DNA of 64,000 nt, taken from positions 4,898,001-4,962,000 of the forward strand of contig NZ_CP108414.1 in assembly GCF_035978755.1 (NCBI RefSeq), in the 5' to 3' direction. This DNA is from Streptomyces sp. NBC_01298 (GTDB lineage: Bacteria; Actinomycetota; Actinomycetes; Streptomycetales; Streptomycetaceae). Made by a program: the position numbers and the translations under genes. The notes under the pieces were generated by a model, which worked only from the letters and a program-made list of their open reading frames with translations, was not told the origin of the DNA and did no database searches. Below are positions 1 to 64,000 of this stretch, in pieces (the stretch's first letter is position 1; every line of letters starts with the position of its first letter).

Positions 1-93
1 CGGACGAACTGGGCCGAGGCGCTGGACGGGGCCCGGGTCAGGGCCAGCGGCGAGCGCGCCGACCTCTCGGGCCTGCTCCCCCTGATGAGCTGA
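1..93 (+). CDS. C-terminal end of an unidentified protein (partial)
   Basis: An open frame enters from the left edge and ends at TGA 91-93, giving the last 30 residues (tail LSGLLPLMS). It has normal high-GC third-position bias and lies 39 bp upstream of the next co-oriented gene. In Streptomyces genomes the gene near purF in this position is often a sterol-carrier/maleylpyruvate-isomerase-like protein. That would fit the short SGERADL-type tail, but this is recollection and too little sequence is present to prove it. Confidence 0.55.
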   Translation, partial: RTNWAEALDGARVRASGERADLSGLLPLMS

Positions 94-132
94 CCCGGGG
101 AACCGGTTCGCGGCCGGCCGCGTCCCACCGGC

Positions 133-957
133 ATGCGTACGCTGCCGCTCCTCCCCGCCGCCCTGGTCGCCGTGCTCGCGCTGTCCGCCACCGCCACCGC
201 CTGTGGTGACGGCGGGGGCACGCCAGGGACGCGCCCGTTCCACGGGTTCACCGGCCCCTGGACGGTCGAGAGCCTGACCGTCGACGGAAAGAAGCTGTCG
301 GCCCCCGCTTCCGCCGCACGGTTGACCGTGGAGCGCGGCAAGGGCGACGAAGCCGAGGCCACGGGCAACTACGGCTGCAACGGCTTCACCTCCGCGGTGG
401 TCTTCGACTCGGCGTCCACCCTGCGCGTGACCCCGGGCGCGACGACCGAGATGGCCTGCGACGACCTGCCGTTCGAGACGGCCTACCGCTCGCTGTTCCG
501 CGGCACGCTGACCGTGGAACGGAGCGGGGAGACGATCACCTTGAAGGCCCCGGACGGGAACCTGATCGCCCTGAGCTCGAAGCCCCCGGCCCCCGACGCC
601 CCGCTCGTCGCCACGCGGTGGACCGTCGATTCCCTGATCAAGGGGGAGACCTCCTCCTCGGTCCCGGCGGGCGCCGAAGGTCGGGCCCGCTTCACGGTGG
701 CCGCGGACGGGAACGTGAGCGGAAGCCTCGGCTGCAACCGCTTCAACGCCTCGGCCGCCGTCGAGGGGAACCGGCTCACCGTCGGGCCCCTCACCACCAC
801 CCGGATGGCCTGCGAGGGCGGCCCCGGAGAGGTCGAGCGGGCCCTCACCGATCTGTTCGCCTCCCCGCTCAACTGGAAGATCAGCGGGGATGCCCTCACC
901 CTCACCGCGAGCGACGGCAGGGCCGCCACCGCGAAGGCGGCCTCCGCCGTCGAGTGA
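133..957 (+). CDS. Secreted META-domain lipoprotein (two META/HslJ-like domains)
   Basis: A 274-residue protein with a lipoprotein signal peptide: basic start, hydrophobic stretch and a lipobox ending at Cys24 (TATAC), followed by a Gly-rich linker. Two repeats follow at about residues 38-150 and 158-268. Each has the W-TV-SL opening, a G-YGCN/G-LGCNRF core and a TTT-MAC strand that characterise META/HslJ domains. It is presumably anchored on the outer face of the membrane. HslJ-type proteins are linked to stress and antibiotic tolerance in other bacteria, but no function is established for this actinobacterial form. It stands alone, convergent with the HIT-like gene. Confidence 0.85.
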   Translation: MRTLPLLPAALVAVLALSATATACGDGGGTPGTRPFHGFTGPWTVESLTVDGKKLSAPASAARLTVERGKGDEAEATGNYGCNGFTSAVVFDSASTLRVTPGATTEMACDDLPFETAYRSLFRGTLTVERSGETITLKAPDGNLIALSSKPPAPDAPLVATRWTVDSLIKGETSSSVPAGAEGRARFTVAADGNVSGSLGCNRFNASAAVEGNRLTVGPLTTTRMACEGGPGEVERALTDLFASPLNWKISGDALTLTASDGRAATAKAASAVE

Positions 958-979
958 CCCCCGGCCTCAGACGAGCGCC

Positions 980-1585
980 TCAGACGTGCGCGGTCCCGCC
1001 GTCCTTCGCCATCGCCGTGGCGATCCGGCGCGCGGCCTCGGCCCACACCTCGGCGGGGAGCTTCGGCAACACGTCGTCCCACAGCGGCAGGCAGCTCCCG
1101 CGCAGCTGGAGCATCCCCTCGGGCCGGGCCATCAGGAAGAGGTGCAGGTGGGCGCCCCCGTCACCGATCTTGCTGACGTGCACGCGGCCGATGCCTCCGA
1201 GCGTGCGGATGGCCCGCTCGATCCGCTGCGCCATCCCGCCCAGCTCGGCGGCCCGCTCGGCCGGCAGGTCCAGCAGGTCGTGATGGCCGCGCGGGATCAG
1301 CATGAGGATGGCCGGCAGCGAGCCGTGCAGGCCCTTCAAGCGCCAGTGCTCGTCCGTCCACAGGAAGTCTGAGTCCGCCGGCTCGCAGCCCTCGCACCCC
1401 TCCGGCCCGGCCTCCCCGTTGCGGGGCGGCTCGGGCAGGACGGGCGCGTCCAGCGGCCTGACCAGCAGCTCACCCTCGAACGGGAAGGTGTCCCACATCG
1501 GGATGCCCTCGGAGGAGAAGTCGATCCGTTCGCCGATCGGCAACCGGCGTACGTACTCACTGGGTTCAGGTATCAGATCCGTCAT
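980..1585 (-). CDS. HIT-like family protein
   Basis: A 201-residue cytoplasmic protein. The ATG at 1585 was chosen because the product then begins MTDLIPEPSEYVRRLP; the frame remains open 36 bp further upstream without a convincing ribosome site. The second half carries HIT-like signatures: an ILMLIPRGHHDLLDLP strand and the GGAHLHLF segment, a reduced form of the HxHxH triad that binds nucleotide phosphate in HIT hydrolases. One triad histidine appears replaced, so catalysis is uncertain. A central CEGC stretch could bind metal. It lies about 50 bp downstream of, and co-oriented with, the sulfatase gene. Confidence 0.75.
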   Translation of the reverse strand: MTDLIPEPSEYVRRLPIGERIDFSSEGIPMWDTFPFEGELLVRPLDAPVLPEPPRNGEAGPEGCEGCEPADSDFLWTDEHWRLKGLHGSLPAILMLIPRGHHDLLDLPAERAAELGGMAQRIERAIRTLGGIGRVHVSKIGDGGAHLHLFLMARPEGMLQLRGSCLPLWDDVLPKLPAEVWAEAARRIATAMAKDGGTAHV

Positions 1586-1636
1586 GATCCACAGCCTTCC
1601 ACAGGCTGTGGACCACGTCACCGACCCGCCGACCGA

Positions 1637-3073
1637 TCAGCCCGGGTACGGCAGCAGCCCCGCGTCCGTCTTCTCCCAGGCCGCCCGCAGTTCGGCCAGC
1701 CGGGCCGGCTCCAGCGCCGCCTTGTCGGCCTGCTCGCGGATGTCGCCGGCCAGGTTGAAGAGCTGGTCGCGGCCCGCCTTGCCGCGGTAGTACTTCCAGT
1801 CGCCGCGCCGCAGCGCCCGCTCCCCGCGCACCCGCCAGAAGAGGTTGCGCTCGGCGACCTTCTCGCCGCGCAGCAGGTACCCGGCCAGGCTGACCCCGTC
1901 CAGCGGGTACGCCGGGTTCGCGCGGGCGCCGGCCAGTTCCAGCAGGGTGGCCGTCCAGTCCGGGGTGAAGACCGGCACGTGGCTGACCTGGCCTCCGTCG
2001 AGCCGGGCGGGCCAGCGCACGATGTTCGGGACGCGGATGCCGCCCTCCTGGAGGGAGGCCTTGTTGCCGGAGAGCGGCCAGTTGTGGGAGAAGCGCTCCC
2101 CGCCGTTGTCGCTGGAGAAGAAGACCAGGGTGTCCTCCTCCTGCCCGGAGCGCTTCAGCGCCTTCAGCACCTCGCCGATCGAGCGGTCGAGGTCCTCCAC
2201 CATCTCCTTGTACTTCTCGATGGACCCGCCGTCCTCGTGCCACAGGGCCCGCTTGTCACCGGCCTTGATCCGGCGCGTGACCTCGGCGCTCGCCTCGGTG
2301 TCCCCGTCGGCGGTCCACGGCCAGTGCGGGGTGGTGAAGTTGAGGTTCAGCAGCCACGGCTTGTTCCCGTGGTCGCGGGAGACGTATTCGCTCGCCCGCT
2401 CGGTCAGGATCCGCGTGTAGTAGCGCAGGTCCTTGTACTCGGCGTCGCCCTCGTAGAGGTCGTACGAGCCGTCGCCGCCCAGCTTGGAGTAGTACTCCAG
2501 CGCCCCGCCGAAGTTGCCGAAGAACTCGTCCCAGCCCGACTTGGTCGGGCTGTAGTCGGGCAGGAAGCCGCAGTGCCACTTGCCTATGAGCGCGGTCGCG
2601 TACCCGGAGCCGCGCAGCAGCGAGGCCAGCGTGGGGTGGGTCGGCTCCAGGCCCGCCGTCTTGTCGGCGATGGGCTCGGCGAGCCCGCCCTTGGCGCGGC
2701 CCGGGTAGCGGCCGGTGTACAGGCTGAAGCGCGTCGGGGAGCAGGTCGCGGAGCCCGAGTAGGCGTCGGTGAAGCGGACGCCCTGGCGGGCGAGCCGGTC
2801 CAGGTTCGGGGTCTTGATGTGCGGGGAGCCGTAGGAGGACAGGTCGGCCCAGCCGAGGTCGTCCCCGAGGATGAACAGGATGTTCGGGCGGCGGGAGCGG
2901 CGGCCCCGATCGGCGTGGAACTCCCGTTCCTGCGCGCTCGCGTGCTGCGCTTCGGCGGCGGGCGCCGCCTGGGCCGGGGCGGCGGCGCCCAGCCCCACCG
3001 CCGCGGCGGCCGCGGTCGCGCCGACCGCGCCGCCGAAGGCGCGCCGGGACAGGTTGGGTTCGTTAGAGGTCAC
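1637..3073 (-). CDS. Tat-exported type I sulfatase
   Basis: A 478-residue secreted arylsulfatase-family enzyme. The N-terminus has a twin-arginine signal (SRRAFGG at residues 9-15, Ala-rich core, AQA cleavage region). The mature part starts with the metal-binding strand ILFILGDDLGWAD (65-77) and carries the sulfatase signature CSPTR at 111-115, whose Cys becomes formylglycine. Later the DNGG segment supplies a further metal ligand. It should hydrolyse a sulfate ester outside the cell; the substrate is unknown. A cysteine-type leader peptide lies 140 bp upstream, consistent with a role in sulfur scavenging. Confidence 0.9.
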   Translation of the reverse strand: MTSNEPNLSRRAFGGAVGATAAAAAVGLGAAAPAQAAPAAEAQHASAQEREFHADRGRRSRRPNILFILGDDLGWADLSSYGSPHIKTPNLDRLARQGVRFTDAYSGSATCSPTRFSLYTGRYPGRAKGGLAEPIADKTAGLEPTHPTLASLLRGSGYATALIGKWHCGFLPDYSPTKSGWDEFFGNFGGALEYYSKLGGDGSYDLYEGDAEYKDLRYYTRILTERASEYVSRDHGNKPWLLNLNFTTPHWPWTADGDTEASAEVTRRIKAGDKRALWHEDGGSIEKYKEMVEDLDRSIGEVLKALKRSGQEEDTLVFFSSDNGGERFSHNWPLSGNKASLQEGGIRVPNIVRWPARLDGGQVSHVPVFTPDWTATLLELAGARANPAYPLDGVSLAGYLLRGEKVAERNLFWRVRGERALRRGDWKYYRGKAGRDQLFNLAGDIREQADKAALEPARLAELRAAWEKTDAGLLPYPG

Positions 3074-3213
3074 GGGTACTCCAGAGCAGGGCCCGCCGGC
3101 CTTCCGGCGCGGGCCGGCTCCGGGCGGCGCGGGACGGCGCGGGGCACGGCGGAGCGGGGCACGGACGGAAAGGGGCGGGGAAAGGAGAAAAAGAAAAGGA
3201 AAAGCGCGTGTGA

Positions 3214-3309
3214 CTACGCAGAACAGCGACAGATGGCGCTGGCGACACGGACGAGGTCCACGTGTCGGCGCGCGACGAGGGTGACGGTGCGGTCACCGAG
3301 AGGCTGCAT
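3214..3309 (-). CDS. Cysteine-type regulatory leader peptide upstream of the sulfatase
   Basis: A 31-codon reading frame on the sulfatase strand. The product contains the ARRHVDLVRVASAICRC block and ends in a Cys-Arg-Cys-rich tail just before TAG. This matches the actinobacterial 'putative leader peptide' family (consensus RRHVDL-RVASA-C) found upstream of sulfur assimilation genes, where ribosome stalling on cysteine codons is thought to control the downstream gene. It ends about 140 bp before the sulfatase start, room for an attenuator. The exact start codon (ATG at 3309) is less certain because no strong Shine-Dalgarno is present. Confidence 0.75.
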   Translation of the reverse strand: MQPLGDRTVTLVARRHVDLVRVASAICRCSA

Positions 3310-3468
3310 GGGCCGGAGCTTGTACGAAACGACAGGCGACTGTCAACCAGGGCAATCCGGATATCGAGACGGCCGGGCCCCGAACAGGTTTCGTCACCCT
3401 GCGTGCTGTGACATTTCCCGGGCATCCCCAATTCGGACCAGTGGTCGATCTCGCCTACACTCGGGGGC

Positions 3469-4986
3469 GTGCCTCGTGGTGATGGACGACTCAACCACGA
3501 CCTGCTCCCCGGCGAAAAGGGCCCCCAGGACGCTTGCGGCGTCTTCGGTGTCTGGGCTCCGGGTGAAGAGGTCGCCAAGCTCACCTACTTCGGACTGTAT
3601 GCATTGCAGCACCGCGGACAAGAGTCCGCGGGCATCGCTGTGAGCAACGGTTCCCAGATCCTCGTCTTCAAGGACATGGGCCTCGTTTCCCAAGTCTTCG
3701 ACGAAACCTCTCTCGGCTCGCTCCAGGGTCATATCGCGGTCGGTCACGCCCGCTACTCGACCACTGGCGCCTCCGTCTGGGAGAACGCTCAGCCGACCTT
3801 CCGCGCGACCGCCCACGGCTCCATTGCCCTGGGTCACAACGGCAACCTGGTGAACACCGCCGAGTTGGCCGAAATGGTCGCCGACCTCCCCCGTCAGGAC
3901 GGCCGTGCCACCCAGGTGGCGGCCACCAACGACACCGACCTGGTCACCGCCCTGCTGGCCGGCCAGACGGACGACGACGGCAAGCCCCTGACCATCGAGG
4001 AGTCGGCCACCAAGGTCCTCCCGAAGGTGAAGGGCGCCTTCTCGCTCGTCTTCATGGACGAGGGAACGCTCTACACCGCCCGTGACCCGCAGGGCATCCG
4101 CCCGCTGGTCCTCGGCCGCCTCGAGCGCGGCTGGGTGGTGGCGAGCGAGACCGCCGCCCTGGACATCTGCGGCGCCAGCTTCGTCCGCGAGGTCGAGCCG
4201 GGCGAGCTCATCGCGATCGACGAGAACGGCCTTCGGACCTCTCGCTTCGCGGAAGCAAAGCCCAAGGGCTGTGTCTTCGAGTACGTCTACCTGGCGCGCC
4301 CGGACACCGACATCGCCGGCCGGAACGTCTACCTCTCGCGCGTCGAGATGGGCCGGCGCCTGGCCAAGGAAGCCCCGGCCGAAGCCGACCTGGTGATATC
4401 GACGCCGGAATCGGGCACGCCCGCCGCCGTCGGCTACGCCGAGGCCAGCGGGATCCCGTACGGGGTGGGCCTGGTCAAGAACGCCTACGTGGGCCGGACC
4501 TTCATCCAGCCCTCGCAGACGATCCGCCAGCTCGGCATCCGTCTGAAGCTCAACCCCCTCAAGGAAGTCATCCGGGGCAAGCGCCTGGTGGTCGTCGACG
4601 ACTCGATCGTCCGCGGCAACACCCAGCGCGCCCTGGTCAAGATGCTCCGCGAGGCCGGCGCGGCGGAGGTCCACATCCGGATCTCCTCGCCGCCGGTGAA
4701 GTGGCCGTGCTTCTTCGGCATCGACTTCGCCACCCGGGCCGAGCTGATCGCCAACGGCATGACGGTCGATGAGATCGCCACGTCGCTGGGCGCGGACTCG
4801 CTCTCGTACATCTCGCTCGACTCGATGATCGAGGCGACGACCATCCAGAAGCCCAACCTCTGCCGTGCCTGCTTCGACGGCGTGTACCCCATGGAGCTGC
4901 CCGACCCGCAGCTCCTGGGCAAGCAGCTCCTGGAGACGGAGCTGGCCGGCGGCACCGACGCCGCCGACGCCCTCCGGCGCCCGTAG
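3469..4986 (+). CDS. purF: Amidophosphoribosyltransferase
   Basis: A 505-residue enzyme that catalyses the first committed step of purine synthesis, PRPP plus glutamine to phosphoribosylamine. GTG 3469 begins MPRGDGRLNHDLLPGEKG, a short propeptide ending before the nucleophile Cys23 (ACGVFGV). The Ntn glutaminase half is followed by the phosphoribosyltransferase PRPP loop VVVDDSIVRGNT. Four cysteines in GCVFEY, WPCFFG and LCRACF match the Fe-S cluster ligands of the Bacillus-type enzyme. purM follows at 158 bp on the same strand, with a hairpin between them. Confidence 0.98.
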   Translation: MPRGDGRLNHDLLPGEKGPQDACGVFGVWAPGEEVAKLTYFGLYALQHRGQESAGIAVSNGSQILVFKDMGLVSQVFDETSLGSLQGHIAVGHARYSTTGASVWENAQPTFRATAHGSIALGHNGNLVNTAELAEMVADLPRQDGRATQVAATNDTDLVTALLAGQTDDDGKPLTIEESATKVLPKVKGAFSLVFMDEGTLYTARDPQGIRPLVLGRLERGWVVASETAALDICGASFVREVEPGELIAIDENGLRTSRFAEAKPKGCVFEYVYLARPDTDIAGRNVYLSRVEMGRRLAKEAPAEADLVISTPESGTPAAVGYAEASGIPYGVGLVKNAYVGRTFIQPSQTIRQLGIRLKLNPLKEVIRGKRLVVVDDSIVRGNTQRALVKMLREAGAAEVHIRISSPPVKWPCFFGIDFATRAELIANGMTVDEIATSLGADSLSYISLDSMIEATTIQKPNLCRACFDGVYPMELPDPQLLGKQLLETELAGGTDAADALRRP

Positions 4987-5004
4987 GACACGAGGCGGCA
5001 TCAC

Positions 5005-5034
5005 GGTCCGCGGGCTCGCCCGAGCCCGCGGACC
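5005..5034 (+). terminator. GC-rich hairpin after purF
   Basis: A perfect 13-bp inverted repeat, GGTCCGCGGGCTC / GAGCCCGCGGACC, with a 4-nt loop begins 19 bp after the purF stop. There is no T-run, so it may be an I-shaped terminator or an attenuating or processing hairpin between purF and purM. Confidence 0.6.
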
Positions 5035-5143
5035 GGGCCCCTGACTCCCCCCACCTCCTGCTCAACCTGCGCGGGGCCTTCCTTTCAGGCTTTTCCAGGG
5101 CCCCGCACCACACGCAGCAACGACACGAAAGCTCTCTCCTGTC

Positions 5144-6214
5144 ATGACAGAGAAGACCACCGGTGCCAGCTACGCAGCCGCGGGCGTGGACATCGACGCG
5201 GGAGACCGCGCCGTCGAGCTGATGAAGGAGTGGGTGAAGAAGACGCAGCGCCCCGAGGTCCTGGGCGGCCTCGGCGGTTTCGCCGGCCTCTTCGACGCCT
5301 CCGCCCTCAAGCGCTACGAGCGCCCCCTGCTCGCCTCGGCCACCGACGGGGTCGGCACCAAGGTGGACATCGCCCGCCGCATGGGCGTGTACGACACCAT
5401 CGGCCACGACCTCGTGGCGATGGTCATGGACGACATCGTCGTCTGCGGCGCCGAACCGCTCTTCATGACCGATTACATCTGCGTCGGCAAGGTGCATCCC
5501 GAGCGTGTCGCGGCCATCGTCAAGGGCATCGCCGAGGGCTGCGTCCTGGCCGGCTGCGCCCTGGTCGGCGGCGAGACCGCCGAACACCCCGGCCTGCTGG
5601 GCCCGGACGACTTCGACGTGGCGGGCGCGGGCACCGGCGTCGTCGAGTACGACCGGCTGCTGGGCGCGGACCGCATCCGTACGGGCGACGCCGTCATCGC
5701 GATGGCGTCCTCCGGTCTTCACTCGAACGGGTACTCGCTGGTCCGCCACGTCCTCTTCGACCGGGCCGGAATGTCCCTGGAGGGCCACGTCGAGGAGCTC
5801 GGCCGGACCCTCGGCGAGGAGCTGCTGGAGCCCACCAAGATCTACTCGCTGGACTGCATGGCCCTCACCAATGCGGCCGACGTGCACGCGTACTCCCACA
5901 TCACGGGCGGCGGCCTCGCGGCCAACCTCGCCCGGGTGATCCCCGACCACCTGCACGCCACCGTCGACCGCTCGACCTGGACCCCGGGCGCGATCTTCGA
6001 CCTGGTCGGCAAGGCCGGTCAGGTGGAGCGCCTGGAGCTGGAGAAGACCCTGAACATGGGCGTCGGCATGATGGCCGTGGTCCCGCAGGAATCGGTGGAC
6101 GTGGCCCTGACCGCCCTGGCAGACCGGGGTGTCGAGGCCTGGGTCGCGGGAGAGATCCTGGACCGCGGCGACCACGCCGAGGGCGCGACGATGACCGGCG
6201 ACTACGCGGTCTGA
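5144..6214 (+). CDS. purM: Phosphoribosylformylglycinamidine cyclo-ligase (AIR synthetase)
   Basis: A 356-residue enzyme that converts FGAM to AIR with ATP, the fifth step of purine synthesis. Family landmarks are present in order: ASYAAAGVDIDAGD at the N-terminus, the ATDGVGTK segment, HDLVAMVMDD, VGGETAEHPG, and the HITGGGLAANLARV glycine-rich region. Its length is normal for the family. The ATG at 5144 gives the typical N-terminus. It lies directly downstream of purF in the usual actinobacterial order and is followed by a T-ended hairpin. Confidence 0.98.
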   Translation: MTEKTTGASYAAAGVDIDAGDRAVELMKEWVKKTQRPEVLGGLGGFAGLFDASALKRYERPLLASATDGVGTKVDIARRMGVYDTIGHDLVAMVMDDIVVCGAEPLFMTDYICVGKVHPERVAAIVKGIAEGCVLAGCALVGGETAEHPGLLGPDDFDVAGAGTGVVEYDRLLGADRIRTGDAVIAMASSGLHSNGYSLVRHVLFDRAGMSLEGHVEELGRTLGEELLEPTKIYSLDCMALTNAADVHAYSHITGGGLAANLARVIPDHLHATVDRSTWTPGAIFDLVGKAGQVERLELEKTLNMGVGMMAVVPQESVDVALTALADRGVEAWVAGEILDRGDHAEGATMTGDYAV

Positions 6215-6278
6215 CGGGCTCGGGGAGCCGGCCACCACCGGCTCCCGTCACCGGCTCCCACCTGTGCGAACAGCACGG

Positions 6279-6313
6279 AAACCCGGCCCGGGGCGATGCC
6301 CTGGACCGGGTTT
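6279..6313 (+). terminator. Terminator after purM
   Basis: An inverted repeat AAACCCGG ... CCGGGTTTT, with extra complementary bases toward the loop and ending in TTTT, lies about 65 bp after the purM stop. It would separate purM from the convergent DUF3073 gene. Confidence 0.6.
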
Positions 6314-6387
6314 TCGTGTATGTGAAGCTGTGTGCCGCTGCTGAGGATGAGGATCAGCGCACCGCGTGTCCGACGCCGAGTGGCGCG

Positions 6388-6654
6388 TCAAGCACCGCGA
6401 CGGTAGACGGACGGACCGGACTCTTCGTCCTCGTCCTCGTCATCGCTGTTGTAGCGCTCCGCGTACTTGGCGTACGGGTCGTCCTCGTCATCATCATCAA
6501 GCTCGTCATCGACGACCGGCTCGCTGACAGGCAGCGGTTCCGTGTGCGATGCGCCCAGCTCATTGGCCAGACGCGACAAGTCAGTCCCGCCGCTGCTGTA
6601 CTTCAGCTGGCGGGCGACCTTCGTCTGCTTGGCCTTTGCCCGGCCGCGCCCCAT
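6388..6654 (-). CDS. DUF3073 family small acidic protein
   Basis: An 88-residue protein. It has a basic start (MGRGRAKAKQTKVARQLKY) typical of DUF3073, then a linker, and an acidic tail with a run of Asp/Glu (VVDDELDDDDEDD) and the YAKYAERY segment. Charge segregation suggests nucleic-acid or protein binding, but no function is known. It is conserved beside purM in Streptomyces. ATG 6654 is preceded on its strand by a purine-rich stretch (GAGGGGGTCGAGCC). It is convergent with purM. Confidence 0.9.
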   Translation of the reverse strand: MGRGRAKAKQTKVARQLKYSSGGTDLSRLANELGASHTEPLPVSEPVVDDELDDDDEDDPYAKYAERYNSDDEDEDEESGPSVYRRGA

Positions 6655-6961
6655 GGCTCGACCCCCTCGGTGACGGGGCTCGACGGCCCCAGAGTCTGAC
6701 ACGCGTTCATGGTTCGGAGCGGGCTCTCCGTGGAGAGACCGTCCGTAGGGGTTTAACGGTACCTGCTTCCGCGGCCATACGGTACGCCGCCCGCATGACG
6801 CGCCCCGGTGCAGTACCAGCAAGGCGCCCCGTCCTCGCTGGTCAGCTGCGATTTTAGCCGTTTCCTGACGAGCGACCCGCCGAAGCGCAGTGAGTTCCGT
6901 CTCGCTGCGCCCCGACGGGCCGCCCAGAAGCCCCATGAGGGCCCCGTGAGGGTCGGGAAGG

Positions 6962-8059
6962 TCAGACGGCGCGTGCCGCGGCGCGGGCGTCCGACATCCG
7001 CTGCTCGGCGATGCGGTCGGCCGCCGCGGCCGGCGGAATCCCGTCCGTCTTCGCACGTGCGAAGATCTCCAGCGTGGTGTCGAAGATCTTCGTGGCCTTG
7101 GCCTTGCAGCGGTCGAAGTCGAAGCCGCGCAGCTCGTCGGCGACCTGGATGACCCCGCCCGCGTTGACCACGTAGTCCGGCGCGTAGAGGATCCCGCGGT
7201 CCGCGAGGTCCTTCTCCACGCCCGGGTGCGCGAGCTGGTTGTTCGCGGCGCCGCACACCACCTTCGCGGTCAGGACCGGCACGGAGCTGTCGTTCAGGGC
7301 CCCGCCGAGCGCGCAGGGGGCGTAGATGTCCAGGCCCTCCACGCGGATCAGCGCCTCGGTGTCGGCGACGGCGGTCACCTTGCCCGGGTGCTTGTCGAGG
7401 ATCCTCTGCACGGACTCGGCGCGGACGTCCGTGATGACGACCTCGGCGCCGTCCTCCAGCAGGTGCTCGACCAGGTGGTGGCCGACCTTGCCGACACCCG
7501 CGACGCCGACCTTGCGGCCGCGCAGGGTCGGGTCGCCCCACAGGTGCTGGGCGCTGGCGCGCATGCCCTGGAAGACGCCGAAGGCGGTGAGGACCGAGGA
7601 GTCGCCGGCGCCGCCGTTCTCGGGGGAGCGGCCGGTCGCCCAGCGGGTCTCGCGGGCCACGACGTCCATGTCGGCCACGTAGGTGCCGACGTCGCAGGCG
7701 GTCACGTAGCGGCCGCCGAGGGACTCCACGAACCGGCCGTAGGCCAGCAGCAGTTCTTCCGACTTCAGGACGTCGGGGTCGCCGATGATGACGGCCTTGC
7801 CGCCGCCGAGGTCGAGCCCGGCGAGCGCGTTCTTGTACGACATGCCGCGCGAGAGGTTCAGCGCGTCGAGGACGGCCTCCTCGTCCGAGGCGTACGCGTG
7901 GAACCGCGTACCGCCGAGGGCGGGGCCCAGGGCGGTGGAGTGGATCGCGATGACGGCCTTCAGGCCGGAGGCTCGGTCCTGGCACAGCACGACTTGCTCG
8001 TGGCCGCCCTGTTCGCTGCGGAACAGGGTGTGCAGGACGCCGTCGGTCATTTCGGTCAC
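6962..8059 (-). CDS. vdh: Valine/leucine dehydrogenase (branched-chain amino acid dehydrogenase)
   Basis: An NAD-dependent oxidative deaminase of branched-chain amino acids, supplying acyl-CoA precursors as well as nitrogen. The Glu/Leu/Phe/Val dehydrogenase fold is evident: the catalytic lysine segment [14 protein letters not shown], a conserved ACDVGTYV strand, and the NAD Rossmann motif [13 protein letters not shown] 8059 was chosen because GGGAG lies 8 nt upstream, giving [13 protein letters not shown] and 365 residues. ATG 8074 or 8050 are alternatives. Streptomyces Vdh enzymes are the closest match in memory. Confidence 0.93.
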
Positions 8060-8311
8060 GGTGGTGACTCCCATGGAAGAGATGCGGCGGGAAAGACGCC
8101 CGCCCTGCGGGTGGGGGAGGGCGTGCTGGGAGCAGCGTAAGACCTCCGGAGCTCCGCGCCCCTCCCGGTCCGTAGATCGGGACACTCAAGGGTTAGAGAA
8201 GGGTTGGAGGAGGGGCGGGGAAGGGCCGGGGAAGGTTCGGGGAAGGGGGTGGCGCCGGGCCGGGGGCCGTCCGCCGGAGTAGCGCCGGGCGGGGCGGGGG
8301 AGTACGAGAGC

Positions 8312-9166
8312 GTGAGCGAATCCCCCGATCCCCGGCTGCCGTCCGCCCGCTCGGCCCCCGTCGTCCCGTACGCCTCCTACCTGCGCGTCTACGAGCCCCT
8401 GACGGCCTTCCCTGAGCCCGAGCGCACCCACTGGGCCGACTACGCCCGGCGCGGGGCCACCCCGACCGCCCAGGACGAACTGCGACGGTCGCTGGTGGAC
8501 TTGGTGCGGGTCCCCGTGGTCGGTGTCCCGGCGCACGAGAGCGCGGACGCCTTCACCGCCGAGGTCGGCGGGGTCCTGCTGGTCTGCCCCTGGCGGACGA
8601 GGCTGCGCGGCTGGCTCGCGCTGGAGGAGCTGGTGGCCGAGTTCCCGCTCCCGGTGCTGGACGCCGCCCTGCCCGCGGCCGCCCGCCGCCGCGCGGCCGA
8701 GGAGTACGAGGCCTGGCGCGGGCGCAATCCCGACGCGCGGCCGTGGATCCGTACGGGGGTCTGGCAGGTGCCCCTGCGCTGGTTCGTGCTGGTGTCCGAC
8801 GAGGAGCGGGAGTACGTGCCGGGCGAGGGGCTGCGCTACCGGACGCCGATGGTGCAGGCCCGGCGCCGGCTCGCGCGGGCGCTGCGGACCCTGCGGGAGG
8901 CGGAGGGGTACGAGATGCTCGCCGAGGGGCTGGTGGAGGTCGGGAGCTGGCTGGAGGAGTTCCACCCCCGCTCGATGGTGGAACTGGACTACGGAGGGCT
9001 GCTGCACGCCCTGCCGGCCGACCGGCTCGACGCCGACCACTCGGCCGCGGACCTGGCGGCGGGGCTCGCGGCCCTGCGGGCCGGGGACCGGGACGGGGCG
9101 GCGCGGACGTACGGGGCCCTGGCGGAGCGGTGGCGGGCGGTGCGGGAGAGACTCTTCGCCAATTGA
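8312..9166 (+). CDS. Conserved hypothetical protein between vdh and bldC
   Basis: A 284-residue soluble protein, rich in Trp, Arg and Glu, without signal peptide or membrane segment. I recognise no domain. Notable segments are VPYASYLRVYEPLTAFPEPER near the N-terminus and a helical, Ala-rich C-terminus (LAAGLAALRAGDRDGAARTYGALAERW) that resembles a single TPR-like helix pair. GTG 8312 is chosen because GGGGGAG lies about 10 nt upstream; the upstream frame is low-complexity Gly/Pro sequence. It is divergent from vdh. Confidence 0.8.
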   Translation: MSESPDPRLPSARSAPVVPYASYLRVYEPLTAFPEPERTHWADYARRGATPTAQDELRRSLVDLVRVPVVGVPAHESADAFTAEVGGVLLVCPWRTRLRGWLALEELVAEFPLPVLDAALPAAARRRAAEEYEAWRGRNPDARPWIRTGVWQVPLRWFVLVSDEEREYVPGEGLRYRTPMVQARRRLARALRTLREAEGYEMLAEGLVEVGSWLEEFHPRSMVELDYGGLLHALPADRLDADHSAADLAAGLAALRAGDRDGAARTYGALAERWRAVRERLFAN

Positions 9167-9733
9167 GCCGAGTGACCTACGTGACCCGATTAGCGACTCC
9201 GGGCCCGGTTGTCCATCCGCCGATCGGCCGAGCACGGAAGGGAACGGCCAGCTCAAGGCCGTGATGCCCTCTTTTGGGTCTTTGTTCCGGGACCTTCGTC
9301 CCGATACGGGCCATTGGCCCAAGCGTGACGGACCGCACTTTCTACACCCTTGCGCCCTTCCCCTACCCTCGTGCCAAAATAGGACAAGGAGTCCGGGGAG
9401 GGTTCCTTCCGTCCAACTAAGGGCGGAATGCTCGGTATTGCACTCTACGGGGGGTCTGACGACTCCTGATCGCTCTGTGACTGATCGTCACAGTGGGGTG
9501 ACTGTCCGTTATGGGACGGTCCATCGGCTTCCGCCGCTGATGAGCACCTCGGAGGGCAATTCCATCGGTTTGGCCGTCGAGGCTGGACGGATGGTGTAGT
9601 TGTAGTGCCGAGGACAAGCCGTTCGTCCTATAACCGACTCGGCCCGCGTATGTCCATTTCGGGCAACGTGGGCCAAGGTGCAGAATTTAGAGGAAAGAAC
9701 CGAGATGGTTCGGTTCTCCCGAGGAGGCCGCTC
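9167..9733 (+). promoter_or_regulatory. bldC upstream region
   Basis: A 567-bp noncoding stretch, lower in GC than its surroundings, leading to bldC. It contains a 17-bp near-palindrome TGTGACTGATCGTCACA (9476-9492), shaped like a Crp-type site but with one extra spacer base. It ends with a strong GAGGAGG ribosome site (9721-9727), 6 nt before the bldC ATG. No start site can be assigned from the sequence alone, but the length suggests a complex promoter or long leader for this developmental regulator. Confidence 0.5.
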
Positions 9734-9940
9734 ATGACCGCTCGCACCCCTGATGCCGAGCCGCTGCTGACCCCGGCTGAGGTTGCCACGATGTTCCGCG
9801 TGGACCCGAAGACGGTCACCCGTTGGGCCAAGGCTGGCAAGCTCACGTCCATCCGCACCCTGGGTGGACACCGCCGCTACCGCGAGGCTGAGGTCCGCGC
9901 ACTGCTTGCGGGAATTCCGCAGCAGCGCAGCGAGGCCTGA
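9734..9940 (+). CDS. bldC: BldC, MerR-like developmental DNA-binding protein
   Basis: A 68-residue protein consisting only of a MerR-type winged helix-turn-helix (LLTPAEVATMFRVDPKTVTRW, then the wing around LGGHRRYREAEV). It lacks the dimerisation helix and effector domain of full MerR proteins. As far as I recall, its sequence equals that of the S. coelicolor protein. Established work shows that BldC binds direct repeats cooperatively and delays entry into development. GAGGAGG precedes the ATG. It is monocistronic, closed by a strong intrinsic terminator at 10049. Confidence 0.98.
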   Translation: MTARTPDAEPLLTPAEVATMFRVDPKTVTRWAKAGKLTSIRTLGGHRRYREAEVRALLAGIPQQRSEA

Positions 9941-10048
9941 GGTTCCGCAGCACCACTTATTGCCGGGTCTATATCGGGTCCCCCAATCCGATGAGCCCCA
10001 CATAGCTTCAAACGGCCGGACCTGCCCCAACAGGTTCATCAGTCGTTC

Positions 10049-10089
10049 GATCGCGCTGGACTCCGCCGGGTCCAGCGCGATCTTTTTTT
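10049..10089 (+). terminator. Intrinsic terminator of bldC
   Basis: A perfect 12-bp inverted repeat GATCGCGCTGGA / TCCAGCGCGATC with a 10-nt loop is followed directly by seven T residues. This is one of the few canonical T-tailed terminators in the window. Confidence 0.93.
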
Positions 10090-10608
10090 ATGCCCTGGTC
10101 AGGGCGTTGTCGCGCTGATGTGCGGAGCCGGCCGGGGTGGGTGCAATGGCACATATAAAATCGAGTGGGCGTATGAGCACCATAAAAGCGTGCGTCTCAA
10201 AAACACGTTGGGTGACTCCCGTCACAGATGATCACTCTTGTGGATCAGGCAATGCACCCCGTAAAGGGACGTGTCGCGCAGACCGCATCATCCGAACGGG
10301 CGGTTTCCCGGGCCGCGGGCCGGCGGGTCGCGAGGGGGGCCGCGGGATGGCTCGCGGCCGGGTCCGGAGCCGGCCGCGGGCAGGCCGCGCGAGGCCCCGG
10401 CGGGGCTTCGGGCGGCGTGGGGGCGGGAGTTTGCCCGCAGGGCCCGCCGGGCGCCTCCAGGAGGGCTCCGGGGCGCCGTGAGGGCCCGGGTGGGGCTTCG
10501 GGTGCTCCAGGGGGCCAATCGGGGCCGTGGGGCGGGCTGGTGGGCCGATGGGCCGCGCCCGTACGCGTGTGCCCGTACGCGGGCGCCCGTAGAAGAAGCG
10601 GGAAACGC
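10090..10608. other. Gene-free spacer between bldC terminator and tRNA-Asp
   Basis: The first about 200 bp are unusually AT-rich for this genome (ACATATAAAATCG, CATAAAAGCG). The remaining about 300 bp are a GC-rich, imperfectly repetitive stretch (GGGGCTTCGGG-like units). Open frames here have no coding bias that I trust and no ribosome sites. Confidence 0.6.
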
Positions 10609-10644
10609 GTCAGGGCCCGCATCCCTGGGGATGCGGGCCCTGAC
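10609..10644 (-). terminator. Terminator hairpin downstream of tRNA-Asp
   Basis: A perfect 16-bp inverted repeat (GTCAGGGCCCGCATCC / GGATGCGGGCCCTGAC, 4-nt loop) starts 9 bp beyond the 3' end of the minus-strand tRNA-Asp. On that strand it is followed by a weak T-rich run. Confidence 0.85.
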
Positions 10645-10652
10645 GATCTTGC

Positions 10653-10725
10653 GAACCTGACGGGACTTGAACCCGCGACCTCCACCTTGACAGGGTGGCG
10701 AGCTAACCAACTGCTCCACAGGTCC
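10653..10725 (-). tRNA. tRNA-Asp (anticodon GTC)
   Basis: A 73-nt cloverleaf without encoded CCA. The anticodon stem-loop is CCACC-CTGTCAA-GGTGG, anticodon GTC. The D-arm (GAGCAGTTGGTTAGCTC) and T-arm (GCGGGTTCAAGTCCCGT) are normal, and the acceptor is GGACCTG/CAGGTTC with one G-T pair. It is identical in sequence to the copy at 17167-17239. Confidence 0.95.
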
Positions 10726-10794
10726 TTGATTTGCGGCCGCTGGGCGGCTGCGAATCAGACTGTACCGCAGCTCAGGGGGTGTAGTCGAACTCGA

Positions 10795-13700
10795 TCACCG
10801 AGCGGGCCCCGGGGCGGCCGCGTCCACCGCCTTCACGATGCGTTTGTCGGAGACCGGATAGGCCGTGCCGAGGGCGTGCGCGAAGTAGCTGACCCGCAGT
10901 TCCTCGATCATCCAGCGGATCTCGGTGACCTCCGCCGGGACCGGCCGACCCTTCGGCAACTGCTCCAGCAGCCACAGGTACTCGTCCCGCATCTCGTGGA
11001 CCTTCTCCATGCGCGTGGTGTCGCGCTGGACGCCCGTGGGCATCTGCTGGAGCCGCCGGTCGACGGCCACCAGATAGCGCATCAGGTCCGGCAGCCGGCG
11101 CAGTCCGGTCAGCGTGACGAAGCCGGCCGGCATGAGGGCCGCGAGCTGAGTCTTGGCGTCCTGGACGTTGGCCACCAGGGCGAGGCTGGCCGTGGTCTTC
11201 AGGCGGCGTTCGCAGGCCTGCCAGGCGGCCAGCACCTGCTGCACCTGCGTGATCGTCCGTACGGTCGTGTCCACCAGGTCGGTCCGCACGGCCTCGTAGA
11301 GCTTGCGGAAGCCCGCCTCGTCCCAGGCCGGGCCGCCGTGCCGCGCGATCAGGTGGTCGGCCGCCGCGGTCGCGCAGTCGTCGAACAGCGCCTGGATGGA
11401 GCCGTGCGGATTGCGCGACAGCGCCAGCTTCTGCTGGTTGCTCAGGTGGTCCGAGGCGAACTTCGCCGGGTTCACCGTGATGCCCAGCAGGATGAGGCGC
11501 CGGGTGCCGAGCCGCATCGCCTGCTGCTGCTCGGCCTCGGTGTCGAAGAGGCGTACGGAGACGCTCGTACCGGCGTCCACGAGCGCCGGGTACGCCTTCA
11601 CCGGCTGGCCGGCCCGGCGGGTCTCGAAGACCTTGGTCAGCGTCCCGATCGTCCAGTCCGTCAGCCCGGTCTTCTCCACCGACTCCCCGCCCTCGCGCTC
11701 GGCGCTGGCCGCGGCGGCCTGCGAGAGGGCCTGGCGGGCCTTCGGCTTGAGCTGGAGCCGCAGGCCCTCCAGGTCCTTGGCCTCGGCGAGGTTCTTGCGG
11801 CGTTCGTCGACGATCCGGAAGGTGATCTTCAGGTGGTCCGGGATGCGGGTCAGGTCGAAGTCCTCGGCGCTGACCGGGACCCCGACCATCCGCTGGAGCT
11901 CCCGGGCCAGCGTCACGTGCAGGGGCTCCCGCAGCGGGTGCGCGGTGGCCAGGAAGCGGGTCGCGTAGTTCGGCGCGGGCACGTAGTGCCGGCGGATCGG
12001 CTTCGGGAGGGACCGGATCAGCTCGGTGACCACTTCCTCGCGCAGCCCCGGGATCTGCCAGTCGAAGCCCTCGTCCGTGACCTGGTTCAGCACCTGGAGC
12101 GGGATGTGGACGGTCACGCCGTCCGCGTCAGCGCCGGGCTCGAACTGGTAGGTCACCCGGAACTTCAGCCGGCCCTGCGTCCAGGAGTCCGGATAGTCGG
12201 CCTTGGTGACCCCGGCCGCCTTCTCCGTCAGGAGCATCTCGCGCTCGAAGTCGAGCAGTTCGGGCTCGTCGCGCTTCTTGTGCTTCCACCAGGAGTCGAA
12301 GTGCGCCCCGGAGACCACGTGCTCGGGGATCCGCTGGTCGTAGAAGTCGAAGAGCGTCTCGTCGTCGACCACGATGTCGCGGCGCCGGGCCCGGTTCTCC
12401 AGCTCCTCCACCTCGGTGAGGAGCTTGCGGTTGTCGGCGTAGAACTTGTGGTGGGTCCGCCAGTCGCCCTCGACCAGGGCGTTGCGAATGAACAGGTCGC
12501 GCGAGACCTCGGCGTCGATCCGGCCGTAGTTGATCTTCCGCTGGGCGACGATCGGCACGCCGTACAGCGTGACCTTCTCGAAGGCCATCACCGCGGCCTG
12601 GTCCTTCTCCCAGTGCGGCTCGCTGTAGGTGCGCTTGATCAGGTGCTGGGCGAGCGGCTCCACCCACTCCGGCTCCACCTTGGCGTTCACCCGGGCCCAC
12701 AGCCGCGAGGTCTCCACCAGCTCGGCGGACATCAGGAACTTGGGCTGCTTCTTGAAGAGGGAGGAACCGGGGAAGATCGCGAACTTGGCGGACCGCGCCC
12801 CCAGGTACTCGTTCTTGTCGGTGTCCTTCAGCCCGATGTGCGACAGCAGGCCGGCCAGCAGCGAGATGTGCACGCTCGTCTCGGGGGCGTCGGCCTCGTT
12901 GACGTGGATGCCCATGGACTTGGCGACCGTACGCAGCTGCGAATAGATGTCCTGCCATTCGCGGATCCGCAGGAAGTTCAGGTACTCCTGCTTGCACATC
13001 CGGCGGAAGGAGGAGGAGCCGCGCTCCTTCTGCTGCTCCCGGACGTAGCGCCACATGTTCAGGAACGAGAGGAAGTCGCTCGTCTCGTCCTTGAACCGGG
13101 CGTGGTTCTGGTCGGCCTGCGTCTGCTTGTCCGAGGGCCGCTCGCGCGGGTCCTGGATGGACAGGGCCGCCGCGATGACCATGACCTCGCGGACGCAGTT
13201 GTTCTTGTCCGCCTCCACCACCATGCGGGCCAGCCGGGGATCGACCGGCAGCTGGGAGAGCTGGCGGCCCATGGGCGTGAGCCGCTTGTTGTGGTCCTTC
13301 TCGTCCGGGTCGAGCGCGCCGAGCTCCTGGAGCAGCTGCACGCCGTCACGGATGTTGCGGTGGTCCGGCGGGTCGATGAAGGGGAACTTCTCGATCTCGC
13401 CGAGGCCGGCCGCGGTCATCTGGAGGATGACGGAGGCGAGGTTGGTGCGCAGGATCTCCGCGTCCGTGAACTCCGGACGGGTCAGGAAGTCGTCCTCCGA
13501 GTACAGCCGGATGCAGATGCCGTCCGAGGTACGGCCGCAGCGGCCCTTGCGCTGGTTGGCGCTGGCCTGCGAGATCGCCTCGATCGGCAGCCGCTGGACC
13601 TTGGTGCGGTGGCTGTAGCGGGAGATGCGGGCGGTGCCCGGGTCGATCACGTACTTGATGCCGGGGACGGTCAGCGAGGTCTCGGCGACGTTCGTCGCGA

Positions 13701-14730
13701 GGACGATCCGCCGGCCCGTGTGCTGCTGGAAGACCCGGTGCTGCTCGGCGTGCGAGAGGCGCGCGTAGAGGGGGAGCACCTCGGTCAGGCGGAGCTTGCG
13801 CTTCTCCAGCGCGTCCGCGGTGTCGCGGATCTCGCGCTCACCGGAGAGGAAGACCAGGATGTCGCCCGGCCCCTCCGCCTGGAGCTCGTCCACGGCCTCG
13901 CAGATCGCGGTGATCTGGTCGCGGTCGGAGTCCTCGGAGTCGTCTTCGAGGAGGGGGCGGTAGCGCACCTCCACCGGATACGTGCGGCCGCTGACCTCGA
14001 CGATCGGGGCCTCGCCGAAGTGCCGGGAGAAGCGCTGCGGGTCGATGGTCGCCGAGGTGATGATGACCTTGAGGTCGGGGCGCTTGGGCAGCAGCGTGGC
14101 GAGGTAGCCGAGCAGGAAGTCGATGTTCAGCGACCGCTCGTGGGCCTCGTCGATGATGATCGTGTCGTACGCGCGCAGCTCGCGGTCCGTCTGGATCTCG
14201 GCGAGCAGGATGCCGTCCGTCATCAGCTTCACGAAGGTCGCGTCCTGGTCCACCTGGTCGGTGAACCGGACCTTCCAGCCGACGGTCTGGCCGATCTCGG
14301 ACTTCAGCTCCTCCGCGATGCGCTCCGCGACCGTGCGGGCCGCGATCCGGCGGGGCTGGGTGTGACCGATCATGCCCCGGACCCCGCGCCCCAGATCCAT
14401 GCAGATCTTGGGGATCTGCGTGGTCTTGCCGGAGCCGGTCTCGCCCGCGACGATCACGACCTGGTGGTCGCGTATCGCCTCGGCGATCTCGTCCTTCTTC
14501 TGGCTGACGGGCAGGTTCTCGGGATACGTGACCTCGGGCTTCCGCGAGGCGCGCCCGGCCAGTCGCACGGCGGCCTTTTCGGCCTCCGCGCGGATCTCGT
14601 CGAGTACGGCCTGCTTGGCCTCGGGCTTGCGGATGCGGCGGGCGCCTTCGAGGCGGCGGCCGAGGCGGTGCGCGTCACGGAGGGAGATCTCACCGAGAAG
14701 CGTCTGCAGGGCGGCGAAGGAAGTAGACAT
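10795..14730 (-). CDS. hrpA: ATP-dependent RNA helicase HrpA (DEAH box)
   Basis: A 1311-residue superfamily-2 helicase. Walker A GETGSGKT is at 96-103 and the DEAH box (IIIDEAHERS) at 194-197. The SATI motif, the TNVAETSLTVPGI segment and the QRKGRCGRT motif VI follow. The helicase-associated and OB-fold regions are followed by the long DUF3418-type C-terminal extension typical of HrpA. In E. coli HrpA acts in mRNA processing and rescue of colliding ribosomes; the role in Streptomyces is unproven. It is monocistronic and its length is normal. Confidence 0.97.
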   Translation of the reverse strand: MSTSFAALQTLLGEISLRDAHRLGRRLEGARRIRKPEAKQAVLDEIRAEAEKAAVRLAGRASRKPEVTYPENLPVSQKKDEIAEAIRDHQVVIVAGETGSGKTTQIPKICMDLGRGVRGMIGHTQPRRIAARTVAERIAEELKSEIGQTVGWKVRFTDQVDQDATFVKLMTDGILLAEIQTDRELRAYDTIIIDEAHERSLNIDFLLGYLATLLPKRPDLKVIITSATIDPQRFSRHFGEAPIVEVSGRTYPVEVRYRPLLEDDSEDSDRDQITAICEAVDELQAEGPGDILVFLSGEREIRDTADALEKRKLRLTEVLPLYARLSHAEQHRVFQQHTGRRIVLATNVAETSLTVPGIKYVIDPGTARISRYSHRTKVQRLPIEAISQASANQRKGRCGRTSDGICIRLYSEDDFLTRPEFTDAEILRTNLASVILQMTAAGLGEIEKFPFIDPPDHRNIRDGVQLLQELGALDPDEKDHNKRLTPMGRQLSQLPVDPRLARMVVEADKNNCVREVMVIAAALSIQDPRERPSDKQTQADQNHARFKDETSDFLSFLNMWRYVREQQKERGSSSFRRMCKQEYLNFLRIREWQDIYSQLRTVAKSMGIHVNEADAPETSVHISLLAGLLSHIGLKDTDKNEYLGARSAKFAIFPGSSLFKKQPKFLMSAELVETSRLWARVNAKVEPEWVEPLAQHLIKRTYSEPHWEKDQAAVMAFEKVTLYGVPIVAQRKINYGRIDAEVSRDLFIRNALVEGDWRTHHKFYADNRKLLTEVEELENRARRRDIVVDDETLFDFYDQRIPEHVVSGAHFDSWWKHKKRDEPELLDFEREMLLTEKAAGVTKADYPDSWTQGRLKFRVTYQFEPGADADGVTVHIPLQVLNQVTDEGFDWQIPGLREEVVTELIRSLPKPIRRHYVPAPNYATRFLATAHPLREPLHVTLARELQRMVGVPVSAEDFDLTRIPDHLKITFRIVDERRKNLAEAKDLEGLRLQLKPKARQALSQAAAASAEREGGESVEKTGLTDWTIGTLTKVFETRRAGQPVKAYPALVDAGTSVSVRLFDTEAEQQQAMRLGTRRLILLGITVNPAKFASDHLSNQQKLALSRNPHGSIQALFDDCATAAADHLIARHGGPAWDEAGFRKLYEAVRTDLVDTTVRTITQVQQVLAAWQACERRLKTTASLALVANVQDAKTQLAALMPAGFVTLTGLRRLPDLMRYLVAVDRRLQQMPTGVQRDTTRMEKVHEMRDEYLWLLEQLPKGRPVPAEVTEIRWMIEELRVSYFAHALGTAYPVSDKRIVKAVDAAAPGPAR

Positions 14731-14913
14731 ACCTGGTCGAGGATCTCACCCGTAGGTGCCGGGTGGCGAACGCATTTGTGGGGCCGACCCGTACCATTTC
14801 GGGACGAGTCCACCGAGCGTTACCCCGATGTGTCCCCCCGACGTGTCCCGAGCGACGTCCCGCGCGACGTCCCGGCGACGTCCCCCGTGAGATCCAGTGA
14901 GAGGCCGCCCACG

Positions 14914-15363
14914 ATGTCCCGCAGCCGCCGCCTCCGGTGCGTGTTCGCGGTACTGCTGGGCTGGGCCCTGGTGTTCACGGCGGTCCGGGCCGTCCCGGCC
15001 GCCGCGGCTCCCGCGGCCACCGGGGAAGCGTCCGTGCGGGCGGCGGCCCCCGCGGAGCCGGGTTCCTCCGCTCCCGTCGCGGCCGCTGCTCCCTCCGCTC
15101 CCGTCGCTCCCGCTCCCGTCGCGGCCTTCGCCGCCTCCGCCGGGCCGGCCGGGCCCGCCTGCGCTCCGGGGTCCCCGGGGCGGGACGGCGTACCCGCCCT
15201 GCCGGCGCGGGCCGGGGCCGACCAGGCGCAGCCCCAGGCGCCGCCCGCGCGGCAGGGGCCCGAGGTGGCGGTGCCGTCGCGGGCCGTACCCGTACGGGTC
15301 CCCGTACGCGGGCCCGGGCAGCCGGCGCCGTCCCTGCTGGAGCTCTCCGTGATGCGGGTCTAG
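14914..15363 (+). CDS. Secreted Ala/Pro-rich protein, unknown function
   Basis: A 149-residue protein beginning MSRSRRLRCVFAVLLGWALV: a basic N-region and hydrophobic core (about residues 9-28), followed by AVPAAAAPA, a likely signal-peptidase site. The mature part is low-complexity Ala/Pro/Val with no recognisable domain. It lies upstream of the DsbA-like and CcdA-like genes on the same strand (64-bp gap), so a link to extracytoplasmic thiol chemistry is possible but unproven. It has one internal cysteine (PACAPG). Confidence 0.65.
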   Translation: MSRSRRLRCVFAVLLGWALVFTAVRAVPAAAAPAATGEASVRAAAPAEPGSSAPVAAAAPSAPVAPAPVAAFAASAGPAGPACAPGSPGRDGVPALPARAGADQAQPQAPPARQGPEVAVPSRAVPVRVPVRGPGQPAPSLLELSVMRV

Positions 15364-15427
15364 GAGGACCGGCCGCGTCGGCCGCCCGGTCCGTCCCCTC
15401 CCGTCCGCACCGCTCTGGAGCACCCGC

Positions 15428-16189
15428 ATGCCCGCTTCCCCCTCTCCCTCCTCCTCTTCCTCCCGCAAGCCCCTGCTGATCTCCGCCGGGGTCGCCCTCG
15501 CGGCCGTCACCCTCGGCCTCGTCTCCTGGCAGGCCACCAAACCCGACAACGGCACCGACACCGCCGCACGGCCGTCCGCGGCTTCCTCCTCCGATGCTCC
15601 GGGGGCCGAATCAGCCACCGATCCCGCCGCGCAGCTCAAGGCCCTGGCCCGCCGCGAGTCCGGCGACAAGCTCGCGGCCGGGCGGGCCGACGCCCCCGTG
15701 GTCCTGATCGAGTACTCCGACTTCCAGTGCGGCTACTGCGGAAAGTTCGCCCGCGACACCGAGCCCGCGCTCGTGAAGAAGTACGTGGAGGACGGCACCC
15801 TGCGCATCGAGTGGCGCAACTTCCCGATCTTCGGCGCCGACTCCGAGGCCGCCGCCAAGGCCGCCTGGGCGGCGGGGCAGCAGGACAGCTTCGCGCGGTT
15901 CCACGCGGCCGCGTACGCCGAGGGCGCCAAGGAGAAGGGCTTCGGCGCCGAGCGGCTGACCGAGCTGGCGCGCGAGGCCGGGGTCCCGGACCTCGAGCGC
16001 TTCAAGACGGACATGGCCGGGGAGCGGGCCGCCGCCGCTCTGGCGAAGGACCAGGAGGAGGGGTACCGCATCGGCGTCACCTCCACCCCGTCCTTCCTGA
16101 TCAACGGGCAGCCCCTCGCGGGAGCCCAGCCCCCGGCGGCCTTCGAGGCCGCCATCGCCAAGGCCAAGGCGCAGGCGGCCGCGAAGTGA
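15428..16189 (+). CDS. DsbA-like thiol:disulfide oxidoreductase, membrane-anchored
   Basis: A 253-residue protein with an N-terminal membrane anchor (LLISAGVALAAVTLGLVSW, about residues 17-35), a Ser/Thr/Pro linker, and a DsbA/DSBA-like thioredoxin domain. The active site is CGYC in the context YSDFQCGYCGKF, and the cis-Pro loop is seen in VTSTPSFLING. It would act outside the membrane in disulfide formation or exchange. Its stop codon overlaps the start of the CcdA-like gene (GTGA), so the two are translationally coupled and the partner probably supplies or removes reducing equivalents. Confidence 0.92.
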   Translation: MPASPSPSSSSSRKPLLISAGVALAAVTLGLVSWQATKPDNGTDTAARPSAASSSDAPGAESATDPAAQLKALARRESGDKLAAGRADAPVVLIEYSDFQCGYCGKFARDTEPALVKKYVEDGTLRIEWRNFPIFGADSEAAAKAAWAAGQQDSFARFHAAAYAEGAKEKGFGAERLTELAREAGVPDLERFKTDMAGERAAAALAKDQEEGYRIGVTSTPSFLINGQPLAGAQPPAAFEAAIAKAKAQAAAK

Positions 16190-17025
16190 CCGACGCCGGA
16201 TACCTGGCCGCTCTGCTCGGCGGCCTCCTCGCGCTGCTCAGCCCGTGCAGCGCACTGCTCCTGCCCGCCTTCTTCGCGTACTCCATCGACTCCACCTCCC
16301 GGCTGCTGGCGCGCACCGGGATCTTCTACGCGGGCCTCGCGAGCACCCTCGTACCGCTGGGGGCCGCCGGTTCGTACGCCGGACGGTTCTTCCACGGCAA
16401 CCGCGAGGCCCTCGTCCTGTTCGGCGGCTGGCTGATCATCGGGCTCGGCCTCGCCCAGATCCTCGGCCTCGGCTTCGCCTCGCGGCGGCTCTCGGAGCTG
16501 TCGGGGAGGATCCGGCCGACCACCGCCCTGTCGGTGTACGCGCTGGGCGCGGTCTACGGCCTGGCCGGCTTCTGCGCCGGACCCATCCTCGGCAGCATCC
16601 TGACGGTCGCGGCCGTCAGCGGCAGCCCGGTCTACGGAGGCCTGCTGCTGGCGGTGTACGCCCTGGGCATGGCGGTGCCGCTGTTCGTACTGGCCCTGCT
16701 CTGGGAGCGCTTCGACCTGGGACGCAGGCGCTGGCTGCGCGGCCGGGCCTTCTCGCTCGGCCGGTTCGAACTGCACACCACCTCGCTCGCCTCGGGCCTC
16801 TTCTTCATCCTGCTCGGCGCGCTCTTCCTGGCCTACGACGGGGCGAGCGCCCTGCCGGGGCTGCTGGACGTGGACGATTCCTTCGCGGTGGAGCAGCGGG
16901 TGCAGGCCGTGGCGGACGCGGTTCCGGATTGGGCGCTGCTCGGGCTGGTGGCCGTGGCGGCGGCGGGCGTGGGCCTGGCGCAGTGGCGCCGGCGGGCCCG
17001 GGCGGCGCGGGCCGGCGGGGAATGA
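16186..17025 (+). CDS. CcdA/DsbD-like thiol-redox membrane transporter
   Basis: A 279-residue polytopic membrane protein with about six to seven hydrophobic segments. The CcdA signature cysteines are present in LLSPCSALLLPAF (TM1) and AGFCAGPILGS (TM4). The family carries electrons from cytoplasmic thioredoxin across the membrane. GTG 16186 overlaps the TGA of the DsbA-like gene, and the spacing marks a two-gene module. A bidirectional hairpin follows immediately. Confidence 0.9.
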   Translation: MTDAGYLAALLGGLLALLSPCSALLLPAFFAYSIDSTSRLLARTGIFYAGLASTLVPLGAAGSYAGRFFHGNREALVLFGGWLIIGLGLAQILGLGFASRRLSELSGRIRPTTALSVYALGAVYGLAGFCAGPILGSILTVAAVSGSPVYGGLLLAVYALGMAVPLFVLALLWERFDLGRRRWLRGRAFSLGRFELHTTSLASGLFFILLGALFLAYDGASALPGLLDVDDSFAVEQRVQAVADAVPDWALLGLVAVAAAGVGLAQWRRRARAARAGGE

Positions 17026-17027
17026 CG

Positions 17028-17060
17028 AAGAAGGCCCCGTCCGATGGACGGGGCCTTCTT
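17028..17060. terminator. Bidirectional terminator between ccdA-like gene and tRNA cluster
   Basis: A perfect 15-bp inverted repeat AAGAAGGCCCCGTCC / GGACGGGGCCTTCTT with a 3-nt loop. The A- and T-rich ends give a T-tail in both directions, so it can end the plus-strand operon and the minus-strand tRNA transcript. Confidence 0.88.
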
Positions 17061-17069
17061 GTTCTCCGG

Positions 17070-17143
17070 TGGCTGGGGCCGGGGTCGAACCGGCGACCTA
17101 TCGCTTTTCAGGCGATCGCTCGTACCAACTGAGCTACCCAGCC
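17070..17143 (-). tRNA. tRNA-Phe (anticodon GAA)
   Basis: A 74-nt cloverleaf with acceptor GGCTGGG/CCCAGCC, anticodon arm ATCGC-CTGAAAA-GCGAT (GAA) and T-arm GCCGGTTCGACCCCGGC. It is the last gene of the minus-strand Glu-Asp-Phe cluster. Confidence 0.95.
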
Positions 17144-17166
17144 ACGAAACCGTTTCCGGCTTCAGC

Positions 17167-17239
17167 GAACCTGACGGGACTTGAACCCGCGACCTCCACC
17201 TTGACAGGGTGGCGAGCTAACCAACTGCTCCACAGGTCC
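17167..17239 (-). tRNA. tRNA-Asp (anticodon GTC), second copy
   Basis: It is identical over all 73 nt to the copy at 10653-10725, with anticodon loop CTGTCAA. It is the middle gene of the Glu-Asp-Phe cluster, 23 bp from tRNA-Phe and 39 bp from tRNA-Glu. Confidence 0.95.
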
Positions 17240-17278
17240 TTGCAATGTGCGAGAACAAGTCTCGCACACGGTATTGCG

Positions 17279-17351
17279 TACCCCCAACGGGATTCGAACC
17301 CGTGCTACCGCCTTGAAAGGGCGGCGTCCTGGGCCACTAGACGATGAGGGC
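17279..17351 (-). tRNA. tRNA-Glu (anticodon TTC)
   Basis: A 73-nt cloverleaf with anticodon arm CCGCC-CTTTCAA-GGCGG and T-arm ACGGGTTCGAATCCCGT. The acceptor GCCCTCA/TGGGGGT has two G-T pairs. It is first in the minus-strand cluster. Its glutamyl-tRNA would also feed haem synthesis. Confidence 0.95.
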
Positions 17352-17505
17352 TAAAGGCCCGCCGGGCACTTTCCAGCGCGTCGGGGACGTGAGAAGCATA
17401 TGGGATCCCGGCGGCGATCGCCAAAACGATTCCCGCGGACGGGTCCGGGGCAGGTCCGGGGCACTCCCGGCGCGGGTCCGGGGTGACCGGGCGCACCCCG
17501 GGAGA

Positions 17506-17856
17506 TCAGCCCCAGCCGAGTTCGTGGAGCCGCTCGTCGTCGATGCCGAAGTGGTGGGCGATCTCGTGGACCACCGTCACGGCGACCTCGTGGACCACCT
17601 CGTCCGTGCTCGCGCACATCCGCAGGGTCGGCCCCATGTAGATCGAGATCCGGTCGGGCAGGACCCCGGCGTACCACTCGCCGCGCTCGGTGAGCGGGGT
17701 CCCCTCGTAGAGGCCGAGCAGGTCGGGGTCGTCGGCGGCGGGTTCGTCCTCCACGAAGACGGCCACGTTGTCCATGACCCGGGTCAGCTCCTCGGGGATC
17801 GTGTCCAGCGCCTCGGCCACCAACTCTTCGAACGCGTCACGCGTCATCTCCAGCAC
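17506..17856 (-). CDS. Small zinc metallopeptidase-like protein
   Basis: A 116-residue protein of the metallopeptidase family 'possibl zinc metallo-peptidase' type (DUF1025-like). It has the short zincin motif HEIAHHFG (HExxH) in [21 protein letters not shown] near the C-terminus, preceded by the conserved [10 protein letters not shown] strand. GTG 17856 is preferred because GGGAG lies 9 nt upstream; ATG 17847 has no room for a ribosome site. Its cytoplasmic role is unknown. It is divergent from the fluoride channel genes, with an 80-bp shared promoter region. Confidence 0.85.
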
Positions 17857-17936
17857 GAGGCCATTCTCCCGTGCCGAGGCCCGATTGCGGCTGCTCGTGC
17901 CCGGCGGGCCGGGACCCGCCGGGCGAGAATGGCGCG

Positions 17937-18395
17937 GTGGCAACAGTGGCGACAAGCGGAGCGGAGCGCCGGGTGCTCGCCGCCGTGGCGGCCGGCGGGG
18001 CGGTGGGCGCCGCGGCGCGGTACGGGGTCGGGCTGCTGTGGCCGGCGGCGCCCGGGGCCTTTCCGTGGGGCACCTTCTGGATCAACGTGTCGGGCTGCGC
18101 GCTCATCGGCGTCCTCATGGTGCTGATCGGCGAGGGCGGCCGCTCGGCGCGTCCCCTCGTACGGCCCTTCCTCGGGGTCGGGGTCCTCGGCGGGTTCACC
18201 ACCTTCTCCACCTACGCCGTGGACTTCGCGCGGCTGCTCGACGCCGGAGAGGCCGGTACCGCGCTGGCGTACGCCGGGCTCACGGTGGCCGGGGCGCTGG
18301 GCGCGGTGTGGGCGTCGGCCGTGATCACCCGGCGCGCGGTCGGCGACGGCCCCGGGCGGGGCCCGGGGCAGGGGCAGGGGGTGGGGCGGGGATGA
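17937..18395 (+). CDS. crcB: Fluoride ion channel CrcB/FluC, first copy
   Basis: A 152-residue four-TM membrane protein. It carries the signatures [22 protein letters not shown] (the conserved Asn in TM2) and [12 protein letters not shown] (the phenylalanine-box loop). It exports toxic fluoride. The C-terminal 15 residues are a Gly/Gln-rich tail. GTG 17937 has a poor ribosome site, so the start is uncertain. The stop overlaps the ATG of the second copy (ATGA), and tandem CrcB pairs usually form heterodimers. Confidence 0.92.
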
Positions 18396-18766
18396 ACTGG
18401 CTGATCGTCATGGTGGGAGCGGCCGTCGGGGCGCCCCTGCGGTACCTGACCGACCGCGCGGTGCGGGCGCGGCACGACTCGGTCTTCCCCTGGGGGACCT
18501 TCGTCGTGAACGCGGCCGCCTCCCTGATGCTGGGCGCGCTGACCGGTGCGGTGCTGGACGGGGCCGCCTCCTCGCGGCTGAACCTGCTGCTCGGTACGGG
18601 ACTGTGCGGGGCGCTGAGCACCTACTCGACGTTCTCCTACGAGACGCTGCGGCTGGCCGAGCGGGGCTGGAAGTTCCTGGCCGCGGCCAACGTGACGGCC
18701 TCGGTGCTGGTCGGGCTGGGTGGGGTCACGCTCGGTCACCAGGTCGCGGGACAACTGTTCGCCTGA
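18392..18766 (+). CDS. crcB: Fluoride ion channel CrcB/FluC, second copy
   Basis: A 124-residue four-TM protein with [24 protein letters not shown] and [10 protein letters not shown], the same landmarks as its neighbour. It overlaps the first copy by four bases, and both are probably translated together and assemble as a dual-topology or hetero-dimeric channel. The upstream GGGGCGGGG is an adequate ribosome site. Confidence 0.93.
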
Positions 18767-18882
18767 GGGTGCGCCCCTCGTCCTCCTCGGGGCGTGCTGG
18801 GGCGTGTCCCATACGGGGCGCGGGGAGTTGGGCACACTGACCCGCTCACCGCGGACCCTTGCCAGCGTTCCGGAGGTGCCCC

Positions 18883-19470
18883 GTGCGCCAGTTGTCCGCT
18901 TCCCTCCGCTCCTCGCGTCCCTCCCGCTCGCTCCGCCTCGCGGTCGCCGCCTTCGCTCTGGCGGCGACCGCGGGCTGCATGAGCGTCGGGGAGGACGCGG
19001 CCAAGCCCGGGCCCTCCGCGCCGACGGGCCTCCAGGGCGGCACGTCAGGCGGCGGCTCCTCGTCCGGCAAGAGCGCCGGAGGCCAGGGCGGCGGCCACGG
19101 CGCGAAGGGCGGTACGGGGAACCAGGACGGCAAGGCCGGGGGGCCCGGGACCACCTCCGGCGCGGTCGGGGCCTCCCCCAGCCCGGGCGCGCCGGCCGGT
19201 CCGCCCGGGGCTCCCTCGCCGTCGGCCGGTCCGGGTGGCGGCGCGGGCGGCCAGGGGCCCCAGCAGCCCCCGACGGGCGGCACCGGTCCCGGCTCCGGGT
19301 CGGGCTCCGGCGGAGCCGGCGCCTCCGGGGGCGGCCAGCCCGCCTCCCCGACACCGGAGCCGCCGAGCCCCGCCCCGCCGGTCTCGCCCCCGCCGCCCGT
19401 GACGGAACCCACACCGAGTCCGGAGCCCCCGAAGCCGGAGCCGACGGAGGTGACGGGCGGGCAGTCGTAG
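18883..19470 (+). CDS. Gly/Pro-rich lipoprotein, unknown function
   Basis: A 195-residue protein. GTG 18883 is set by GGAGGT 6-11 nt upstream. The signal peptide (RSLRLAVAAFALAATAGC) ends in a lipobox with Cys near residue 32. The rest is a low-complexity extracellular tether: a Gly-rich half, then a Ser/Pro/Glu half (PPVTEPTPSPEPPKPEP). There is no folded domain. It could be a cell-wall-spanning stalk; no function is recognised. Confidence 0.75.
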   Translation: MRQLSASLRSSRPSRSLRLAVAAFALAATAGCMSVGEDAAKPGPSAPTGLQGGTSGGGSSSGKSAGGQGGGHGAKGGTGNQDGKAGGPGTTSGAVGASPSPGAPAGPPGAPSPSAGPGGGAGGQGPQQPPTGGTGPGSGSGSGGAGASGGGQPASPTPEPPSPAPPVSPPPPVTEPTPSPEPPKPEPTEVTGGQS

Positions 19471-19749
19471 GCCCGGCACCGGCTCGGCCGCGTCGCCATC
19501 CGCCTGCCAGGGTCTGCCGGGCGGATGGCGTTTGCGCAGGTCAGCGGCTTCTTTGGGGGAGCGACTTGCCAGACCCCGGGGAGGGTGCGTATGGTTATAG
19601 ATCGTTTGATCCCATTGCCCGGCGCCGACTCCGAAGAGCGCCGCGTGGCGCGTACTCTCCCCAACCGTGGCTGACCGCATTGAGGCGGTCGATTTGCGAT
19701 TCACGGAGTTTGGGCGCGTGCCGAGACTCCGGAAGGTTTCGCATTTCGC

Positions 19750-22203
19750 ATGTCCATTTCCAGTTCTGACCGTTCCGTCATGCCCGAGAACGACTCCAAC
19801 GAGATCGTCGACGCCGAGACCCTCGCGGTCACCGAGGCCCTTGAGGCCGTCGTCACCGACGAGATCATCGAGGCCCTCGAGGCCGACGTGACGAACCACG
19901 AGTCCGACGAGTCCGCCGAGTCCAGCGACTCCTTCGAGGACTCCACCGAAGACTTCAACGACGACGACGCGGCCGACTCCGCCGACGCCGAGCCCACCCT
20001 GACCTTCGGCGACCTCGGTCTGCCGGACGGCATCGTGCGCAAGCTCGCGCAGAACGGCGTCACCGCGCCCTTCCCGATCCAGGCCGCGACCATCCCGGAC
20101 GCCCTGGCCGGCAAGGACATCCTCGGCCGTGGCCGCACCGGCTCCGGCAAGACCCTCTCCTTCGGTCTGCCGACCCTGGCCTCGCTGGCCGGCGGGCACA
20201 CCGAGAAGAAGAAGCCCCGCGCGATCATCCTGACGCCGACGCGTGAGCTCGCGATGCAGGTCGCCGACGCTCTCCAGCCCTACGGCGACGTCCTCGGCCT
20301 CAAGATGAAGGTCGTCTGCGGCGGTACCTCCATGAGCAACCAGATCTTCGCTCTGGAGCGCGGTGTCGACGTCCTCGTCGCCACCCCGGGCCGTCTGCGC
20401 GACATCATCAACCGCGGCGCCTGCTCCCTGGCGAACGTCCAGGTCGCGGTCCTCGACGAGGCCGACCAGATGGCGGACCTGGGCTTCCTGCCCGAGGTCA
20501 CCGAGCTGCTCGACCAGATCCCCGGCGGCGGCCAGCGCATGCTCTTCTCCGCCACCATGGAGAACGAGATCGGCACCCTGGTCAAGCGCTACCTGACCAA
20601 CCCCGTCACGCACGAGGTCGACAGCGCGCAGGGCAACGTCACGACCATGACGCACCACGTCCTCGTCGTGAAGCCGAAGGACAAGGCGCCGGTCACGGCC
20701 GCCATCGCCGCCCGCAAGGGCCGCACCATCATCTTCGTCCGCACCCAGCTGGGCGCCGACCGCATCGCCGAGCAGCTCATCGAGTCCGGCGTGAAGGCCG
20801 ACGCGCTGCACGGCGGCATGACGCAGGGTGCCCGTACCCGCGTCCTCGCCGACTTCAAGGACGGATACGTCAACGCGCTCGTCGCCACCGACGTCGCCGC
20901 CCGCGGCATCCACGTCGACGGCATCGACCTGGTCCTGAACGTGGACCCGGCCGGCGACCACAAGGACTACCTGCACCGCTCGGGCCGTACCGCCCGCGCC
21001 GGCAAGTCCGGTGTCGTCGTGTCGCTGGCGCTTCCGCACCAGCGCCGCCAGATCTTCCGCCTGATGGAGGACGCGGGCGTCGACGCCTCGCGCCACATCG
21101 TCCAGGGCGTCGGCGCCTTCGACCCCGAGGTCGCCGAGATCACCGGTGCCCGTTCGCTGACCCAGGTTCAGGCCGACTCCGCGAACAACGCCGCGAAGCA
21201 GGCCGAGCGTGAGGTCGCCGACCTCACCAAGCAGCTGGAGCGCCTCTCCCGCCGTGCCGTCGAGCTGCGCGAGGAGGCCGACCGCCTGGTCGCCCGCTCC
21301 GCCCGCGAGCGCGGCGAGGACCCGGAGGCCGCTGTCGCCGAGGTGGTCGAGGCCGCCGAGGCCGAGGTCGCGGCCGCCGTGGCCGAGCCCGTCGCGGAGG
21401 AGCGCCCCGCGTTCCAGAGCCGTGACGACCGTGGCAACTACGAGCGCCGTGACAACCGTCGCGACGACCGTGGTGACCGTGGCGGCGACCGTGGCGGCTT
21501 CCGCCGTGACGACCGTGGTGACCGCGGTGGCGACCGTGGCGGCTTCCGCTCTGGTGGCGACCGTCCGACCGGTGGTGGCTTCCGTCGTGACGACCGCCCC
21601 TCGGGTGGCTTCAACCGTGACGACCGTGGTGGCGACCGTGGCGGCTTCCGCTCGGGCGGCGACCGCCCGACCGGTGGCTTCCGCTCCGGTGGCGACCGTC
21701 CGGCCGGCGGTGGCTTCCGCTCTGGTGGCGACCGTCCGACCGGTGGTGGCTTCCGTCGTGACGACCGCCCTTCGGGTGGCTTCAACCGTGACGACCGTGG
21801 TGGCGACCGTGGCGGCTTCCGCTCGGGCGGCGACCGTCCGACCGGTGGTGGCTTCCGTCGTGACGACCGTCCGTCCGGTGGCTTCAACCGTGACGACCGT
21901 GGTGGCGACCGTGGCGGCTTCCGCTCCGGTGGCGACCGTCCGGCCGGCGGTGGCTTCCGCTCTGGTGGCGACCGTCCCGCCGGTGGTGGCTTCCGTCGTG
22001 ACGACCGCCCCTCGGGTGGCTTCAACCGTGACGACCGTGGTGGCGACCGTGGCGGCTTCCGCTCCGGTGGCGACCGTCCGGCCGGCGGTGGCTTCCGCTC
22101 CGGTGGCGACCGTCCCGCCGCCGGTGGCTTCCGCCGCGACGACCGTCCGTCCGGTGGCACCGACCGCCGCGACGACAAGCCCCGCTGGAAGCGCAACGGC
22201 TGA
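19750..22203 (+). CDS. DEAD-box RNA helicase with long RGG-repeat tail
   Basis: An 817-residue helicase. After an acidic N-terminal extension (about residues 1-75), the Q-motif region precedes Walker A ([10 protein letters not shown]), PTRELAMQ, the DEAD box read as [12 protein letters not shown], and the [13 protein letters not shown] motif VI. A coiled helical stretch (about 475-540) leads to about 260 residues of Arg/Gly/Asp repeats ([29 protein letters not shown]) typical of RNA-binding condensate-forming tails. Its role is presumably RNA remodelling or ribosome assembly in cold or stress. It ends at a strong terminator. Confidence 0.95.
21412..22190 (+). repeat. In-frame tandem repeats encoding the RGG tail
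   Basis: About 780 bp of imperfect repeats within the DEAD-box gene. Units such as GGTGGCGACCGTGGCGGCTT and CTTCCGTCGTGACGACCG recur several times with few changes. Many units end in CGT where the gene elsewhere favours CGC, showing recent duplication. Copy number is likely to vary between strains and may be misassembled. Confidence 0.9.
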
Positions 22204-22227
22204 TACCAGCCGCTGAACTGACCACCT

Positions 22228-22265
22228 GACAGGGCCCCCACGACGGAAGTCGTGGGGGCCCTGTC
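22228..22265 (+). terminator. Terminator of the DEAD-box helicase gene
   Basis: A perfect 17-bp inverted repeat GACAGGGCCCCCACGAC / GTCGTGGGGGCCCTGTC with GGAA loop starts 25 bp after the stop codon. There is no T-run, but the stem is very stable. Confidence 0.88.
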
Positions 22266-22388
22266 GGCGTTGCGGCGACCGGTTCCACCGGCCGGGTGCC
22301 GGCTCCGCCAACACCGTCGGGGCCGGACAGCGGATTTGAGATCGGCTGTCCGGTCCTCTCCGGCTATGCTCTGGGGTGAGCACGTCGA

Positions 22389-22461
22389 GGGCCATTAGCT
22401 CAATTGGCAGAGCAGCGGACTTTTAATCCGTTGGTTGTCGGTTCGAGTCCGACATGGCCTA
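22389..22461 (+). tRNA. tRNA-Lys (anticodon TTT), integration target
   Basis: A 73-nt cloverleaf with anticodon arm GCGGA-CTTTTAA-TCCGT (TTT) and T-arm GTCGGTTCGAGTCCGAC. The acceptor GGGCCAT/ATGGCCT has a terminal G-T pair. Its 3' part from 22417 on is duplicated at 45422, marking insertion of the mobile element. Since the core includes the anticodon loop to the 3' end, the tRNA is rebuilt intact on integration. Confidence 0.97.
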
Positions 22462-22472
22462 CTGCTCGCAGG
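22417..22472. repeat. attL core (56-bp direct repeat)
   Basis: The core runs from the anticodon stem (GGACTTTTAATCCG) through the tRNA-Lys 3' end to TGCTCGCAGG. It is identical to 45422-45477. Similarity continues imperfectly for about 80 bp more on both sides of the element, through a terminator hairpin. Confidence 0.95.
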
Positions 22473-22498
22473 TAGGGGTTAGCCCCTCTGACCTGCTA

Positions 22499-22538
22499 CT
22501 GAGCGCCCCACCCGGTTCCGATTGGGTGGGGCGCTCAG
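22499..22538 (+). terminator. Terminator after tRNA-Lys, element-borne copy
   Basis: An 18-bp stem CTGAGCGCCCCACCCGGT paired with ATTGGGTGGGGCGCTCAG (two G-T wobbles), with a TCCG loop. The chromosomal counterpart at 45504-45543 has perfect pairing, so this copy came with the element and replaces the original tRNA terminator after integration. Confidence 0.85.
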
Positions 22539-22553
22539 TCGTTTCCGGGCCCG

Positions 22554-22578
22554 TGCGTGAGCGATGCGTGAGCGGACG
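22554..22578. repeat. Left arm-type direct repeat pair
   Basis: TGCGTGAGCGA and TGCGTGAGCGG stand in tandem (11-bp units) about 80 bp inside attL. The same 25 bp occur at 45288-45312 inside attR, in the same orientation. Placement on both arms of the attP core fits integrase or excisionase arm sites. Confidence 0.7.
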
Positions 22579-22594
22579 GACCGTCATCGCCTGG

Positions 22595-24109
22595 TCAGGA
22601 GGCGGACGAACGGGCACGAGGTACCAGCTGGGCCGCCGCTTCTGCGGCTGCCTGGTCTACCTCGGGGAGCAGGCTCGTGTACGTGTCCGAGGTCAGCGTG
22701 ATCGTGGAGTGCCGGAGCGTCTCCTTGATCGTGTGGAGGTCGCCGCCACCGCCGTGGGTGAGGGTGGCCGAGACGTGGCGTAGATCACGAAGGGTGATCG
22801 GCGGCAGATCGGTGCGGGCGAGTATCTGCCGGAAGGTCTCCGACGCCGTGCCGGGGTGGAGCCAGGAGCCGTCCTCCTGGGTGAAGACCTTGCCTGTGTC
22901 CTGCCAGGCCGGACCCCACTTCTTCCGCTCCGCGAGCTGGCGTACGCGGTGCTCCCGCAGGGCGGCCACGTTCAGGCTGTCCAGCGCGATGGTGCTGGCG
23001 CTGCCGTCCGTCTTCGGTGCGGACTCGTACGGGTCCCAGCCGTCCACCACGATCTCCTTGGCCGGCGTGATCTGCCCGCCTTCCAGGTCGACGTCGGACC
23101 AGTCCTGGCCGACGCACTCGCCGCGACGCAGACCGCGGGTACCGGAGAGGTGGAAGAGGGCGTACAGCCGGTCGCCCTCGGCCTCGTCGAGGAAGGCACC
23201 GAACTGGGCCGGGGTCCAGACCATGACGGGGGAGGGCTTCTCGCCGGTGAGGCGCCACCGGGCCACGCGGGCGTCTGTCCACAGCAGGGGCTTCGGGCGC
23301 TTGCCGGACTCCAGCTCTACGTGGGACGCCGGGTTGAAGATGATGAGCTGCTGGCGTATCGCTCCGTTCAGCGCCGCCCGCAGGGTGCGGCGGATGCTCT
23401 GCCGGGTCGCGGGCCCCGTGGGCTTCCGGAAGGGCTCCATCGCGGCGAGCTTGGCCCGCTCGGCGGCCAGGAGTGCCCGCTCGGCCGCGACCGGCCTGCC
23501 GGCCTTGCTCGGCTTGCAGCGGGCGATCTGCTCGCGCCGGGCCAGGTTGTGGGCCTCGATCGCCTCGTTGGCATCGGCAAGGGCGTCGAACATCTCGACC
23601 AAGTGGGCGACGTTCAGCCGGTCGAGGCGGAGATGCCCGATGCGGGGCCGGAGGTGGACGCGGATGTGGGAGGCGTAGCCGTTCGTCGTGGTCTTGCGCG
23701 TCTTCTTCGACGCGAGCCAGCGGTCCAGCCATTCGCCGACGGTGATCGACCCGAGGAGCGAGGTTCCGGCCCGCAGTCGGCGCCGGGTCTCCTCGACGTC
23801 AGGGAGCGGCGCCTTCTCATCGGCCACTTGCTCCAGGAGTGCCGCGATGCTGGCGACGCTCTCGGGGTCGTCCGCCGCCGGTATGCCCAGGAGAGCACGT
23901 GCGTGGTCCAGGTCGGCCTGCGCCGCCTTCAGGCTCTCGTACCCGGCGCGGTTGAAGGAGCGGCGGGTGCCGTCCTCGCGGGGCGGGAGTTCCTGGCGTA
24001 CGGAGTAGGAGCCGTGCTTGCGGCTGGACAGCTTGGGGCACGTCTTGCCAAGCGGCTTGCCGGTCTTCGGGTCGCGGCAGTAGCAGCGGCGGTGGGTGGA
24101 GCCCTTCAA
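22595..24109 (-). CDS. int: Tyrosine-type site-specific integrase of the element
   Basis: A 504-residue phage-type integrase. It has an N-terminal arm-binding region with an AP2-like stretch (residues 1-60), an SAM-like core-binding domain (VGEWLDRWLASKKTRKTTTNGYASHI), and a C-terminal catalytic domain. The catalytic domain has the first Arg in TRGLRRGECVGQDW, the LRDLRHVSATLTHGGG box, and the terminal Tyr in TLTSDTYTSLLP. In the usual HxxR box the His is Arg here, a change seen in several actinomycete integrases. The stop lies 134 bp from the tRNA-Lys 3' end, as expected for a tRNA-specific element. It overlaps the XRE gene by 4 bp. Confidence 0.96.
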   Translation of the reverse strand: MKGSTHRRCYCRDPKTGKPLGKTCPKLSSRKHGSYSVRQELPPREDGTRRSFNRAGYESLKAAQADLDHARALLGIPAADDPESVASIAALLEQVADEKAPLPDVEETRRRLRAGTSLLGSITVGEWLDRWLASKKTRKTTTNGYASHIRVHLRPRIGHLRLDRLNVAHLVEMFDALADANEAIEAHNLARREQIARCKPSKAGRPVAAERALLAAERAKLAAMEPFRKPTGPATRQSIRRTLRAALNGAIRQQLIIFNPASHVELESGKRPKPLLWTDARVARWRLTGEKPSPVMVWTPAQFGAFLDEAEGDRLYALFHLSGTRGLRRGECVGQDWSDVDLEGGQITPAKEIVVDGWDPYESAPKTDGSASTIALDSLNVAALREHRVRQLAERKKWGPAWQDTGKVFTQEDGSWLHPGTASETFRQILARTDLPPITLRDLRHVSATLTHGGGGDLHTIKETLRHSTITLTSDTYTSLLPEVDQAAAEAAAQLVPRARSSAS

Positions 24110-24783
24110 ATGTCGTCCTCTTCGTCGGTGCCGTCATCGGGTGGGTCGATGTCGGCGAGTGCTGGTGGCAGTTCTGGCGGGGTGGCGGCTTCGTCGCGGA
24201 TCTGTCCGCGGACCATCTGGAGTTGCCAGGTGGCCTCTTTGACCTGTGCGTTGTAGCTGTCCCTCTTGCGTTCGGCTTCCTCGCGCTGGGCGGGGTTGGC
24301 CGCCGTCTCGGCGGCGAAACCGGCTCGTTCCGCTTCGCGCAGGGCGGCCTCGATGGTGCGGACCAGGCTGGCGTGGCGGTTGAAGTCGGGGATCAGCCCG
24401 GCGTCGGAGTAGTAGCCCGGTTCCTCGCCGGTGAACATCCGCATGGCGTCCCAGGTCGAGATGGGGTGGCGGAAGGGAAGTTCCTGGGTCTCCTCGACGT
24501 AACCGATGGGGAAGATCAGGCAGATCGGGGACGTATACAGGGCGGCGGCCAAGATCATGACGTCGACCAGGGGCAGGTTGGCCCTGCGGCCTGATTCCAG
24601 GTTGGCGATCACGTTGCGCGGGATGGGATGGCCGAGCTCCTCACATCGCTCTGCCAGCCGCTGCGCGCTCCATCCCATCTCCTTCCTTCGCCGCCGCACT
24701 TCGCCGGCGACGTTGTTCTTGATGCGGTCGACCCATTCGGGGAAGTCGTCCTCGTCTTCATCATCCAAACGATGTTGTGTCAC
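24106..24783 (-). CDS. XRE-family regulator with long C-terminal extension
   Basis: A 225-residue protein with a helix-turn-helix of the XRE/Cro type at about residues 29-85 (GWSAQRLAERCEELGHPIPRNVIANLESG). A unique middle segment and a charged, helical C-terminus (AALREAERAGFAAE) end in an acidic tail (DDGTDEEDDI). Its stop overlaps the integrase start (ATGA), so int is probably cotranscribed from its promoter. It likely represses the element's backbone. GTG 24783 lacks a visible Shine-Dalgarno, suggesting a leaderless or nearly leaderless start. Confidence 0.85.
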   Translation of the reverse strand: MTQHRLDDEDEDDFPEWVDRIKNNVAGEVRRRRKEMGWSAQRLAERCEELGHPIPRNVIANLESGRRANLPLVDVMILAAALYTSPICLIFPIGYVEETQELPFRHPISTWDAMRMFTGEEPGYYSDAGLIPDFNRHASLVRTIEAALREAERAGFAAETAANPAQREEAERKRDSYNAQVKEATWQLQMVRGQIRDEAATPPELPPALADIDPPDDGTDEEDDI

Positions 24784-24876
24784 GAAGACACAATAACTTT
24801 CTTACCGTGGAAGTCATACGCCTGGAGCCGGACGCGATGACGTGTTCGCCGTGGGCTGTGACGAGAGGAGCGCCTC
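24784..24876. promoter_or_regulatory. Divergent control region of the element
   Basis: A 93-bp spacer between the minus-strand XRE-int operon and the plus-strand xis-like gene. It contains an AT-rich patch close to the XRE start (ACACAATAACTTTCTTACC) that is the natural location for overlapping promoters and a repressor operator. No clear palindrome is seen. Confidence 0.5.
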
Positions 24877-25107
24877 GTGCGCGACGAAAGGACCGCAAGC
24901 CGGGTGAAGGGGATGGGCCGGGAGGAGCTGATGGCCCTTCCCGTGGCCGTTGACCTGGACACGGGCAACCGGGCTCTGGGTCTCGGGCGGAGCAAGGGGT
25001 ACGAGCTGGCGAAGCGAGGCCAGTACCCGTGCAAGGTGCTGCGGATGGGCAACGCCTACCGAGTGGTGACCGCCGACCTGCTGGACCTGCTCGGTCTGGC
25101 CGCTTGA
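24877..25107 (+). CDS. Excisionase-like helix-turn-helix protein
   Basis: A 76-residue protein with a MerR/AlpA-like HTH: ALGLGRSKGYELAKRGQYPCKVLRMGNAYRVVTADLLDLLG. Its DNA-binding wing follows the helix pair, as in excisionases of Streptomyces integrative elements. GTG 24877 has GAGAGGAG 6 nt upstream. It is divergent from XRE-int and 243 bp upstream of the DUF3631 gene. It probably biases Int toward excision, inferred from fold and position. Confidence 0.8.
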   Translation: MRDERTASRVKGMGREELMALPVAVDLDTGNRALGLGRSKGYELAKRGQYPCKVLRMGNAYRVVTADLLDLLGLAA

Positions 25108-25349
25108 GGGGGCGGCACGTTAGCAGACGATTCTGCGCGGAGCTGACACAGAAACGCTGGACTGTGCCCGGGGCCGGACGTACTGTTCGTCTTCCCCCGC
25201 CGCAGCTGACTGCCCGCGAGCGAGGGCGAAACGCCTGGCGGGCCAACGCCACAGGCGGCCCCCGTCACCTCCCCCACCCGCGAACCACCCGGCAACCCGG
25301 TGCCCGGCCGCTGCCGCATGCCCGCAACCACCCAACAAGGAGCTGCCAC

Positions 25350-26654
25350 TTGGAACCCACCACCCCCGACGCCGAGTCCGCACCCACGCCCGCCGCTACC
25401 AACGAGCCCTGGCCCGTGACCGCGATACCCGGCCGCCCGGGCTCCCACCTCCAAGACCCCCGGCCTGTGGAGGCGGCAACACCCCAGCCCCCCGCAGCAC
25501 AGGACCGGCCTGCCGAGGCGAAGCCACGCCCGATCGGGCCGCTTCGTGAGGGCGAGCAGGTGCTGGCGGAGCTGCGGGGCCAGCTTCGGCGGTATGTCGT
25601 ACTGCCCAGCGAGGACGCCTTCACGGCGGTGACCTTGTGGGTAGCGGCCACGCATCTGCAGACCGCTTGGCAGCATGCGCCGCGTCTGGCGGTGGTCGGT
25701 CCGGCGAAACGCTGCGGGAAGTCGCGGCTGCTGGATGTGGTCACGGAGACGGTCCACGATCCGCTGGTGACGGTGAACGCCTCGGCTGCCGCGATCTTCC
25801 GGTCGATCAGCGAGACGCCGCCCACGCTGCTGGTCGATGAGGCCGACACGCTGTTCGGGTCGGCGAAGGTGGCCGAGAAGAACGAGGAGATGCGCGGCCT
25901 GCTGAACGCGGGCCATCAGCGCAACCGCCCGACCCTGCGCGTGTCCGGCCCGAACCATGAGGTGTCGAAGTTCCCCACCTTCGCCATGGCTGCGCTCGCC
26001 GGCATCGGCGACCTCCCCGACACGATCATGGACCGGTCGGTGGTGATCCGGATGCGGCGGCGCGGGCCGGGCGAGAAGGTCGCCGAGTTCCGCAGCGCCC
26101 GCGACATCCCCGCCCTCCACGCCCTGCGCGACCGACTCGTGGCCTGGCTGGCCCCGCTCCACGCCGCGGCGATGGAGCTGGCACCGCCGATGCCGGTGGA
26201 GGACCGGGCCGCCGATACGTGGGAGCCGCTGGTCGCCGTCGCCGACCTCGCGGGCGGCGAATGGCCGATCCTGGCCCGCACCGCCTGCGCGGTGATGACG
26301 AGCCATGAGGCGCAGCGGGACCAGGACAGTGGCGGTACGGGCATCCGCCTCCTCGCCGACATCCGACGCGCCTTCGCGGGCGAGGGCGATCCGCCGGTGA
26401 TGCGCACCGCCCGGCTGCTGGACATCCTGAACCAGGACGAGGAAACGGCCTGGGAGCAGTACACGGCCAAGGGCCTGACCGCCCGGGGCCTGGGGATCCT
26501 GTTGCAGGACTACAACATCAGCTCGGCCAACCGCCGTTTCCACAACGGCGACCAGGCCAAGGGCTTCACCCGCGAGCAGTTCACCGACGCCTGGGCGCGC
26601 TACTGCCCCCAGCCAAAGCCGGCACCCCAGCCGGGGTCCGCCACCGGCGCCTGA
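25350..26654 (+). CDS. DUF3631 P-loop ATPase (putative element replication helicase)
   Basis: A 434-residue protein. A disordered Pro/Ala N-terminus (1-65) precedes an ATPase core with Walker A GPAKRCGKS (117-125) and Walker B LLVDEAD (160-166). It also has the conserved HQRNRPTLRVSGP segment and an arginine-rich sensor region (DRSVVIRMRRRGPGEK). The C-terminal DUF3631 domain contains the RGLGILLQDYNI and NRRFHNGDQAKGF blocks. Related proteins occur beside integrases of actinomycete elements and are thought to drive autonomous replication. A TTG start at 25350 is chosen because AAGGAG lies 7 nt upstream; no ATG or GTG fits. Confidence 0.85.
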   Translation: MEPTTPDAESAPTPAATNEPWPVTAIPGRPGSHLQDPRPVEAATPQPPAAQDRPAEAKPRPIGPLREGEQVLAELRGQLRRYVVLPSEDAFTAVTLWVAATHLQTAWQHAPRLAVVGPAKRCGKSRLLDVVTETVHDPLVTVNASAAAIFRSISETPPTLLVDEADTLFGSAKVAEKNEEMRGLLNAGHQRNRPTLRVSGPNHEVSKFPTFAMAALAGIGDLPDTIMDRSVVIRMRRRGPGEKVAEFRSARDIPALHALRDRLVAWLAPLHAAAMELAPPMPVEDRAADTWEPLVAVADLAGGEWPILARTACAVMTSHEAQRDQDSGGTGIRLLADIRRAFAGEGDPPVMRTARLLDILNQDEETAWEQYTAKGLTARGLGILLQDYNISSANRRFHNGDQAKGFTREQFTDAWARYCPQPKPAPQPGSATGA

Positions 26655-26720
26655 CCCGGCACGACCCGTCGCGTCCCGTCGCATCGCAGGTCAACCCAGG
26701 GACGAGTGGCAGGCCCGCAA

Positions 26721-26859
26721 CGAGTCGACTCGACATCAAGACTCGACCCGTACCTGCTCTGACCAGCCCGGCGACGAGTCGCAACGAGACCGCGCCACCC
26801 CGAGTTGCCCCTCACCCAGCCCTGCCCTGCCCCGGTACGGGTGAGGCCGCCCCATCCCT
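26721..26859. repeat. Direct repeat copy 1 in the origin-like region
   Basis: It starts with CGAGTCGACTCGACATCA and runs through GACGAGTCGCAACG to GTGAGGCCGCCCCATCC. It matches 27087-27229 with scattered substitutions and small indels. Confidence 0.8.
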
Positions 26860-27010
26860 CCGTCGCGTCCCGTCCCACTCGTCCCTGCGCGACCCGGCGC
26901 GGGGACGAGCGGGAAGACGACGACGAGCCGAAGCGACATCAGCAGGCCTCTGACCTAGCCAAACCCGCCAGCCATGGCGTGCGGCCACCGGTAAGGGACT
27001 CCCCGGAGCT

Positions 27011-27042
27011 GGTACGGGTCGGTATCCGTCCCGACCCGTACC
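27011..27042. repeat. 12-bp inverted repeat (hairpin 1)
   Basis: GGTACGGGTCGG and CCGACCCGTACC pair perfectly around an 8-nt loop. It lies 2 bp from a second, longer hairpin. Confidence 0.85.
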
Positions 27043-27044
27043 CC

Positions 27045-27091
27045 ACTCGTCTCACCGGCCCGGCACGCAGTATCGGGCCGGTGAGACGAGT
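27045..27091. repeat. 18-bp inverted repeat (hairpin 2)
   Basis: ACTCGTCTCACCGGCCCG pairs perfectly with CGGGCCGGTGAGACGAGT around an 11-nt loop. It runs directly into direct repeat copy 2. This is a good candidate for a relaxase-recognised inverted repeat. Confidence 0.9.
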
Positions 27092-27229
27092 CGACTCGAC
27101 ATCAGGACTCCACCCGTACCTGCGCTGACCAGGCCTGCGACGAGTCGCAACGGGACCCGCCACCCTCAGGCGGCCCAGCCCAGCCCTGCCCGGCCCTGCC
27201 CCGGTACAGGTGAGGCCGCCCCCATCCCT
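27087..27229. repeat. Direct repeat copy 2 in the origin-like region
   Basis: The second copy of the repeat described for 26721-26859. It begins inside the right arm of hairpin 2 and ends just before the DUF2637 ribosome site. Confidence 0.8.
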
Positions 27230-27248
27230 GCCCTTGGAGTACAGCCGC

Positions 27249-28232
27249 TTGTCCACACCCACCGCGGATGCGCCGCGCGGTCATCGCGTGAACCACAAGG
27301 GACGCATCACCCTCGTCATCGGCCTGGTGGCCGTCGTCCTCATGGCCTTCCGGGTCTCGTGGAACGCGCTGTCCGACGTGGCCCGCGCCATCGGCGCAGA
27401 CGCCACTGCCGCCCTGCTCTACCCGATCGTGGTCGACGGGCTGATGGCCCTCGCGCTGGTCGCCGCGCTCGTGCTGACCGGCGCCGACCGCAAGTTCGCG
27501 CTGCGGGTCCTGGCTGCCTACACGATCGCCAGCCTCCTGTTGAACTACGTGCACGGCCTCGTTCCGGCCCTGCACACGGCGTCGGTTCAGTGGGGCCGAC
27601 TGGCCAACTGGGATCCCGCGAACTGGGCCCTCGTACTGCTGGCGACCTCACTCCCGGTCGGGTCGATCTACTTCGGCTCGGACCTCGTGGCGAAAGTGCT
27701 GCACCACAACCCAGAGTCGGCCGACGCTGCCGAAGTGGCCTCTGACCAGTCGGTTAGCCCGCAGGCTGACGAGTCGGCCAGCGAGCAGGCCGCACAGTCG
27801 AGGTCTGACCAGGCCGAGTCGGCCCCCGAGCAGCCGACCGAATCGACCCCCACGAAGGTCGCCGAGGCGCCCTCGACGGGGCCGACCGAGGCCGACGAAT
27901 CGGCTCCCGCTCCCCCTGCCCGACCGCCCCGGTCGGCTGCCGTGGCGGAGTCGACCGGAGCCGCCCCGCGTCGGGCGACCGGTCGGGTCCCCGCCGCCGC
28001 CAAGTCGACCACCGACCGCACCCGCACAGACGCCGAAATTCTCGCCGAGGCTCAGCTCCTGACCGCCGACTGGAGCGACGACCAGCTGACCGCCGAGCGT
28101 CTGCGCAGCGAACTACGGATCGGCCAGATCCGCGCCCGCAGCCTGCGCGACCAGCTGCAGGCCGAGCGGACCGGCCAGGCCGGGCCACTCGACGGACTCG
28201 ACGAAGCCGCCTTCCCCACCAGCGCCGTCTGA
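27249..28232 (+). CDS. DUF2637 four-TM membrane protein with Ser/Glu/Ala-rich tail
   Basis: A 327-residue protein. Its first 150 residues form the DUF2637 domain with four hydrophobic helices (ITLVIGLVAVVLMAF; YPIVVDGLMALALVAAL; ALRVLAAYTIASLLLNY; WALVLLATSLPVGSIYF). A low-complexity cytoplasmic tail follows (VSPQADESASEQAA, APAPPARPPRSAA). The last 55 residues form a helical segment (LLTADWSDDQLTAERLRSEL) that may bind DNA. DUF2637 proteins are common in Streptomyces plasmids and integrative elements, but their role is unsettled. The TTG start at 27249 has GGAG 9 nt upstream; GTG 27288 is an alternative. Confidence 0.82.
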   Translation: MSTPTADAPRGHRVNHKGRITLVIGLVAVVLMAFRVSWNALSDVARAIGADATAALLYPIVVDGLMALALVAALVLTGADRKFALRVLAAYTIASLLLNYVHGLVPALHTASVQWGRLANWDPANWALVLLATSLPVGSIYFGSDLVAKVLHHNPESADAAEVASDQSVSPQADESASEQAAQSRSDQAESAPEQPTESTPTKVAEAPSTGPTEADESAPAPPARPPRSAAVAESTGAAPRRATGRVPAAAKSTTDRTRTDAEILAEAQLLTADWSDDQLTAERLRSELRIGQIRARSLRDQLQAERTGQAGPLDGLDEAAFPTSAV

Positions 28233-28350
28233 CCCCCGTAAGGGCACCGACCGCCTGGCCCTTCCGGCTCTTCCCGTGACCCCGTGCAACCGAGCACGGG
28301 GCCGCGCACAGCCAACCACCCGGCACCAGCACCCCACGGAGAACCGATCC

Positions 28351-28998
28351 ATGCACGATGCGCACCGCGAACTTCCCACCACCCAGAATGAGATGATCAC
28401 CGGCCTCAACAGCCCAGCAAGGTATGGCGTTGGACCGTCCAAGGGCCGGTCCAACGCAGCCTCCGCCCCGGGGGTGGCGGAGACAGAACCCCGGCGCGAG
28501 GGCGCACCGGGGCAGGAGGGGGCGGTCCTCGACGCCGGACTACCGGTCGTCGTACGTGCCGCTGACACGGCCGCGCTGTACCGCGTCGCCCGCCGCCGTG
28601 CCCGTCAGGAAGTCCAGCGCACCCAGCGTGTCGACGTCCGCTACAGCGCCGACGAGAAGACGGAGATCCTCGCCGAGGCCCGTCGCCTCGGCCTCGCCGG
28701 CGCGCACCTCGTCGGCGCGATCGTCATGGCCTACCTCGACGGCCACTTTGAGATCCCCGGCCAGCGCACGTCCCACGACGACCTGATCGACGAACTCGTC
28801 GCCCTGCGCGCGGAGATCGCCCCGATCGGCAACAACGTCAACCAGATCGCCTTCAAGCTCAACTCCGGCGGCCGTCCCCACCCTGTGGACAGTGCCGTCC
28901 TGGCCCAGGCCGAACGTGTCCTCGCCCTCGCCCGGACTGCTGCCGAAGCGATCGAACTCGCCGCCGGCCGGACGGCCATCGCGAAGCGGGCGGCCTGA
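28351..28998 (+). CDS. mobC: MobC-like relaxosome accessory protein
   Basis: A 215-residue protein. A disordered first half precedes a ribbon-helix-helix-like segment (RVDVRYSADEKTEILAEARRLGLAGAHLVGAIVMAYLDG) and the MobC motif EIAPIGNNVNQIAFKLNSGG. MobC proteins open DNA at oriT and guide the relaxase. ATG 28351 has GGAG upstream. The relaxase starts at the base after the MobC stop, so the two are translated as a unit. Confidence 0.9.
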   Translation: MHDAHRELPTTQNEMITGLNSPARYGVGPSKGRSNAASAPGVAETEPRREGAPGQEGAVLDAGLPVVVRAADTAALYRVARRRARQEVQRTQRVDVRYSADEKTEILAEARRLGLAGAHLVGAIVMAYLDGHFEIPGQRTSHDDLIDELVALRAEIAPIGNNVNQIAFKLNSGGRPHPVDSAVLAQAERVLALARTAAEAIELAAGRTAIAKRAA

Positions 28999-30666
28999 TT
29001 GATCGCGAAGATCGGCAAGGCCGGCGCCAACACCCGAGGCGTCCTGAACTACCTCTACGGACCCGGCCGCGCCAACGAGCACACCGACCCCCACCTCGTG
29101 GCCTCGTGGGACGGCTTCGCCCCCGACCCCGGCCGCGACGAGACGGCCACCCTCGCCCGCCTCGCCAGCGCCCTCGACCTGCGGGTGAAGCAGGCAGGCG
29201 ACCGCGCCCCGGAGAAGCACGTGTGGCACTGCTCGGTCCGGGCCGCGCCCGAAGACCGAACCCTGTCCGACGACGAGTGGGCCACGATCGCCCGCCGGGT
29301 CCTCAACGCCACCGGCATCGCGCCGGCAGGCGACCCTGACGCCTGCCGGTGGGTCGCGGTCCGCCACGCGGAGGACCACATCCACATCGTGGCCACCAAG
29401 GTCCGAGGCGACCTCACCAAACCCCGCAACTGGAACGACTACCTCCGCGCCCACAAGGAACTGGCCGCGATCGAGAAGGAGTACGGCCTGCGCCAGGTCA
29501 CACTCGGCGACCGCACCGCAGCCAAGAAGCCGACCCGCGCCGAACAGGAGAAGGCCCGCCGCACCGGTACGGCCACTACGCCCCGCGAGAGGCTGCGCGC
29601 CACCGTCCGTACCGCGGTAGCGGCTGCCACCAGCACCGAGGAGTTCTTCACCATCCTCCGCAGCACCAAGGTGCTGGTGGACATCCAGCACTTCCCCTCC
29701 GGCGACATCCGCGGCTACAAGGTCGCCCTCCCCGGTGACACCAACGCCCAGGGTGAGCCCGTGTGGTTCTCCGGTTCCACCCTCGGACCCGACCTGTCCT
29801 ATCCGAAGATCAGCGAACGCCTTGCGCCCACCGAAACCGCTTCCACAGATCGGCACCCTGGGCGTCGGCGTACGGCGTGGCAGCAGGTCACCGCAGCGGC
29901 CGACCGTATCCCCGATCTGCTGACGGAGACCGATGACCCTGCGGGCCAGGCGCACATCACCGTGCTCGCCGAAACCCTCGACGTCCTCCCCCTGATCGCC
30001 CCCGCCGCGTACAAGCCGCAGCTCGCTCAGGCAGCGGCCACATTCGAGCGGGCCAGCCGTTCCCGCATCCGCGCCCGCCACCAGCAAGCGCGGGCCACAC
30101 GCCGGGCCATCAAGGCGATCGTCCGTGAACCCGCGCCCAAGGACGGAGCCCTCCTCGCGATCCTCCTCGACGCCGTCCTTCTGGCCGTCGTCGCAGCACA
30201 GCACTGGCACCACACCCGCCACCACGACCAGCAGGCCGAAGCCGCCCGCCAGACAGCCGAACACCTGCACGCCGTCTACCAGGCAGCCACCAGCCAGCCC
30301 CTGACCGCGATCCACCAACGCGGCCTGCGCCTGGCTCTACCCGTGCAACAGAGGCAGGCCGTCCTCGTCAGCCAGGCCCTGCCGGACCTGGCTGAGCAGA
30401 TCCTCGCCGAACCCGGCTGGCCCGCCCTCGCCGCCACCCTCACCAACACGACAGCCGCCGGCCACGACCCCGCCGCCCTGCTCACCCAGGCCGCCCGTCA
30501 CCGGGAGCTCGACACCGCCGGCTCCCTCAGCGAAGTCCTCGTCTGGCGACTGCACCGCATCGCCGACCTGAACCCCCAACCCGCCACAGGTGCCGCACGC
30601 AGGTCAGCCCCGCCCCGGGTCACCAAACCTGCCACCTCCGCCGACCGCCCCCGCAGGACCCGATGA
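28999..30666 (+). CDS. MobA/VirD2-type relaxase
   Basis: A 555-residue nickase of the relaxase/mobilization nuclease family. The N-terminus MIAKIGKAGANTRGVLNYLYGPGRANEHTDP carries candidate nicking tyrosines (Tyr18, Tyr20). The metal-binding histidine motif HAEDHIH is at 123-129, preceded by WVAVR. A Lys/Arg-rich middle and a helical C-terminus (about 300-530) likely contact the coupling protein. It would cut oriT and pilot the DNA. The TTG start follows the mobC TGA directly. It ends with ATGA overlap into the ParB-like gene. Confidence 0.93.
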   Translation: MIAKIGKAGANTRGVLNYLYGPGRANEHTDPHLVASWDGFAPDPGRDETATLARLASALDLRVKQAGDRAPEKHVWHCSVRAAPEDRTLSDDEWATIARRVLNATGIAPAGDPDACRWVAVRHAEDHIHIVATKVRGDLTKPRNWNDYLRAHKELAAIEKEYGLRQVTLGDRTAAKKPTRAEQEKARRTGTATTPRERLRATVRTAVAAATSTEEFFTILRSTKVLVDIQHFPSGDIRGYKVALPGDTNAQGEPVWFSGSTLGPDLSYPKISERLAPTETASTDRHPGRRRTAWQQVTAAADRIPDLLTETDDPAGQAHITVLAETLDVLPLIAPAAYKPQLAQAAATFERASRSRIRARHQQARATRRAIKAIVREPAPKDGALLAILLDAVLLAVVAAQHWHHTRHHDQQAEAARQTAEHLHAVYQAATSQPLTAIHQRGLRLALPVQQRQAVLVSQALPDLAEQILAEPGWPALAATLTNTTAAGHDPAALLTQAARHRELDTAGSLSEVLVWRLHRIADLNPQPATGAARRSAPPRVTKPATSADRPRRTR

Positions 30667-31685
30667 CACCAGCCGCCCCACCGCGTCCCTCAGCCCGAGC
30701 TCCCCCAGCAACGGCATACCTCAGCCCGCACCCGCCGCACCCTCCCGGGCCTGCAGCAACACCAGCCGACAAGGAGCCACCCCTGAAGATCCACCCCTAC
30801 GCCGACACCTTCCCGATGCTCACCGAGGGCGAACTGCACGACCTCGCCGAGTCCATCAAGACCGAGGGCCAGCACAAGCCGATCATCCTCGACCGCGACG
30901 GCGTCGTCCTCGATGGCCGCAACCGCCTCGTCGCCTGCAAACTCGCCGGCATCGAACCCCGTTTCACCACATACGACGGCGGCAACCCCACCCGCCTGAT
31001 CTTCAGCAACAACATCGTCCGCCGACACATCAGCAAGGGCCAGCAGGCCATGATCACCGCCATGGCGTGTTCCGTTTCGGGACACTCCTTGCGGACCCAG
31101 GCCAAGCTCCACGACATCAGCCGCAGCCGCCTCTCCGCCGCCAACGTCGTACTCCAGCACGCCCCCGACCTCGCCGAACGAGTACGCCTCGGCACACTCG
31201 GCCTCGACGCCGCCCACGACCAGGCCCGCGAACGCAAAACCCACACCGAGGCCCTCCTCGCCCAGAACGAACGCCTGCAACAGCACGCCCCCGACCTCGC
31301 CGAGAATGCAGCCGAGGGCCACCTCACCCTTGACGCCGCCATCGCCGCCCTCGACAGGCGACTCGAAGGGGAACGGCTCCGCCAGCTCGTGAGGGACTGC
31401 GACGCACTCCTCCTCGCCGACCGCGACGCCACACCCGCCTTCAGCCCGCTCGCCGACCGCGGCGACATCACCTGGGGGCAGGCAGCCCAGCTCGCCGAGG
31501 AACACCTCACCTGTCGGCACGAGGCCATCCTCCGCACACAGCAGGCCCTGCAACTGATTGCCGAGAACTGGACCGCCGTCCACGACCTCGCAACCCGACC
31601 CGACACCCCCTACACACAGGAGATACTCGACGGCCTCACACCAGAAGCACGCGCTCTCGTCGCGCGACTGATGGCCCGAGGCTGA
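30663..31685 (+). CDS. ParB N-terminal domain protein (element partition/regulatory protein)
   Basis: A 340-residue protein. A Pro-rich leader (1-40) precedes a ParB/Srx domain: FPMLTEGELHDLAESIKTEG, the KPIILDRDGVVLDGRNRLVACKLAGIEP core, and NIVRRHISKGQQAM. An HTH region follows (SLRTQAKLHDISRSRLSAAN), then a repetitive helical C-terminus (HAPDLAERVRLGTLGLDAAHDQA, later HAPDLAENAAEGHLTLDAAIAAL). There is no partner ParA nearby. Solitary ParB-like proteins act as regulators or CTP-dependent clamps; here the role is inferred from its position in the mobilization operon. It overlaps the relaxase by 4 bp. Confidence 0.85.
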   Translation: MTPAAPPRPSARAPPATAYLSPHPPHPPGPAATPADKEPPLKIHPYADTFPMLTEGELHDLAESIKTEGQHKPIILDRDGVVLDGRNRLVACKLAGIEPRFTTYDGGNPTRLIFSNNIVRRHISKGQQAMITAMACSVSGHSLRTQAKLHDISRSRLSAANVVLQHAPDLAERVRLGTLGLDAAHDQARERKTHTEALLAQNERLQQHAPDLAENAAEGHLTLDAAIAALDRRLEGERLRQLVRDCDALLLADRDATPAFSPLADRGDITWGQAAQLAEEHLTCRHEAILRTQQALQLIAENWTAVHDLATRPDTPYTQEILDGLTPEARALVARLMARG

Positions 31686-31778
31686 CAACGTGAACGTGCC
31701 TCAGGGCCAACGTTCGACGCGTTGGCCCTGAGGCGGCACTCGTAGCCGAAGGCTTGGGCGAGGGTGGCTTGCGCGTGG

Positions 31779-32192
31779 TCAGCGCTGAAGAGCGGAGTCC
31801 AGGTGCTGCTGGACCGGGTCGAAGAGGCCGTACGGGACGTACTGCGGGATCTCGGCGTGGGCAACCCACGCGAGCTCCGCCAGCTCGTCGGTGTCCGCTA
31901 CGTAAGCACTGCCACCGACCACCTCGCAGGCCGTGTAGGACATCAGCCGACCCGTGGCCGGGTGGACCCGCTCACCGAGCAACTTGACGGCCTCCACGTC
32001 CAGGCCCGTCTCCTCCTGGGTCTCACGGACAGCGGCTGCCTCGCGGGCCTCGCCCGGCTCGACCTCGCCGGCCGGAAACTGCCAGGAGAGCTGGCCCTCG
32101 CTGACCCGGCGCCGCACCATGAGCACACGTCCCTCATGCACCACGATGGCTGCGGCGATGCCCGGTCGCTCCTCAGCGTTCTGCTGCGTCAC
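31779..32192 (-). CDS. Nudix hydrolase with intact Nudix box
   Basis: A 137-residue protein. The Nudix box is complete (GEVEPGEAREAAAVRETQEETGL, fitting Gx5Ex7REUxEExGU), and the flanking strands VVHEGRVLMVRRRV and WQFPAGE are typical. It would cleave a nucleoside diphosphate linked to another moiety; the substrate is unknown. GTG 32192 has GGAGGAG 6 nt upstream and overlaps the TGA of the HTH-Nudix gene (GTGA). The two are one operon, divergent from the NDK operon. Confidence 0.9.
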   Translation of the reverse strand: MTQQNAEERPGIAAAIVVHEGRVLMVRRRVSEGQLSWQFPAGEVEPGEAREAAAVRETQEETGLDVEAVKLLGERVHPATGRLMSYTACEVVGGSAYVADTDELAELAWVAHAEIPQYVPYGLFDPVQQHLDSALQR

Positions 32193-32848
32193 GTCTGCTC
32201 CTCCAGGACTGCCAGGATGGGTGGGAAGATCGTATCGACGGGGATGAACCGGGTCAGGGAGTTTTTCGGAACCCACATGACGTCCGCGTTCTCCTCGACG
32301 TCGGCGTTGGCAGCCTCTCCCGCCAGGTACTCGCATAGGAAGTAGTCGCAGAGCACTCCGGTCACCGGGTGGAGGCGGCTGCCCAGGTGCTCGCGCACGG
32401 CGCAGTGGACCCCTGTCTCGTCCAAGGTTTCCCGCACCGTGGTGGTCTCGGCCTTGCCTCCGGGCTTGATCACACCGGCGGGGAACTGCCAGGTGATGCC
32501 CGATGCGTCGTCGTGCCGTCGGCACACCAGCAGGACCTGATCGTCACGAGTGACCACGGCGATAGCGACCCGGAGCGCCTGGGCGCCGACGGGGCTCGGC
32601 GCGGCAGGTCGGTGCTCGTTCGCGACCACGAGGGAGAACCGCTGACGGGCTGCCGACGGGGCCTGCTCGTGGGCTGAGTCCAGGAGTTGTTGCATCTCCT
32701 TACGCGGCACGACGGCGGGGTCGGCGTGCCAGGCCGCGACGGTTCGGACGGCGATGCCGAGCTGGGCAGCGAACTGCTCGTTGGTGAGCCGGAGCGCGGA
32801 CTGGAGCATGCATGCGTACCGCCCGTTCCAGAGCTCGATGACCTCCAC
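32189..32848 (-). CDS. HTH-like domain fused to a degenerate Nudix domain
   Basis: A 219-residue protein. Residues 1-75 look like an XRE/plasmid-type helix-turn-helix (LQSALRLTNEQFAAQLGIAVRTVAAWHADPAVVPRKEMQQLL). Residues 90-219 form a Nudix fold (WQFPAGVIKPGG, RETLDETGV). The box has Gly in place of the first catalytic Glu and Asp for one Glu of the EE pair, so hydrolysis may be weak or lost and the domain could be a ligand sensor. GTG 32848 was chosen for GGGGCGGCGC upstream; the open frame extends 117 bp further. Confidence 0.8.
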   Translation of the reverse strand: MEVIELWNGRYACMLQSALRLTNEQFAAQLGIAVRTVAAWHADPAVVPRKEMQQLLDSAHEQAPSAARQRFSLVVANEHRPAAPSPVGAQALRVAIAVVTRDDQVLLVCRRHDDASGITWQFPAGVIKPGGKAETTTVRETLDETGVHCAVREHLGSRLHPVTGVLCDYFLCEYLAGEAANADVEENADVMWVPKNSLTRFIPVDTIFPPILAVLEEQT

Positions 32849-33255
32849 GCGCCGCCCCTTCGTCGTCGCCGCTCTCGGTGCAGGAACCCGTGTGCCGAAG
32901 GTGCACTCCAACTGCACTGGCGCTTCATGGTCGCGCAGCGCGCACCCCGGAAGAATCGGAGTCACCGGGGCAAGGAATCACCTGATCGACGTTCCGGATC
33001 CAGAGCCCAATCGAGAGGCGCAAGGCCGCCGGACGACCACAGGGAGATATTAGATGCGCGCCTTCTTCGGATAGGAGGGACAGAGAAGTTGGCTGAATTC
33101 GATTCCTTGATCCAGTCTCTGCAGAGGCCCCATCCACCTCTGATCGCCACGGGACACCGCTGCTCGTCCCAGCCGCTTCACCGACGCCGGTAACCTCAGC
33201 AGGTGACGGCTGATTGCCCGTCATCTCCGGTTGCTAGCAAGGCGAAAGGGAGACA
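32849..33255. promoter_or_regulatory. Divergent promoter region between Nudix and NDK operons
   Basis: About 400 bp with no convincing gene. It separates the minus-strand HTH-Nudix operon from the plus-strand NDK-to-HATPase series, so it is where the HTH-Nudix protein might act. It contains an AT-richer segment (GGAGATATTAGATGCGCG near 33045) but no strong palindrome that I can see. The NDK ribosome site GGGAG lies at its right end. Confidence 0.5.
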
Positions 33256-33765
33256 ATGCCCGAGGATCAGGCACACACCGTGGAGCGCACGCTCGTCCTA
33301 CTGAAGCCCGATGCGCTGGCGCGTGGCCTGGCAGGCAGGGTCATCACGCGGTTCGAGGACGCCGCACTGAAGATCGTCGGAACGAAGATGAAGTGGATGG
33401 ACGAGGAATTCACTCGCCGCCACTACTTCGACCTGGAAGAACGGCTCGGATCGGAGGTCTATAACGTCACCTCCACATTCATGCAGCAGGGGCCGGTCAT
33501 CGCCCTGGTGCTGGAGGGCTACGACGCCATCGCCACGGTCCGCAAGATCGTCGGAAGCACCTATCCGAACCAGGCCCCCGCCGGCACCGTGCGAGGCGAC
33601 CTGTCGCACTACAGCGCCGCGGCCAGCGTCGCCTCCGGCAAGGCGGTCGCGAACCTCGTGCACGCCTCCGGCAATGCGGAGGAGGCCAAGCAGGAGGTGG
33701 AGCTGTGGTTCGAGAAGGACGAGCTGCAGGACTACAAGACGCTGGCCGAGATCTACACGTACTGA
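33256..33765 (+). CDS. Nucleoside-diphosphate kinase, accessory divergent copy
   Basis: A 169-residue NDK that moves the gamma phosphate of ATP to an NDP. The family order is kept: ERTLVLLKPDAL, ALKIVGTKMKWM, GPVIALVLEGYDAI, GTVRGDL, and the phospho-histidine His136 in NLVHASGN. It is about 30 residues longer than housekeeping NDKs. The main insertion (HYSAAASVASGKAVA) sits just before the active histidine, with a C-terminal extension. It heads a co-oriented series, which suggests it serves a dedicated pathway. Confidence 0.92.
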   Translation: MPEDQAHTVERTLVLLKPDALARGLAGRVITRFEDAALKIVGTKMKWMDEEFTRRHYFDLEERLGSEVYNVTSTFMQQGPVIALVLEGYDAIATVRKIVGSTYPNQAPAGTVRGDLSHYSAAASVASGKAVANLVHASGNAEEAKQEVELWFEKDELQDYKTLAEIYTY

Positions 33766-33845
33766 CGGCGGAGTGCGGCGTCACCGGTGGGACGCCGACG
33801 CGTTGAACACCACTGGGGTACGAACGTCTGACCTGAGAGGGCACC

Positions 33846-34145
33846 ATGACCAACCAGACCCGCCTGGCCTCCACCGACGAGCTGGAGTCGATCTTCCAGC
33901 GTGAGCTGGTGAGCGACCGCTGGGCGGCGACCGAGACCGCCTATGCCCTGGCGGTACGCCACCGCGACCTGGGCGACTGGCCCGCGTCCCGTGAGTGGGT
34001 CCAGCAGTGCCTCCGCCTCCTGGAGGGCTTCCCCAGCGAGACGGAGGAGCAGGTCGCCACGAGCCGCTCGTCGGTGGGCGGCGTCCAGCTGCCCACGTAC
34101 CTGCACTCCGGTGTGGTCCAGGCCCGCTTCGGCGACCTGGGCTGA
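33846..34145 (+). CDS. Small conserved hypothetical protein of the cargo operon
   Basis: A 99-residue soluble protein, largely helical (ELESIFQRELVSDRWAATETAYALAVRHRDLGDWPASREWV), ending in a loop and YLHSGVVQARFGDLG. The helix pair with WAxxxAxxLAxxxxDLGDW spacing is TPR-like, so it may bind a partner. No family is recognised. ATG 33846 has GAGAGGG upstream. It is 80 bp after NDK. Confidence 0.75.
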   Translation: MTNQTRLASTDELESIFQRELVSDRWAATETAYALAVRHRDLGDWPASREWVQQCLRLLEGFPSETEEQVATSRSSVGGVQLPTYLHSGVVQARFGDLG

Positions 34146-34278
34146 CACACGAGCGGCGGGGCCCCGGCCCAGCCGCACCACCCTGAGCACCAATTTCACA
34201 GCGCGTGGCCAACCGGACAGGCCCCCACGGCAGGGTCCGGCTGGCTTCGCCATGCCTGAAACGAGGAGACACCACCCC

Positions 34279-34863
34279 GTGGCCATCGAGATCGAGATGC
34301 GGGCCCGCTTCCCCAAGGAGTCCCACGACCAGCTGGTCGCCCGCCTGAAGGAGGATGGCGAGGACCTCGGCAACGACGACAAGCACATCTACTTCTACGT
34401 GCTGCCCGACCAGCTGCTGAAGGTCACCGACAACACCGCCGCCGGCACCGCCAAGATCACCCTCAAGGGGAGCAAGATCGGACAGGGCTCCGCATTCGCG
34501 GAGACGGAGTTCGCGATCGCCCCCGCCGACGTGTCCGCCGCGGTGAAGGTGTTCAACAGTCTCGGCTTCGAGGCCGCCATGCACGAGGCTTTCAACTTCC
34601 GGCACAACTACCGCTTCGACGGCATCGAGATCGCGGTCAAGTGGAGCGAGGCATGGGGCTACCACGCCGAGTTCGAGCTACTGCTCGACGACGAAGCCTC
34701 GGACGCCACCCGCGACGAAGCAACGGCCAAGATCATGGATGTGGCGGCGGAGCTGGGCATCACGCTGATGACCGAGCGGGAGCTGGCCGACTTCACCGCT
34801 GCCTTCGAGGCCGCCGAGCAGGAGCGGAAGGAGCGCGAGCAGCAGGCCGCGCCCCTCAGGTAG
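34279..34863 (+). CDS. CYTH-domain protein (class IV adenylate cyclase / triphosphatase-like)
   Basis: A 194-residue protein with the CYTH tunnel fold: an N-terminal EIEMRARF strand (ExExR in place of the usual ExExK), YFYVLPDQLLKVTD, KITLKGSK, TEFAIA, the RHNYRF strand, and the late acidic strand GYHAEFELLLDD. Members bind metal-triphosphate inside the barrel and make cAMP or hydrolyse thiamine triphosphate or polyphosphate. GTG 34279 has GAGGAG 10 nt upstream. It has a Glu/Gln/Lys-rich helical tail. Substrate unknown. Confidence 0.85.
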   Translation: MAIEIEMRARFPKESHDQLVARLKEDGEDLGNDDKHIYFYVLPDQLLKVTDNTAAGTAKITLKGSKIGQGSAFAETEFAIAPADVSAAVKVFNSLGFEAAMHEAFNFRHNYRFDGIEIAVKWSEAWGYHAEFELLLDDEASDATRDEATAKIMDVAAELGITLMTERELADFTAAFEAAEQERKEREQQAAPLR

Positions 34864-34903
34864 GAGCACGTCACCGCGGAGACCACCAAGGGGGTGGGCA
34901 CAC

Positions 34904-35668
34904 ATGAGCACGACCCCAGCAACCGCAACCCTGATCGACCAGGCTGCCCGTCGGCAGCTGCCGCTCCACCAGTACATGGACCGGGCCACCGTCGAGTGGA
35001 TCGAAGAGAACCGGCCCGACTTCACGAAGACAGCGCAGCCGGCCTTGGCTTCGACCGCGCGGGTTCTACTGAAGCAGTCCGCGCTGCCAGCCGCCTGGAT
35101 GGCGACGCCTCGCCTGTACACCTCGATCCACGGCGTCCGTCACAGCATGCGTACGGCCGCGCTGGCTGCCGTACTCGCCGACAGCCACGGGCTCGACGAT
35201 GCCGACACCGCCACGGTGGTCGTGGCCGCGGCCGTCCACGACTGCCAGCGCCGTCACGACAAGGACGACCAGGGGCACGGCGCCCGGGCGGCCATCTGGC
35301 TCGCCGCGAACGCGGACACCGTGTGGGGCCACTTCGACCTCACAGCCACCCCCCGCCGGATCGTGCAGGCGGCGACCGCCGTCCGCCTTCACGACGTCCC
35401 GTACGACGCTTTCACCGTCGACGACTGGCACGACCACTCGAAGGCGGAGTCGCTGGCGGACATCCTGAAGGCCGCCGATGCCCTTGACCGGTATCGGCTG
35501 CCGAAGGCCACCTGGTGGCCGGACGCCCGGCACGTCCGGGAGCCGGCCTTCGACCGGCACCGGGGCCTGGCCTTCGACCTGGTCCTCACCTCCGAGAAGG
35601 CCCACCTGGCAGGGGCCAGCAGCCCCGAGGCCGTCCGCTTCGCGCTGGCCCAGGCAGGGCTGGTGTGA
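34904..35668 (+). CDS. HD-domain phosphohydrolase
   Basis: A 254-residue protein with metal-binding HD signatures in order: His in HGVRHSMRTA (about 68), HD in VHDCQRRHD, and the distal Asp in KAADALDRYRL. HD enzymes release phosphates from nucleotides, including second messengers. It starts 40 bp after the CYTH gene and ends 2 bp before the next gene (TGACC ATG), so it is tightly coupled to the 463-residue unknown. Confidence 0.88.
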   Translation: MSTTPATATLIDQAARRQLPLHQYMDRATVEWIEENRPDFTKTAQPALASTARVLLKQSALPAAWMATPRLYTSIHGVRHSMRTAALAAVLADSHGLDDADTATVVVAAAVHDCQRRHDKDDQGHGARAAIWLAANADTVWGHFDLTATPRRIVQAATAVRLHDVPYDAFTVDDWHDHSKAESLADILKAADALDRYRLPKATWWPDARHVREPAFDRHRGLAFDLVLTSEKAHLAGASSPEAVRFALAQAGLV

Positions 35669-35670
35669 CC

Positions 35671-37062
35671 ATGGACTTCCTCGACGCCTACCACCTGTGG
35701 GCCGATGCCCACGCCTTCTACGGCAGCGGCCTCATCCCCAGCCCTGCCGACCCCGTCGACCCACTCGCGGCCCAGTCCGCCGCATGGGACCACCGCCTCG
35801 CGGAGGACACCCCGAACGGCCAGCTGCTGCGCCGCAACGCCCTCTTCGACGCCCTGAGCGGCGAGGGCAAGCTGCACCTCCTCCACGTCACCCACGCACT
35901 GGAGGAGATCAACCAGGAGGGCATGCTCTACCCCTCCGGCGGCTGCCTCGTCGGAAGCATCTACTGCGCCCCGCTCACCCCGACCGAGCAGGGCTTCCGC
36001 ATGCACAACCTGGCCTCGTACGTCCTGACCAGGGAGGCGCCGGCCTTCCTGGCCAAGCTCGGCATCACCGACCGCAGGCCCACGCCACTGATCATCGAGA
36101 TCGACACGCCGCCGGAGTCGTACCGGGGGCTGGCCGGCATCGACTACCTCCGGCTGGGCCTCATCCATCTGCAGATCTACAGCCACCTCGAATACCTGCT
36201 CAGCAAGAACGAGCGGCACCAGCTCCGCGAGACCGTCGTGGCCCGCGTCAAGAACTCGGCCGCCTTCCTCGCCACCGCCGCCGCCGTGGCCTACCAGGGC
36301 ACAGCCATCGCTCCGAAAGCCTTCCTCCGGCAGCTCGACGAGACCATCCCCCGCCTCCCGATCCTCGGCTACCTCTACTTCGAGGCCTTGGCGGAGTACC
36401 TGATGCTCCACTCCACCTCGCGCCACACCCGCCGCCTGGCGGAACTGGGGGAGCTGAACAACTGGCTCTACAAGGACCTGCTGTTCGCCTCCTTCCCTGC
36501 CCTGTCCGGCAAGTTCGACCTCGCGAAGTTCCGCCCCCGGCCCGACCAGCTGGCCGCGCTCCTCCGCCGTGTCGATCCCGCCATCGACCCCGAGCACGCC
36601 GCCACGTACCTCGTCGAGCGCATCAGCCACCTCGTGGCCGCACGGCTCTTCACCCCTGGCGAGATCCCCGAAGCCTGGCACCACACCCGCTGGGAGTTCG
36701 ACGCCCTCGCCACCCAGCTCGGCCCGCTCCTGGGCCACCTCATCCACCGGGAGCTGCGCACCTTCGGCCGTTACCCCGACTTCTACTTCTACTTCGACCA
36801 GTACAAGGCGCTGCAAGCCTGGAACTACTGGAACCACATGGACATCGTCGCCCCGTTCAACGGCACGATGCCCAAGGGCGAGATCGGCATCAACCCGGCC
36901 TACCCCAACCTGGCATACCGCATCTGGCGCGCCGAGCAGGACGACACCGGCCACCTCCACCCGGCCGAGGAGCTCTCCCTCACCATCGCCCCGCGCCTCG
37001 TGGACATCAAGTACACGCTGATGCGCAACAAGCAGTGGGCCCCGGCCCCCAGCGCCGCGTAA
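35671..37062 (+). CDS. 463-residue protein of unknown function
   Basis: I do not recognise the family. The N-terminal quarter contains LHLLHVTHALEEINQEGMLYPSGGCLVGSIYC. Its H-x-T-H ... I--G-LYPSGG pattern recalls the first motif of ADP-ribosyltransferase-like folds (for example DarT), but I cannot trace the remaining motifs. Next come a predicted strand LIIEIDTPPESYRG and a long helical middle (residues 170-370). An aromatic-rich region follows (YPDFYFYFDQYKALQAWNYWNHMDIV). There is no signal peptide or TM segment. The start is fixed by its 2-bp distance from the HD gene. Confidence 0.85.
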   Translation: MDFLDAYHLWADAHAFYGSGLIPSPADPVDPLAAQSAAWDHRLAEDTPNGQLLRRNALFDALSGEGKLHLLHVTHALEEINQEGMLYPSGGCLVGSIYCAPLTPTEQGFRMHNLASYVLTREAPAFLAKLGITDRRPTPLIIEIDTPPESYRGLAGIDYLRLGLIHLQIYSHLEYLLSKNERHQLRETVVARVKNSAAFLATAAAVAYQGTAIAPKAFLRQLDETIPRLPILGYLYFEALAEYLMLHSTSRHTRRLAELGELNNWLYKDLLFASFPALSGKFDLAKFRPRPDQLAALLRRVDPAIDPEHAATYLVERISHLVAARLFTPGEIPEAWHHTRWEFDALATQLGPLLGHLIHRELRTFGRYPDFYFYFDQYKALQAWNYWNHMDIVAPFNGTMPKGEIGINPAYPNLAYRIWRAEQDDTGHLHPAEELSLTIAPRLVDIKYTLMRNKQWAPAPSAA

Positions 37063-37122
37063 CCCACCACCTCACCCAAAGCACCACCTCACCCCAACCC
37101 CTTCATGATCAGGAGTCCTGTC

Positions 37123-37860
37123 ATGAGCAACTCCGGCATGCCCTCAGTCGACCTCCTCGGCGAGCAGATCGCCTCCCTCCTCGACGACCCGGCCACCACC
37201 CACGGGCTGGCCCGCGGCCTACGCGCCGCTGCCCGCGAGATCGAACTCCACCGCTACCACCACACGAGCCGGCGCGCCTGGCCCAACGGCCGCATCGACC
37301 TCAAGCCCGCCAAGGTCCAGATCGGCGGCGGCGCCCACCGGATCGACGGCTTCTTCAACATCGACGCCGTCCCGCCGGCCGACCTTCTCTGGGACGTCCG
37401 CGAGGGCATCCCCCTGCACGACAACACCGCCCAGACGCTGTTCTCCGAGCACTTCCTGGAGCACATCGACTACCCCCACTCGGCTAAGCAGTACGCCATC
37501 GAGGCCCACCGCGTCCTCGCGCCCGGCGGCCAGATCATCACGGGCGTCCCCGACGCCGCTTTCGCCCTCAGCCACTACCCCGGCTCCCTCGACGCCTCCG
37601 CCGAGATGATCGAGCGCTGGTACGCCAAGCGGAATTGCCTTGGGGACATCAACACCCAGCTCGACCTCGTCAACCTCGTCTTCCGCGACCAGGACGACGA
37701 CCCCACGTACACCCAGCACCTATGGGCCTACGACCACGAGAAGCTCGTCCAGCTCTTCACCGAGGCTGGCTTCACCACCGTCGAGCCCTGGACCTTCGAC
37801 CCCACCATGGCCAACCCGAAACGCCGCTGGGGCAGCGTCTACGTGATCGCGACGAAGTAG
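37123..37860 (+). CDS. Class I SAM-dependent methyltransferase
   Basis: A 245-residue methyltransferase. A helical N-terminus precedes the Rossmann start (VQIGGGAHRIDGFFNID), the FSEHFLEHIDY motif, the VLAPGGQIITGVPD post-II strand, and the end block LWAYDHEKLVQLFTEAGF. This is the Methyltransf_11-like type that acts on small molecules. Motif I reads IGGG instead of the common GCG. AGGAG lies 7 nt before ATG 37123. It is fifth or sixth in the cargo series; substrate unknown. Confidence 0.88.
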   Translation: MSNSGMPSVDLLGEQIASLLDDPATTHGLARGLRAAAREIELHRYHHTSRRAWPNGRIDLKPAKVQIGGGAHRIDGFFNIDAVPPADLLWDVREGIPLHDNTAQTLFSEHFLEHIDYPHSAKQYAIEAHRVLAPGGQIITGVPDAAFALSHYPGSLDASAEMIERWYAKRNCLGDINTQLDLVNLVFRDQDDDPTYTQHLWAYDHEKLVQLFTEAGFTTVEPWTFDPTMANPKRRWGSVYVIATK

Positions 37861-37971
37861 CCCGAGAACCGGCGAGCCCCCGGGAGGCACCCCTCCCGCC
37901 GCCCGGAGGCCGCCCCTCAGCCCACGGCACACCGCACGCCACCCGGCCACGCCGTCGAGGAAGCCACCCGC

Positions 37972-38514
37972 ATGAGCCAGCCCTTGCCTCCCGTCAGCGA
38001 TCTCGCGCTCGCAGCCATCCCGAACGCCGTCTACTGGGCCCGTTGCCACACCGTCGACGTACTCCAACGCTGGCACTTCCCCGCCGAAGGCACCGAGGTG
38101 GCCCGTCTTCTCGTCTCGGAGCTCGCAACCAACGCCATCCAACACGCACGTCCACTGGGGCCACCAGACGCCGCACTGCCCGCTCCGGACACAATCCTCC
38201 TGCGCCTCTGGCCAACCCCGACGGGCGTCGTCCTCCAGGTCGGCGACAACGACCCCCGCCCGCCGACGCCCCAGTCCCCCAGCGACGGCGCCCTGGGCGG
38301 CCGTGGCCTCCTGCTCACCGCAACCATGGCCACCCGCTGGGGCTACCACCCCCGCCGTCCCTACCCTGGCAAGTTCGTCTGGGCCGAGGTATCGGCCCGC
38401 CCTACGACCGCCCTCACTGAACTGGCTGATGGCCGACTCGATACGACCCCGCTCCTCCTCGGACAAAGTCCTGACCGCCCTGCGGGAGCTCTAGAAGACT
38501 GCTGGGGACTGTAA
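37972..38514 (+). CDS. HATPase_c protein (RsbW/SpoIIAB-like anti-sigma kinase fold)
   Basis: A 180-residue ATP-binding protein with N-box LLVSELATNAIQHA, G1 box VGDNDPRPP and G2 box GGRGLLL. These are typical of the many Streptomyces anti-sigma-factor-like serine kinases. The C-terminal 40 residues are disordered. It closes the co-oriented cargo series (111 bp after the methyltransferase), so it may regulate it or belong to a separate signalling pathway. Confidence 0.88.
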   Translation: MSQPLPPVSDLALAAIPNAVYWARCHTVDVLQRWHFPAEGTEVARLLVSELATNAIQHARPLGPPDAALPAPDTILLRLWPTPTGVVLQVGDNDPRPPTPQSPSDGALGGRGLLLTATMATRWGYHPRRPYPGKFVWAEVSARPTTALTELADGRLDTTPLLLGQSPDRPAGALEDCWGL

Positions 38515-39295
38515 AAGGAACGGCCCTGTCTCACATCCGGTGGTAACCGACGGCGAGGTCGATGGGCAGGCTCGCTGCTGCTAACGGAGTCGCAGGTCCG
38601 TGGGTTGGCGCGGTCGCTCTCAGAACTGGCTGTCCTGTAGAGGTGATGCCAATGCGTACCCGGCGCACCCTCGTCGAGACAATCCCGCGGCACCGTCCGG
38701 TTGTGAAGACATCGAGGTCAGGGCGCCCACGGCAGTCGGTGCGTTCAGCTACAGCCGATTTTCACGATCCGTTTCCACCGGGTGTGAGGCGGATCCGGTT
38801 ACTGGGCAGACCTGGCTGAAGGCCAGCCACGAAGGCCGCTGCCCACCCATAGGGCCTCCACACGTCCCACCGCACGCACTGCGCTCGCATGGCCGTGACG
38901 GCAGAGGGGGTCGCGGGGCCCATAGCGCCGGCCTTCTGGGGCCACCGGCGGCGCGGTCGAGGGCTTGAGCAGGCCCAAATGGTCGACTCGGCGTGGCCAT
39001 CATGGATGCGAGCTCGCCAGGATTCTGCGTGGCGTAGCCGTGCAACAGGCTTTGAAGTTCTATTGTGGGAAATGCTTTGTGCGTTTCTAGGCGAACGTGA
39101 TCGATCGGGATGTTCTTCTTGCGCAAGATACGAGTGTGATTTCAGCACTGGGCGCCACCCTCTGTGCGTCCACCAGTCTCGGCGGGTCGAAGTTGCAGGC
39201 CATTTTCCGGCCCGAGCCACGGCCCGATGGGAAACTCATGCCTCTTCTCCTCGGGCACGCCCGTATCCGGGCGCAGCCGGTATCGTTGGGAGGGC
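38515..39295. other. Region without recognisable gene
   Basis: About 780 bp inside the element. Several overlapping open frames exist on both strands, but none has a clear ribosome site, consistent codon bias or a familiar product. Base composition dips near 39030-39130 (TTGAAGTTCTATTGTGGG). It may contain decayed genes or a promoter for the next small gene. Confidence 0.5.
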
Positions 39296-39667
39296 GTGCA
39301 TACGTATCCCCCGCCTGGCCGTCAGCCCTATCAGGCCGCCATCCCCTCCGCGCGCCCAGTGCACTATTGGGAAAATCCCACTGCTGGCTCGCTGACTCCG
39401 ATCTACGATGCGCTGTACGCAGAGCACGTTCATTCCTTCCGTGCCCTTCCCGGCGATCGTTCCGGTGAGGAGCATTTGCGATTCCGGCCCTTTTCCCCTG
39501 TGCAGGCGAGCCCGTACGGACACGTAGGCGGATACCCAGCCACGGCTGGCTGGCAAGGCGCGTACCGAGCGGGTTGGGGCGCACCCCAACCCCCTCTGCC
39601 CTACGCATGGCAGGCCGAGGCGTCTGCCATGGCTTTTATGCCACCTGCTCCCCGAAGAGGGGCGTGA
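39296..39667 (+). CDS. Small Pro/Tyr-rich hypothetical protein
   Basis: A 123-residue product from GTG 39296 (VHTYPPPGRQPYQ). The segment HYWENPTAGSLTPIYDALYAEHVHSFRALPGDRSGEE resembles a short conserved block in uncharacterised Streptomyces proteins. The rest is Gly/Pro/Tyr/Ala low complexity. The frame remains open to 39164, and a GGGAGG lies too close to the GTG, so the start is uncertain. No function is known. Confidence 0.5.
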   Translation: MHTYPPPGRQPYQAAIPSARPVHYWENPTAGSLTPIYDALYAEHVHSFRALPGDRSGEEHLRFRPFSPVQASPYGHVGGYPATAGWQGAYRAGWGAPQPPLPYAWQAEASAMAFMPPAPRRGA

Positions 39668-39969
39668 GACAGACCCCTAACCGGAACGGGAACCCACCAG
39701 GTAAGGACTGACGCAACAGTCAGCCGCAGACGACTGCGCCTTCACCGCACGCGCTGTCGCAGCCACCCCGGCGCCCCATCTCCGGCAACACCAAAATTGG
39801 GGACGGGAGACCGGCCGGTGCCCAACCAAAGTCCGGCCAGTCCGCCGCCGACGGAGCCCTCGGCCGTCGTGCCTTGATCAACGCATGAGATTCCTCCGGG
39901 TTACGGCACGAATACGGCGTGCTCCCGATGCAGGCCCTGCGCACCAGAGGCATGAGCGTTGGGACGGTT
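39668..39969. other. Region without recognisable gene
   Basis: A 302-bp spacer between the Tyr/Pro-rich hypothetical gene and the convergent end of the amidinotransferase gene. I see no gene or clear terminator stem. Confidence 0.5.
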
Positions 39970-41019
39970 CTATCCGCCGGTTGGGCCTGCGTTGCCGCGG
40001 GTTTCGGTGTGGTGGCGGTCCCTGCGTAGGTCGAGGGTGGCGCAGTGGAAGGAGCCTCCCAGCGCCTGGACGTTGCGGAAGGGCACGGCCAGCGGAGTCA
40101 TGCCGTAGGAGACGAGCAGTGCCTGGAGCTTTTCGTCGCGGGCCTCGGTGAGGACGTGCTGGTGGTCGACCACGAGCAGGTTCATGCTGACCCAGGGGCT
40201 GGTCATGTAGAGCGGGGGGCTGTCGCGAAGCTCGGGGACAGGGGCGGGGACCAGCTCCCAGCCGTCCATCGGGGAACCGGCAAGCTGGGCGGGATCGAGC
40301 CGCTCCGGGTTGTACAGGGCCAGCCCCTCGCGCAGTGGGCACAGCGTCGCGTCGATGTGCATGGCGTGCGGATCGTCCGGCTGGATCAGATGGACGCGGG
40401 TGTCGGGGCCGAGTTGGGTGCGCAGGTGTGCGATACCCGAGCGGTTGGTGACGTGGCTGAGCTGGCCCACGAGGGTACGAGGCCCCAGGCGGAGGAAATC
40501 GGCGGCGTCCCAGGCTGGTCGTCCCTCGCCGATCACCCAGTGGCCCGAGCGGGACGGGCCACTGGTGAGGGGGTCGACGGCCAGGTCCACCGCTGACGGC
40601 AGCCAGCGTGCACCCGATTGGCGGAATTGTTGAAGGAGTGGCCAGTAGGCGAGCAGTTCGTGGCGGCGGCTGCGCCAGGCCATCGGTGCCTCGATGACAC
40701 GGTTGCCCATGACGAGCAGTGAGTCGCGCGGCATGGCGGCGCAGTAGCCGTCCAGGCCCGACCAGGGCACGCGACGCGGCCGGTGCACTACTGAGCCCAA
40801 GCTCTCCAGCAGTTCCGCGAGGGCTTGCAGCTCCTGCTCCGCGGCTTCCACGATCCAGGACGGGAAGGGGTGGCCGGGCCGGAACTCCGCCCAGTGCTCG
40901 CGGGGCATGGTCGCCTCGATCATGCGGGGGTCCTCGTTGGGGAACATCGCCCCGTACGCCGTGCCGACCACCACTTCGCGCAGCGGACTCCACTCGTCGC
41001 ACGCGTCCACCACGATCAT
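39970..41019 (-). CDS. Glycine/inosamine-type L-arginine amidinotransferase
   Basis: A 349-residue enzyme of the AGAT family. It moves the amidino group of arginine to an amine, for example glycine (guanidinoacetate) or an inosamine in aminoglycoside pathways. Active-site landmarks are the Asp in AWDAADFLRLG, the His in HAMHIDATLCPLREG, and the catalytic Cys326 in GGSFHCATLDLRRD. ATG 41019 has GGGAG 7 nt upstream. It stands alone on the minus strand of the element's cargo. No other guanidino-pathway gene is visible beside it. Confidence 0.92.
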   Translation of the reverse strand: MIVVDACDEWSPLREVVVGTAYGAMFPNEDPRMIEATMPREHWAEFRPGHPFPSWIVEAAEQELQALAELLESLGSVVHRPRRVPWSGLDGYCAAMPRDSLLVMGNRVIEAPMAWRSRRHELLAYWPLLQQFRQSGARWLPSAVDLAVDPLTSGPSRSGHWVIGEGRPAWDAADFLRLGPRTLVGQLSHVTNRSGIAHLRTQLGPDTRVHLIQPDDPHAMHIDATLCPLREGLALYNPERLDPAQLAGSPMDGWELVPAPVPELRDSPPLYMTSPWVSMNLLVVDHQHVLTEARDEKLQALLVSYGMTPLAVPFRNVQALGGSFHCATLDLRRDRHHTETRGNAGPTGG

Positions 41020-41584
41020 GACGGCTCTCCCGGGCGGCCAGGGCATCGCTGCCCCCACAGCGGTGCGGTCCGGGCAGCCCACCGATTCAGCCGGTGATGC
41101 GCCCTGGCCATCATTAGCCGCCAGCAGCGGGCAAGGCGATGCCTTCGCTGAGAGTCCACTCGAATCGGGGAAGCTGTGTTCGCCCGACAGCCCACAGCGC
41201 GGCCCCCCATACGCGAAGTGGTCTGCTCGGCCAAGTGTCTGAGCCTGAAGCTCGACCTGCCGATATAGAGGTCAGACTCTCCGAGGGACTCGCGTCGATC
41301 AGACCGATGGGCCGAGCCCCCTGATGGTCAGGCGGCTGGAACCCCACCGGTCGCTCGCCCCGGCCGGCGCGCGGCTGGACGAGCTGCTGTGGCAGACGTT
41401 CGACGCCATCGGGCCACAGGGTGCCACGGTGACCACGCGGGTGATCGCTGACCGCGGGCGGGCGTGGAACGATCACCGCTCCTGAAGGTGAAGATCGGCG
41501 AAGCGGCCACATGCCGCCGGCCGCTCCGAGGATGATCACCGGGTTACGTGCGCGGTCCGCGCACCCCTGTGGGAAGGCACCGTC
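41020..41584. other. Intergenic region with a possible small open frame
   Basis: About 565 bp. A 53-codon plus-strand frame (ATG 41323 to TGA 41482; contains LDELLWQTFDAIGPQGA) looks more protein-like than its surroundings but has no recognised family or strong ribosome site. The rest appears noncoding and may include the amidinotransferase promoter. Confidence 0.4.
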
Positions 41585-41908
41585 ATGGCCGAGGTAGTCG
41601 AGTTCACCTACGAAGCCCCCGAGATCTCCGAGGAGGGGGACATCGTCACCTGGCACTGGGCCATCGTCAACAACGGCACCCAGCCGGTCACCAAGGTGGT
41701 GCTCACGCACCGTGTGACGCCGACGGTGATGTTCGACCGCCTGACCGGGCCCTCCGAGGTCGTCGGCGAGGTCGTCAAGAGCCGATGGGAAACGCTGGGG
41801 GCCGGAGAGAAATCCGAGGGCACGATCACCGCCGTCCTTCCCGAAGACCTGACCGGTACGGTGCAGATCAACGGGCGGGTCGTCTGGCAGAACGCCCAGG
41901 CGAACTGA
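41585..41908 (+). CDS. Small beta-sandwich hypothetical protein (DUF11-like)
   Basis: A 107-residue protein rich in beta strands (VVEFTYEAPEIS, DIVTWHWAIVNNGTQPVTKVVLTHRV, GTVQINGRVVWQNAQAN). It resembles a single conserved-repeat DUF11/CARDB-like Ig domain but lacks a signal peptide. ATG 41585 has GGGAAGG upstream. A second, dissimilar strand-rich small protein with the same NNG/NT-V pattern lies at 43663. Confidence 0.75.
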   Translation: MAEVVEFTYEAPEISEEGDIVTWHWAIVNNGTQPVTKVVLTHRVTPTVMFDRLTGPSEVVGEVVKSRWETLGAGEKSEGTITAVLPEDLTGTVQINGRVVWQNAQAN

Positions 41909-42320
41909 GATCTCGCCCAGGCCGCGCCGGGGCCCTCGGCGCGGCACGCCCTGTCCTGCTCGCCAGGCCGGGCGACAACGCTCGTGCTCGCGGAGTTGTG
42001 CGGGCAGGACGTGCACGTGCTGCCAGTAACAGACGAGGCTGTGCCGGGCCACGGCGCGAATGCCGGGGACCGCGTCCACCATGCTCGTCCTCCAAGTCGA
42101 CGGCAAGGCATCGCCCTGCGGCCCGAGGCCCTGCGGCCGATGACCCGTCGCTGAGTCGCTGTCCGCCTGACACCAACATGCGGTGGGGTCCCGTCGGCAC
42201 ACAGCCGGACGGCGCCTGAGCGGGTCCATCCCACGGAACTCCGCCCGCGCGGCCGTAGCGAACGGCGGGTTGTGACGTGGATGTTCAGCGCGGCCTACGC
42301 CCGTGTGGCGCCTGCAGCTC
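41909..42320. other. Region without recognisable gene
   Basis: About 410 bp between the DUF11-like gene and a minus-strand small gene. Open frames overlap on both strands without supporting signals. I see nothing definite. Confidence 0.45.
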
Positions 42321-42593
42321 CTACTGCCCCAGGCGGGCGTTGATCAGGTATGCGGCTTCCTCGGAGAGCCTTTGGCGCCGCTCGTCCTCGTTCACCTGCC
42401 GCAGTTCGCCGCGCAGTGCGAGCTCGGTGCGCAGGATCGTCGCTCTGGGCACGGGGACCCGCTGGCCCGGCTTTTCCGTGAACGGCTGAAGTTCTGCCGC
42501 CAGGGTGTGTGCGTCGTCCGACGTGCCACGCCGCAGTGAGAGGAACACCCGGGCAAGCCAGTCAGCAGGAATCTGCACCATGAAGTCGGTCAT
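42321..42593 (-). CDS. Small hypothetical protein
   Basis: A 90-residue product from ATG 42593 (MTDFMVQIPADWLARVFLSLRRG), with the frame open to GTG 42611. It is helical and charged (LRGELRQVNEDERRQRLSEEAAYLINARLG). It has no known domain. Composition and the conserved-looking amphipathic N-terminus support a real gene, but no ribosome site is convincing. Confidence 0.5.
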   Translation of the reverse strand: MTDFMVQIPADWLARVFLSLRRGTSDDAHTLAAELQPFTEKPGQRVPVPRATILRTELALRGELRQVNEDERRQRLSEEAAYLINARLGQ

Positions 42594-42695
42594 GCCGAGG
42601 CAACGATCCACGTCCTCGCTCGTGACGGCTGACGACCCCCACGGCCCACGATGGCCGCCATCCGGCCGCGCCGGCGGCGGGGCGGCCCGGACTCG

Positions 42696-42885
42696 TCAGG
42701 TGTGAAGGCGGCTGTTGGTGCCCTCATGGTCCCCGTGGCTGTCGTCGTTGAACCAGTAGTCCCCGGCAGCCAAATAGCGAAAGGAGTGCGTGCTGCTGCT
42801 GGGCAGTTCCACGGTGACAGCCTGCTTGCCGTCCTTGCGGGGCACCGGGGCGTGGATGCCGGGTGCCAGTCATTGAGGCGGGAAG
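42696..42885 (-). pseudogene. Frameshifted CBM48 / isoamylase early-set domain remnant
   Basis: On the minus strand, one frame ends with AVTVELPSSSTHSFRYLAAGDYWFNDDSHGDH and stops at 42696. This is the C-terminal part of the short CBM48 (glycogen-binding) proteins common in Streptomyces. The preceding conserved NDWHP is in another frame. Loss of one G in the CCCGGC run near 42861 would explain this: CCC-GGG-C is expected. No start or upstream half is recognisable, so the gene is broken. Confidence 0.7.
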
Positions 42886-43662
42886 AATAAGACGGCCCCG
42901 CGCCCGCAGGGCCGTCTCCCGGCCCCCGGGCGACGTGACATCTTCCACGGCAAGGAGACGGCCTGCTGCGGCCGTCGTTCGGGACGGCCGCGACCCTGGG
43001 GCAGAGCCATCCCACCCCGATCCGCGCGCGGGCACCACCCACGACACGGCCCTGGCGTCCTCCGCCACCCAACCGGACCAAGACCTACATCGAATCGGCG
43101 TCCGAAGAGGGCGGGCAGACGACCTGAGAAGGGCTCGGGTGGCCGGCTCAGGAGCGGCAGCCACCCCACCCCAGCAGGACACGTCCGGCTTCCGCGACAC
43201 CAACCTGTTCGCGCCTGTTCGCGTTTTCCTTCGCGACCGACCAACGGCTGGCTTTGTCCACGGGAACGGGAACGGCCAGCACTTGGTCAGTGGATTGGGA
43301 GGCGGTTGGCGACCGTGGCCCGCGCTGAATGTCACGAGTTCCGACAGCACCAGGCCTGCTGGGCAGGGTCAGAGGGGCCTGACAGTGGCCAAGATCCTTT
43401 CCCCACGTACGGCCACCGATTCCCCGGTGACGGCCCCCACCTGCGGGCAGTTACGTTCCCCACGCCCCTACGCGCTGAACACGAGCAGTAACCGCTGATG
43501 GGGCTGCCGCTGCGGCCGAGTGCTCTCGTTAACCGCACAGCGTGCCGTCTGGCGAGTTGCGTGCATGGTTGGCCGGAAACCGTCTGACCTGTGTTGATGT
43601 GTGATTCCTAGGCTGGCTTGATCCACTTGAGCGTGCGCAACTCATCCGCAAAGGAAAAAATT
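42886..43662. other. Region without recognisable gene
   Basis: About 780 bp between the CBM48 remnant and the next small gene. No frame on either strand shows a known product or good ribosome site. The last 60 bp become AT-richer and lead into the AAAGGA ribosome site of the gene at 43663. Confidence 0.45.
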
Positions 43663-43995
43663 ATGGACTCTCGCCTCATCTTCGAGAATGACTACAACCT
43701 GGTCGCGAACCCTGATGGGGATGGGTGGCAGTGGGGCGTGAAGAACACGGCGGACGTGCCGCTCGTCTGCGACACCTATACGTGGGCCTTTGCCCCAGCG
43801 TTCAACATCCTTTCCGCGTCGGAGAACGTCACCGTCATCGAAACTAACGGGGAGGACGTAACCCGGTTCGCCTTGGTGTTCGGCACGGTCCCGCCGGGAG
43901 AGACGGTCTACGCAACCATCCAGACCGACGTGACGCAGGCGTACTTGGACGCAGGAGCAGAGATCAGCACCACACTGGTCGACGCGGACGAGTAG
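43663..43995 (+). CDS. Small strand-rich hypothetical protein, lower GC
   Basis: A 110-residue acidic protein (MDSRLIFENDYNLVANPDGDGWQWGVKNTADVPLVCDTY, later TRFALVFGTVPPGETVYATIQTD). The pattern suggests one Ig-like beta-sandwich. AAAGGA lies about 8 nt before the ATG. Codon use is less GC-extreme than neighbouring chromosomal genes, suggesting recent acquisition. Function unknown. Confidence 0.75.
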   Translation: MDSRLIFENDYNLVANPDGDGWQWGVKNTADVPLVCDTYTWAFAPAFNILSASENVTVIETNGEDVTRFALVFGTVPPGETVYATIQTDVTQAYLDAGAEISTTLVDADE

Positions 43996-44333
43996 GGCGC
44001 CCCCGCCCCGCCAGCTCGCCGCACAGTACGGCCGCACGCTGCTGGTGCAGGCTGCCCACGGCCTTGGGAGGCGAGCCAAACCGTCTTGCGGATTCGTGTA
44101 CCGGCCGACTCGAAGATCGGCCAGGCGTCGTCACTGACTGTGATTTCAAGCGTGGCCACGTGACTCCCCACCAGGAGGCCGCGGGTGGGGAGTTCCAACT
44201 GGCCACCGACAGGGGCCGGGTCGAATCCGGTGGTCGGAGATCCTGACAAGTCCTGGGCGGGTATCCGGTGGTTTTCCCCGAAGGCGGGGTGGGTCTGTAG
44301 CGGGCGGGTTCGTGACCAGCGAGGATGCCCGTC
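43996..44333. other. Intergenic region before the TauE/SafE gene
   Basis: About 340 bp. A minus-strand segment reads HVATLEITVSDDAWPIFESAGTRIRKT and could be the start of a lost gene, but its continuation has no coding character. Short inverted repeats are present near 44175-44205 (TCCCCACC and GGTGGGGA), possibly a terminator or operator. Confidence 0.4.
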
Positions 44334-45149
44334 ATGCGCACAGACCAGAACCTTGCCTCCCTCGGCTCGATGCGATCGGCGCCCGTCGTCTTCGGTGCGG
44401 GAGCAGCCATCGGCGTTCTGGGCGGGATGATCGGTCTGGGCGGCGCGGAGTTCCGCCTGCCGCTGCTGATCGGCCTCTTCGGGTTCGCGGCGCTCTCTGC
44501 GGTCATCTTGAACAAGGCGATGAGCCTGGTCGTGGTCCTGGTCGCGTTGCCCGCCCGGCTGGCTGCGGTCCCGGCCGCCGAGGTGGCCGCACGCTGGCCG
44601 GTCGCGGTCAACCTGTTGGCCGGCAGCTTGGTCGGCGCCTGGGTAGGAGCCACCTGGGCAGTACGAATGCGCTCCGCCACCCTGTACAAGGTCCTCGCGG
44701 CGTTGATGGTGCTCATGGCCGCCGCCCTGGTGGTCACGCACACCACCGCCCTGGACGCGCTCGCGCTGCCGCTGTGGGCGCAGGTGCCTGCTGGTGTCGT
44801 GGCCGGGTTCGGGATCGGCGTAATCGCGGCGATCATGGGCGTGGCGGGCGGTGAGCTGCTGATCCCGACGATCGTGCTGCTGTTCGGGGTAGGCATCAAA
44901 ACCGCCGGAAGTCTCTCCCTTCTGGTCTCCCTGCCAACCATGCTGGTGGCCTTCGCTCGCTACAGCCGCGACGGCAGCTTCGCCGTCCTCGGCGCCAACC
45001 TCCGTTTCATCGCGGTCATGGCCGCAGGCTCGATCGCCGGCGCCGTTCTGGGCGGGGTACTGCTCGGCGTGTTCCCGGACCTGATCCTCATCCCCCTGCT
45101 GGCCGTGATCCTGCTTGTCTCCGCGGTCAAGCTGGCCCGTCACGACTGA
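44334..45149 (+). CDS. TauE/SafE-family (TSUP) membrane permease
   Basis: A 271-residue protein with about eight hydrophobic helices and two inverted half-repeats. Each repeat begins with the TSUP glycine motif (GVLGGMIGLGGAEFRLPLLI; GVIAAIMGVAGGELLIPTIVLLFG). TSUP proteins export or import sulfur-containing or other organic anions. ATG 44334 is favoured over ATG 44325 because GAGG is then 9 nt upstream. It is the last gene before the right end of the element; no partner enzyme is adjacent. Confidence 0.9.
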   Translation: MRTDQNLASLGSMRSAPVVFGAGAAIGVLGGMIGLGGAEFRLPLLIGLFGFAALSAVILNKAMSLVVVLVALPARLAAVPAAEVAARWPVAVNLLAGSLVGAWVGATWAVRMRSATLYKVLAALMVLMAAALVVTHTTALDALALPLWAQVPAGVVAGFGIGVIAAIMGVAGGELLIPTIVLLFGVGIKTAGSLSLLVSLPTMLVAFARYSRDGSFAVLGANLRFIAVMAAGSIAGAVLGGVLLGVFPDLILIPLLAVILLVSAVKLARHD

Positions 45150-45287
45150 CTGCGACGAGCCTCTCCCGACCCTCGCCGGGTGCCTCGCGTTCTCGTGATC
45201 ATCGACGCCGACCTCCCACGCGCCTGACCTGTCAGACACCGCCCTGCGTGCAAGCGAGCGGGAAGAGGCCTGGTCAGCGCCGCAAAA

Positions 45288-45312
45288 TGCGTGAGCGATG
45301 CGTGAGCGGACG
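45288..45312. repeat. Right arm-type direct repeat pair
   Basis: It is identical over 25 bp to 22554-22578 (two tandem TGCGTGAGCG units). It lies 110 bp inside attR. Together the copies flank the core in the circular form, as integrase arm sites do. Confidence 0.7.
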
Positions 45313-45421
45313 TGCTGGCACGGCCCGGTCTGGCGCGGATCAAACGACATGGTGCAGCTCTCTGACCAGGCATCGCCGGACCCCGGCGGACCGAGCGGGA
45401 TGGCCTGGCATGATCTTGCCG

Positions 45422-45477
45422 GGACTTTTAATCCGTTGGTTGTCGGTTCGAGTCCGACATGGCCTACTGCTCGCAGG
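45422..45477. repeat. attR core (56-bp direct repeat)
   Basis: It is identical to 22417-22472. It contains only the 3' half of tRNA-Lys, so no functional tRNA is made here. To its right the original chromosomal tRNA flank continues. Confidence 0.95.
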
Positions 45478-45503
45478 CGGGGGACACCTCCTCTGACCTG
45501 CTC

Positions 45504-45543
45504 CTGAGCGCCCCACCCGGTTCCGACCGGGTGGGGCGCTCAG
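45504..45543 (+). terminator. Original tRNA-Lys terminator, stranded by the insertion
   Basis: An 18-bp perfect stem CTGAGCGCCCCACCCGGT / ACCGGGTGGGGCGCTCAG with TCCG loop. It matches the element-borne copy at 22499-22538 apart from two stem changes. Confidence 0.88.
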
Positions 45544-45753
45544 TCGTTTCCGGGCCCGGCCCGTCGGCCTGCCGGCTTCCGTCGCGCGCGCACCCCTCCT
45601 CGGTCTGGTGACCGGAGTCCCGGTCGGCCTCTACCCGGGCCGTCGGCAGGCCGGTTTAACGCCTCTGACCTGCGGTGATGTGCTGATCGGGGGTGGCGCG
45701 GGCGGTAATTGGCGGGGGGCTCCCCCCGGATGGCGTAGAGTTGGGTTTACCGA

Positions 45754-45829
<76 letters not shown>

Positions 45830-45835
45830 CAGTAC

Positions 45836-45869
45836 GAAGACCCGGTCCCCTTTGGGGGGCCGGGTCTTC
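45836..45869 (+). terminator. Terminator of tRNA-fMet
   Basis: GAAGACCCGG pairs with CCGGGTCTTC, with an inner CCCC/GGGG extension and TTT loop. It is followed by CGTCGTTTC, a weak T-rich end. Confidence 0.85.
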
Positions 45870-45999
45870 GTCGTTTCCGTGGTGCGCGGTTTCCGTGGTG
45901 CGGCTCCCCGTCACTCGAACGGTCGCGCCCGAGTCGCCGTACGGGCCCTCGTGCCGCCAGCCTTGGGGGGCGAGGCGGACCGGGCGGCAGGAGAGCAGC

Positions 46000-47175
46000 G
46001 TGGTGGGGCTGGGCCGGCAGGGCAGGGGCGAGCGCGTCTTCGGCGCGGTCGCCGGCAGCGCCCTGATCCGGCGGATCGTCAAAATGCTTCCGGGCACCCT
46101 GATCGTCCTCGGCTTCCTCTTCGACGTGCTGACCCCGCCCAGCTTCACCGGCTCCCCCTTCTTCTCCGCCGCCCCGCTCATCGCGGCCCCGTTGTTCAGC
46201 CTCCGGGCCACCGTCCTCACCGGGATCCTCGCCACCCTCGCCGTGGTCGTGCTGCACCTCTACAACGGCACCACCTTCAAGGTGGAGGCCATGACCGAGC
46301 TGGCCACCGTCCTGACCGTCTCCGGGCTGGCCACCCTGATCAACATCGTCGTGCGGCGCGGTACGGAGCAGCTCGCCTCCGCGCGCGGGATCGCCGAAGC
46401 CGCTCAGCGCGCCGTACTGCCGACGCCCGCCGAGCGGATCGCGGGCCTCCAGGTCTCCGCGTCGTACGAGGCCGCGCAGGCCGACGCGTTCATCGGCGGC
46501 GACCTCTACGCCGTCCAGGACACCCCCTACGGCGTGCGCCTCGCGGTGGGCGACGTACGGGGGAAGGGACTCGGGGCGGTCGAGGCCGTGGCCGTGGTGC
46601 TCGGGGCGTTCCGGGAGGCGGCCGAGAGCGAGCCCACCCTGGAGGGGGTGGCGCGGCGGCTGGAGCGGGCGCTGGCCCGGGAGGGGAACCGGCGCGACAG
46701 CCTGGACGCGGTGGAGGGGTTCACCACGTGCGTGCTCGGTGAGATCCCGGCGGGCGCCGGCCTGCTGCGGCTCGTCAACCGGGGCCACCCCGAACCGCTG
46801 CTGCTGTACGCGAACGGCGGCCTCGCGGAGCTGGCCCCCGTCGAGCCGGCGCTGCCGCTGGGCATGGGGGAGCTGGGCGGCTGGCCCGACCGGGTGCAGG
46901 AGTGGCCCTTCCCGGAGGGGGCGACGCTGCTCCTGTACACGGACGGGCTGACCGAGGCCCGGGACGGCAGCGGGGCCTTCTACGATCCGGCGGTCCGGCT
47001 GCGCGGTCGGGTGTTCCCCGGGCCCGACGAGTTGCTGAGCGCGCTCGCCACCGATGTCCGCCGGCACACGGGCGGCGCGGCGACGGACGACATGGCCCTG
47101 CTGGCGGTGGCCAGGCCGGGGGCGGGGCAGCCGAGCCGGCGGCGGACGGTTCGGGTGGTCCCGAAAGGGGACTGA
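46000..47175 (+). CDS. Membrane-bound PP2C (SpoIIE-family) serine phosphatase
   Basis: A 391-residue protein. Four hydrophobic segments lie in residues 25-130 (LPGTLIVLGFLFDVL; APLIAAPLFSL; VLTGILATLAVVVLHL; VLTVSGLATLINIVV). The PP2C domain follows with metal-binding Asp in IGGDLYAV, VGDVRGKGL, FTTCVLGEI, NRGHPEPLLL, YTDGLTEARD and the final TDDMALL. It would dephosphorylate anti-sigma antagonists in response to a membrane signal. GTG 46000 has GGAG 6 nt upstream. Confidence 0.9.
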   Translation: MVGLGRQGRGERVFGAVAGSALIRRIVKMLPGTLIVLGFLFDVLTPPSFTGSPFFSAAPLIAAPLFSLRATVLTGILATLAVVVLHLYNGTTFKVEAMTELATVLTVSGLATLINIVVRRGTEQLASARGIAEAAQRAVLPTPAERIAGLQVSASYEAAQADAFIGGDLYAVQDTPYGVRLAVGDVRGKGLGAVEAVAVVLGAFREAAESEPTLEGVARRLERALAREGNRRDSLDAVEGFTTCVLGEIPAGAGLLRLVNRGHPEPLLLYANGGLAELAPVEPALPLGMGELGGWPDRVQEWPFPEGATLLLYTDGLTEARDGSGAFYDPAVRLRGRVFPGPDELLSALATDVRRHTGGAATDDMALLAVARPGAGQPSRRRTVRVVPKGD

Positions 47176-47483
47176 GTCCGAAAGGGAACGCAGCGTGACC
47201 GAACCGGCGCGCTCGGCAAGCAAGCTGACGAACCATCATTGTGAAGATGTGGCGCAAGGGGCGGCAGGGAGGGCTGATTTTTGCCCGAGTTGGTCCCTGA
47301 GTGTGGCGAGAAGTCCTGGCCAGAGTTGTGCGGGCGGTGGCTGATTGTCGTGAACGATCAATCGCAACTGCTTGGAATCACTCCCCCTTCTCTATTACCG
47401 TTCGATAACGCAGAGCGGTCGTCCCAGCCGTCGCAAGAGACGGCACCGTGCGCGTGCTCGCCCATGAGGAGTGTGCCCCGGTG
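47176..47483 (+). promoter_or_regulatory. Upstream region of the M23 peptidase gene
   Basis: About 308 bp, lower in GC than the flanks. It contains GAATCACTCCCCCTTCTCTATTACCG and TTCGATAACG near 47375-47410, a plausible promoter zone. c-di-AMP riboswitches precede some Streptomyces wall hydrolases, so I looked for ydaO landmarks, but none are convincing here. Confidence 0.4.
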
Positions 47484-48551
47484 GCCTCCAACTCGCCTGC
47501 CCCTGAAGGCATCGACGTCCAGGAGCAGCCCACCGCCGGAGCCTGGGGAGAGTGGAACCCCACCGAGGACTCCGCCCGGCCGCCGCGCGGCAAGCACCGC
47601 GTGCTCAAGCAGCGCGGAGGACTGGCCCGTTCCTCCACCGTCCTCGGCGTCGGCGTGATCGCCGCGGTCGGCGCGGGCGGCATCGCCACCGCGCAGGACC
47701 GCCCCCAGGTCGCCATATCGCTGCCGTCGCTGCCGGCCCTGCCCGATCTCCCCGATGCCCTGGGCGACCTCCCCGAGGCCCTGGGCGGCGCGGACCACTC
47801 CACCGCGGACTCCGACACCGCCACCGCGCGCTCCGCCGAGCCGGCCCGGTCGGGGATCATCCCGCAGCAGGCCGACCGCCGCTCCGACGCGGGCGAGCTG
47901 CTGCGCAGCCGGATCCTCCAGCAGGCCGACTCCCAGCACGAGGCCGCCGCGGCCCAGGAGCGGGCCGAGGCCGAACGGGTGGCGCAGGAGACGGCGGCCC
48001 AGCAGGCCCGCGACGCCCAGGCCGCCAAGGAGGCGGCGCGGAAGGCGGCCGCGGCAGCCGCCGAGAAGGCCGCGGCCGAGGAAGCCCGCAAGGCGCAGGA
48101 GGCCAAGGAGGCCGCCGAGGCCAAGGCCAAGGCGGAAGCGGCCGCCCGGTCGGCCGGCTCCTTCTTCCTGCCCACCTCGGCCTACACCCTCACCTCGCAC
48201 TACGGCGACTCCGGCTCGATGTGGTCCTCCGGGCACCACACCGGCCTCGACTTCGCCGCCCCGACCGGCACCCCCGTCAAGGCGGTCGGCGCCGGCAAGA
48301 TCATCTCGGCCGGCTGGTCGGGGGCGTACGGCTACCGCATCGTGCTGGAGCTCCCCGACGGCACAGAGATCTGGTACTGCCACCTGTCCTCGATGTCGGT
48401 GACCGGAGGCTCCGTCGCCGGGGGCGACACCATCGGCCGGGTCGGCGCGACCGGCAACGTCACCGGCCCCCACCTCCACCTCGAAGTCCGCCAGGGCGGC
48501 GTCACGGTGGACCCGCTGACATGGCTGAAGGCACGGGGCCTGAACGTCTAG
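47484..48551 (+). CDS. M23-family cell-wall endopeptidase with coiled-coil stalk
   Basis: A 355-residue secreted protein. After a cytoplasmic start, a membrane segment (STVLGVGVIAAVGAGGIATA, about 50-69) is followed by a low-complexity region. An Ala/Glu/Lys coiled coil follows (about 150-220). The LytM domain has zinc ligands in SSGHHTGLDFAAPTGTPV and GPHLHLEV. It cleaves peptidoglycan cross-links, or activates amidases if inactive; the HxLD and HxH motifs here look intact. GTG 47484 has GAGGAG 9 nt upstream. Confidence 0.92.
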   Translation, partial: ASNSPAPEGIDVQEQPTAGAWGEWNPTEDSARPPRGKHRVLKQRGGLARSSTVLGVGVIAAVGAGGIATAQDRPQVAISLPSLPALPDLPDALGDLPEALGGADHSTADSDTATARSAEPARSGIIPQQADRRSDAGELLRSRILQQADSQHEAAAAQERAEAERVAQETAAQQARDAQAAKEAARKAAAAAAEKAAAEEARKAQEAKEAAEAKAKAEAAARSAGSFFLPTSAYTLTSHYGDSGSMWSSGHHTGLDFAAPTGTPVKAVGAGKIISAGWSGAYGYRIVLELPDGTEIWYCHLSSMSVTGGSVAGGDTIGRVGATGNVTGPHLHLEVRQGGVTVDPLTWLKARGLNV

Positions 48552-49836
48552 GACCCGGCACCCCGTCCGCTACGAGGGCCAGCGCCGGCCCGCCCGGCGA
48601 GCCCGGGGGACCCGGCGGCCGCAGGGGGTCGAACCAGGGCGGGAGCAGGTCCTCCAGCACCGCGGCCCGCGACAGCGCCGGGCCCGCCGTCGCGCGGCGC
48701 AGCCAGAGCCGGCGCAGCAACTCCCGCTCCCGCCACGCGAAGTCCGGCTCACGGCCGGGGCCGCCGCTGCGCGCCCGGTGACGTAGCAGGGCCAGGGCCG
48801 CGGCATCGGCCTCGTACAGGGCGACCGCCCGCCCCGCCGCCCGGCCCCCGGTGCTCCGGGCCAGCGCGCGGGCCAGGGAGCGCGCGGGCATCGACACCAG
48901 CGCGGGGACCTCGGCCGGGTTCAGCCAGCCGGCGGCCGCGTACACGGCGAGCTCCCCGGCGACGGCCCGCAGTCGGCGGCGCCGTATCCACACGGCCAGC
49001 CAGGCCAGCAGCCCGAACACCGGGACCATCACGCACCCGTAGACCACGTAGAACCCGGACTCGCCCAGGTCCGAGGAGCTGTTCCACAGCGCGTGCAGCC
49101 CCATGGCCGAGGCGAGGCCGAGCAGCGGCAGGCCGATCCGGCGCGTCCGGCGCACGGCGAGCGCGGCGGCGCCGAAGCCGAGACCGGTGGCCACGGTGAA
49201 CAGCGGATGCGCGAAGGGGGACATGACGCCCCGCACGAAGAACGTCGCGGCCGTCACGGAGTTCAGCACCCCGGTGCCGTTCCGGGCGTCCTGGCCGAAG
49301 GCGTTGCCGAGGTAGAGGATGTTCTCGGTGAAGGCGAAGCCGGTGGCGGTGAAACCGGCCATCACGAAACCGTCGGAGGGGCCGGTGAACTGGCGTCTCC
49401 TGAACAGGAACACCAGCAGCAGGGCGGCCGCCTTGGCGCTCTCCTCGACCACCGGGGCGATCGCCACCGAGCCGAGCTGGTCGGCGTCGGAGGGATCGGC
49501 GGTGGCCGCAGCTATCCACTGGGTCGCGAAACTGTTGGCCAGTATGGCGATCAGCGCCGCGGCGCAGGCCCCCCAGCCGAAGCAGAACGACAGCTGCGCC
49601 CACGGATGCGGCGCGGCCCGCCCCACCCAGCGGAACGCGGCGACGAGCGGAGCCACCGGCAGCAGGGCCAGACCCAGACCGACGAAGAAGCCGGGCGTAC
49701 CGGTCTGTTCGCGCACGAGCTCCAGGATCGCGATGCCGCAGGCACCGAGCAGCGCGACGAGCACGTACGTGCGCACGGCGCCGGCGGTACGCGGCACGCG
49801 GTGCGGCAGCCGGGGCGGCCAGGTCGCTCGGAGCAC
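48502..49836 (-). CDS. PrsW-family intramembrane metalloprotease
   Basis: A 444-residue membrane protein with seven to eight TM helices. It carries the PrsW/Abi-type motifs EESAK, FTENILY, FAHPLF and GLHALWN, and a cytoplasmic C-terminal 170-residue helical region. PrsW cuts anti-sigma factors in Bacillus. The last 50 bp overlap the 3' end of the convergent M23 gene. The final residues are low-complexity, so a shorter functional C-terminus is possible. Confidence 0.88.
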   Translation of the reverse strand: MLRATWPPRLPHRVPRTAGAVRTYVLVALLGACGIAILELVREQTGTPGFFVGLGLALLPVAPLVAAFRWVGRAAPHPWAQLSFCFGWGACAAALIAILANSFATQWIAAATADPSDADQLGSVAIAPVVEESAKAAALLLVFLFRRRQFTGPSDGFVMAGFTATGFAFTENILYLGNAFGQDARNGTGVLNSVTAATFFVRGVMSPFAHPLFTVATGLGFGAAALAVRRTRRIGLPLLGLASAMGLHALWNSSSDLGESGFYVVYGCVMVPVFGLLAWLAVWIRRRRLRAVAGELAVYAAAGWLNPAEVPALVSMPARSLARALARSTGGRAAGRAVALYEADAAALALLRHRARSGGPGREPDFAWRERELLRRLWLRRATAGPALSRAAVLEDLLPPWFDPLRPPGPPGSPGGPALALVADGVPGPRRSGPVPSAMSAGPP

Positions 49837-49879
49837 ATGATGACTCTACCGAGCGGACCCGACACGCGGAGTGATGTCC

Positions 49880-50701
49880 TCAGTTCTGGGCGTTACCGGT
49901 ACGCCGGAACAGCAGATCGTGTACGACGTGCCCCTTGTCGAGGCCCTGCCCCTCGAAGCGGGTGAGCGGCCGGAAGTCGGGCCGCGGTGCGTAACCGCCG
50001 TCGGCCTGCGTGTTCTCGAACTCCGGCTGGGCCGTCAGTACTTCGAGCATCTGCTCGGCGTACGGTTCCCAGTCGGTCGCGCAGTGCAGGATCGCCCCGG
50101 GCGCCATGCGGGTGGCGGCCAGCGCGAGGAACTCGGGCTGGATCAGGCGCCGCTTGTGGTGGCGGGCCTTGGGCCACGGGTCCGGGAAGTACACGCGGAG
50201 CCCGGCGAGGGAGTCCGGGGCCAGCATCTCGCGGAGCAGGATGATGGCGTCCCCGTTCGCGACGCGGACATTGGTCATCCCGCCCCGCTCGGCGAGGGCG
50301 AGCAGGTTCCCCTGCCCCGGGGTGTGCACGTCGGCGGCCAGGATCCCGGTGCCCGGGTCGGCGGCGGCCATCTGCGCGGTGGCCTCGCCCATGCCGAAGC
50401 CGATCTCCAGCACGACGGGGAGCCCGTCGAACATCTCCTTCAGATCGATCACGTCATGCCCGTCGATGTCGAGCCCCCAGGTGCGCCAGAGCCGCTTCAG
50501 GGCTTCGCCCTGCCCGGTGGTCACCCGGCTGCGGCGGGGCTGGAAGCTCCGGATCCGCCGCTCGTGATGCGATCCCGCCGGGTCGGGCGCGGGCCCGTCG
50601 GGGAACCGGGGCTCGGTACGCCACTTCGGAGGCACGTAGGCGGAGGTGGCCTCCGGCGCGGGCTCGGCGGCGGGATTCTGGGGACTCAGAGACTCAGACA
50701 C
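49880..50701 (-). CDS. trmB: tRNA (guanine-N7)-methyltransferase
   Basis: A 273-residue SAM enzyme that methylates G46 of tRNAs. Motif I is LEIGFGMGEAT, followed by GILAADVHTPGQGN and the family signature YFPDPWPKARHHKRR. A C-terminal T-FE-QG--KGH segment completes the family pattern. The N-terminal 40 residues are disordered, as in other actinobacterial TrmB. The start is GTG 50701. Its promoter shares the 44-bp gap after the PrsW gene only on the opposite side, so it is an independent unit. Confidence 0.95.
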   Translation of the reverse strand: MSESLSPQNPAAEPAPEATSAYVPPKWRTEPRFPDGPAPDPAGSHHERRIRSFQPRRSRVTTGQGEALKRLWRTWGLDIDGHDVIDLKEMFDGLPVVLEIGFGMGEATAQMAAADPGTGILAADVHTPGQGNLLALAERGGMTNVRVANGDAIILLREMLAPDSLAGLRVYFPDPWPKARHHKRRLIQPEFLALAATRMAPGAILHCATDWEPYAEQMLEVLTAQPEFENTQADGGYAPRPDFRPLTRFEGQGLDKGHVVHDLLFRRTGNAQN

Positions 50702-50989
50702 AATCCCCGGATTCTACGCGCGCCCCGCCGACGCGGCCGTTCGCGTGCCGTGCGGCGCCGTTGCCTGGGTTTGGTCATTTCAGCCGTCCGGCGTTTGAGG
50801 ACCGGGGTCTGGGGCGGGAGCCCCAGGGGCTTTCCGGGGCAGGGCAGAGCCCTGGGAACGGTGGAAGGGCGGGTAGGGGACAGCCCCGCGCAGCGGCACA
50901 CCCGCAGCCACGCTCCGGCGCAGGCGACAGCCCCGCGCAGCGGTGAACCGGGTGCCAGCCGGTCGGGACCGAGGCCAGCCCCCGCAGGG
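50702..50989. repeat. Intergenic region with Streptomyces-type repeat
   Basis: About 290 bp. It contains the widespread Streptomyces intergenic element beginning TTTCAGCCGTCCGGCGTTTG (about 50777) with a GGGGTCTGGGGCGGGAGCCCC hairpin-like continuation. After it, ACAGCCCCGCGCAGCGG occurs twice (50880-50896 and 50927-50943). No gene. Confidence 0.7.
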
Positions 50990-52198
50990 CTACGCGCCGC
51001 GCAGGGACTTGAGCGCCCGCCCGGCGATCTCCCGCCCGATGGGCAGCGAAGCGGTGGCCGCCGGCGAAGGCGCGTTCAGCACGTGCACCGTCCGCTCCCC
51101 CTCCCGGATCAGGAAGTCGTCCACCAGCCCCCCGTCCCGCAGCACGGCCTGCGCCCGCACCCCCGCCGCCGCGGGCACCAGATCCTCCGCGCGCACCGCC
51201 GGCAGCAGTCTCCGTACCGCCTCGACGAACGCCGCCTTCGACAGCGACCGCCGCACCTCACCGGCTCCGTACCGCCAGTGCCGCGCGGCCATCCGCCAGG
51301 ATCCCGGCCAGGCCAGCTCGTCCGCGAGGTCCCGCGGCCGGACCACGCCCCAGCCGTACCCCTCGCGCGCCAGCGCCGGCACCGCGTTCGGCCCGACGTG
51401 GACCCCGCCGCCGATGCCCCGGGTCAGGTGGACACCGAGGAAGGGGAATGCCGGGTCGGGCACCGGATAGACCAGCCCGCGCACCAGCTCGGGCCGGGCC
51501 AGGTCGTAGTACTCGCCCCGGAACGGCAGGATCCGCATCCCCGGGTCGTCGCCGGCCAGCCGCGCGATCCGGTCGCACTGCAGCCCCGCGCAGTTCACCA
51601 GCACCCGCGCGCGCACGACCAGCCCGCTGCTCGTCCGCACCGCGATGCCCGAGGCCCGCCGCGAGATCAGATCGACGGCACCGCCGTAGACGATCTCCGC
51701 ACCCGAGGACTCCGCCAGCTGCTGCGCGACCCGTCCGTAGTCCACGATCCCCGTGGTCCCCACGTGGATCGCCGCGAGCCCGCGCACCTCGGGCTCGTAC
51801 TCCGAGATCTGCGTCGGCCCCAGCTCCCGCACCGGGATGCCGTTCTCCCGGCCCCGCTGCACGAGCGCGTGCAGCCGCGGCAGCTCGTCCCGCCCGGTGG
51901 CGACGATGAGCTTGCCCGTCACCTCGTGCGGGATGCCGTGCTCCGCGCAGAACTTGACCATCTCGGCCGCGCCGCGCACCGCGAAGCGCGCCTTGAGGGA
52001 GCCCGGCTTGTAGTAGATCCCGCTGTGGATCACACCGCTGTTGCGGCCCGTCTGGTGCCGCGCGGGGCCGTCCTCCTTCTCCAGGACGACCACCCGGGTC
52101 CCCGGAGCGAGCCCCGCGAGGGCATGCGCCGTCGACAAGCCGACGATCCCGCCGCCGATCACCAGCACATCGCAGTCCAGCCTGCCCAGTCTGCTCAT
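50990..52198 (-). CDS. lhgO: L-2-hydroxyglutarate oxidase-like FAD enzyme
   Basis: A 402-residue FAD-dependent oxidoreductase of the DAO family. FAD-binding VLVIGGGIVGLSTA is at the N-terminus, and then VLEKEDGPARHQTGRNSGVIHSGIYY, the LhgO hallmark. It oxidises L-2-hydroxyglutarate to 2-oxoglutarate (metabolite repair). ATG 52198 gives MSRLGRLDCDVLVIGGG; GTG 52219, with GGAGGT upstream, is a possible alternative. It lies 81 bp downstream of the Orf1590-type gene's stop on the same strand. Confidence 0.88.
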   Translation of the reverse strand: MSRLGRLDCDVLVIGGGIVGLSTAHALAGLAPGTRVVVLEKEDGPARHQTGRNSGVIHSGIYYKPGSLKARFAVRGAAEMVKFCAEHGIPHEVTGKLIVATGRDELPRLHALVQRGRENGIPVRELGPTQISEYEPEVRGLAAIHVGTTGIVDYGRVAQQLAESSGAEIVYGGAVDLISRRASGIAVRTSSGLVVRARVLVNCAGLQCDRIARLAGDDPGMRILPFRGEYYDLARPELVRGLVYPVPDPAFPFLGVHLTRGIGGGVHVGPNAVPALAREGYGWGVVRPRDLADELAWPGSWRMAARHWRYGAGEVRRSLSKAAFVEAVRRLLPAVRAEDLVPAAAGVRAQAVLRDGGLVDDFLIREGERTVHVLNAPSPAATASLPIGREIAGRALKSLRGA

Positions 52199-52279
52199 GC
52201 CGTCCACGCCGCCGCCCACACTGACACCTCCCACCCCTGCATAGTGCACCCCGCCACTGACAGCGGGGCCACGCGGGGC

Positions 52280-53899
52280 CTATGCCGGGGTTACCAGCAG
52301 AGGCCTGGCCCGCTCGCGCAGTTCGGCGACGCGCGGTTCGTGCCCGTACGGTTCCAGCCGGTGCAGGAGGTCCCGTACGTACTCCGTCGTCCGGGCCGAC
52401 GAGATCCGCCCGGCGACCTCGACCGCCCGGGTTCCCGCCGCGCACGCCGCGTCGAGGTTTCCGGACTCCAGCTCGGCCACCGCGCTCACGACGAGCCGCA
52501 GCCCGTGTGATCGTACGTACTCCTCCGTCGGCCGGGACAGTGCCTGTTCCGTGAAACGCCTTACCTGGCGCGGGAGTTTGAGGTCGCTGTAACACTCGGC
52601 CGCGTCCGCCGCGAAGCGGTCGTACGAGTAGAAGCCCAGCCAGGTCGGGTCGGCGTCGCCGTCACGGGCCCGTTCCAGCCAGCCCTCGGAGGCCCTCAGC
52701 GCCGCCCCGGCGGCCACCGAATCGCCCGCCTTCGCGTGCGCGCGGGCCTCGACGAGGCGGAAGAAGCTCATCGTCCGCGCGGTGGCCAGGCCCCGGTTGC
52801 GTTCCACGGCGGCCTGCGCGAGGTCCACGCCCTCGTCCGGGAAGTCCCGGTAGGTGGCCTGCAGGGACATCGACGCCAGCACGTACCCGCCGAGCGGTAC
52901 GTCGGCCGCGGCGCGGGCCAGGCGCAGCGCCTGGATGTAGTAGCGCTGGGCGGCTTCCTGCTGTCCGGTGTCGAAGGCCATCCAGCCGGCCAGCCGGGTC
53001 AGTTCGGCGGTGGCGCCGAAGAGCGCGCGGCCCACTTCGTCGGTGTAGGAGCCGAGCAGCAGGGGCGCGGCGTCCACCCGGAGGCACTCGGGCACCATCG
53101 AGGAACGCCAGTCGCCGCCGCCGTACTTGGAGTCCCAGCGGCGGGCGTCCTCGGCGGCCTCGCGCAGCTTGGTCACATCGCTGTGGCCCACGCGCTGCGG
53201 GCCCCCGGCGTCGGGCGCGGCCGGAGCGCCCTGCGGGGTCGCGCGCACGGTCGGCGTCGTCGCGCGCACGGCAGGCGTCGTCGCGCGCTCGGCAGGCGTC
53301 GTCGGGCGCGCGACCGTCGGCGTTTCGTGCGAAGGCTGGGCGGGCACACCCCCGACACGGGCGCCGGGCGGCGCCGGAAGGCCTTCCGGCGGGGCCGCGC
53401 CCGGGACCGCTTCGCGCGCCACCGGTTCGCGTGCCACCGAGCTGTCGGCGGGAGATATCAGCCACCGCGAGGCCGGCGTCGCGTAGGCCGATACGGAGAA
53501 GGAACCGGCGAGCGACTGCCAGATCCCGCCACCCCCGCGGCGGCCGGCGAGGTCGAGCCGGTAGAGGTCCGTGGCCGAGCGCACGGCCGCGCCGACGTCG
53601 CGCGGGAAGGCCAGCCCCACTTCGGGCGCCGGGTCCGCGTCCGCGAGCCCGATCTCGTGCAGCGGCACGGGCCGGCCGAGCTTCGCGCCGATGGCGGCCG
53701 CGATCAGGTGCGGGGCGGCACCCTGCGGCACCATCCCCTTCGACACCCACCGGGCCACCGAGGTCTTGTCGTAGCGGAGGGTCAGGCCGCGCTGAGCGCC
53801 GAGGTCGTTGACCCGCCGGGCCAGCCCCGCGTTGCTGATGCCCGCGAGGGCGAGGACGGCGCCGAGCTTCTCATTGGGCTCGCGGAGCTCCCTGGACAT
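52280..53899 (-). CDS. Sporulation-associated (Orf1590/NsdA-like) regulatory protein
   Basis: A 539-residue cytoplasmic protein. An XRE-like DNA-binding start ([40 protein letters not shown]) precedes a Pro/Thr/Ala linker with TTPA/RATTP repeats (about 200-255). A TPR-type helical C-terminus follows ([51 protein letters not shown]). This architecture matches the Streptomyces Orf1590 / NsdA / NsdB group, which influence sporulation and antibiotic production. ATG 53899 has AGGGG upstream. It is divergent from the Asn-synthase-like gene. Confidence 0.85.
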
Positions 53900-54557
53900 G
53901 CGCCACCCCTCGTCACACGCGGAACGCAGACGCCGCCGGGGCATAGGCGCCCGGCATTTCGTAAACCCAGCGTAGTTCCCCGCCTCCCAAGCGTTAAGGG
54001 CTCCTGTTCCGTATGGCGGGATTGTTGTCCGTATGCACAGTCGGGCGGGTGCCCGGGGCCGGGCGCACGTGTCAGCGCGTGCTCCACCCGTGTGGCCGTG
54101 CGCCCGCCCGTGCGCTCTGGCCGCTGCGGGGGCCCGGCGATTCGATGTGCGGTGCGTGGGTCGGCCCGCCGCGTGGACCGGGCGGGCCGGGGGATGCCGC
54201 TGCCTCAATCCCCGCGGGTGGCGGAACGGCCCGGGGGGTGGATCCCGCCCCCCGGGCCGCGCACCGCCGGGCGGGCCGTGCGGTTGGCCCGCGGGGCCGC
54301 GCGCGGGGCTCCGCGCAGGGCTCTCAGTACGGCCGAAGAATGGCCGAAACCGACCTATGGGGCGGTCGGAACGGAACGCCAAATACCGCATGGCCGGGGC
54401 GTGTTCGTTTATACGTGCGCCCCCCTTACCCACTCCCGCACGCCTGTCTCGTGGCAGCATGGACCCCGAGCCACCCGGGGTCCCTCCGGCCCGCGCCCAG
54501 AGCGCCGGCCGCGCGGTTCGCACCCCGGTCAGGTGCCCACGGGCTGGGGAGGCGGCG
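53900..54557. promoter_or_regulatory. Divergent region between Orf1590-type gene and Asn-synthase-like gene
   Basis: About 660 bp without a convincing gene. Near 54000-54030 there is an AT-richer patch (GGGATTGTTGTCCGTATGCACAG) and near 54390-54420 another (GTGTTCGTTTATACGTGCG), each close to one start and likely to hold the respective promoters. The middle is GC-rich, imperfectly repetitive sequence. Confidence 0.45.
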
Positions 54558-56858
54558 GTGCGCTGGTTGGTGGGTTGGAGCAGTATCGCCGCGAGCTTCG
54601 GCACGGCCGGACGGGTCGCGGGGCACGGCGCTGCGCACGCCTCCGACCAGGGCGCATACGGCTCGGGGAACGGGTCGGGCAACGGCTCGGGCAACGGATA
54701 CACCTCCGGGAACGGCTACGGCTCCTACGGCTCGGGTTCCGCCCCCGACGCGTGGGGCGACGGCCCCGTCCGCGGCGGCCTCGCCGACGCCGGCCACCCC
54801 GACGAACCGGGCGCTGCCGACGCCGACCGCACCGTGGTCCCCGTGGGCGCCCAGCTCCTCTGGGGCGACCCCGACCCCCTGTGGGCCGTCGGGGACTGGC
54901 GCCCGGACGAGATCCGCACCCTCACCGCCGATCCCGCGGACCCCTTCACCCGCCTCGCGGTCCTCGGCTGCTGCGGCGCCACCGACGCGGAACTGCGCCG
55001 CGCGCTCTACGCCGCCCGCGGCGGCGCGCTGCGCCACCTCACCCAGTGGCCCGGCAGCTACACCACCGTGGTCCAGGCCGGCCGCCGCATCACGGTCGTC
55101 GGCGACCTGGCCGGCGCCCGGCCCGTCTTCTACACGCCCTGGGCGAGCGGCACCGCGTACGCCACCGCCGCCCTCCCACTCGCCGACCTGATCGAGGCGC
55201 AGCTCGACATCGGCCATCTCGCCGCCCTGCTGGCCTGCCCCGACAGCCCGGAGGCGCTGGGCGACGGCACACCGTACGTCGGCGTACGCCGCATCCCGCC
55301 CGGACACGCGCTGATCCTGCGCGAGGGCTCGCGGGAGATCACCGGGTACGAGCCGGTGGCCTCCCTCGCGGTGGCCGCCCCCACCGCCGACCCCGAGCTC
55401 GCGGTGGAGGGCGTACGGGAAGCTTTGGTCGACGCGGTGCGCGCCCGGCTCACGGCTCCGCGGCATGCTCCCGAGACGCTGCCCTACGACCCCGGACCCG
55501 TCCCCGGAATGGGCCCGGCCGACCGGCGGGCCGCGCGCGGCGCCCCCGCGCCCGTCCCCGGAGTCGGCGCGGACCTCTCCGGCGGCAGCGCCTCCGCGAC
55601 CCTCGCGCTGCTCGCGGCCGGCCTCCCGGGCGCACCCGGAGCCCTGCTCGGCCGCACCGGGGAACGCCTCCTCGCCGTCACCTTCAACGACCTGGCCACC
55701 CCCCGGGGCCGCGAACCCGAACTGGAACGCGCCCACGCGATCGCCTCCGACCCCCGCCTGCACCACGTGGTCGTGGCCGCCGCCGAGGAAGCCCTCCCCT
55801 ACGCCGACCTCGAAGGCCCGCTCACCGACGAACCCGGCCCCTCCCTCGTCTCCGCCGCCCGCGAGCGCCGCCGCCTCGCGGCCGGCTCGGCGGACCACTT
55901 CACCGGACACGGAGCCCGCCAGGTCCTCGACGCCCACCCCGCCCGGCTCGCCGACCTCCTGCTCGACCGGCGCCGGCGCCACCTGCTGCGCCCCACCCTG
56001 GCCCTCGCCCGCTCCGCCCCGTCCGAGGGAGACTCCCCCCTCGTCCCCTTCCTGGTCCCCCTCACCGTGTACGCGGCCGCCCGCCGCCTGGCCCGTACGC
56101 CGTACCGCGCCGGCATGGAGGCGGCGGCGGCCCGGCTGCGCGACGGCATCCCGGCCCCGGGCCACTGTTCCCCGGTGGACGCCTCGCTCGCGGCCCTGAC
56201 CTGGTCCCGGCCGGGCCCGGCGGCGGCCTGGCTGACGGGCGAGGCACTGGCCGAGGTATCGATCCGCCTCAGCGCCGCCGCGGGCCGGCCTCCCCTTTCC
56301 CTCCGCCCCGGGGAGGCCCGGGCCCGCGCCGTCCTGGCCCGGCACGCCGCCGACCACCGGGTCTTCGAGCAGGCCGTGGAGGTGCGCAGCCAGCGACTGC
56401 ACGCCCCGTTCCTGGACAACCAGGTCGTACGGGCCGCCCGGGCCCTGCCCGAATCCCTGCGCGTACAGCCCGGTGCCCGGGCGGCGGTCCTGCGCGGGGT
56501 CCTGTCCTCGGCCGGGGTCCGGGACCTCCCCGCGGGGTGGGGCGCGACGGCCCACGCCCCGAACGAATCGGCGACCCGCCTGGGGCTGCGCGCGGCCCTC
56601 CCGCACCTCCTGACCCTCTTCGCGTCACCGCTCCTGGCGGACGCGGGCCTGATCGAAGCCCGGGTCGTCCGCCAAGCCCTCATGGACGCGGCCGACGGCC
56701 GCCCGGTCCCGCTCGACGGCATCGCCGAACTCGTCTCGATGGAACTGTGGCTGACCCGCCTCCTGGCCCGCCGAGGCACCTGCTGGACCGGCACCTCCAC
56801 CCCCCGCCGCAGAGCGGTCCCCACAGGCGTCCCCCTCCGCCGCCCGGCCCTGTCCTAA
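54558..56858 (+). CDS. Asparagine-synthase-like protein without the glutaminase cysteine
   Basis: A 766-residue protein. A Gly/Ser/Tyr-rich insert (about residues 30-60) separates the start from an N-terminal amidotransferase-like fold ([27 protein letters not shown]). A class-II synthetase domain with pyrophosphate loop [16 protein letters not shown] and the late [18 protein letters not shown] block follows. The mature N-terminus reads RWLVGWS with no Cys2, so it cannot hydrolyse glutamine like AsnB and may form an amide or cyclise something, as lasso-peptide McjC-type enzymes do. GTG 54558 has GGGGAGG upstream. Confidence 0.85.
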
Positions 56859-56879
56859 CCCCCAGCCCCGAACCCCGCC

Positions 56880-57640
56880 CCACCCCCGCCGCAGACCGTG
56901 CCCCGGCCTTCGGCTCCGACTCAGGCCTGCCCCGGCTCGCGCGGTGTCCCCGGCGGGGCCCCGGGCCGGGCTTTGGCCCTGCCCTGCCCCGGCTCCGGCT
57001 GTCCCCGGGCCTGGCCCGGTCTTCGCGGGTCCGGCCCTGTCTCCGGCCGCCAGGCCTCGAGTCCAGCCGTGCCCCCGGCTGCACGGTCCTTGGGGTCCGG
57101 CCGCGCCCGGGCCCGACTCTGCCCCCGGCCCAGCCTTCGGATCCGGGTACGCCCACCCGGCCTTCGGCCTGGCTCCGTCACTACCGAGGCTCCGGCCGCC
57201 TGGCCTTCGGTCCAGCCGTGCTCCGTCCCTGCCTCCGGCCGTCCCTGCCCCCGGCCTCGGGCCCGGCCCAGCCCCCGGCCCGGCCTGCGGCTCCGGTCCT
57301 GCCTTCGGGTCGGCTTCGACTCTGCCCCCGACCCACCCTTCGGATCCGGCCCCGGCTCTGCCTCCGGTTGTCCGGCCTTCGGTCCAGCCGGGCCCTGTCC
57401 CTGGCCCGGCCTGCGGGTCCGGCCCAGCCTTCGGACCCGGCCCGGCTCTGGCTCCGGACTCGCCCGGCCTTCGGCCTGGCTCCTGCCTTACCCCGGCTCC
57501 GGCCTGATCCGGCCCGGCTTCGGGCCCCGGCCTGAGTCCGCTCCGGCTCCCGCCGGGAAGCTGCCGGGCCCGCCTCGCGGCCTGCGCCGGTCCGGGCGGC
57601 CCCGCCGGCCGTGAGCTCGGCACTGTGGTCGGGCCCGCAG
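56880..57640. repeat. Degenerate GC-rich repeat tract
   Basis: About 750 bp composed of imperfect short repeats such as GGCCTTCGG, CCCGGCTC and GGGTCCGGCC on the plus strand. Frames on both strands remain open only because of composition. No ribosome sites or conserved products are seen, so I consider it noncoding or a decayed minisatellite-like array. Confidence 0.75.
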
Positions 57641-57717
57641 GCGGCGCCCCCGGCCGGGGTAGCGGCACGGACGGCGCGCACCGCTCCCCGCCCATGGCGG
57701 TCGTGACCGCCATCGCC

Positions 57718-59697
57718 TCAGCGGCAGCTGATGACGGAGTCGGCCCAGCTCGCCAGCGCCGGCAGGCGGCCGCCCTCCGCGCGTTCCACGACCAGGCGCA
57801 GCGTCTTGTGCCCGGCGAGGGAGACGGACACGTTCGCCGCCGGGTCCTCGTACCCCAGGGCGCGGGACTGCCACAGCCGCCGCCCGTCCGCGTACACGGA
57901 GAAGCGGAGGGTGCCGTCCGTGAGCAGTGACATGCCGTCCACACCGGCCCGTGCCGAGAAGACGGAACAGCTCCGGTTGAGGGTGATCTCCACGGAGGAC
58001 CGGGAGTTGACCGTGATCCCGTGCGTGTAGCGCTGTCCGCCGATCACCGGCCCCCATCGCTGCCACACCCAACTGCTGCGCCAGGTCTCGATCTCGGGGC
58101 CGTCGTGGCTCCCGTAGGCGGACTGCCCGAGGGAAGAGAGCCGGAACCCCTGCGGGGCCTGCGGCGGCTTGGGCGGCGTCGGCTTGGGGGGCGGCACAGG
58201 ACTGGGCGTGGGGCTCGGAGTGGGACTCGGCTTCGGCGTCGGGGCCCGGCTCGGACTCGGAGCGGGCGAGGACCGCTGCGGACTCCGCGAGGGCGTCGGC
58301 GCGGCCGGCGCCGCGGCCACCGGCGGCGTCTGCTTCCTCGGGGGCGGTACGGATCCCCGCGCCGCCGGCGGCTCCGCCCGCGACGGCCCGGGCTCCGGCG
58401 CGGCGGGGGCCGGAGCCCGCGGCACCGGTACGGCCACACCCGGCGCCGGGTTCGCGCGCACGGCCGGGGCGGTGTCGTCACCGGCCAGTGCGAACACCAC
58501 GCCGGCGGCCGCGGCCACCACGACCCCGGCGGCGATGGCCGCCTTGGCGGGCAACCCCAGCCCCTCCGAAACCGCGGCTCCGCCGACCCCGCCGGCCCCG
58601 CCCCCACCAGCAGCCCCACCGGCGGCTCCGGCCCCGGCGGCACCGGCTCCGGCCGTCGACCCGCCCGCACCGGCGGCCGCGGCAGCGGCCCCGGCACCAC
58701 CCGCGGCGACGGCCCCGCCGGCCACCACTCCTGCCGCCTTGGCCGCGTACCCGGCGGCGAACCACCCGATGACGGCGACCGGCAGCAGCGCGGGAATGCC
58801 CGCGTTGACGTCCTTGAGCTCACCCGCGGCGAGCCGGCACCGGGCGCACTCTTCGAGGTGCTTGCGCAGCCCCCGCTCGGCCCGCATCCGCAAGCCGCCG
58901 CGGGCGTACGCCCCCAGCCGGTCGGCGTACCGGGCGCAGTCCCCGCCGGAACTCAGCGCGGTGCTCACATGGGCCTGGAGGTACGCCTGCTTGAGGCCCT
59001 CGCGGGCCCGGCTCGCCAGTACCGCGGTGGCGTTCGCGCTCAGCCCGAAGAGCGGGGCGATCGCGCTCGGCGAGGCCTCCTCGACGGTGGTGTGCCAGAG
59101 CACGGCCTGCCACCGCTCGGGCAGGCTGCGGAAGGCCTGCATCGCGAGGGTCTGCTCGGCCTCGTGCATGGCCCGCACATCGGCGCCCAGTTCGAGGGTG
59201 TCGTCGCCCGCGCGGCCGGGCAGCCCGACCGCGCTGTCGCCGGAGCCGGAGGCCTGCTCCGCGAACAGCGCGAAGTCCTCGACCAGATGCTCCCGCTTCG
59301 CTGTCTTCGCCCAGGCGGCGGCGACCCGGCGCACGGTGGTCAGCAGGTAGGCGCGCACCGACTGGTCCGGACCCGCCCCGCCCCGTACGGCCTGGAGGGT
59401 CCGCGCGAACACCTCGGCCGTAAGGTCGTCGGCGGTGTGCCCGTCGCGGCAGCAGGTACGGGCATAGCGGCGCACGGCATCGGAGTGGCGGCGGAACAGT
59501 TCCTCGTAGGCACCGTCGTCGCCCCCTCGCATGCGGGCGATCAAGTCCCCGTCGGACGGTGGGAGTTCGCCACTCGCCCCGGCGGCGTGCCGGCCGCCCG
59601 ATTCGCGCTGCGCCGGGACCTGTCGCGCGGGCAGGCTGCCCGCATCGACCTCGCCGCCGGCGCCACCGTGTGGCTCTTCCCGCCCGTCAACGCTCAT
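57718..59697 (-). CDS. ECF sigma factor fused to zinc-finger, membrane and NPCBM domains
   Basis: A 659-residue protein. Region 2 (LIARMRGGDDGAYEELFRRHSDAVRRYA) and region 4 (FRSLPERWQAVLWHTTVEEASPSAIAPLFGLSANATAVLASRAREGL) form an ECF sigma factor (about residues 40-245). A zinc-finger HC2 anti-sigma motif follows (LRKHLEECARC). Ala/Gly-rich hydrophobic segments (about 300-415) cross the membrane. A long Pro/Ser/Thr stalk and a C-terminal NPCBM-type sugar-binding domain (SSLGQSAYGSHDG, YTHGITVNSRSSVEITL) complete the protein. The sigma activity is thus tied to an extracellular sensor in one chain. ATG 59697 has GAGGG upstream. Confidence 0.9.
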   Translation of the reverse strand: MSVDGREEPHGGAGGEVDAGSLPARQVPAQRESGGRHAAGASGELPPSDGDLIARMRGGDDGAYEELFRRHSDAVRRYARTCCRDGHTADDLTAEVFARTLQAVRGGAGPDQSVRAYLLTTVRRVAAAWAKTAKREHLVEDFALFAEQASGSGDSAVGLPGRAGDDTLELGADVRAMHEAEQTLAMQAFRSLPERWQAVLWHTTVEEASPSAIAPLFGLSANATAVLASRAREGLKQAYLQAHVSTALSSGGDCARYADRLGAYARGGLRMRAERGLRKHLEECARCRLAAGELKDVNAGIPALLPVAVIGWFAAGYAAKAAGVVAGGAVAAGGAGAAAAAAGAGGSTAGAGAAGAGAAGGAAGGGGAGGVGGAAVSEGLGLPAKAAIAAGVVVAAAAGVVFALAGDDTAPAVRANPAPGVAVPVPRAPAPAAPEPGPSRAEPPAARGSVPPPRKQTPPVAAAPAAPTPSRSPQRSSPAPSPSRAPTPKPSPTPSPTPSPVPPPKPTPPKPPQAPQGFRLSSLGQSAYGSHDGPEIETWRSSWVWQRWGPVIGGQRYTHGITVNSRSSVEITLNRSCSVFSARAGVDGMSLLTDGTLRFSVYADGRRLWQSRALGYEDPAANVSVSLAGHKTLRLVVERAEGGRLPALASWADSVISCR

Positions 59698-59921
59698 CGC
59701 GGAGGCCCTCGCACGACACACTCAACCGGTACACCGATCCAGCGTGTCACACGGCGGGCACGCGCCGAACCGGTCTCCACACCTTCCACTCATCCGGGCA
59801 AGCCCCGACGAATTGCCGTACGGAGCCTCACCCGTTCGAGCGAGAGTCCCGGGCAGGGAACCGGTTGACGCCCACCACACCCGCCGGGCCACCCGGTCCG
59901 CGAACCACACGTCCCGGGCGC

Positions 59922-60034
59922 CCGCCGCTCCGACCTAAGCCGCTCCGACCTCAGCCGCTCCGACCCAAGCCGCTCCGACCCAAGCCGTCCCGACCCAAGC
60001 CGTCCCCACCCAAGCCGTCCCCACCTAAGCCGTC
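59922..60034. repeat. 15-bp tandem repeats over the 3' end of the TetR gene
   Basis: About seven copies of a 15-bp unit (consensus CGCTCCGACCCAAGC, drifting to CGTCCCCACCCAAGC). The array runs up to and just past the TetR stop codon (TAG at 60025-60027). It is a simple sequence array of unknown role. Confidence 0.88.
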
Positions 60035-60849
60035 CGGGACCGCAGCCCTTCGAGCAGGATGTCGAGCAGCCGAGCGGAAGCCGCCGCCTGCTGCGCCGCG
60101 TCCGGCAGCGCGGGCGCGGCCGTCGCTATCACCAGCAGCACATCGGCCACCGTGACATCGGCGCGCAGCGCACCGGCCTCCCGGGCCCGGTCCACGAGGC
60201 GGCCGACGACCTCCAGCAGCTCACCCGCGCCCGCGTCCTCGGAGGGCTCGTCGTCCAGGCCGGTCCGCGCGGCCGCGGCGACCCGCAGATCGAGCGCTCC
60301 ACCGGCCGCGACGACCTGACGCTGGTGCGGAACACGCGCGGCCTCGCCGGCCGCCGCCGACCCGTCGGCCGCGTCCGCCCCGTCGACCCCGTCCTCGCCG
60401 GGCCCGCCGACCCGCAGCACCTGCGGAGGCAGCAGCCGGCCGGCGCCCGAGGCCACGGAGGTGCGCAGGAAGCGCGACAGCGCCTGCCACGGCTCCTCCT
60501 CCTGGCCGAGAGCCGTGCGGGCCTGCTCGGTCAGCCGCGAGGTCTCCTCCTCGGCTATCCGCCGGACCAGGACGTCCTTGCTGGGGAACCGTCGGTACAC
60601 GGTGCCGACACCGACCCGTGCGCGGCGTGCGACGTCCTCCATCGGAGCCCCGTAGCCGAGCTCACCGAAGACCTCGCGGGCCGCGCGAAGTACGTGTTCG
60701 AGATTGCGCTGTGCGTCGACGCGCAGCGGCGTGGAGCGACCCACGCCGTGTGTGGTGGCGCCGCCGACCATCAAGCGCCCATGGCTGTCGGTCGCGGAAG
60801 CGGCCGAAGACAGAGCGGTGGCAGAAGCATGGAAATCGGAAATGTTCAT
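60025..60849 (-). CDS. TetR-family transcriptional regulator
   Basis: A 274-residue repressor. A 48-residue N-terminal extension precedes the TetR HTH (RNLEHVLRAAREVFGELGYGAPMEDVARRARVGVGTVYRRFPSKDVLV). A helical ligand domain with a low-complexity loop (GEDGVDGADAADGSAAAGEAA) follows. GGGGGA lies 5 nt before ATG 60849. It is divergent from the NADH dehydrogenase gene across about 345 bp and may regulate it, an inference from arrangement only. Its end lies in a tandem-repeat array. Confidence 0.9.
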   Translation of the reverse strand: MNISDFHASATALSSAASATDSHGRLMVGGATTHGVGRSTPLRVDAQRNLEHVLRAAREVFGELGYGAPMEDVARRARVGVGTVYRRFPSKDVLVRRIAEEETSRLTEQARTALGQEEEPWQALSRFLRTSVASGAGRLLPPQVLRVGGPGEDGVDGADAADGSAAAGEAARVPHQRQVVAAGGALDLRVAAAARTGLDDEPSEDAGAGELLEVVGRLVDRAREAGALRADVTVADVLLVIATAAPALPDAAQQAAASARLLDILLEGLRSRTA

Positions 60850-61194
60850 GTATATCCCCCGGTAATCATTTGTCTCCCCCCGGAGACACTCCCCGCCTTC
60901 ATGTCGAGGGGGGCCACGGTCATGAGGGCCCTGGTCCTACTCCTCGACGAGTTACGAACATAGTTGAGCCAGAGTCAATTCAGAAGAGGCAGCCCCGGAC
61001 GGACCACCGCCCGATCGGAGCATTCACTCTCAATTTTCCGTTCGAAGCCCCCGGAACCACACATTCCGCACCGTCTGACCTGCGCACCTTCCCTTCCATC
61101 CGCACCCCCCGACAACCTCGCCCCGCCGTCCACTCCGGTCACACAATTTGTCGGGCCTGTGGACAAACTCCCGGCCACGTTGCGTCATGGGACG
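60850..61194. promoter_or_regulatory. Divergent promoter region, TetR gene / ndh
   Basis: About 345 bp of lower GC content. It includes GAGTTACGAACATAGTTGAG (near 60950), TCAATTCAGAAGAGG and CACACAATTTGTCGGGCC. CACAATTTGTC and similar AT-rich patches are likely promoter or operator positions for the TetR protein, but no perfect palindrome is evident. Confidence 0.5.
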
Positions 61195-62586
61195 GTGAAG
61201 GCTGCTAACTCCCGGGGCACGGCCCCCGGTACCCCGCCCCGTACGCGGATCCTCATCGTCGGCGGCGGCTACGTAGGCATGTACACGGCGCTCCGGCTCC
61301 AGCGAAAGCTGAGAGCCGACGAGGCCGAGGTCACGGTGGTCACTCCGGAGCCCTACATGACGTACCAGCCCTTCCTCCCCGAAGCGGCCGCCGGCTCCAT
61401 TTCCCCGCGCCACGTGGTGGTCCCGCTCCGCCGCGTGCTGCCGAAATGCCGCATCGTCATCGGCGAGGCCCGGCACATCGACCACGCCGCCCGGACCGCT
61501 ACCGTCACCACCCTCGCCACCGACGAGGAGGGCGGCGGCCCCGTAGAGATCGAGTACGACGAACTGGTCCTCGCCCCCGGCTCCGTCTCCCGCACCCTCC
61601 CCATTCCGGGGCTCGCCGAATACGCCATCGGATTCAAGACCGTGGAAGAGGCCATCGGTCTGCGCAATCACGTCATCGAGCAGATGGACATCGCCTCCTC
61701 CACCCGCGATCCCGCCCTGCGCGACGCCGCCCTCACCTTCGTCTTCGTCGGCGGCGGGTACGCCGGCGTCGAGGCGCTCGGCGAGCTGGAGGACATGGCC
61801 CGCTACGCCGCCCGCTACTACCACAACGTCAAGCCCGAGGACATGAAGTGGGTGCTGGTCGAGGCCAGCGACCGGATCCTGCCCGAGGTCGGCCCCGAGA
61901 TGGGCACGTACACGATCCGCGAACTGCGCCGCCGCGGCATCGACCTGCGCCTGGAGACCCGCCTCGAATCCTGCGAGAACCGGATCGCCGTCCTCAGCGA
62001 CGGCGCCCGCTTCCCCACCCGCACCGTCGTATGGACCGCCGGCGTCAAACCGCACCCGATCCTCGCCGCCAGCGACCTGCCCAAGAACGACCGCGGCCGC
62101 CTCGCCTGCACCTCATTCCTCACCGTCGAAGGCGTAGAGCACGCCTGGGCCGCCGGGGACGCCGCCTCCGTCCCCGACATCACCGCCCCGGAGAAGGGCG
62201 TCCCCTGCGCCCCGAACGCCCAGCACGCCGTCCGCCAGGCCAAGGTGCTCGCCGACAACCTCGTCTCGTCCCTGCGCGGCGGACTCCTCACCGAGTACGC
62301 CCACAAGTACGCGGGTTCCGTGGCTTCCCTCGGACTCCACAAGGGCGTCGCCCACGTCTACGGCCGCAAGCTCAAGGGCTACCCGGCCTGGCTCATGCAC
62401 CGCGCCTACCACCTCAGCCGCGTGCCGACCCTGAACCGCAAGACGCGCGTGCTCGCCGAGTGGACGCTCTCCGGCCTCTTCAAACGCGAGATCGTCTCCC
62501 TGGGATCCCTCGAACACCCCAGAGCAGAATTCGAACTCGCGGCGGGCGGAGGCCCCAAGGACCCTCCGAAGAAGAAGGAAGGCTGA
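61195..62586 (+). CDS. ndh: Type II NADH dehydrogenase (NDH-2-like)
   Basis: A 463-residue flavoprotein that passes electrons from NADH to quinone at the membrane surface without pumping protons. The two nucleotide motifs are ILIVGGGYVGMYTA and FVFVGGGYAGVEAL. EPYMTYQPFLPE, VWTAGVKPHPIL and WAAGDAASVPD are family blocks. The C-terminal half includes amphipathic WLMHRAYHLSRVPTLNRKTRVLAEWTLSGLF for membrane docking. GTG 61195 is the probable start, but it lacks a strong ribosome site; GTG 61159 is possible. Confidence 0.9.
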   Translation: MKAANSRGTAPGTPPRTRILIVGGGYVGMYTALRLQRKLRADEAEVTVVTPEPYMTYQPFLPEAAAGSISPRHVVVPLRRVLPKCRIVIGEARHIDHAARTATVTTLATDEEGGGPVEIEYDELVLAPGSVSRTLPIPGLAEYAIGFKTVEEAIGLRNHVIEQMDIASSTRDPALRDAALTFVFVGGGYAGVEALGELEDMARYAARYYHNVKPEDMKWVLVEASDRILPEVGPEMGTYTIRELRRRGIDLRLETRLESCENRIAVLSDGARFPTRTVVWTAGVKPHPILAASDLPKNDRGRLACTSFLTVEGVEHAWAAGDAASVPDITAPEKGVPCAPNAQHAVRQAKVLADNLVSSLRGGLLTEYAHKYAGSVASLGLHKGVAHVYGRKLKGYPAWLMHRAYHLSRVPTLNRKTRVLAEWTLSGLFKREIVSLGSLEHPRAEFELAAGGGPKDPPKKKEG

Positions 62587-62646
62587 TGCTGTCAGTCCCG
62601 TCGGCCACACTGGACGTGTGACCATAGGTGGGCTCACACCTGCACA

Positions 62647-62717
62647 GAGTGACATCAGCGTGACATCCGAGTGCCACCCGATCGCCACCGAGTGACACAG
62701 CGACCACGAGCGACACC
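62647..62717. promoter_or_regulatory. Phased 11-bp repeat array upstream of the PP2C phosphatase gene
   Basis: GAGTGACATC-like units begin at 62647, 62658, 62669 and 62680 (exactly 11 bp apart), then at about 62690, 62698 and 62708. The consensus is roughly GAGTGACACC. The one-turn periodicity suggests cooperative protein binding on one face of the DNA, just before the start at 62734. Confidence 0.6.
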
Positions 62718-62733
62718 ACGAGGCTTGAAAGCA

Positions 62734-64000
62734 GTGAACTTCACGCGCTGGAGCGCCCGGTTTCCCGGAACGCAGCGCCGCGCCGCCGCCCGGTCCGAAC
62801 ACGCCGCCGCCCAGGCCAAAAGGGGTGAGGGCTCGGTCCCGGCCGCCCGCGGCGCCGTCGGCCATTCCGCGAGCGGCCCGGACGGCTGCCCCGCCGACCC
62901 CACGGTCCGCGGCACCGGTTCCGCCCCCGGTTCCGGCTGCGCCGCGGCCGCCGCGGAGGGTACGGGAACCCCCGCACCCTCCCTCGACGAGCTGTCCGTA
63001 CGCGACGTCCTCGACCGCCTCCCGGCCCTCGTCGCCCTCGTGCACGGCCCCGAGCACCGCGTCGCCTACGTCAACGACGCCTACACCTCGGGCTTCGGCG
63101 CCCGCGCCCCCGGCGCCCCCGCGCACCTGGCCCTCCCCGAGCTCGGGGAGCTCGGCCTGCTCCCGCTCCTCGACCAGGTCCAGCGCAGCGGCAAGCCGCG
63201 TACCGCCAAGAACCGCACCGCTCCCGGCGGCACCAGCTCGTACACGGTCACGTGCACCCCGATCGAGTTCCCCAAGACCAGCGCCGGTTCCGACACCGGC
63301 CCGGGTTCCGACCACGAAGCGGCCGAAGCCCACACCGGCACCGGCGTCCTGATCCACCTCGCCGACGTCACCGACCACGCCGAAGCCGTCGAACGGCTGC
63401 GCGCCAGCGAGCGCCGCCAGCGCGAGGCCGCCGTCACCCTGCAGCGCTCGCTCCTCCCGCAGGAACTGGAGCAGCCCGACGACCTGCGCGTCGCCGCGAC
63501 CTACCAGCCCGGCGGCACCGAAGCCGCCGTCGGCGGCGACTGGTACGACGTCATCACCCTCGGCGCCGGCCGGACGGCCCTCGTCATCGGCGACGTCATG
63601 GGCCGGGGCGTCCGCGCCGCCGCCGTCATGGGCCAGCTCCGCACGGCCGTCCGCGCGTACGCCCGCCTCGACCTGCCCCCGCACGAGGTCCTTCAGCTCC
63701 TCGACGGCCTCGCGGCCGAGATCGACGCCAGCCAGATCGCCACCTGCGTCTACGCCGTCCACGACCCCAACGAGGGCCTCCTCGCGTACGCCTCCGCCGG
63801 CCACCTCCCGATCCTGGTCCGTGACGAGGACGGCACCGTCCGCCGAGCGGCCGACCCCACCGGCCCGCCGCTGGGCACCGGCGGCTGGCTGCACACCTCG
63901 GGCACGATCGCGCTGGGCCCCGGTTCCACCGCCGTCCTCTATACGGACGGCCTGGTCGAGCGCCGCGGCGAGGACATCGACGAGGGCGTCGGCGCCCTCG
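62734..64000 (+). CDS. SpoIIE-family PP2C phosphatase with PAS-like domain (partial, runs off the window)
   Basis: At least 422 residues from GTG 62734 (GAGG upstream). A disordered N-terminus (about 1-85) precedes a PAS-like sensor (SVRDVLDRLPALVALVHGPEHRVAYVN). The PP2C domain follows: SLLPQELEQ, TEAAVGGDWYDVITLG, VIGDVMGRGVRAAAVMGQLR, TCVYAVHD, YASAGHLPILV and LYTDGLVERRG. A C-terminal HATPase or end of PP2C would follow beyond 64000. It presumably regulates a sigma-factor pathway. Confidence 0.92.
   Translation, partial: MNFTRWSARFPGTQRRAAARSEHAAAQAKRGEGSVPAARGAVGHSASGPDGCPADPTVRGTGSAPGSGCAAAAAEGTGTPAPSLDELSVRDVLDRLPALVALVHGPEHRVAYVNDAYTSGFGARAPGAPAHLALPELGELGLLPLLDQVQRSGKPRTAKNRTAPGGTSSYTVTCTPIEFPKTSAGSDTGPGSDHEAAEAHTGTGVLIHLADVTDHAEAVERLRASERRQREAAVTLQRSLLPQELEQPDDLRVAATYQPGGTEAAVGGDWYDVITLGAGRTALVIGDVMGRGVRAAAVMGQLRTAVRAYARLDLPPHEVLQLLDGLAAEIDASQIATCVYAVHDPNEGLLAYASAGHLPILVRDEDGTVRRAADPTGPPLGTGGWLHTSGTIALGPGSTAVLYTDGLVERRGEDIDEGVGAL

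Follow-up and report, generated by a model that had tools for sequence, protein, structure and literature searches.

The locus and its carrier element

The window, the whole 64,000-nucleotide stretch of Streptomyces sp. NBC_01298 DNA analysed here, holds a core block of six adjoining genes in its actinobacterial form. These encode a nucleoside diphosphate kinase (NDK), a 99-aa TPR-like protein, a CYTH protein, an HD phosphohydrolase, a 463-aa protein termed D463 and a methyltransferase (Table 1). Two Nudix genes lie on the opposite strand, and a HATPase gene follows the block. Exact 45-bp tRNA-Lys repeats stand at both ends of the carrier, which therefore measures about 23 kb. With its att repeats, integrase and relaxase, the carrier is an integrative mobilisable/conjugative element, and the genes are its cargo, as a preliminary description of this DNA had proposed.

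Table 1. Positions of the genes, sites and repeats discussed in the text, with supporting matches.
Feature	Position	Strand	Support
Left att site, last 45 bp of tRNA-Lys	22418..22462	+	exact copy at 45423-45467
Tyrosine integrase of carrier element	22595..24109	-	Phage_integrase 8e-9
Relaxase of carrier element	28999..30666	+	PF03432 6e-10
Nudix hydrolase, intact box, loosely linked member	31779..32192	-	Pfam NUDIX 3.3e-21
HTH-Nudix protein, degenerate box, loosely linked member	32189..32848	-	Pfam NUDIX 1.2e-14
Conserved repeat TGCACT-N4-CTGCACT in divergent promoter region, candidate operator	32902..32918		one match in window
Conserved CGCCGGTAACCTCAGC, then inverted repeat TGACGG/CCGTCA, ~30 bp upstream of NDK	33185..33223		ten intergenic regions aligned
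NDK, core of actinobacterial form	33256..33765	+	Pfam NDK 1.6e-37
99-aa TPR-like protein	33846..34145	+	weak TPR matches, best 0.0043 (Pfam)
CYTH protein (CyaB/triphosphate-tunnel type)	34279..34863	+	Pfam CYTH 1.3e-4
HD phosphohydrolase	34904..35668	+	Pfam HD 2.2e-3
D463, undescribed family, module marker	35671..37062	+	50 invariant columns, no known-family match
SAM-dependent methyltransferase	37105..37860	+	Pfam Methyltransf_11 2.1e-5
HATPase_c_2 protein, peripheral neighbour	37972..38514	+	Pfam 7.7e-12
Right att site, exact 45-bp copy	45423..45467	+	repeat of 22418..22462

All genes named in the preliminary description are present at about the positions it gave, and Pfam supports every one except the 463-aa protein; the 2-bp spacing it reported falls between the HD gene and D463, and its list omitted the conserved TPR-like frame. 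The Pfam scores of the CYTH and HD proteins lie slightly below the curated cut-offs, and their identities are backed because residues are invariant across two phyla and PDB profiles match. In the CYTH alignment (15 sequences, two phyla) an ExExR motif is invariant, and the profile matches are to 2een (5e-9) and the class IV cyclase 2fjt (0.07). The HD protein keeps H76, H80, H112-D113, H125, D192 and D195 in all 19 sequences from two phyla and matches 2pq7 at 3e-4. The methyltransferase matches 1vlm at 8e-6, and the NDK shares 42% identity with the other NDK encoded in this genome. A further ATG lies at 34252 for the CYTH gene, and an alternative methyltransferase start is possible at 37123.

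D463 has 500 relatives among the candidates scored, and its invariant columns come from an alignment of 24 diverse sequences. It gave no match in Pfam or PADLOC, and none better than 0.34 among PDB profiles. A relation to DarT-like ADP-ribosyltransferases found no support in a weak test, the hhalign comparison with a profile of four DarT sequences, where the probability stayed below 1%.

A module co-inherited across two phyla

CYTH, HD and methyltransferase genes lie within 5 kb of D463 in 53 of 92 D463 loci, our own window counted; we refer to these 53 as the core loci. Their hosts are Streptomycetaceae, Micromonosporaceae and Patescibacteria, gene order is altered in some, and the NDK and TPR-like genes are present in 41 and 42 of them, respectively. 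Across all 92 loci, HD is found within 5 kb in 71, and the 21 loci without it include the pPIWI-RE set discussed below. The preliminary description had proposed a search for the same neighbourhood in other actinomycetes; this recovered it among 150 Streptomyces genomes and, as the CYTH-HD-D463 set, in Micromonosporaceae and, farther afield, in Patescibacteria, which are distant relatives of very small size. In the 150 genomes, every match to the TPR-like (8/8), CYTH (8/8) and HD (11/11) genes lies near D463, as do 9/10 methyltransferase matches; CYTH occurs in the same 8 genomes as the TPR-like gene, always with D463 and HD nearby. Scans of IMG/VR, which used short peptide patterns only, retrieved CYTH, HD and methyltransferase solely from the two contigs with a type A D463 gene. 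Because the matches cluster near D463 in these genomes and in IMG/VR, the linkage exceeds chance.

CYTH and HD are fused in a single frame at one locus (L067), and D463 is fused elsewhere to a methyltransferase of another kind (P0119). Purifying selection acts on the block genes (dN/dS 0.05-0.46, 10 pairs per gene), the TPR-like gene included (0.10-0.29, 10 pairs). These observations support a real module, repeatedly co-inherited on unrelated mobile elements. Of the membership first proposed, the linkage of NDK, CYTH, HD, D463 and methyltransferase stands; the HATPase gene, downstream of the block in 12/41 Streptomycetaceae loci, is peripheral and outside the core set, from which the Nudix pair can also be separated. 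The joint nucleotide role proposed for the whole cluster is supported in part: the module is real and has nucleotide-type partners, and the HATPase and the Nudix pair drop out as full members.

Elsewhere the block rides in prophages and other chromosomal settings. Adenine-methyltransferase genes number 6 in 486 kb of flank vs 2 across 1.2 Mb of Streptomyces DNA taken at random. This enrichment of restriction genes involves few genes, a single strain (L039, L040) contributing two of the six, and is weakened as evidence by the fact that mobile islands carry defence genes anyway. A Cas1c gene lies close to L036.

The Nudix pair and the divergent promoter

Linkage between the Nudix pair and the block is loose, because the pair also occurs in genomes that lack D463: relatives of HTH-Nudix (55-62% identity) stand elsewhere in 6/150 Streptomyces genomes, 5 of the 6 without D463. 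At least one Nudix gene accompanies 36/53 core loci, and the blocks of L025, L029, L033 and L034 have none within 5 kb. The two proteins differ in their catalytic box. The box Glu of the Nudix hydrolase is kept in 31/31 relatives scoring at least 60 bits (38 matches in all); in HTH-Nudix the first box Glu is missing in 26/26 box-bearing relatives, a further 7 of the 33 relatives giving no box match. The sensing step of the preliminary description gains support from this difference, and we consider HTH-Nudix probably a sensor, a predicted ligand-sensing regulator. In this it resembles NrtR, being a Nudix protein with a decayed catalytic box, probably joined to an HTH, beside conserved promoter repeats (PMC6800001). 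In NrtR, as portrayed in the part of PMC6800001 drawn on here, the Nudix domain is N-terminal and the HTH C-terminal, and the prototype can be active too; in the window protein an HTH-like N-terminus precedes a C-terminal Nudix domain (residues 132-237 of the 258-aa translation scanned). Pfam gave no HTH match at 0.1 for the window protein; its L043 relative has an HTH_3 match at 0.0076, below the cut-off.

Two conserved features mark the divergent promoter region. The TGCACT-N4-CTGCACT repeat has one match in the window at up to one mismatch, vs 0.04 expected, and the region around it is mostly conserved in ten aligned sequences. Upstream of NDK, an exact 16-mer of the second feature was found in 12/164 loci; the TGACGG/CCGTCA inverted repeat there is a by-eye reading and varies in L003, L021 and L086.

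Proposed role and competing readings

The partners of D463 in other loci bear on what the block may do. Some loci add a nucleotide kinase, a cytidine/dCMP deaminase, a thymidylate-synthase-like (TS-like) protein, HAM1, Nudix or HAD proteins; among the 53 core loci, kinase is counted in 9, deaminase in 5 and HAM1 in 3. These mostly nucleotide-handling partners support an involvement in nucleotide chemistry. At L041 and L042, relatives of D463 lie downstream of PprPIWI with overlapping ends; at L041, whose operon PADLOC names, a D463 gene follows the pPIWI-RE genes in fifth place, overlaps the fourth gene and ends the operon. Judged from gene neighbourhoods, the pPIWI-RE, restriction and prophage contexts favour a role in conflict.

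We interpret the block, with a probability of roughly 45%, as an accessory module whose enzymes make or remodel a nucleotide or nucleoside polyphosphate, and which mobile elements and prophages retain for conflict. A benefit against phages, rival elements or rival cells would retain it there. HD and D463 would form the enzymatic heart, HD being the commonest partner of D463. In this scheme a triphosphate would come from NDK (in some other lineages from a P-loop kinase), CYTH would then work on it by hydrolysis or cyclisation, and the methyltransferase would add a one-carbon group, a step that the TS-like protein may replace in some Patescibacteria. Three loci show the exchange of TS-like protein for methyltransferase, one of them lying on a contig of 7.5 kb; L069 has both. 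Where present, the intact Nudix enzyme would break down the product or side products, while its degenerate HTH-Nudix neighbour would sense the product, bind DNA and control the divergent promoter. A bolder version, which we put forward tentatively and regard as doubtful, is that D463 represents an enzyme class of its own, new to science and central to a conflict system based on nucleotides, which would make a hitherto unknown modified nucleotide (a signal or a polymerase-directed antimetabolite) and be common to actinobacterial mobile elements, prophages and Patescibacteria, one clade being coupled to a pPIWI-RE operon.

The strongest competitor, unlikely but serious, is that the genes form a small cluster for the biosynthesis of a natural product of nucleoside or nucleotide type, or of a modified cofactor, carried as ordinary metabolic cargo without a defence role. 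Type B D463 genes, a related clade, lie beside GT2, GT4 and a nucleotide-sugar dehydrogenase or epimerase. A TauD oxygenase is often present as well, and the solved proteins nearest to it are hydroxylases of lysine, asparagine and natural products; by its gene content this context would favour biosynthesis. Nucleoside-antibiotic pathways offer a comparison for a TS-like enzyme with a kinase, and in some Patescibacteria (CPR) loci the block is joined by TS-like, kinase and deaminase proteins. Thymidylate synthase is the stronger match of the TS-like protein and CMP 5-hydroxymethylase, a type of enzyme absent from the window proteins scanned, the weaker. At L031 and L087, both prophage loci, a transporter-like ABC gene comes directly after the block. 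However, among families common to at least five loci none that encodes a transporter or resistance function is constant, the ABC-ATPase family, itself common, appearing in 15/82 loci, and both carriage by Patescibacteria and linkage to pPIWI-RE would be odd for a natural product.

It is improbable that HD and CYTH instead deplete NTPs or dNTPs during infection while NDK and Nudix tune the pool. The conserved sites of both enzymes fit this, and in Clover, as described in the part of PMC12265719 used here, an HD dNTPase tuned by a nucleotide signal defends the cell. The block shares with Clover and HD dNTPase anti-phage systems an HD phosphohydrolase, a proposed nucleotide signal and a conflict context (PMC12265719), yet it differs in being a set of six genes with CYTH, NDK, methyltransferase and D463, and simple depletion needs neither of the last two. 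The Pol-beta nucleotidyltransferase that partners Clover found no Pfam, NCBIfam or PADLOC match among ten window proteins, and the HD protein, despite its conserved motif, matched no dNTPase model in the same collections.

We likewise give little credence to an element-versus-element function, for example Pif-like conjugal immunity, in which the Nudix genes would be the heart and the rest accessory. In pSAM2 redundant conjugation is blocked by Pif, itself a Nudix protein, and Nudix genes are frequent on AICEs; as here, Pif and the mdp-nud-xre trio of AICEs bring HD, Nudix and HTH proteins onto integrating elements of actinomycetes (PMC3218068, in part). The HTH-Nudix relatives found apart from the block would also fit. 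Against this, four blocks lack a nearby Nudix gene and the block also occurs in prophages and Patescibacteria. The D463/CYTH/NDK/methyltransferase set is absent from the AICE account in the part of PMC3218068 considered. Unrelated genes hitch-hiking on the same islands, which do collect such cargo and where the HATPase and Nudix pair behave this way, are very improbable and already disfavoured, given near-perfect co-occurrence, gene content kept through reordering, the fusions, and the spread over two phyla.

Other known systems resemble the block in part. Profile similarity and conserved charged residues link its CYTH protein to class IV adenylyl cyclases and CYTH triphosphatases (2fjt, 2een). 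The motif of CYTH enzymes is ExExK, unlike the ExExR of the block, which has no recognised cyclic-nucleotide effector. The PADLOC scan of ten window proteins found no CD-NTase or Pyc cyclase with a dedicated effector, as in CBASS or Pycsar, and none of ten window proteins has a radical-SAM Pfam match, as for viperins. Apart from candidate model PDC-S07 on the Nudix hydrolase (9.4e-16) and HTH-Nudix (1.5e-13), which the common Nudix domain alone may explain, PADLOC gave only methyltransferase matches of 0.025-0.033, no core gene scoring better than 0.025. The likeness to pPIWI-RE (Ppr) lies in the D463 relatives that trail PprPIWI; PIWI, DinG and Ppr nuclease have no Pfam or PADLOC match among ten window proteins and are found with the relative at L041. 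Section 8 of the 2013 account in PMC3702460 deals with a set of three genes and with genes that stand alone, and contains no D463-like gene.

The block has stayed intact in two phyla that are only distantly related. It is carried by an integrated mobilisable element, by prophages and in other chromosomal settings, and its marker D463, without a known family, makes it a concrete target for new nucleotide chemistry. If defensive, it would add one more immune strategy based on nucleotides; a biosynthetic role would instead point to a compact way of making a modified nucleotide. On either reading, the accessory enzymes limit the substrate class enough for direct assays.

Gene linkage around D463

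All the genes that the preliminary description had grouped into a nucleotide-processing cluster, encoding Nudix, HTH-Nudix, NDK, CYTH, HD, 463-aa, methyltransferase and HATPase proteins, were located in the window. The 463-aa protein, D463, serves here as the marker of a six-gene block that also comprises NDK, a 99-aa TPR-like protein, CYTH, HD and the methyltransferase. The Pfam scores of CYTH and HD fall slightly below the cut-offs; profile searches returned CyaB-like structures for the former and HD structures for the latter, and the alignments contain invariant paired acidic and basic residues in CYTH (15 sequences) and an invariant H...HD...D pattern in HD (19 sequences). Measured against ten chosen near relatives (seven for HATPase), dN/dS is 0.05–0.46 per core gene, and mirror-tree correlations are 0.68–0.92, values to which host relatedness, for which there was no control, could contribute. 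No Rfam families, sigma-70 promoters or terminators were found in the region.

Positions of the block, the Nudix pair and features of the carrier element in the window
Feature	Position (nt)	Strand or direction	Remark
tRNA-Lys, last 45 bp	22418–22462		
Exact repeat of the 45 bp	45423–45467		
Direct repeat pair, 72 nt	26720–26791/27086–27157		
Direct repeat pair, 39 nt	26815–26853/27184–27222		
Nudix protein	31779–32192	minus	PDC-S07 match (PADLOC candidate model)
HTH-Nudix protein	32189–32848	minus	PDC-S07 match (PADLOC candidate model)
NDK	33256–33765	divergent from Nudix pair	
99-aa TPR-like protein	33846–34145	as NDK	
CYTH	34279–34863	as NDK	
HD	34904–35668	as NDK	
D463	35671–37062	as NDK	463 aa
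Methyltransferase	37105–37860	as NDK	
HATPase	37972–38514	as NDK	
Arginine deiminase/amidinotransferase-like	39970–41019	minus	ADI 7e-4, below Pfam cut-off
SpoIIE phosphatase	46000–47175		immediately outside element

For the six-gene block, the proposed grouping was upheld by a neighborhood search of 150 Streptomyces genomes, in which D463 occurs at 19 places in 17 genomes: eight full and one truncated copies of type A, the close relatives (at least 73% identity), nine of the type B clade (41–45%) and one fragment. CYTH is present in eight genomes, in all eight no farther than ~1 kb from type A D463, and the 99-aa gene in the same eight, while HD is present in 11 and adjoins D463 in every one (eight type A, three type B). 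The methyltransferase was found in ten genomes, made up of the eight CYTH carriers, the truncated G092 locus and a 54-residue remnant that is located elsewhere and holds a stop.

The linkage extends to a wider set of 92 D463 loci, consisting of the best 80 of 104 relatives from a scan of GTDB contigs, three plasmid loci, seven from IMG/VR and two from this genome, one of which is the window itself. CYTH, HD and methyltransferase lie together within 5 kb of D463 at 53 of the 92 loci, and HD at 71; these and the following counts are lower bounds because some contigs end inside the region. The 53 core loci further include NDK (41), the 99-aa gene (42) and Nudix (36), more rarely a P-loop kinase (9), a deaminase (5), HAD (5), HAM1 (3) or a thymidylate synthase (TS)-like gene (1), and extra copies of the methyltransferase (4) or of a CYTH-like gene (4; for three of them, in L026–L028, the label derives from similarity to an L027 protein without a Pfam match). 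Pattern-limited profile scans of IMG/VR with CYTH, methyltransferase and HD each led to only two contigs, both with a type A D463; type B D463 is present in five further contigs. The six-gene block is almost certainly a genuine module.

Carrier elements and spread across lineages

In the window, the exactly repeated end of tRNA-Lys encloses a tyrosine integrase, HTH, DUF3631, DUF2637, a MobC/NikA-like protein, a relaxase and the block itself, which is therefore carried as cargo by a ~23-kb integrated element with mobilization genes. L003, L009, L010, L017, L018 and L033 likewise have a window-like relaxase close to the block, and L005 shows a weak match. The stretch from the DUF3631 gene to the DUF2637 gene contains two pairs of direct repeats, each 92% alike and 366–369 bp apart, which are possibly iterons or an oriT region. 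The arginine deiminase-like protein of the same element has no relative across the 92 loci (L001–L092) at E 1e-6.

Other carriers are phage-like. A gene run with neck, major-tail and tape-measure proteins among its products begins 30 bp 3′ of the methyltransferase in L086, and similar runs follow the block in L087, L031 and L032; in L087 and L031 one or more genes intervene, among them an ABC-transporter-like one. D463 was absent from the INPHARED phages. Six plasmid records carry D463, all less than 60% identical, and the three regions inspected look like type B; no CYTH was found in plasmids.

Most Streptomycetaceae type A loci have one gene order in common. In the Micromonosporaceae loci L043, L044 and L048 the methyltransferase is placed before NDK, and the first two have an extra kinase 3′ of D463 and the Nudix pair downstream. 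D463 also occurs in four unassigned MAGs and ten patescibacterial loci (Nomura-, Woese-, Shapiro-, Sung-, Portnoy- and Parcubacteria and one unnamed). Both CYTH and HD are near D463 in 13 of these 14, counting L067, the exception being L058, which begins inside D463; the methyltransferase is found in 11, and some loci gain a kinase or a second CYTH. L059 has a cytidine/dCMP deaminase match (4e-8) and L052 a thymidylate-synthase-like match (2e-10). A TS-like gene was found without a methyltransferase in L052, L057 and L060 (the last only 7.5 kb long) and together with one in L069, gene contents that hint at an exchange of one-carbon enzymes in which the TS-like gene may stand in for the methyltransferase. 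In L067 (8462–9880), an unassigned MAG, CYTH and HD form a single 473-aa frame. In S. acidiscabies (L036, 7288–9243), an inserted transposase-looking gene splits CYTH in two, and the frames of HD, D463 and the methyltransferase are still open.

The Nudix pair and the divergent promoter

The Nudix box glutamate is kept in all 31 relatives of the Nudix protein with at least 60 bits and is missing in all 26 relatives of HTH-Nudix with a recognizable box, seven more having no box match. The divergent promoter region contains a conserved TGCACT-N4-CTGCACT, and an inverted repeat lies ahead of NDK. The degenerate box and the conserved promoter sequence suggest that HTH-Nudix, the HTH part of which is weakly supported, may be a sensor-regulator. 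This predicted role would be comparable to that of M. smegmatis NrtR, reported to have lost hydrolase activity and to be released from DNA by ADP-ribose (PMC6800001).

The distribution of the pair speaks against its membership in the block. HTH-Nudix lies near the block in seven of the eight carrier genomes (the G038 copy has an internal stop), but it also occurs away from the block, at 55–62% identity, at six places in the 150 genomes, five of them in genomes without D463 (G015, G046, G050, G100 and G118) and the sixth in this genome. At the four of these six places that were inspected, the Nudix pair was the sole match to genes of the set within ~4 kb. In a survey of AICEs, Nudix genes are described as common and Pif as conferring conjugal immunity (PMC3218068).

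Possible roles of the module

The D463 protein of the window has no Pfam or PADLOC match, and its best PDB match stands at 0.34, with none better. Among 25 relatives the sole repeated Pfam match was COX6C, weak and in two members, all others being single-member; in protein P0119, D463 is fused to a methyltransferase of another kind. An ADP-ribosyltransferase identity, raised by a motif that looks DarT-like by eye (LLHVTHALExIxxxG), was rejected: profile comparison gave no support, the glutamate first chosen as the motif's partner is not invariant, and no PDB or Pfam relative turned up. The 5-hmdU DNA kinase family, sought so that its helical domains could be set against D463, matched in none of 119 genomes, control genomes likewise giving none. 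A quick tree, in which the CPR branches are long, was built without any plasmid or IMG/VR locus and without L001, L022, L055 and L058; each of four sets (Streptomyces type A, Micromonosporaceae, CPR and type B) is split off in it by a single branch.

The type B clade, ~40–45% identical, has neighbors of a different kind: GT2 with either epimerase/HD or nucleotide-sugar dehydrogenase/GT4/TauD oxygenase. These settings are the main evidence for a biosynthetic role; several type B loci lie within prophages. This genome holds a second D463 locus, of type B, on the largest contig at 1.08 Mb (L169, G000:C1:1072001-1090000, 5129–10745), whose neighbors resemble genes known from other type B loci (TauD, GT2, nucleotide-sugar dehydrogenase, GT4). 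Type B-like D463 genes on plasmids lie ~5 kb from a Pycsar-effector-family annotation in Nonomuraea (L084, 18369–18959) and ~6 kb from consecutive genes for radical SAM, dTMP kinase and Nudix proteins in Streptomyces (L083, 3216–5844).

Elsewhere D463 adjoins defense genes. In L041, L042 and L045 a relative lies directly 3′ of pPIWI-RE genes, which PADLOC names in L041 as PprPDDEXK, PprRE, PprDinG and PprPIWI, D463 overlapping the last; L047 has pieces of two of these genes, and L046, which has no pPIWI-RE match, was wrongly labeled as part of the pPIWI group in the tree. L036 adjoins a Cas1c gene, and on visual inspection its other neighbors resemble additional Cas genes. Six of 43 type A loci have a large adenine methyltransferase nearby (in 486 kb of flanking DNA), versus two such genes in 1.2 Mb of random Streptomyces DNA (60 stretches of 20 kb), a comparison in which two of the six come from one strain, mobile islands are a biased background and only NPP[YFW] within called genes >350 aa was scored for the control. 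Those tested with PADLOC are type IIG (L003, L010) or type I (L006, L040, L049). Among 141 flank genes (deduplicated from 211, 90–900 aa, from 38 of 41 Streptomycetaceae GTDB loci, the window and IMG/VR loci not included), PADLOC at 1e-8 matched 146 families, the commonest with two members each (Cas1, type I methyltransferase), figures without a control on the same library.

A search of the window proteins for the defining sequence features of CBASS/Pycsar, viperin and pPIWI-RE systems and for Clover's nucleotidyltransferase found none of them, and searches of open PMC papers turned up no account of the block. The main text of a Streptomyces synteny survey contains neither 'CYTH' nor 'nucleoside diphosphate' and mentions NUDIX clusters in passing (PMC13118837). 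The data show the anatomy, linkage and conservation of the block, and its chemistry we infer from the enzyme families. Because of the pPIWI-RE linkage and the carriage in prophages, we lean towards conflict rather than pure biosynthesis. Taken together, the best explanation of the whole, tentatively held at a probability of about 0.45, is an accessory module that would make or remodel nucleotides and serve in conflict.
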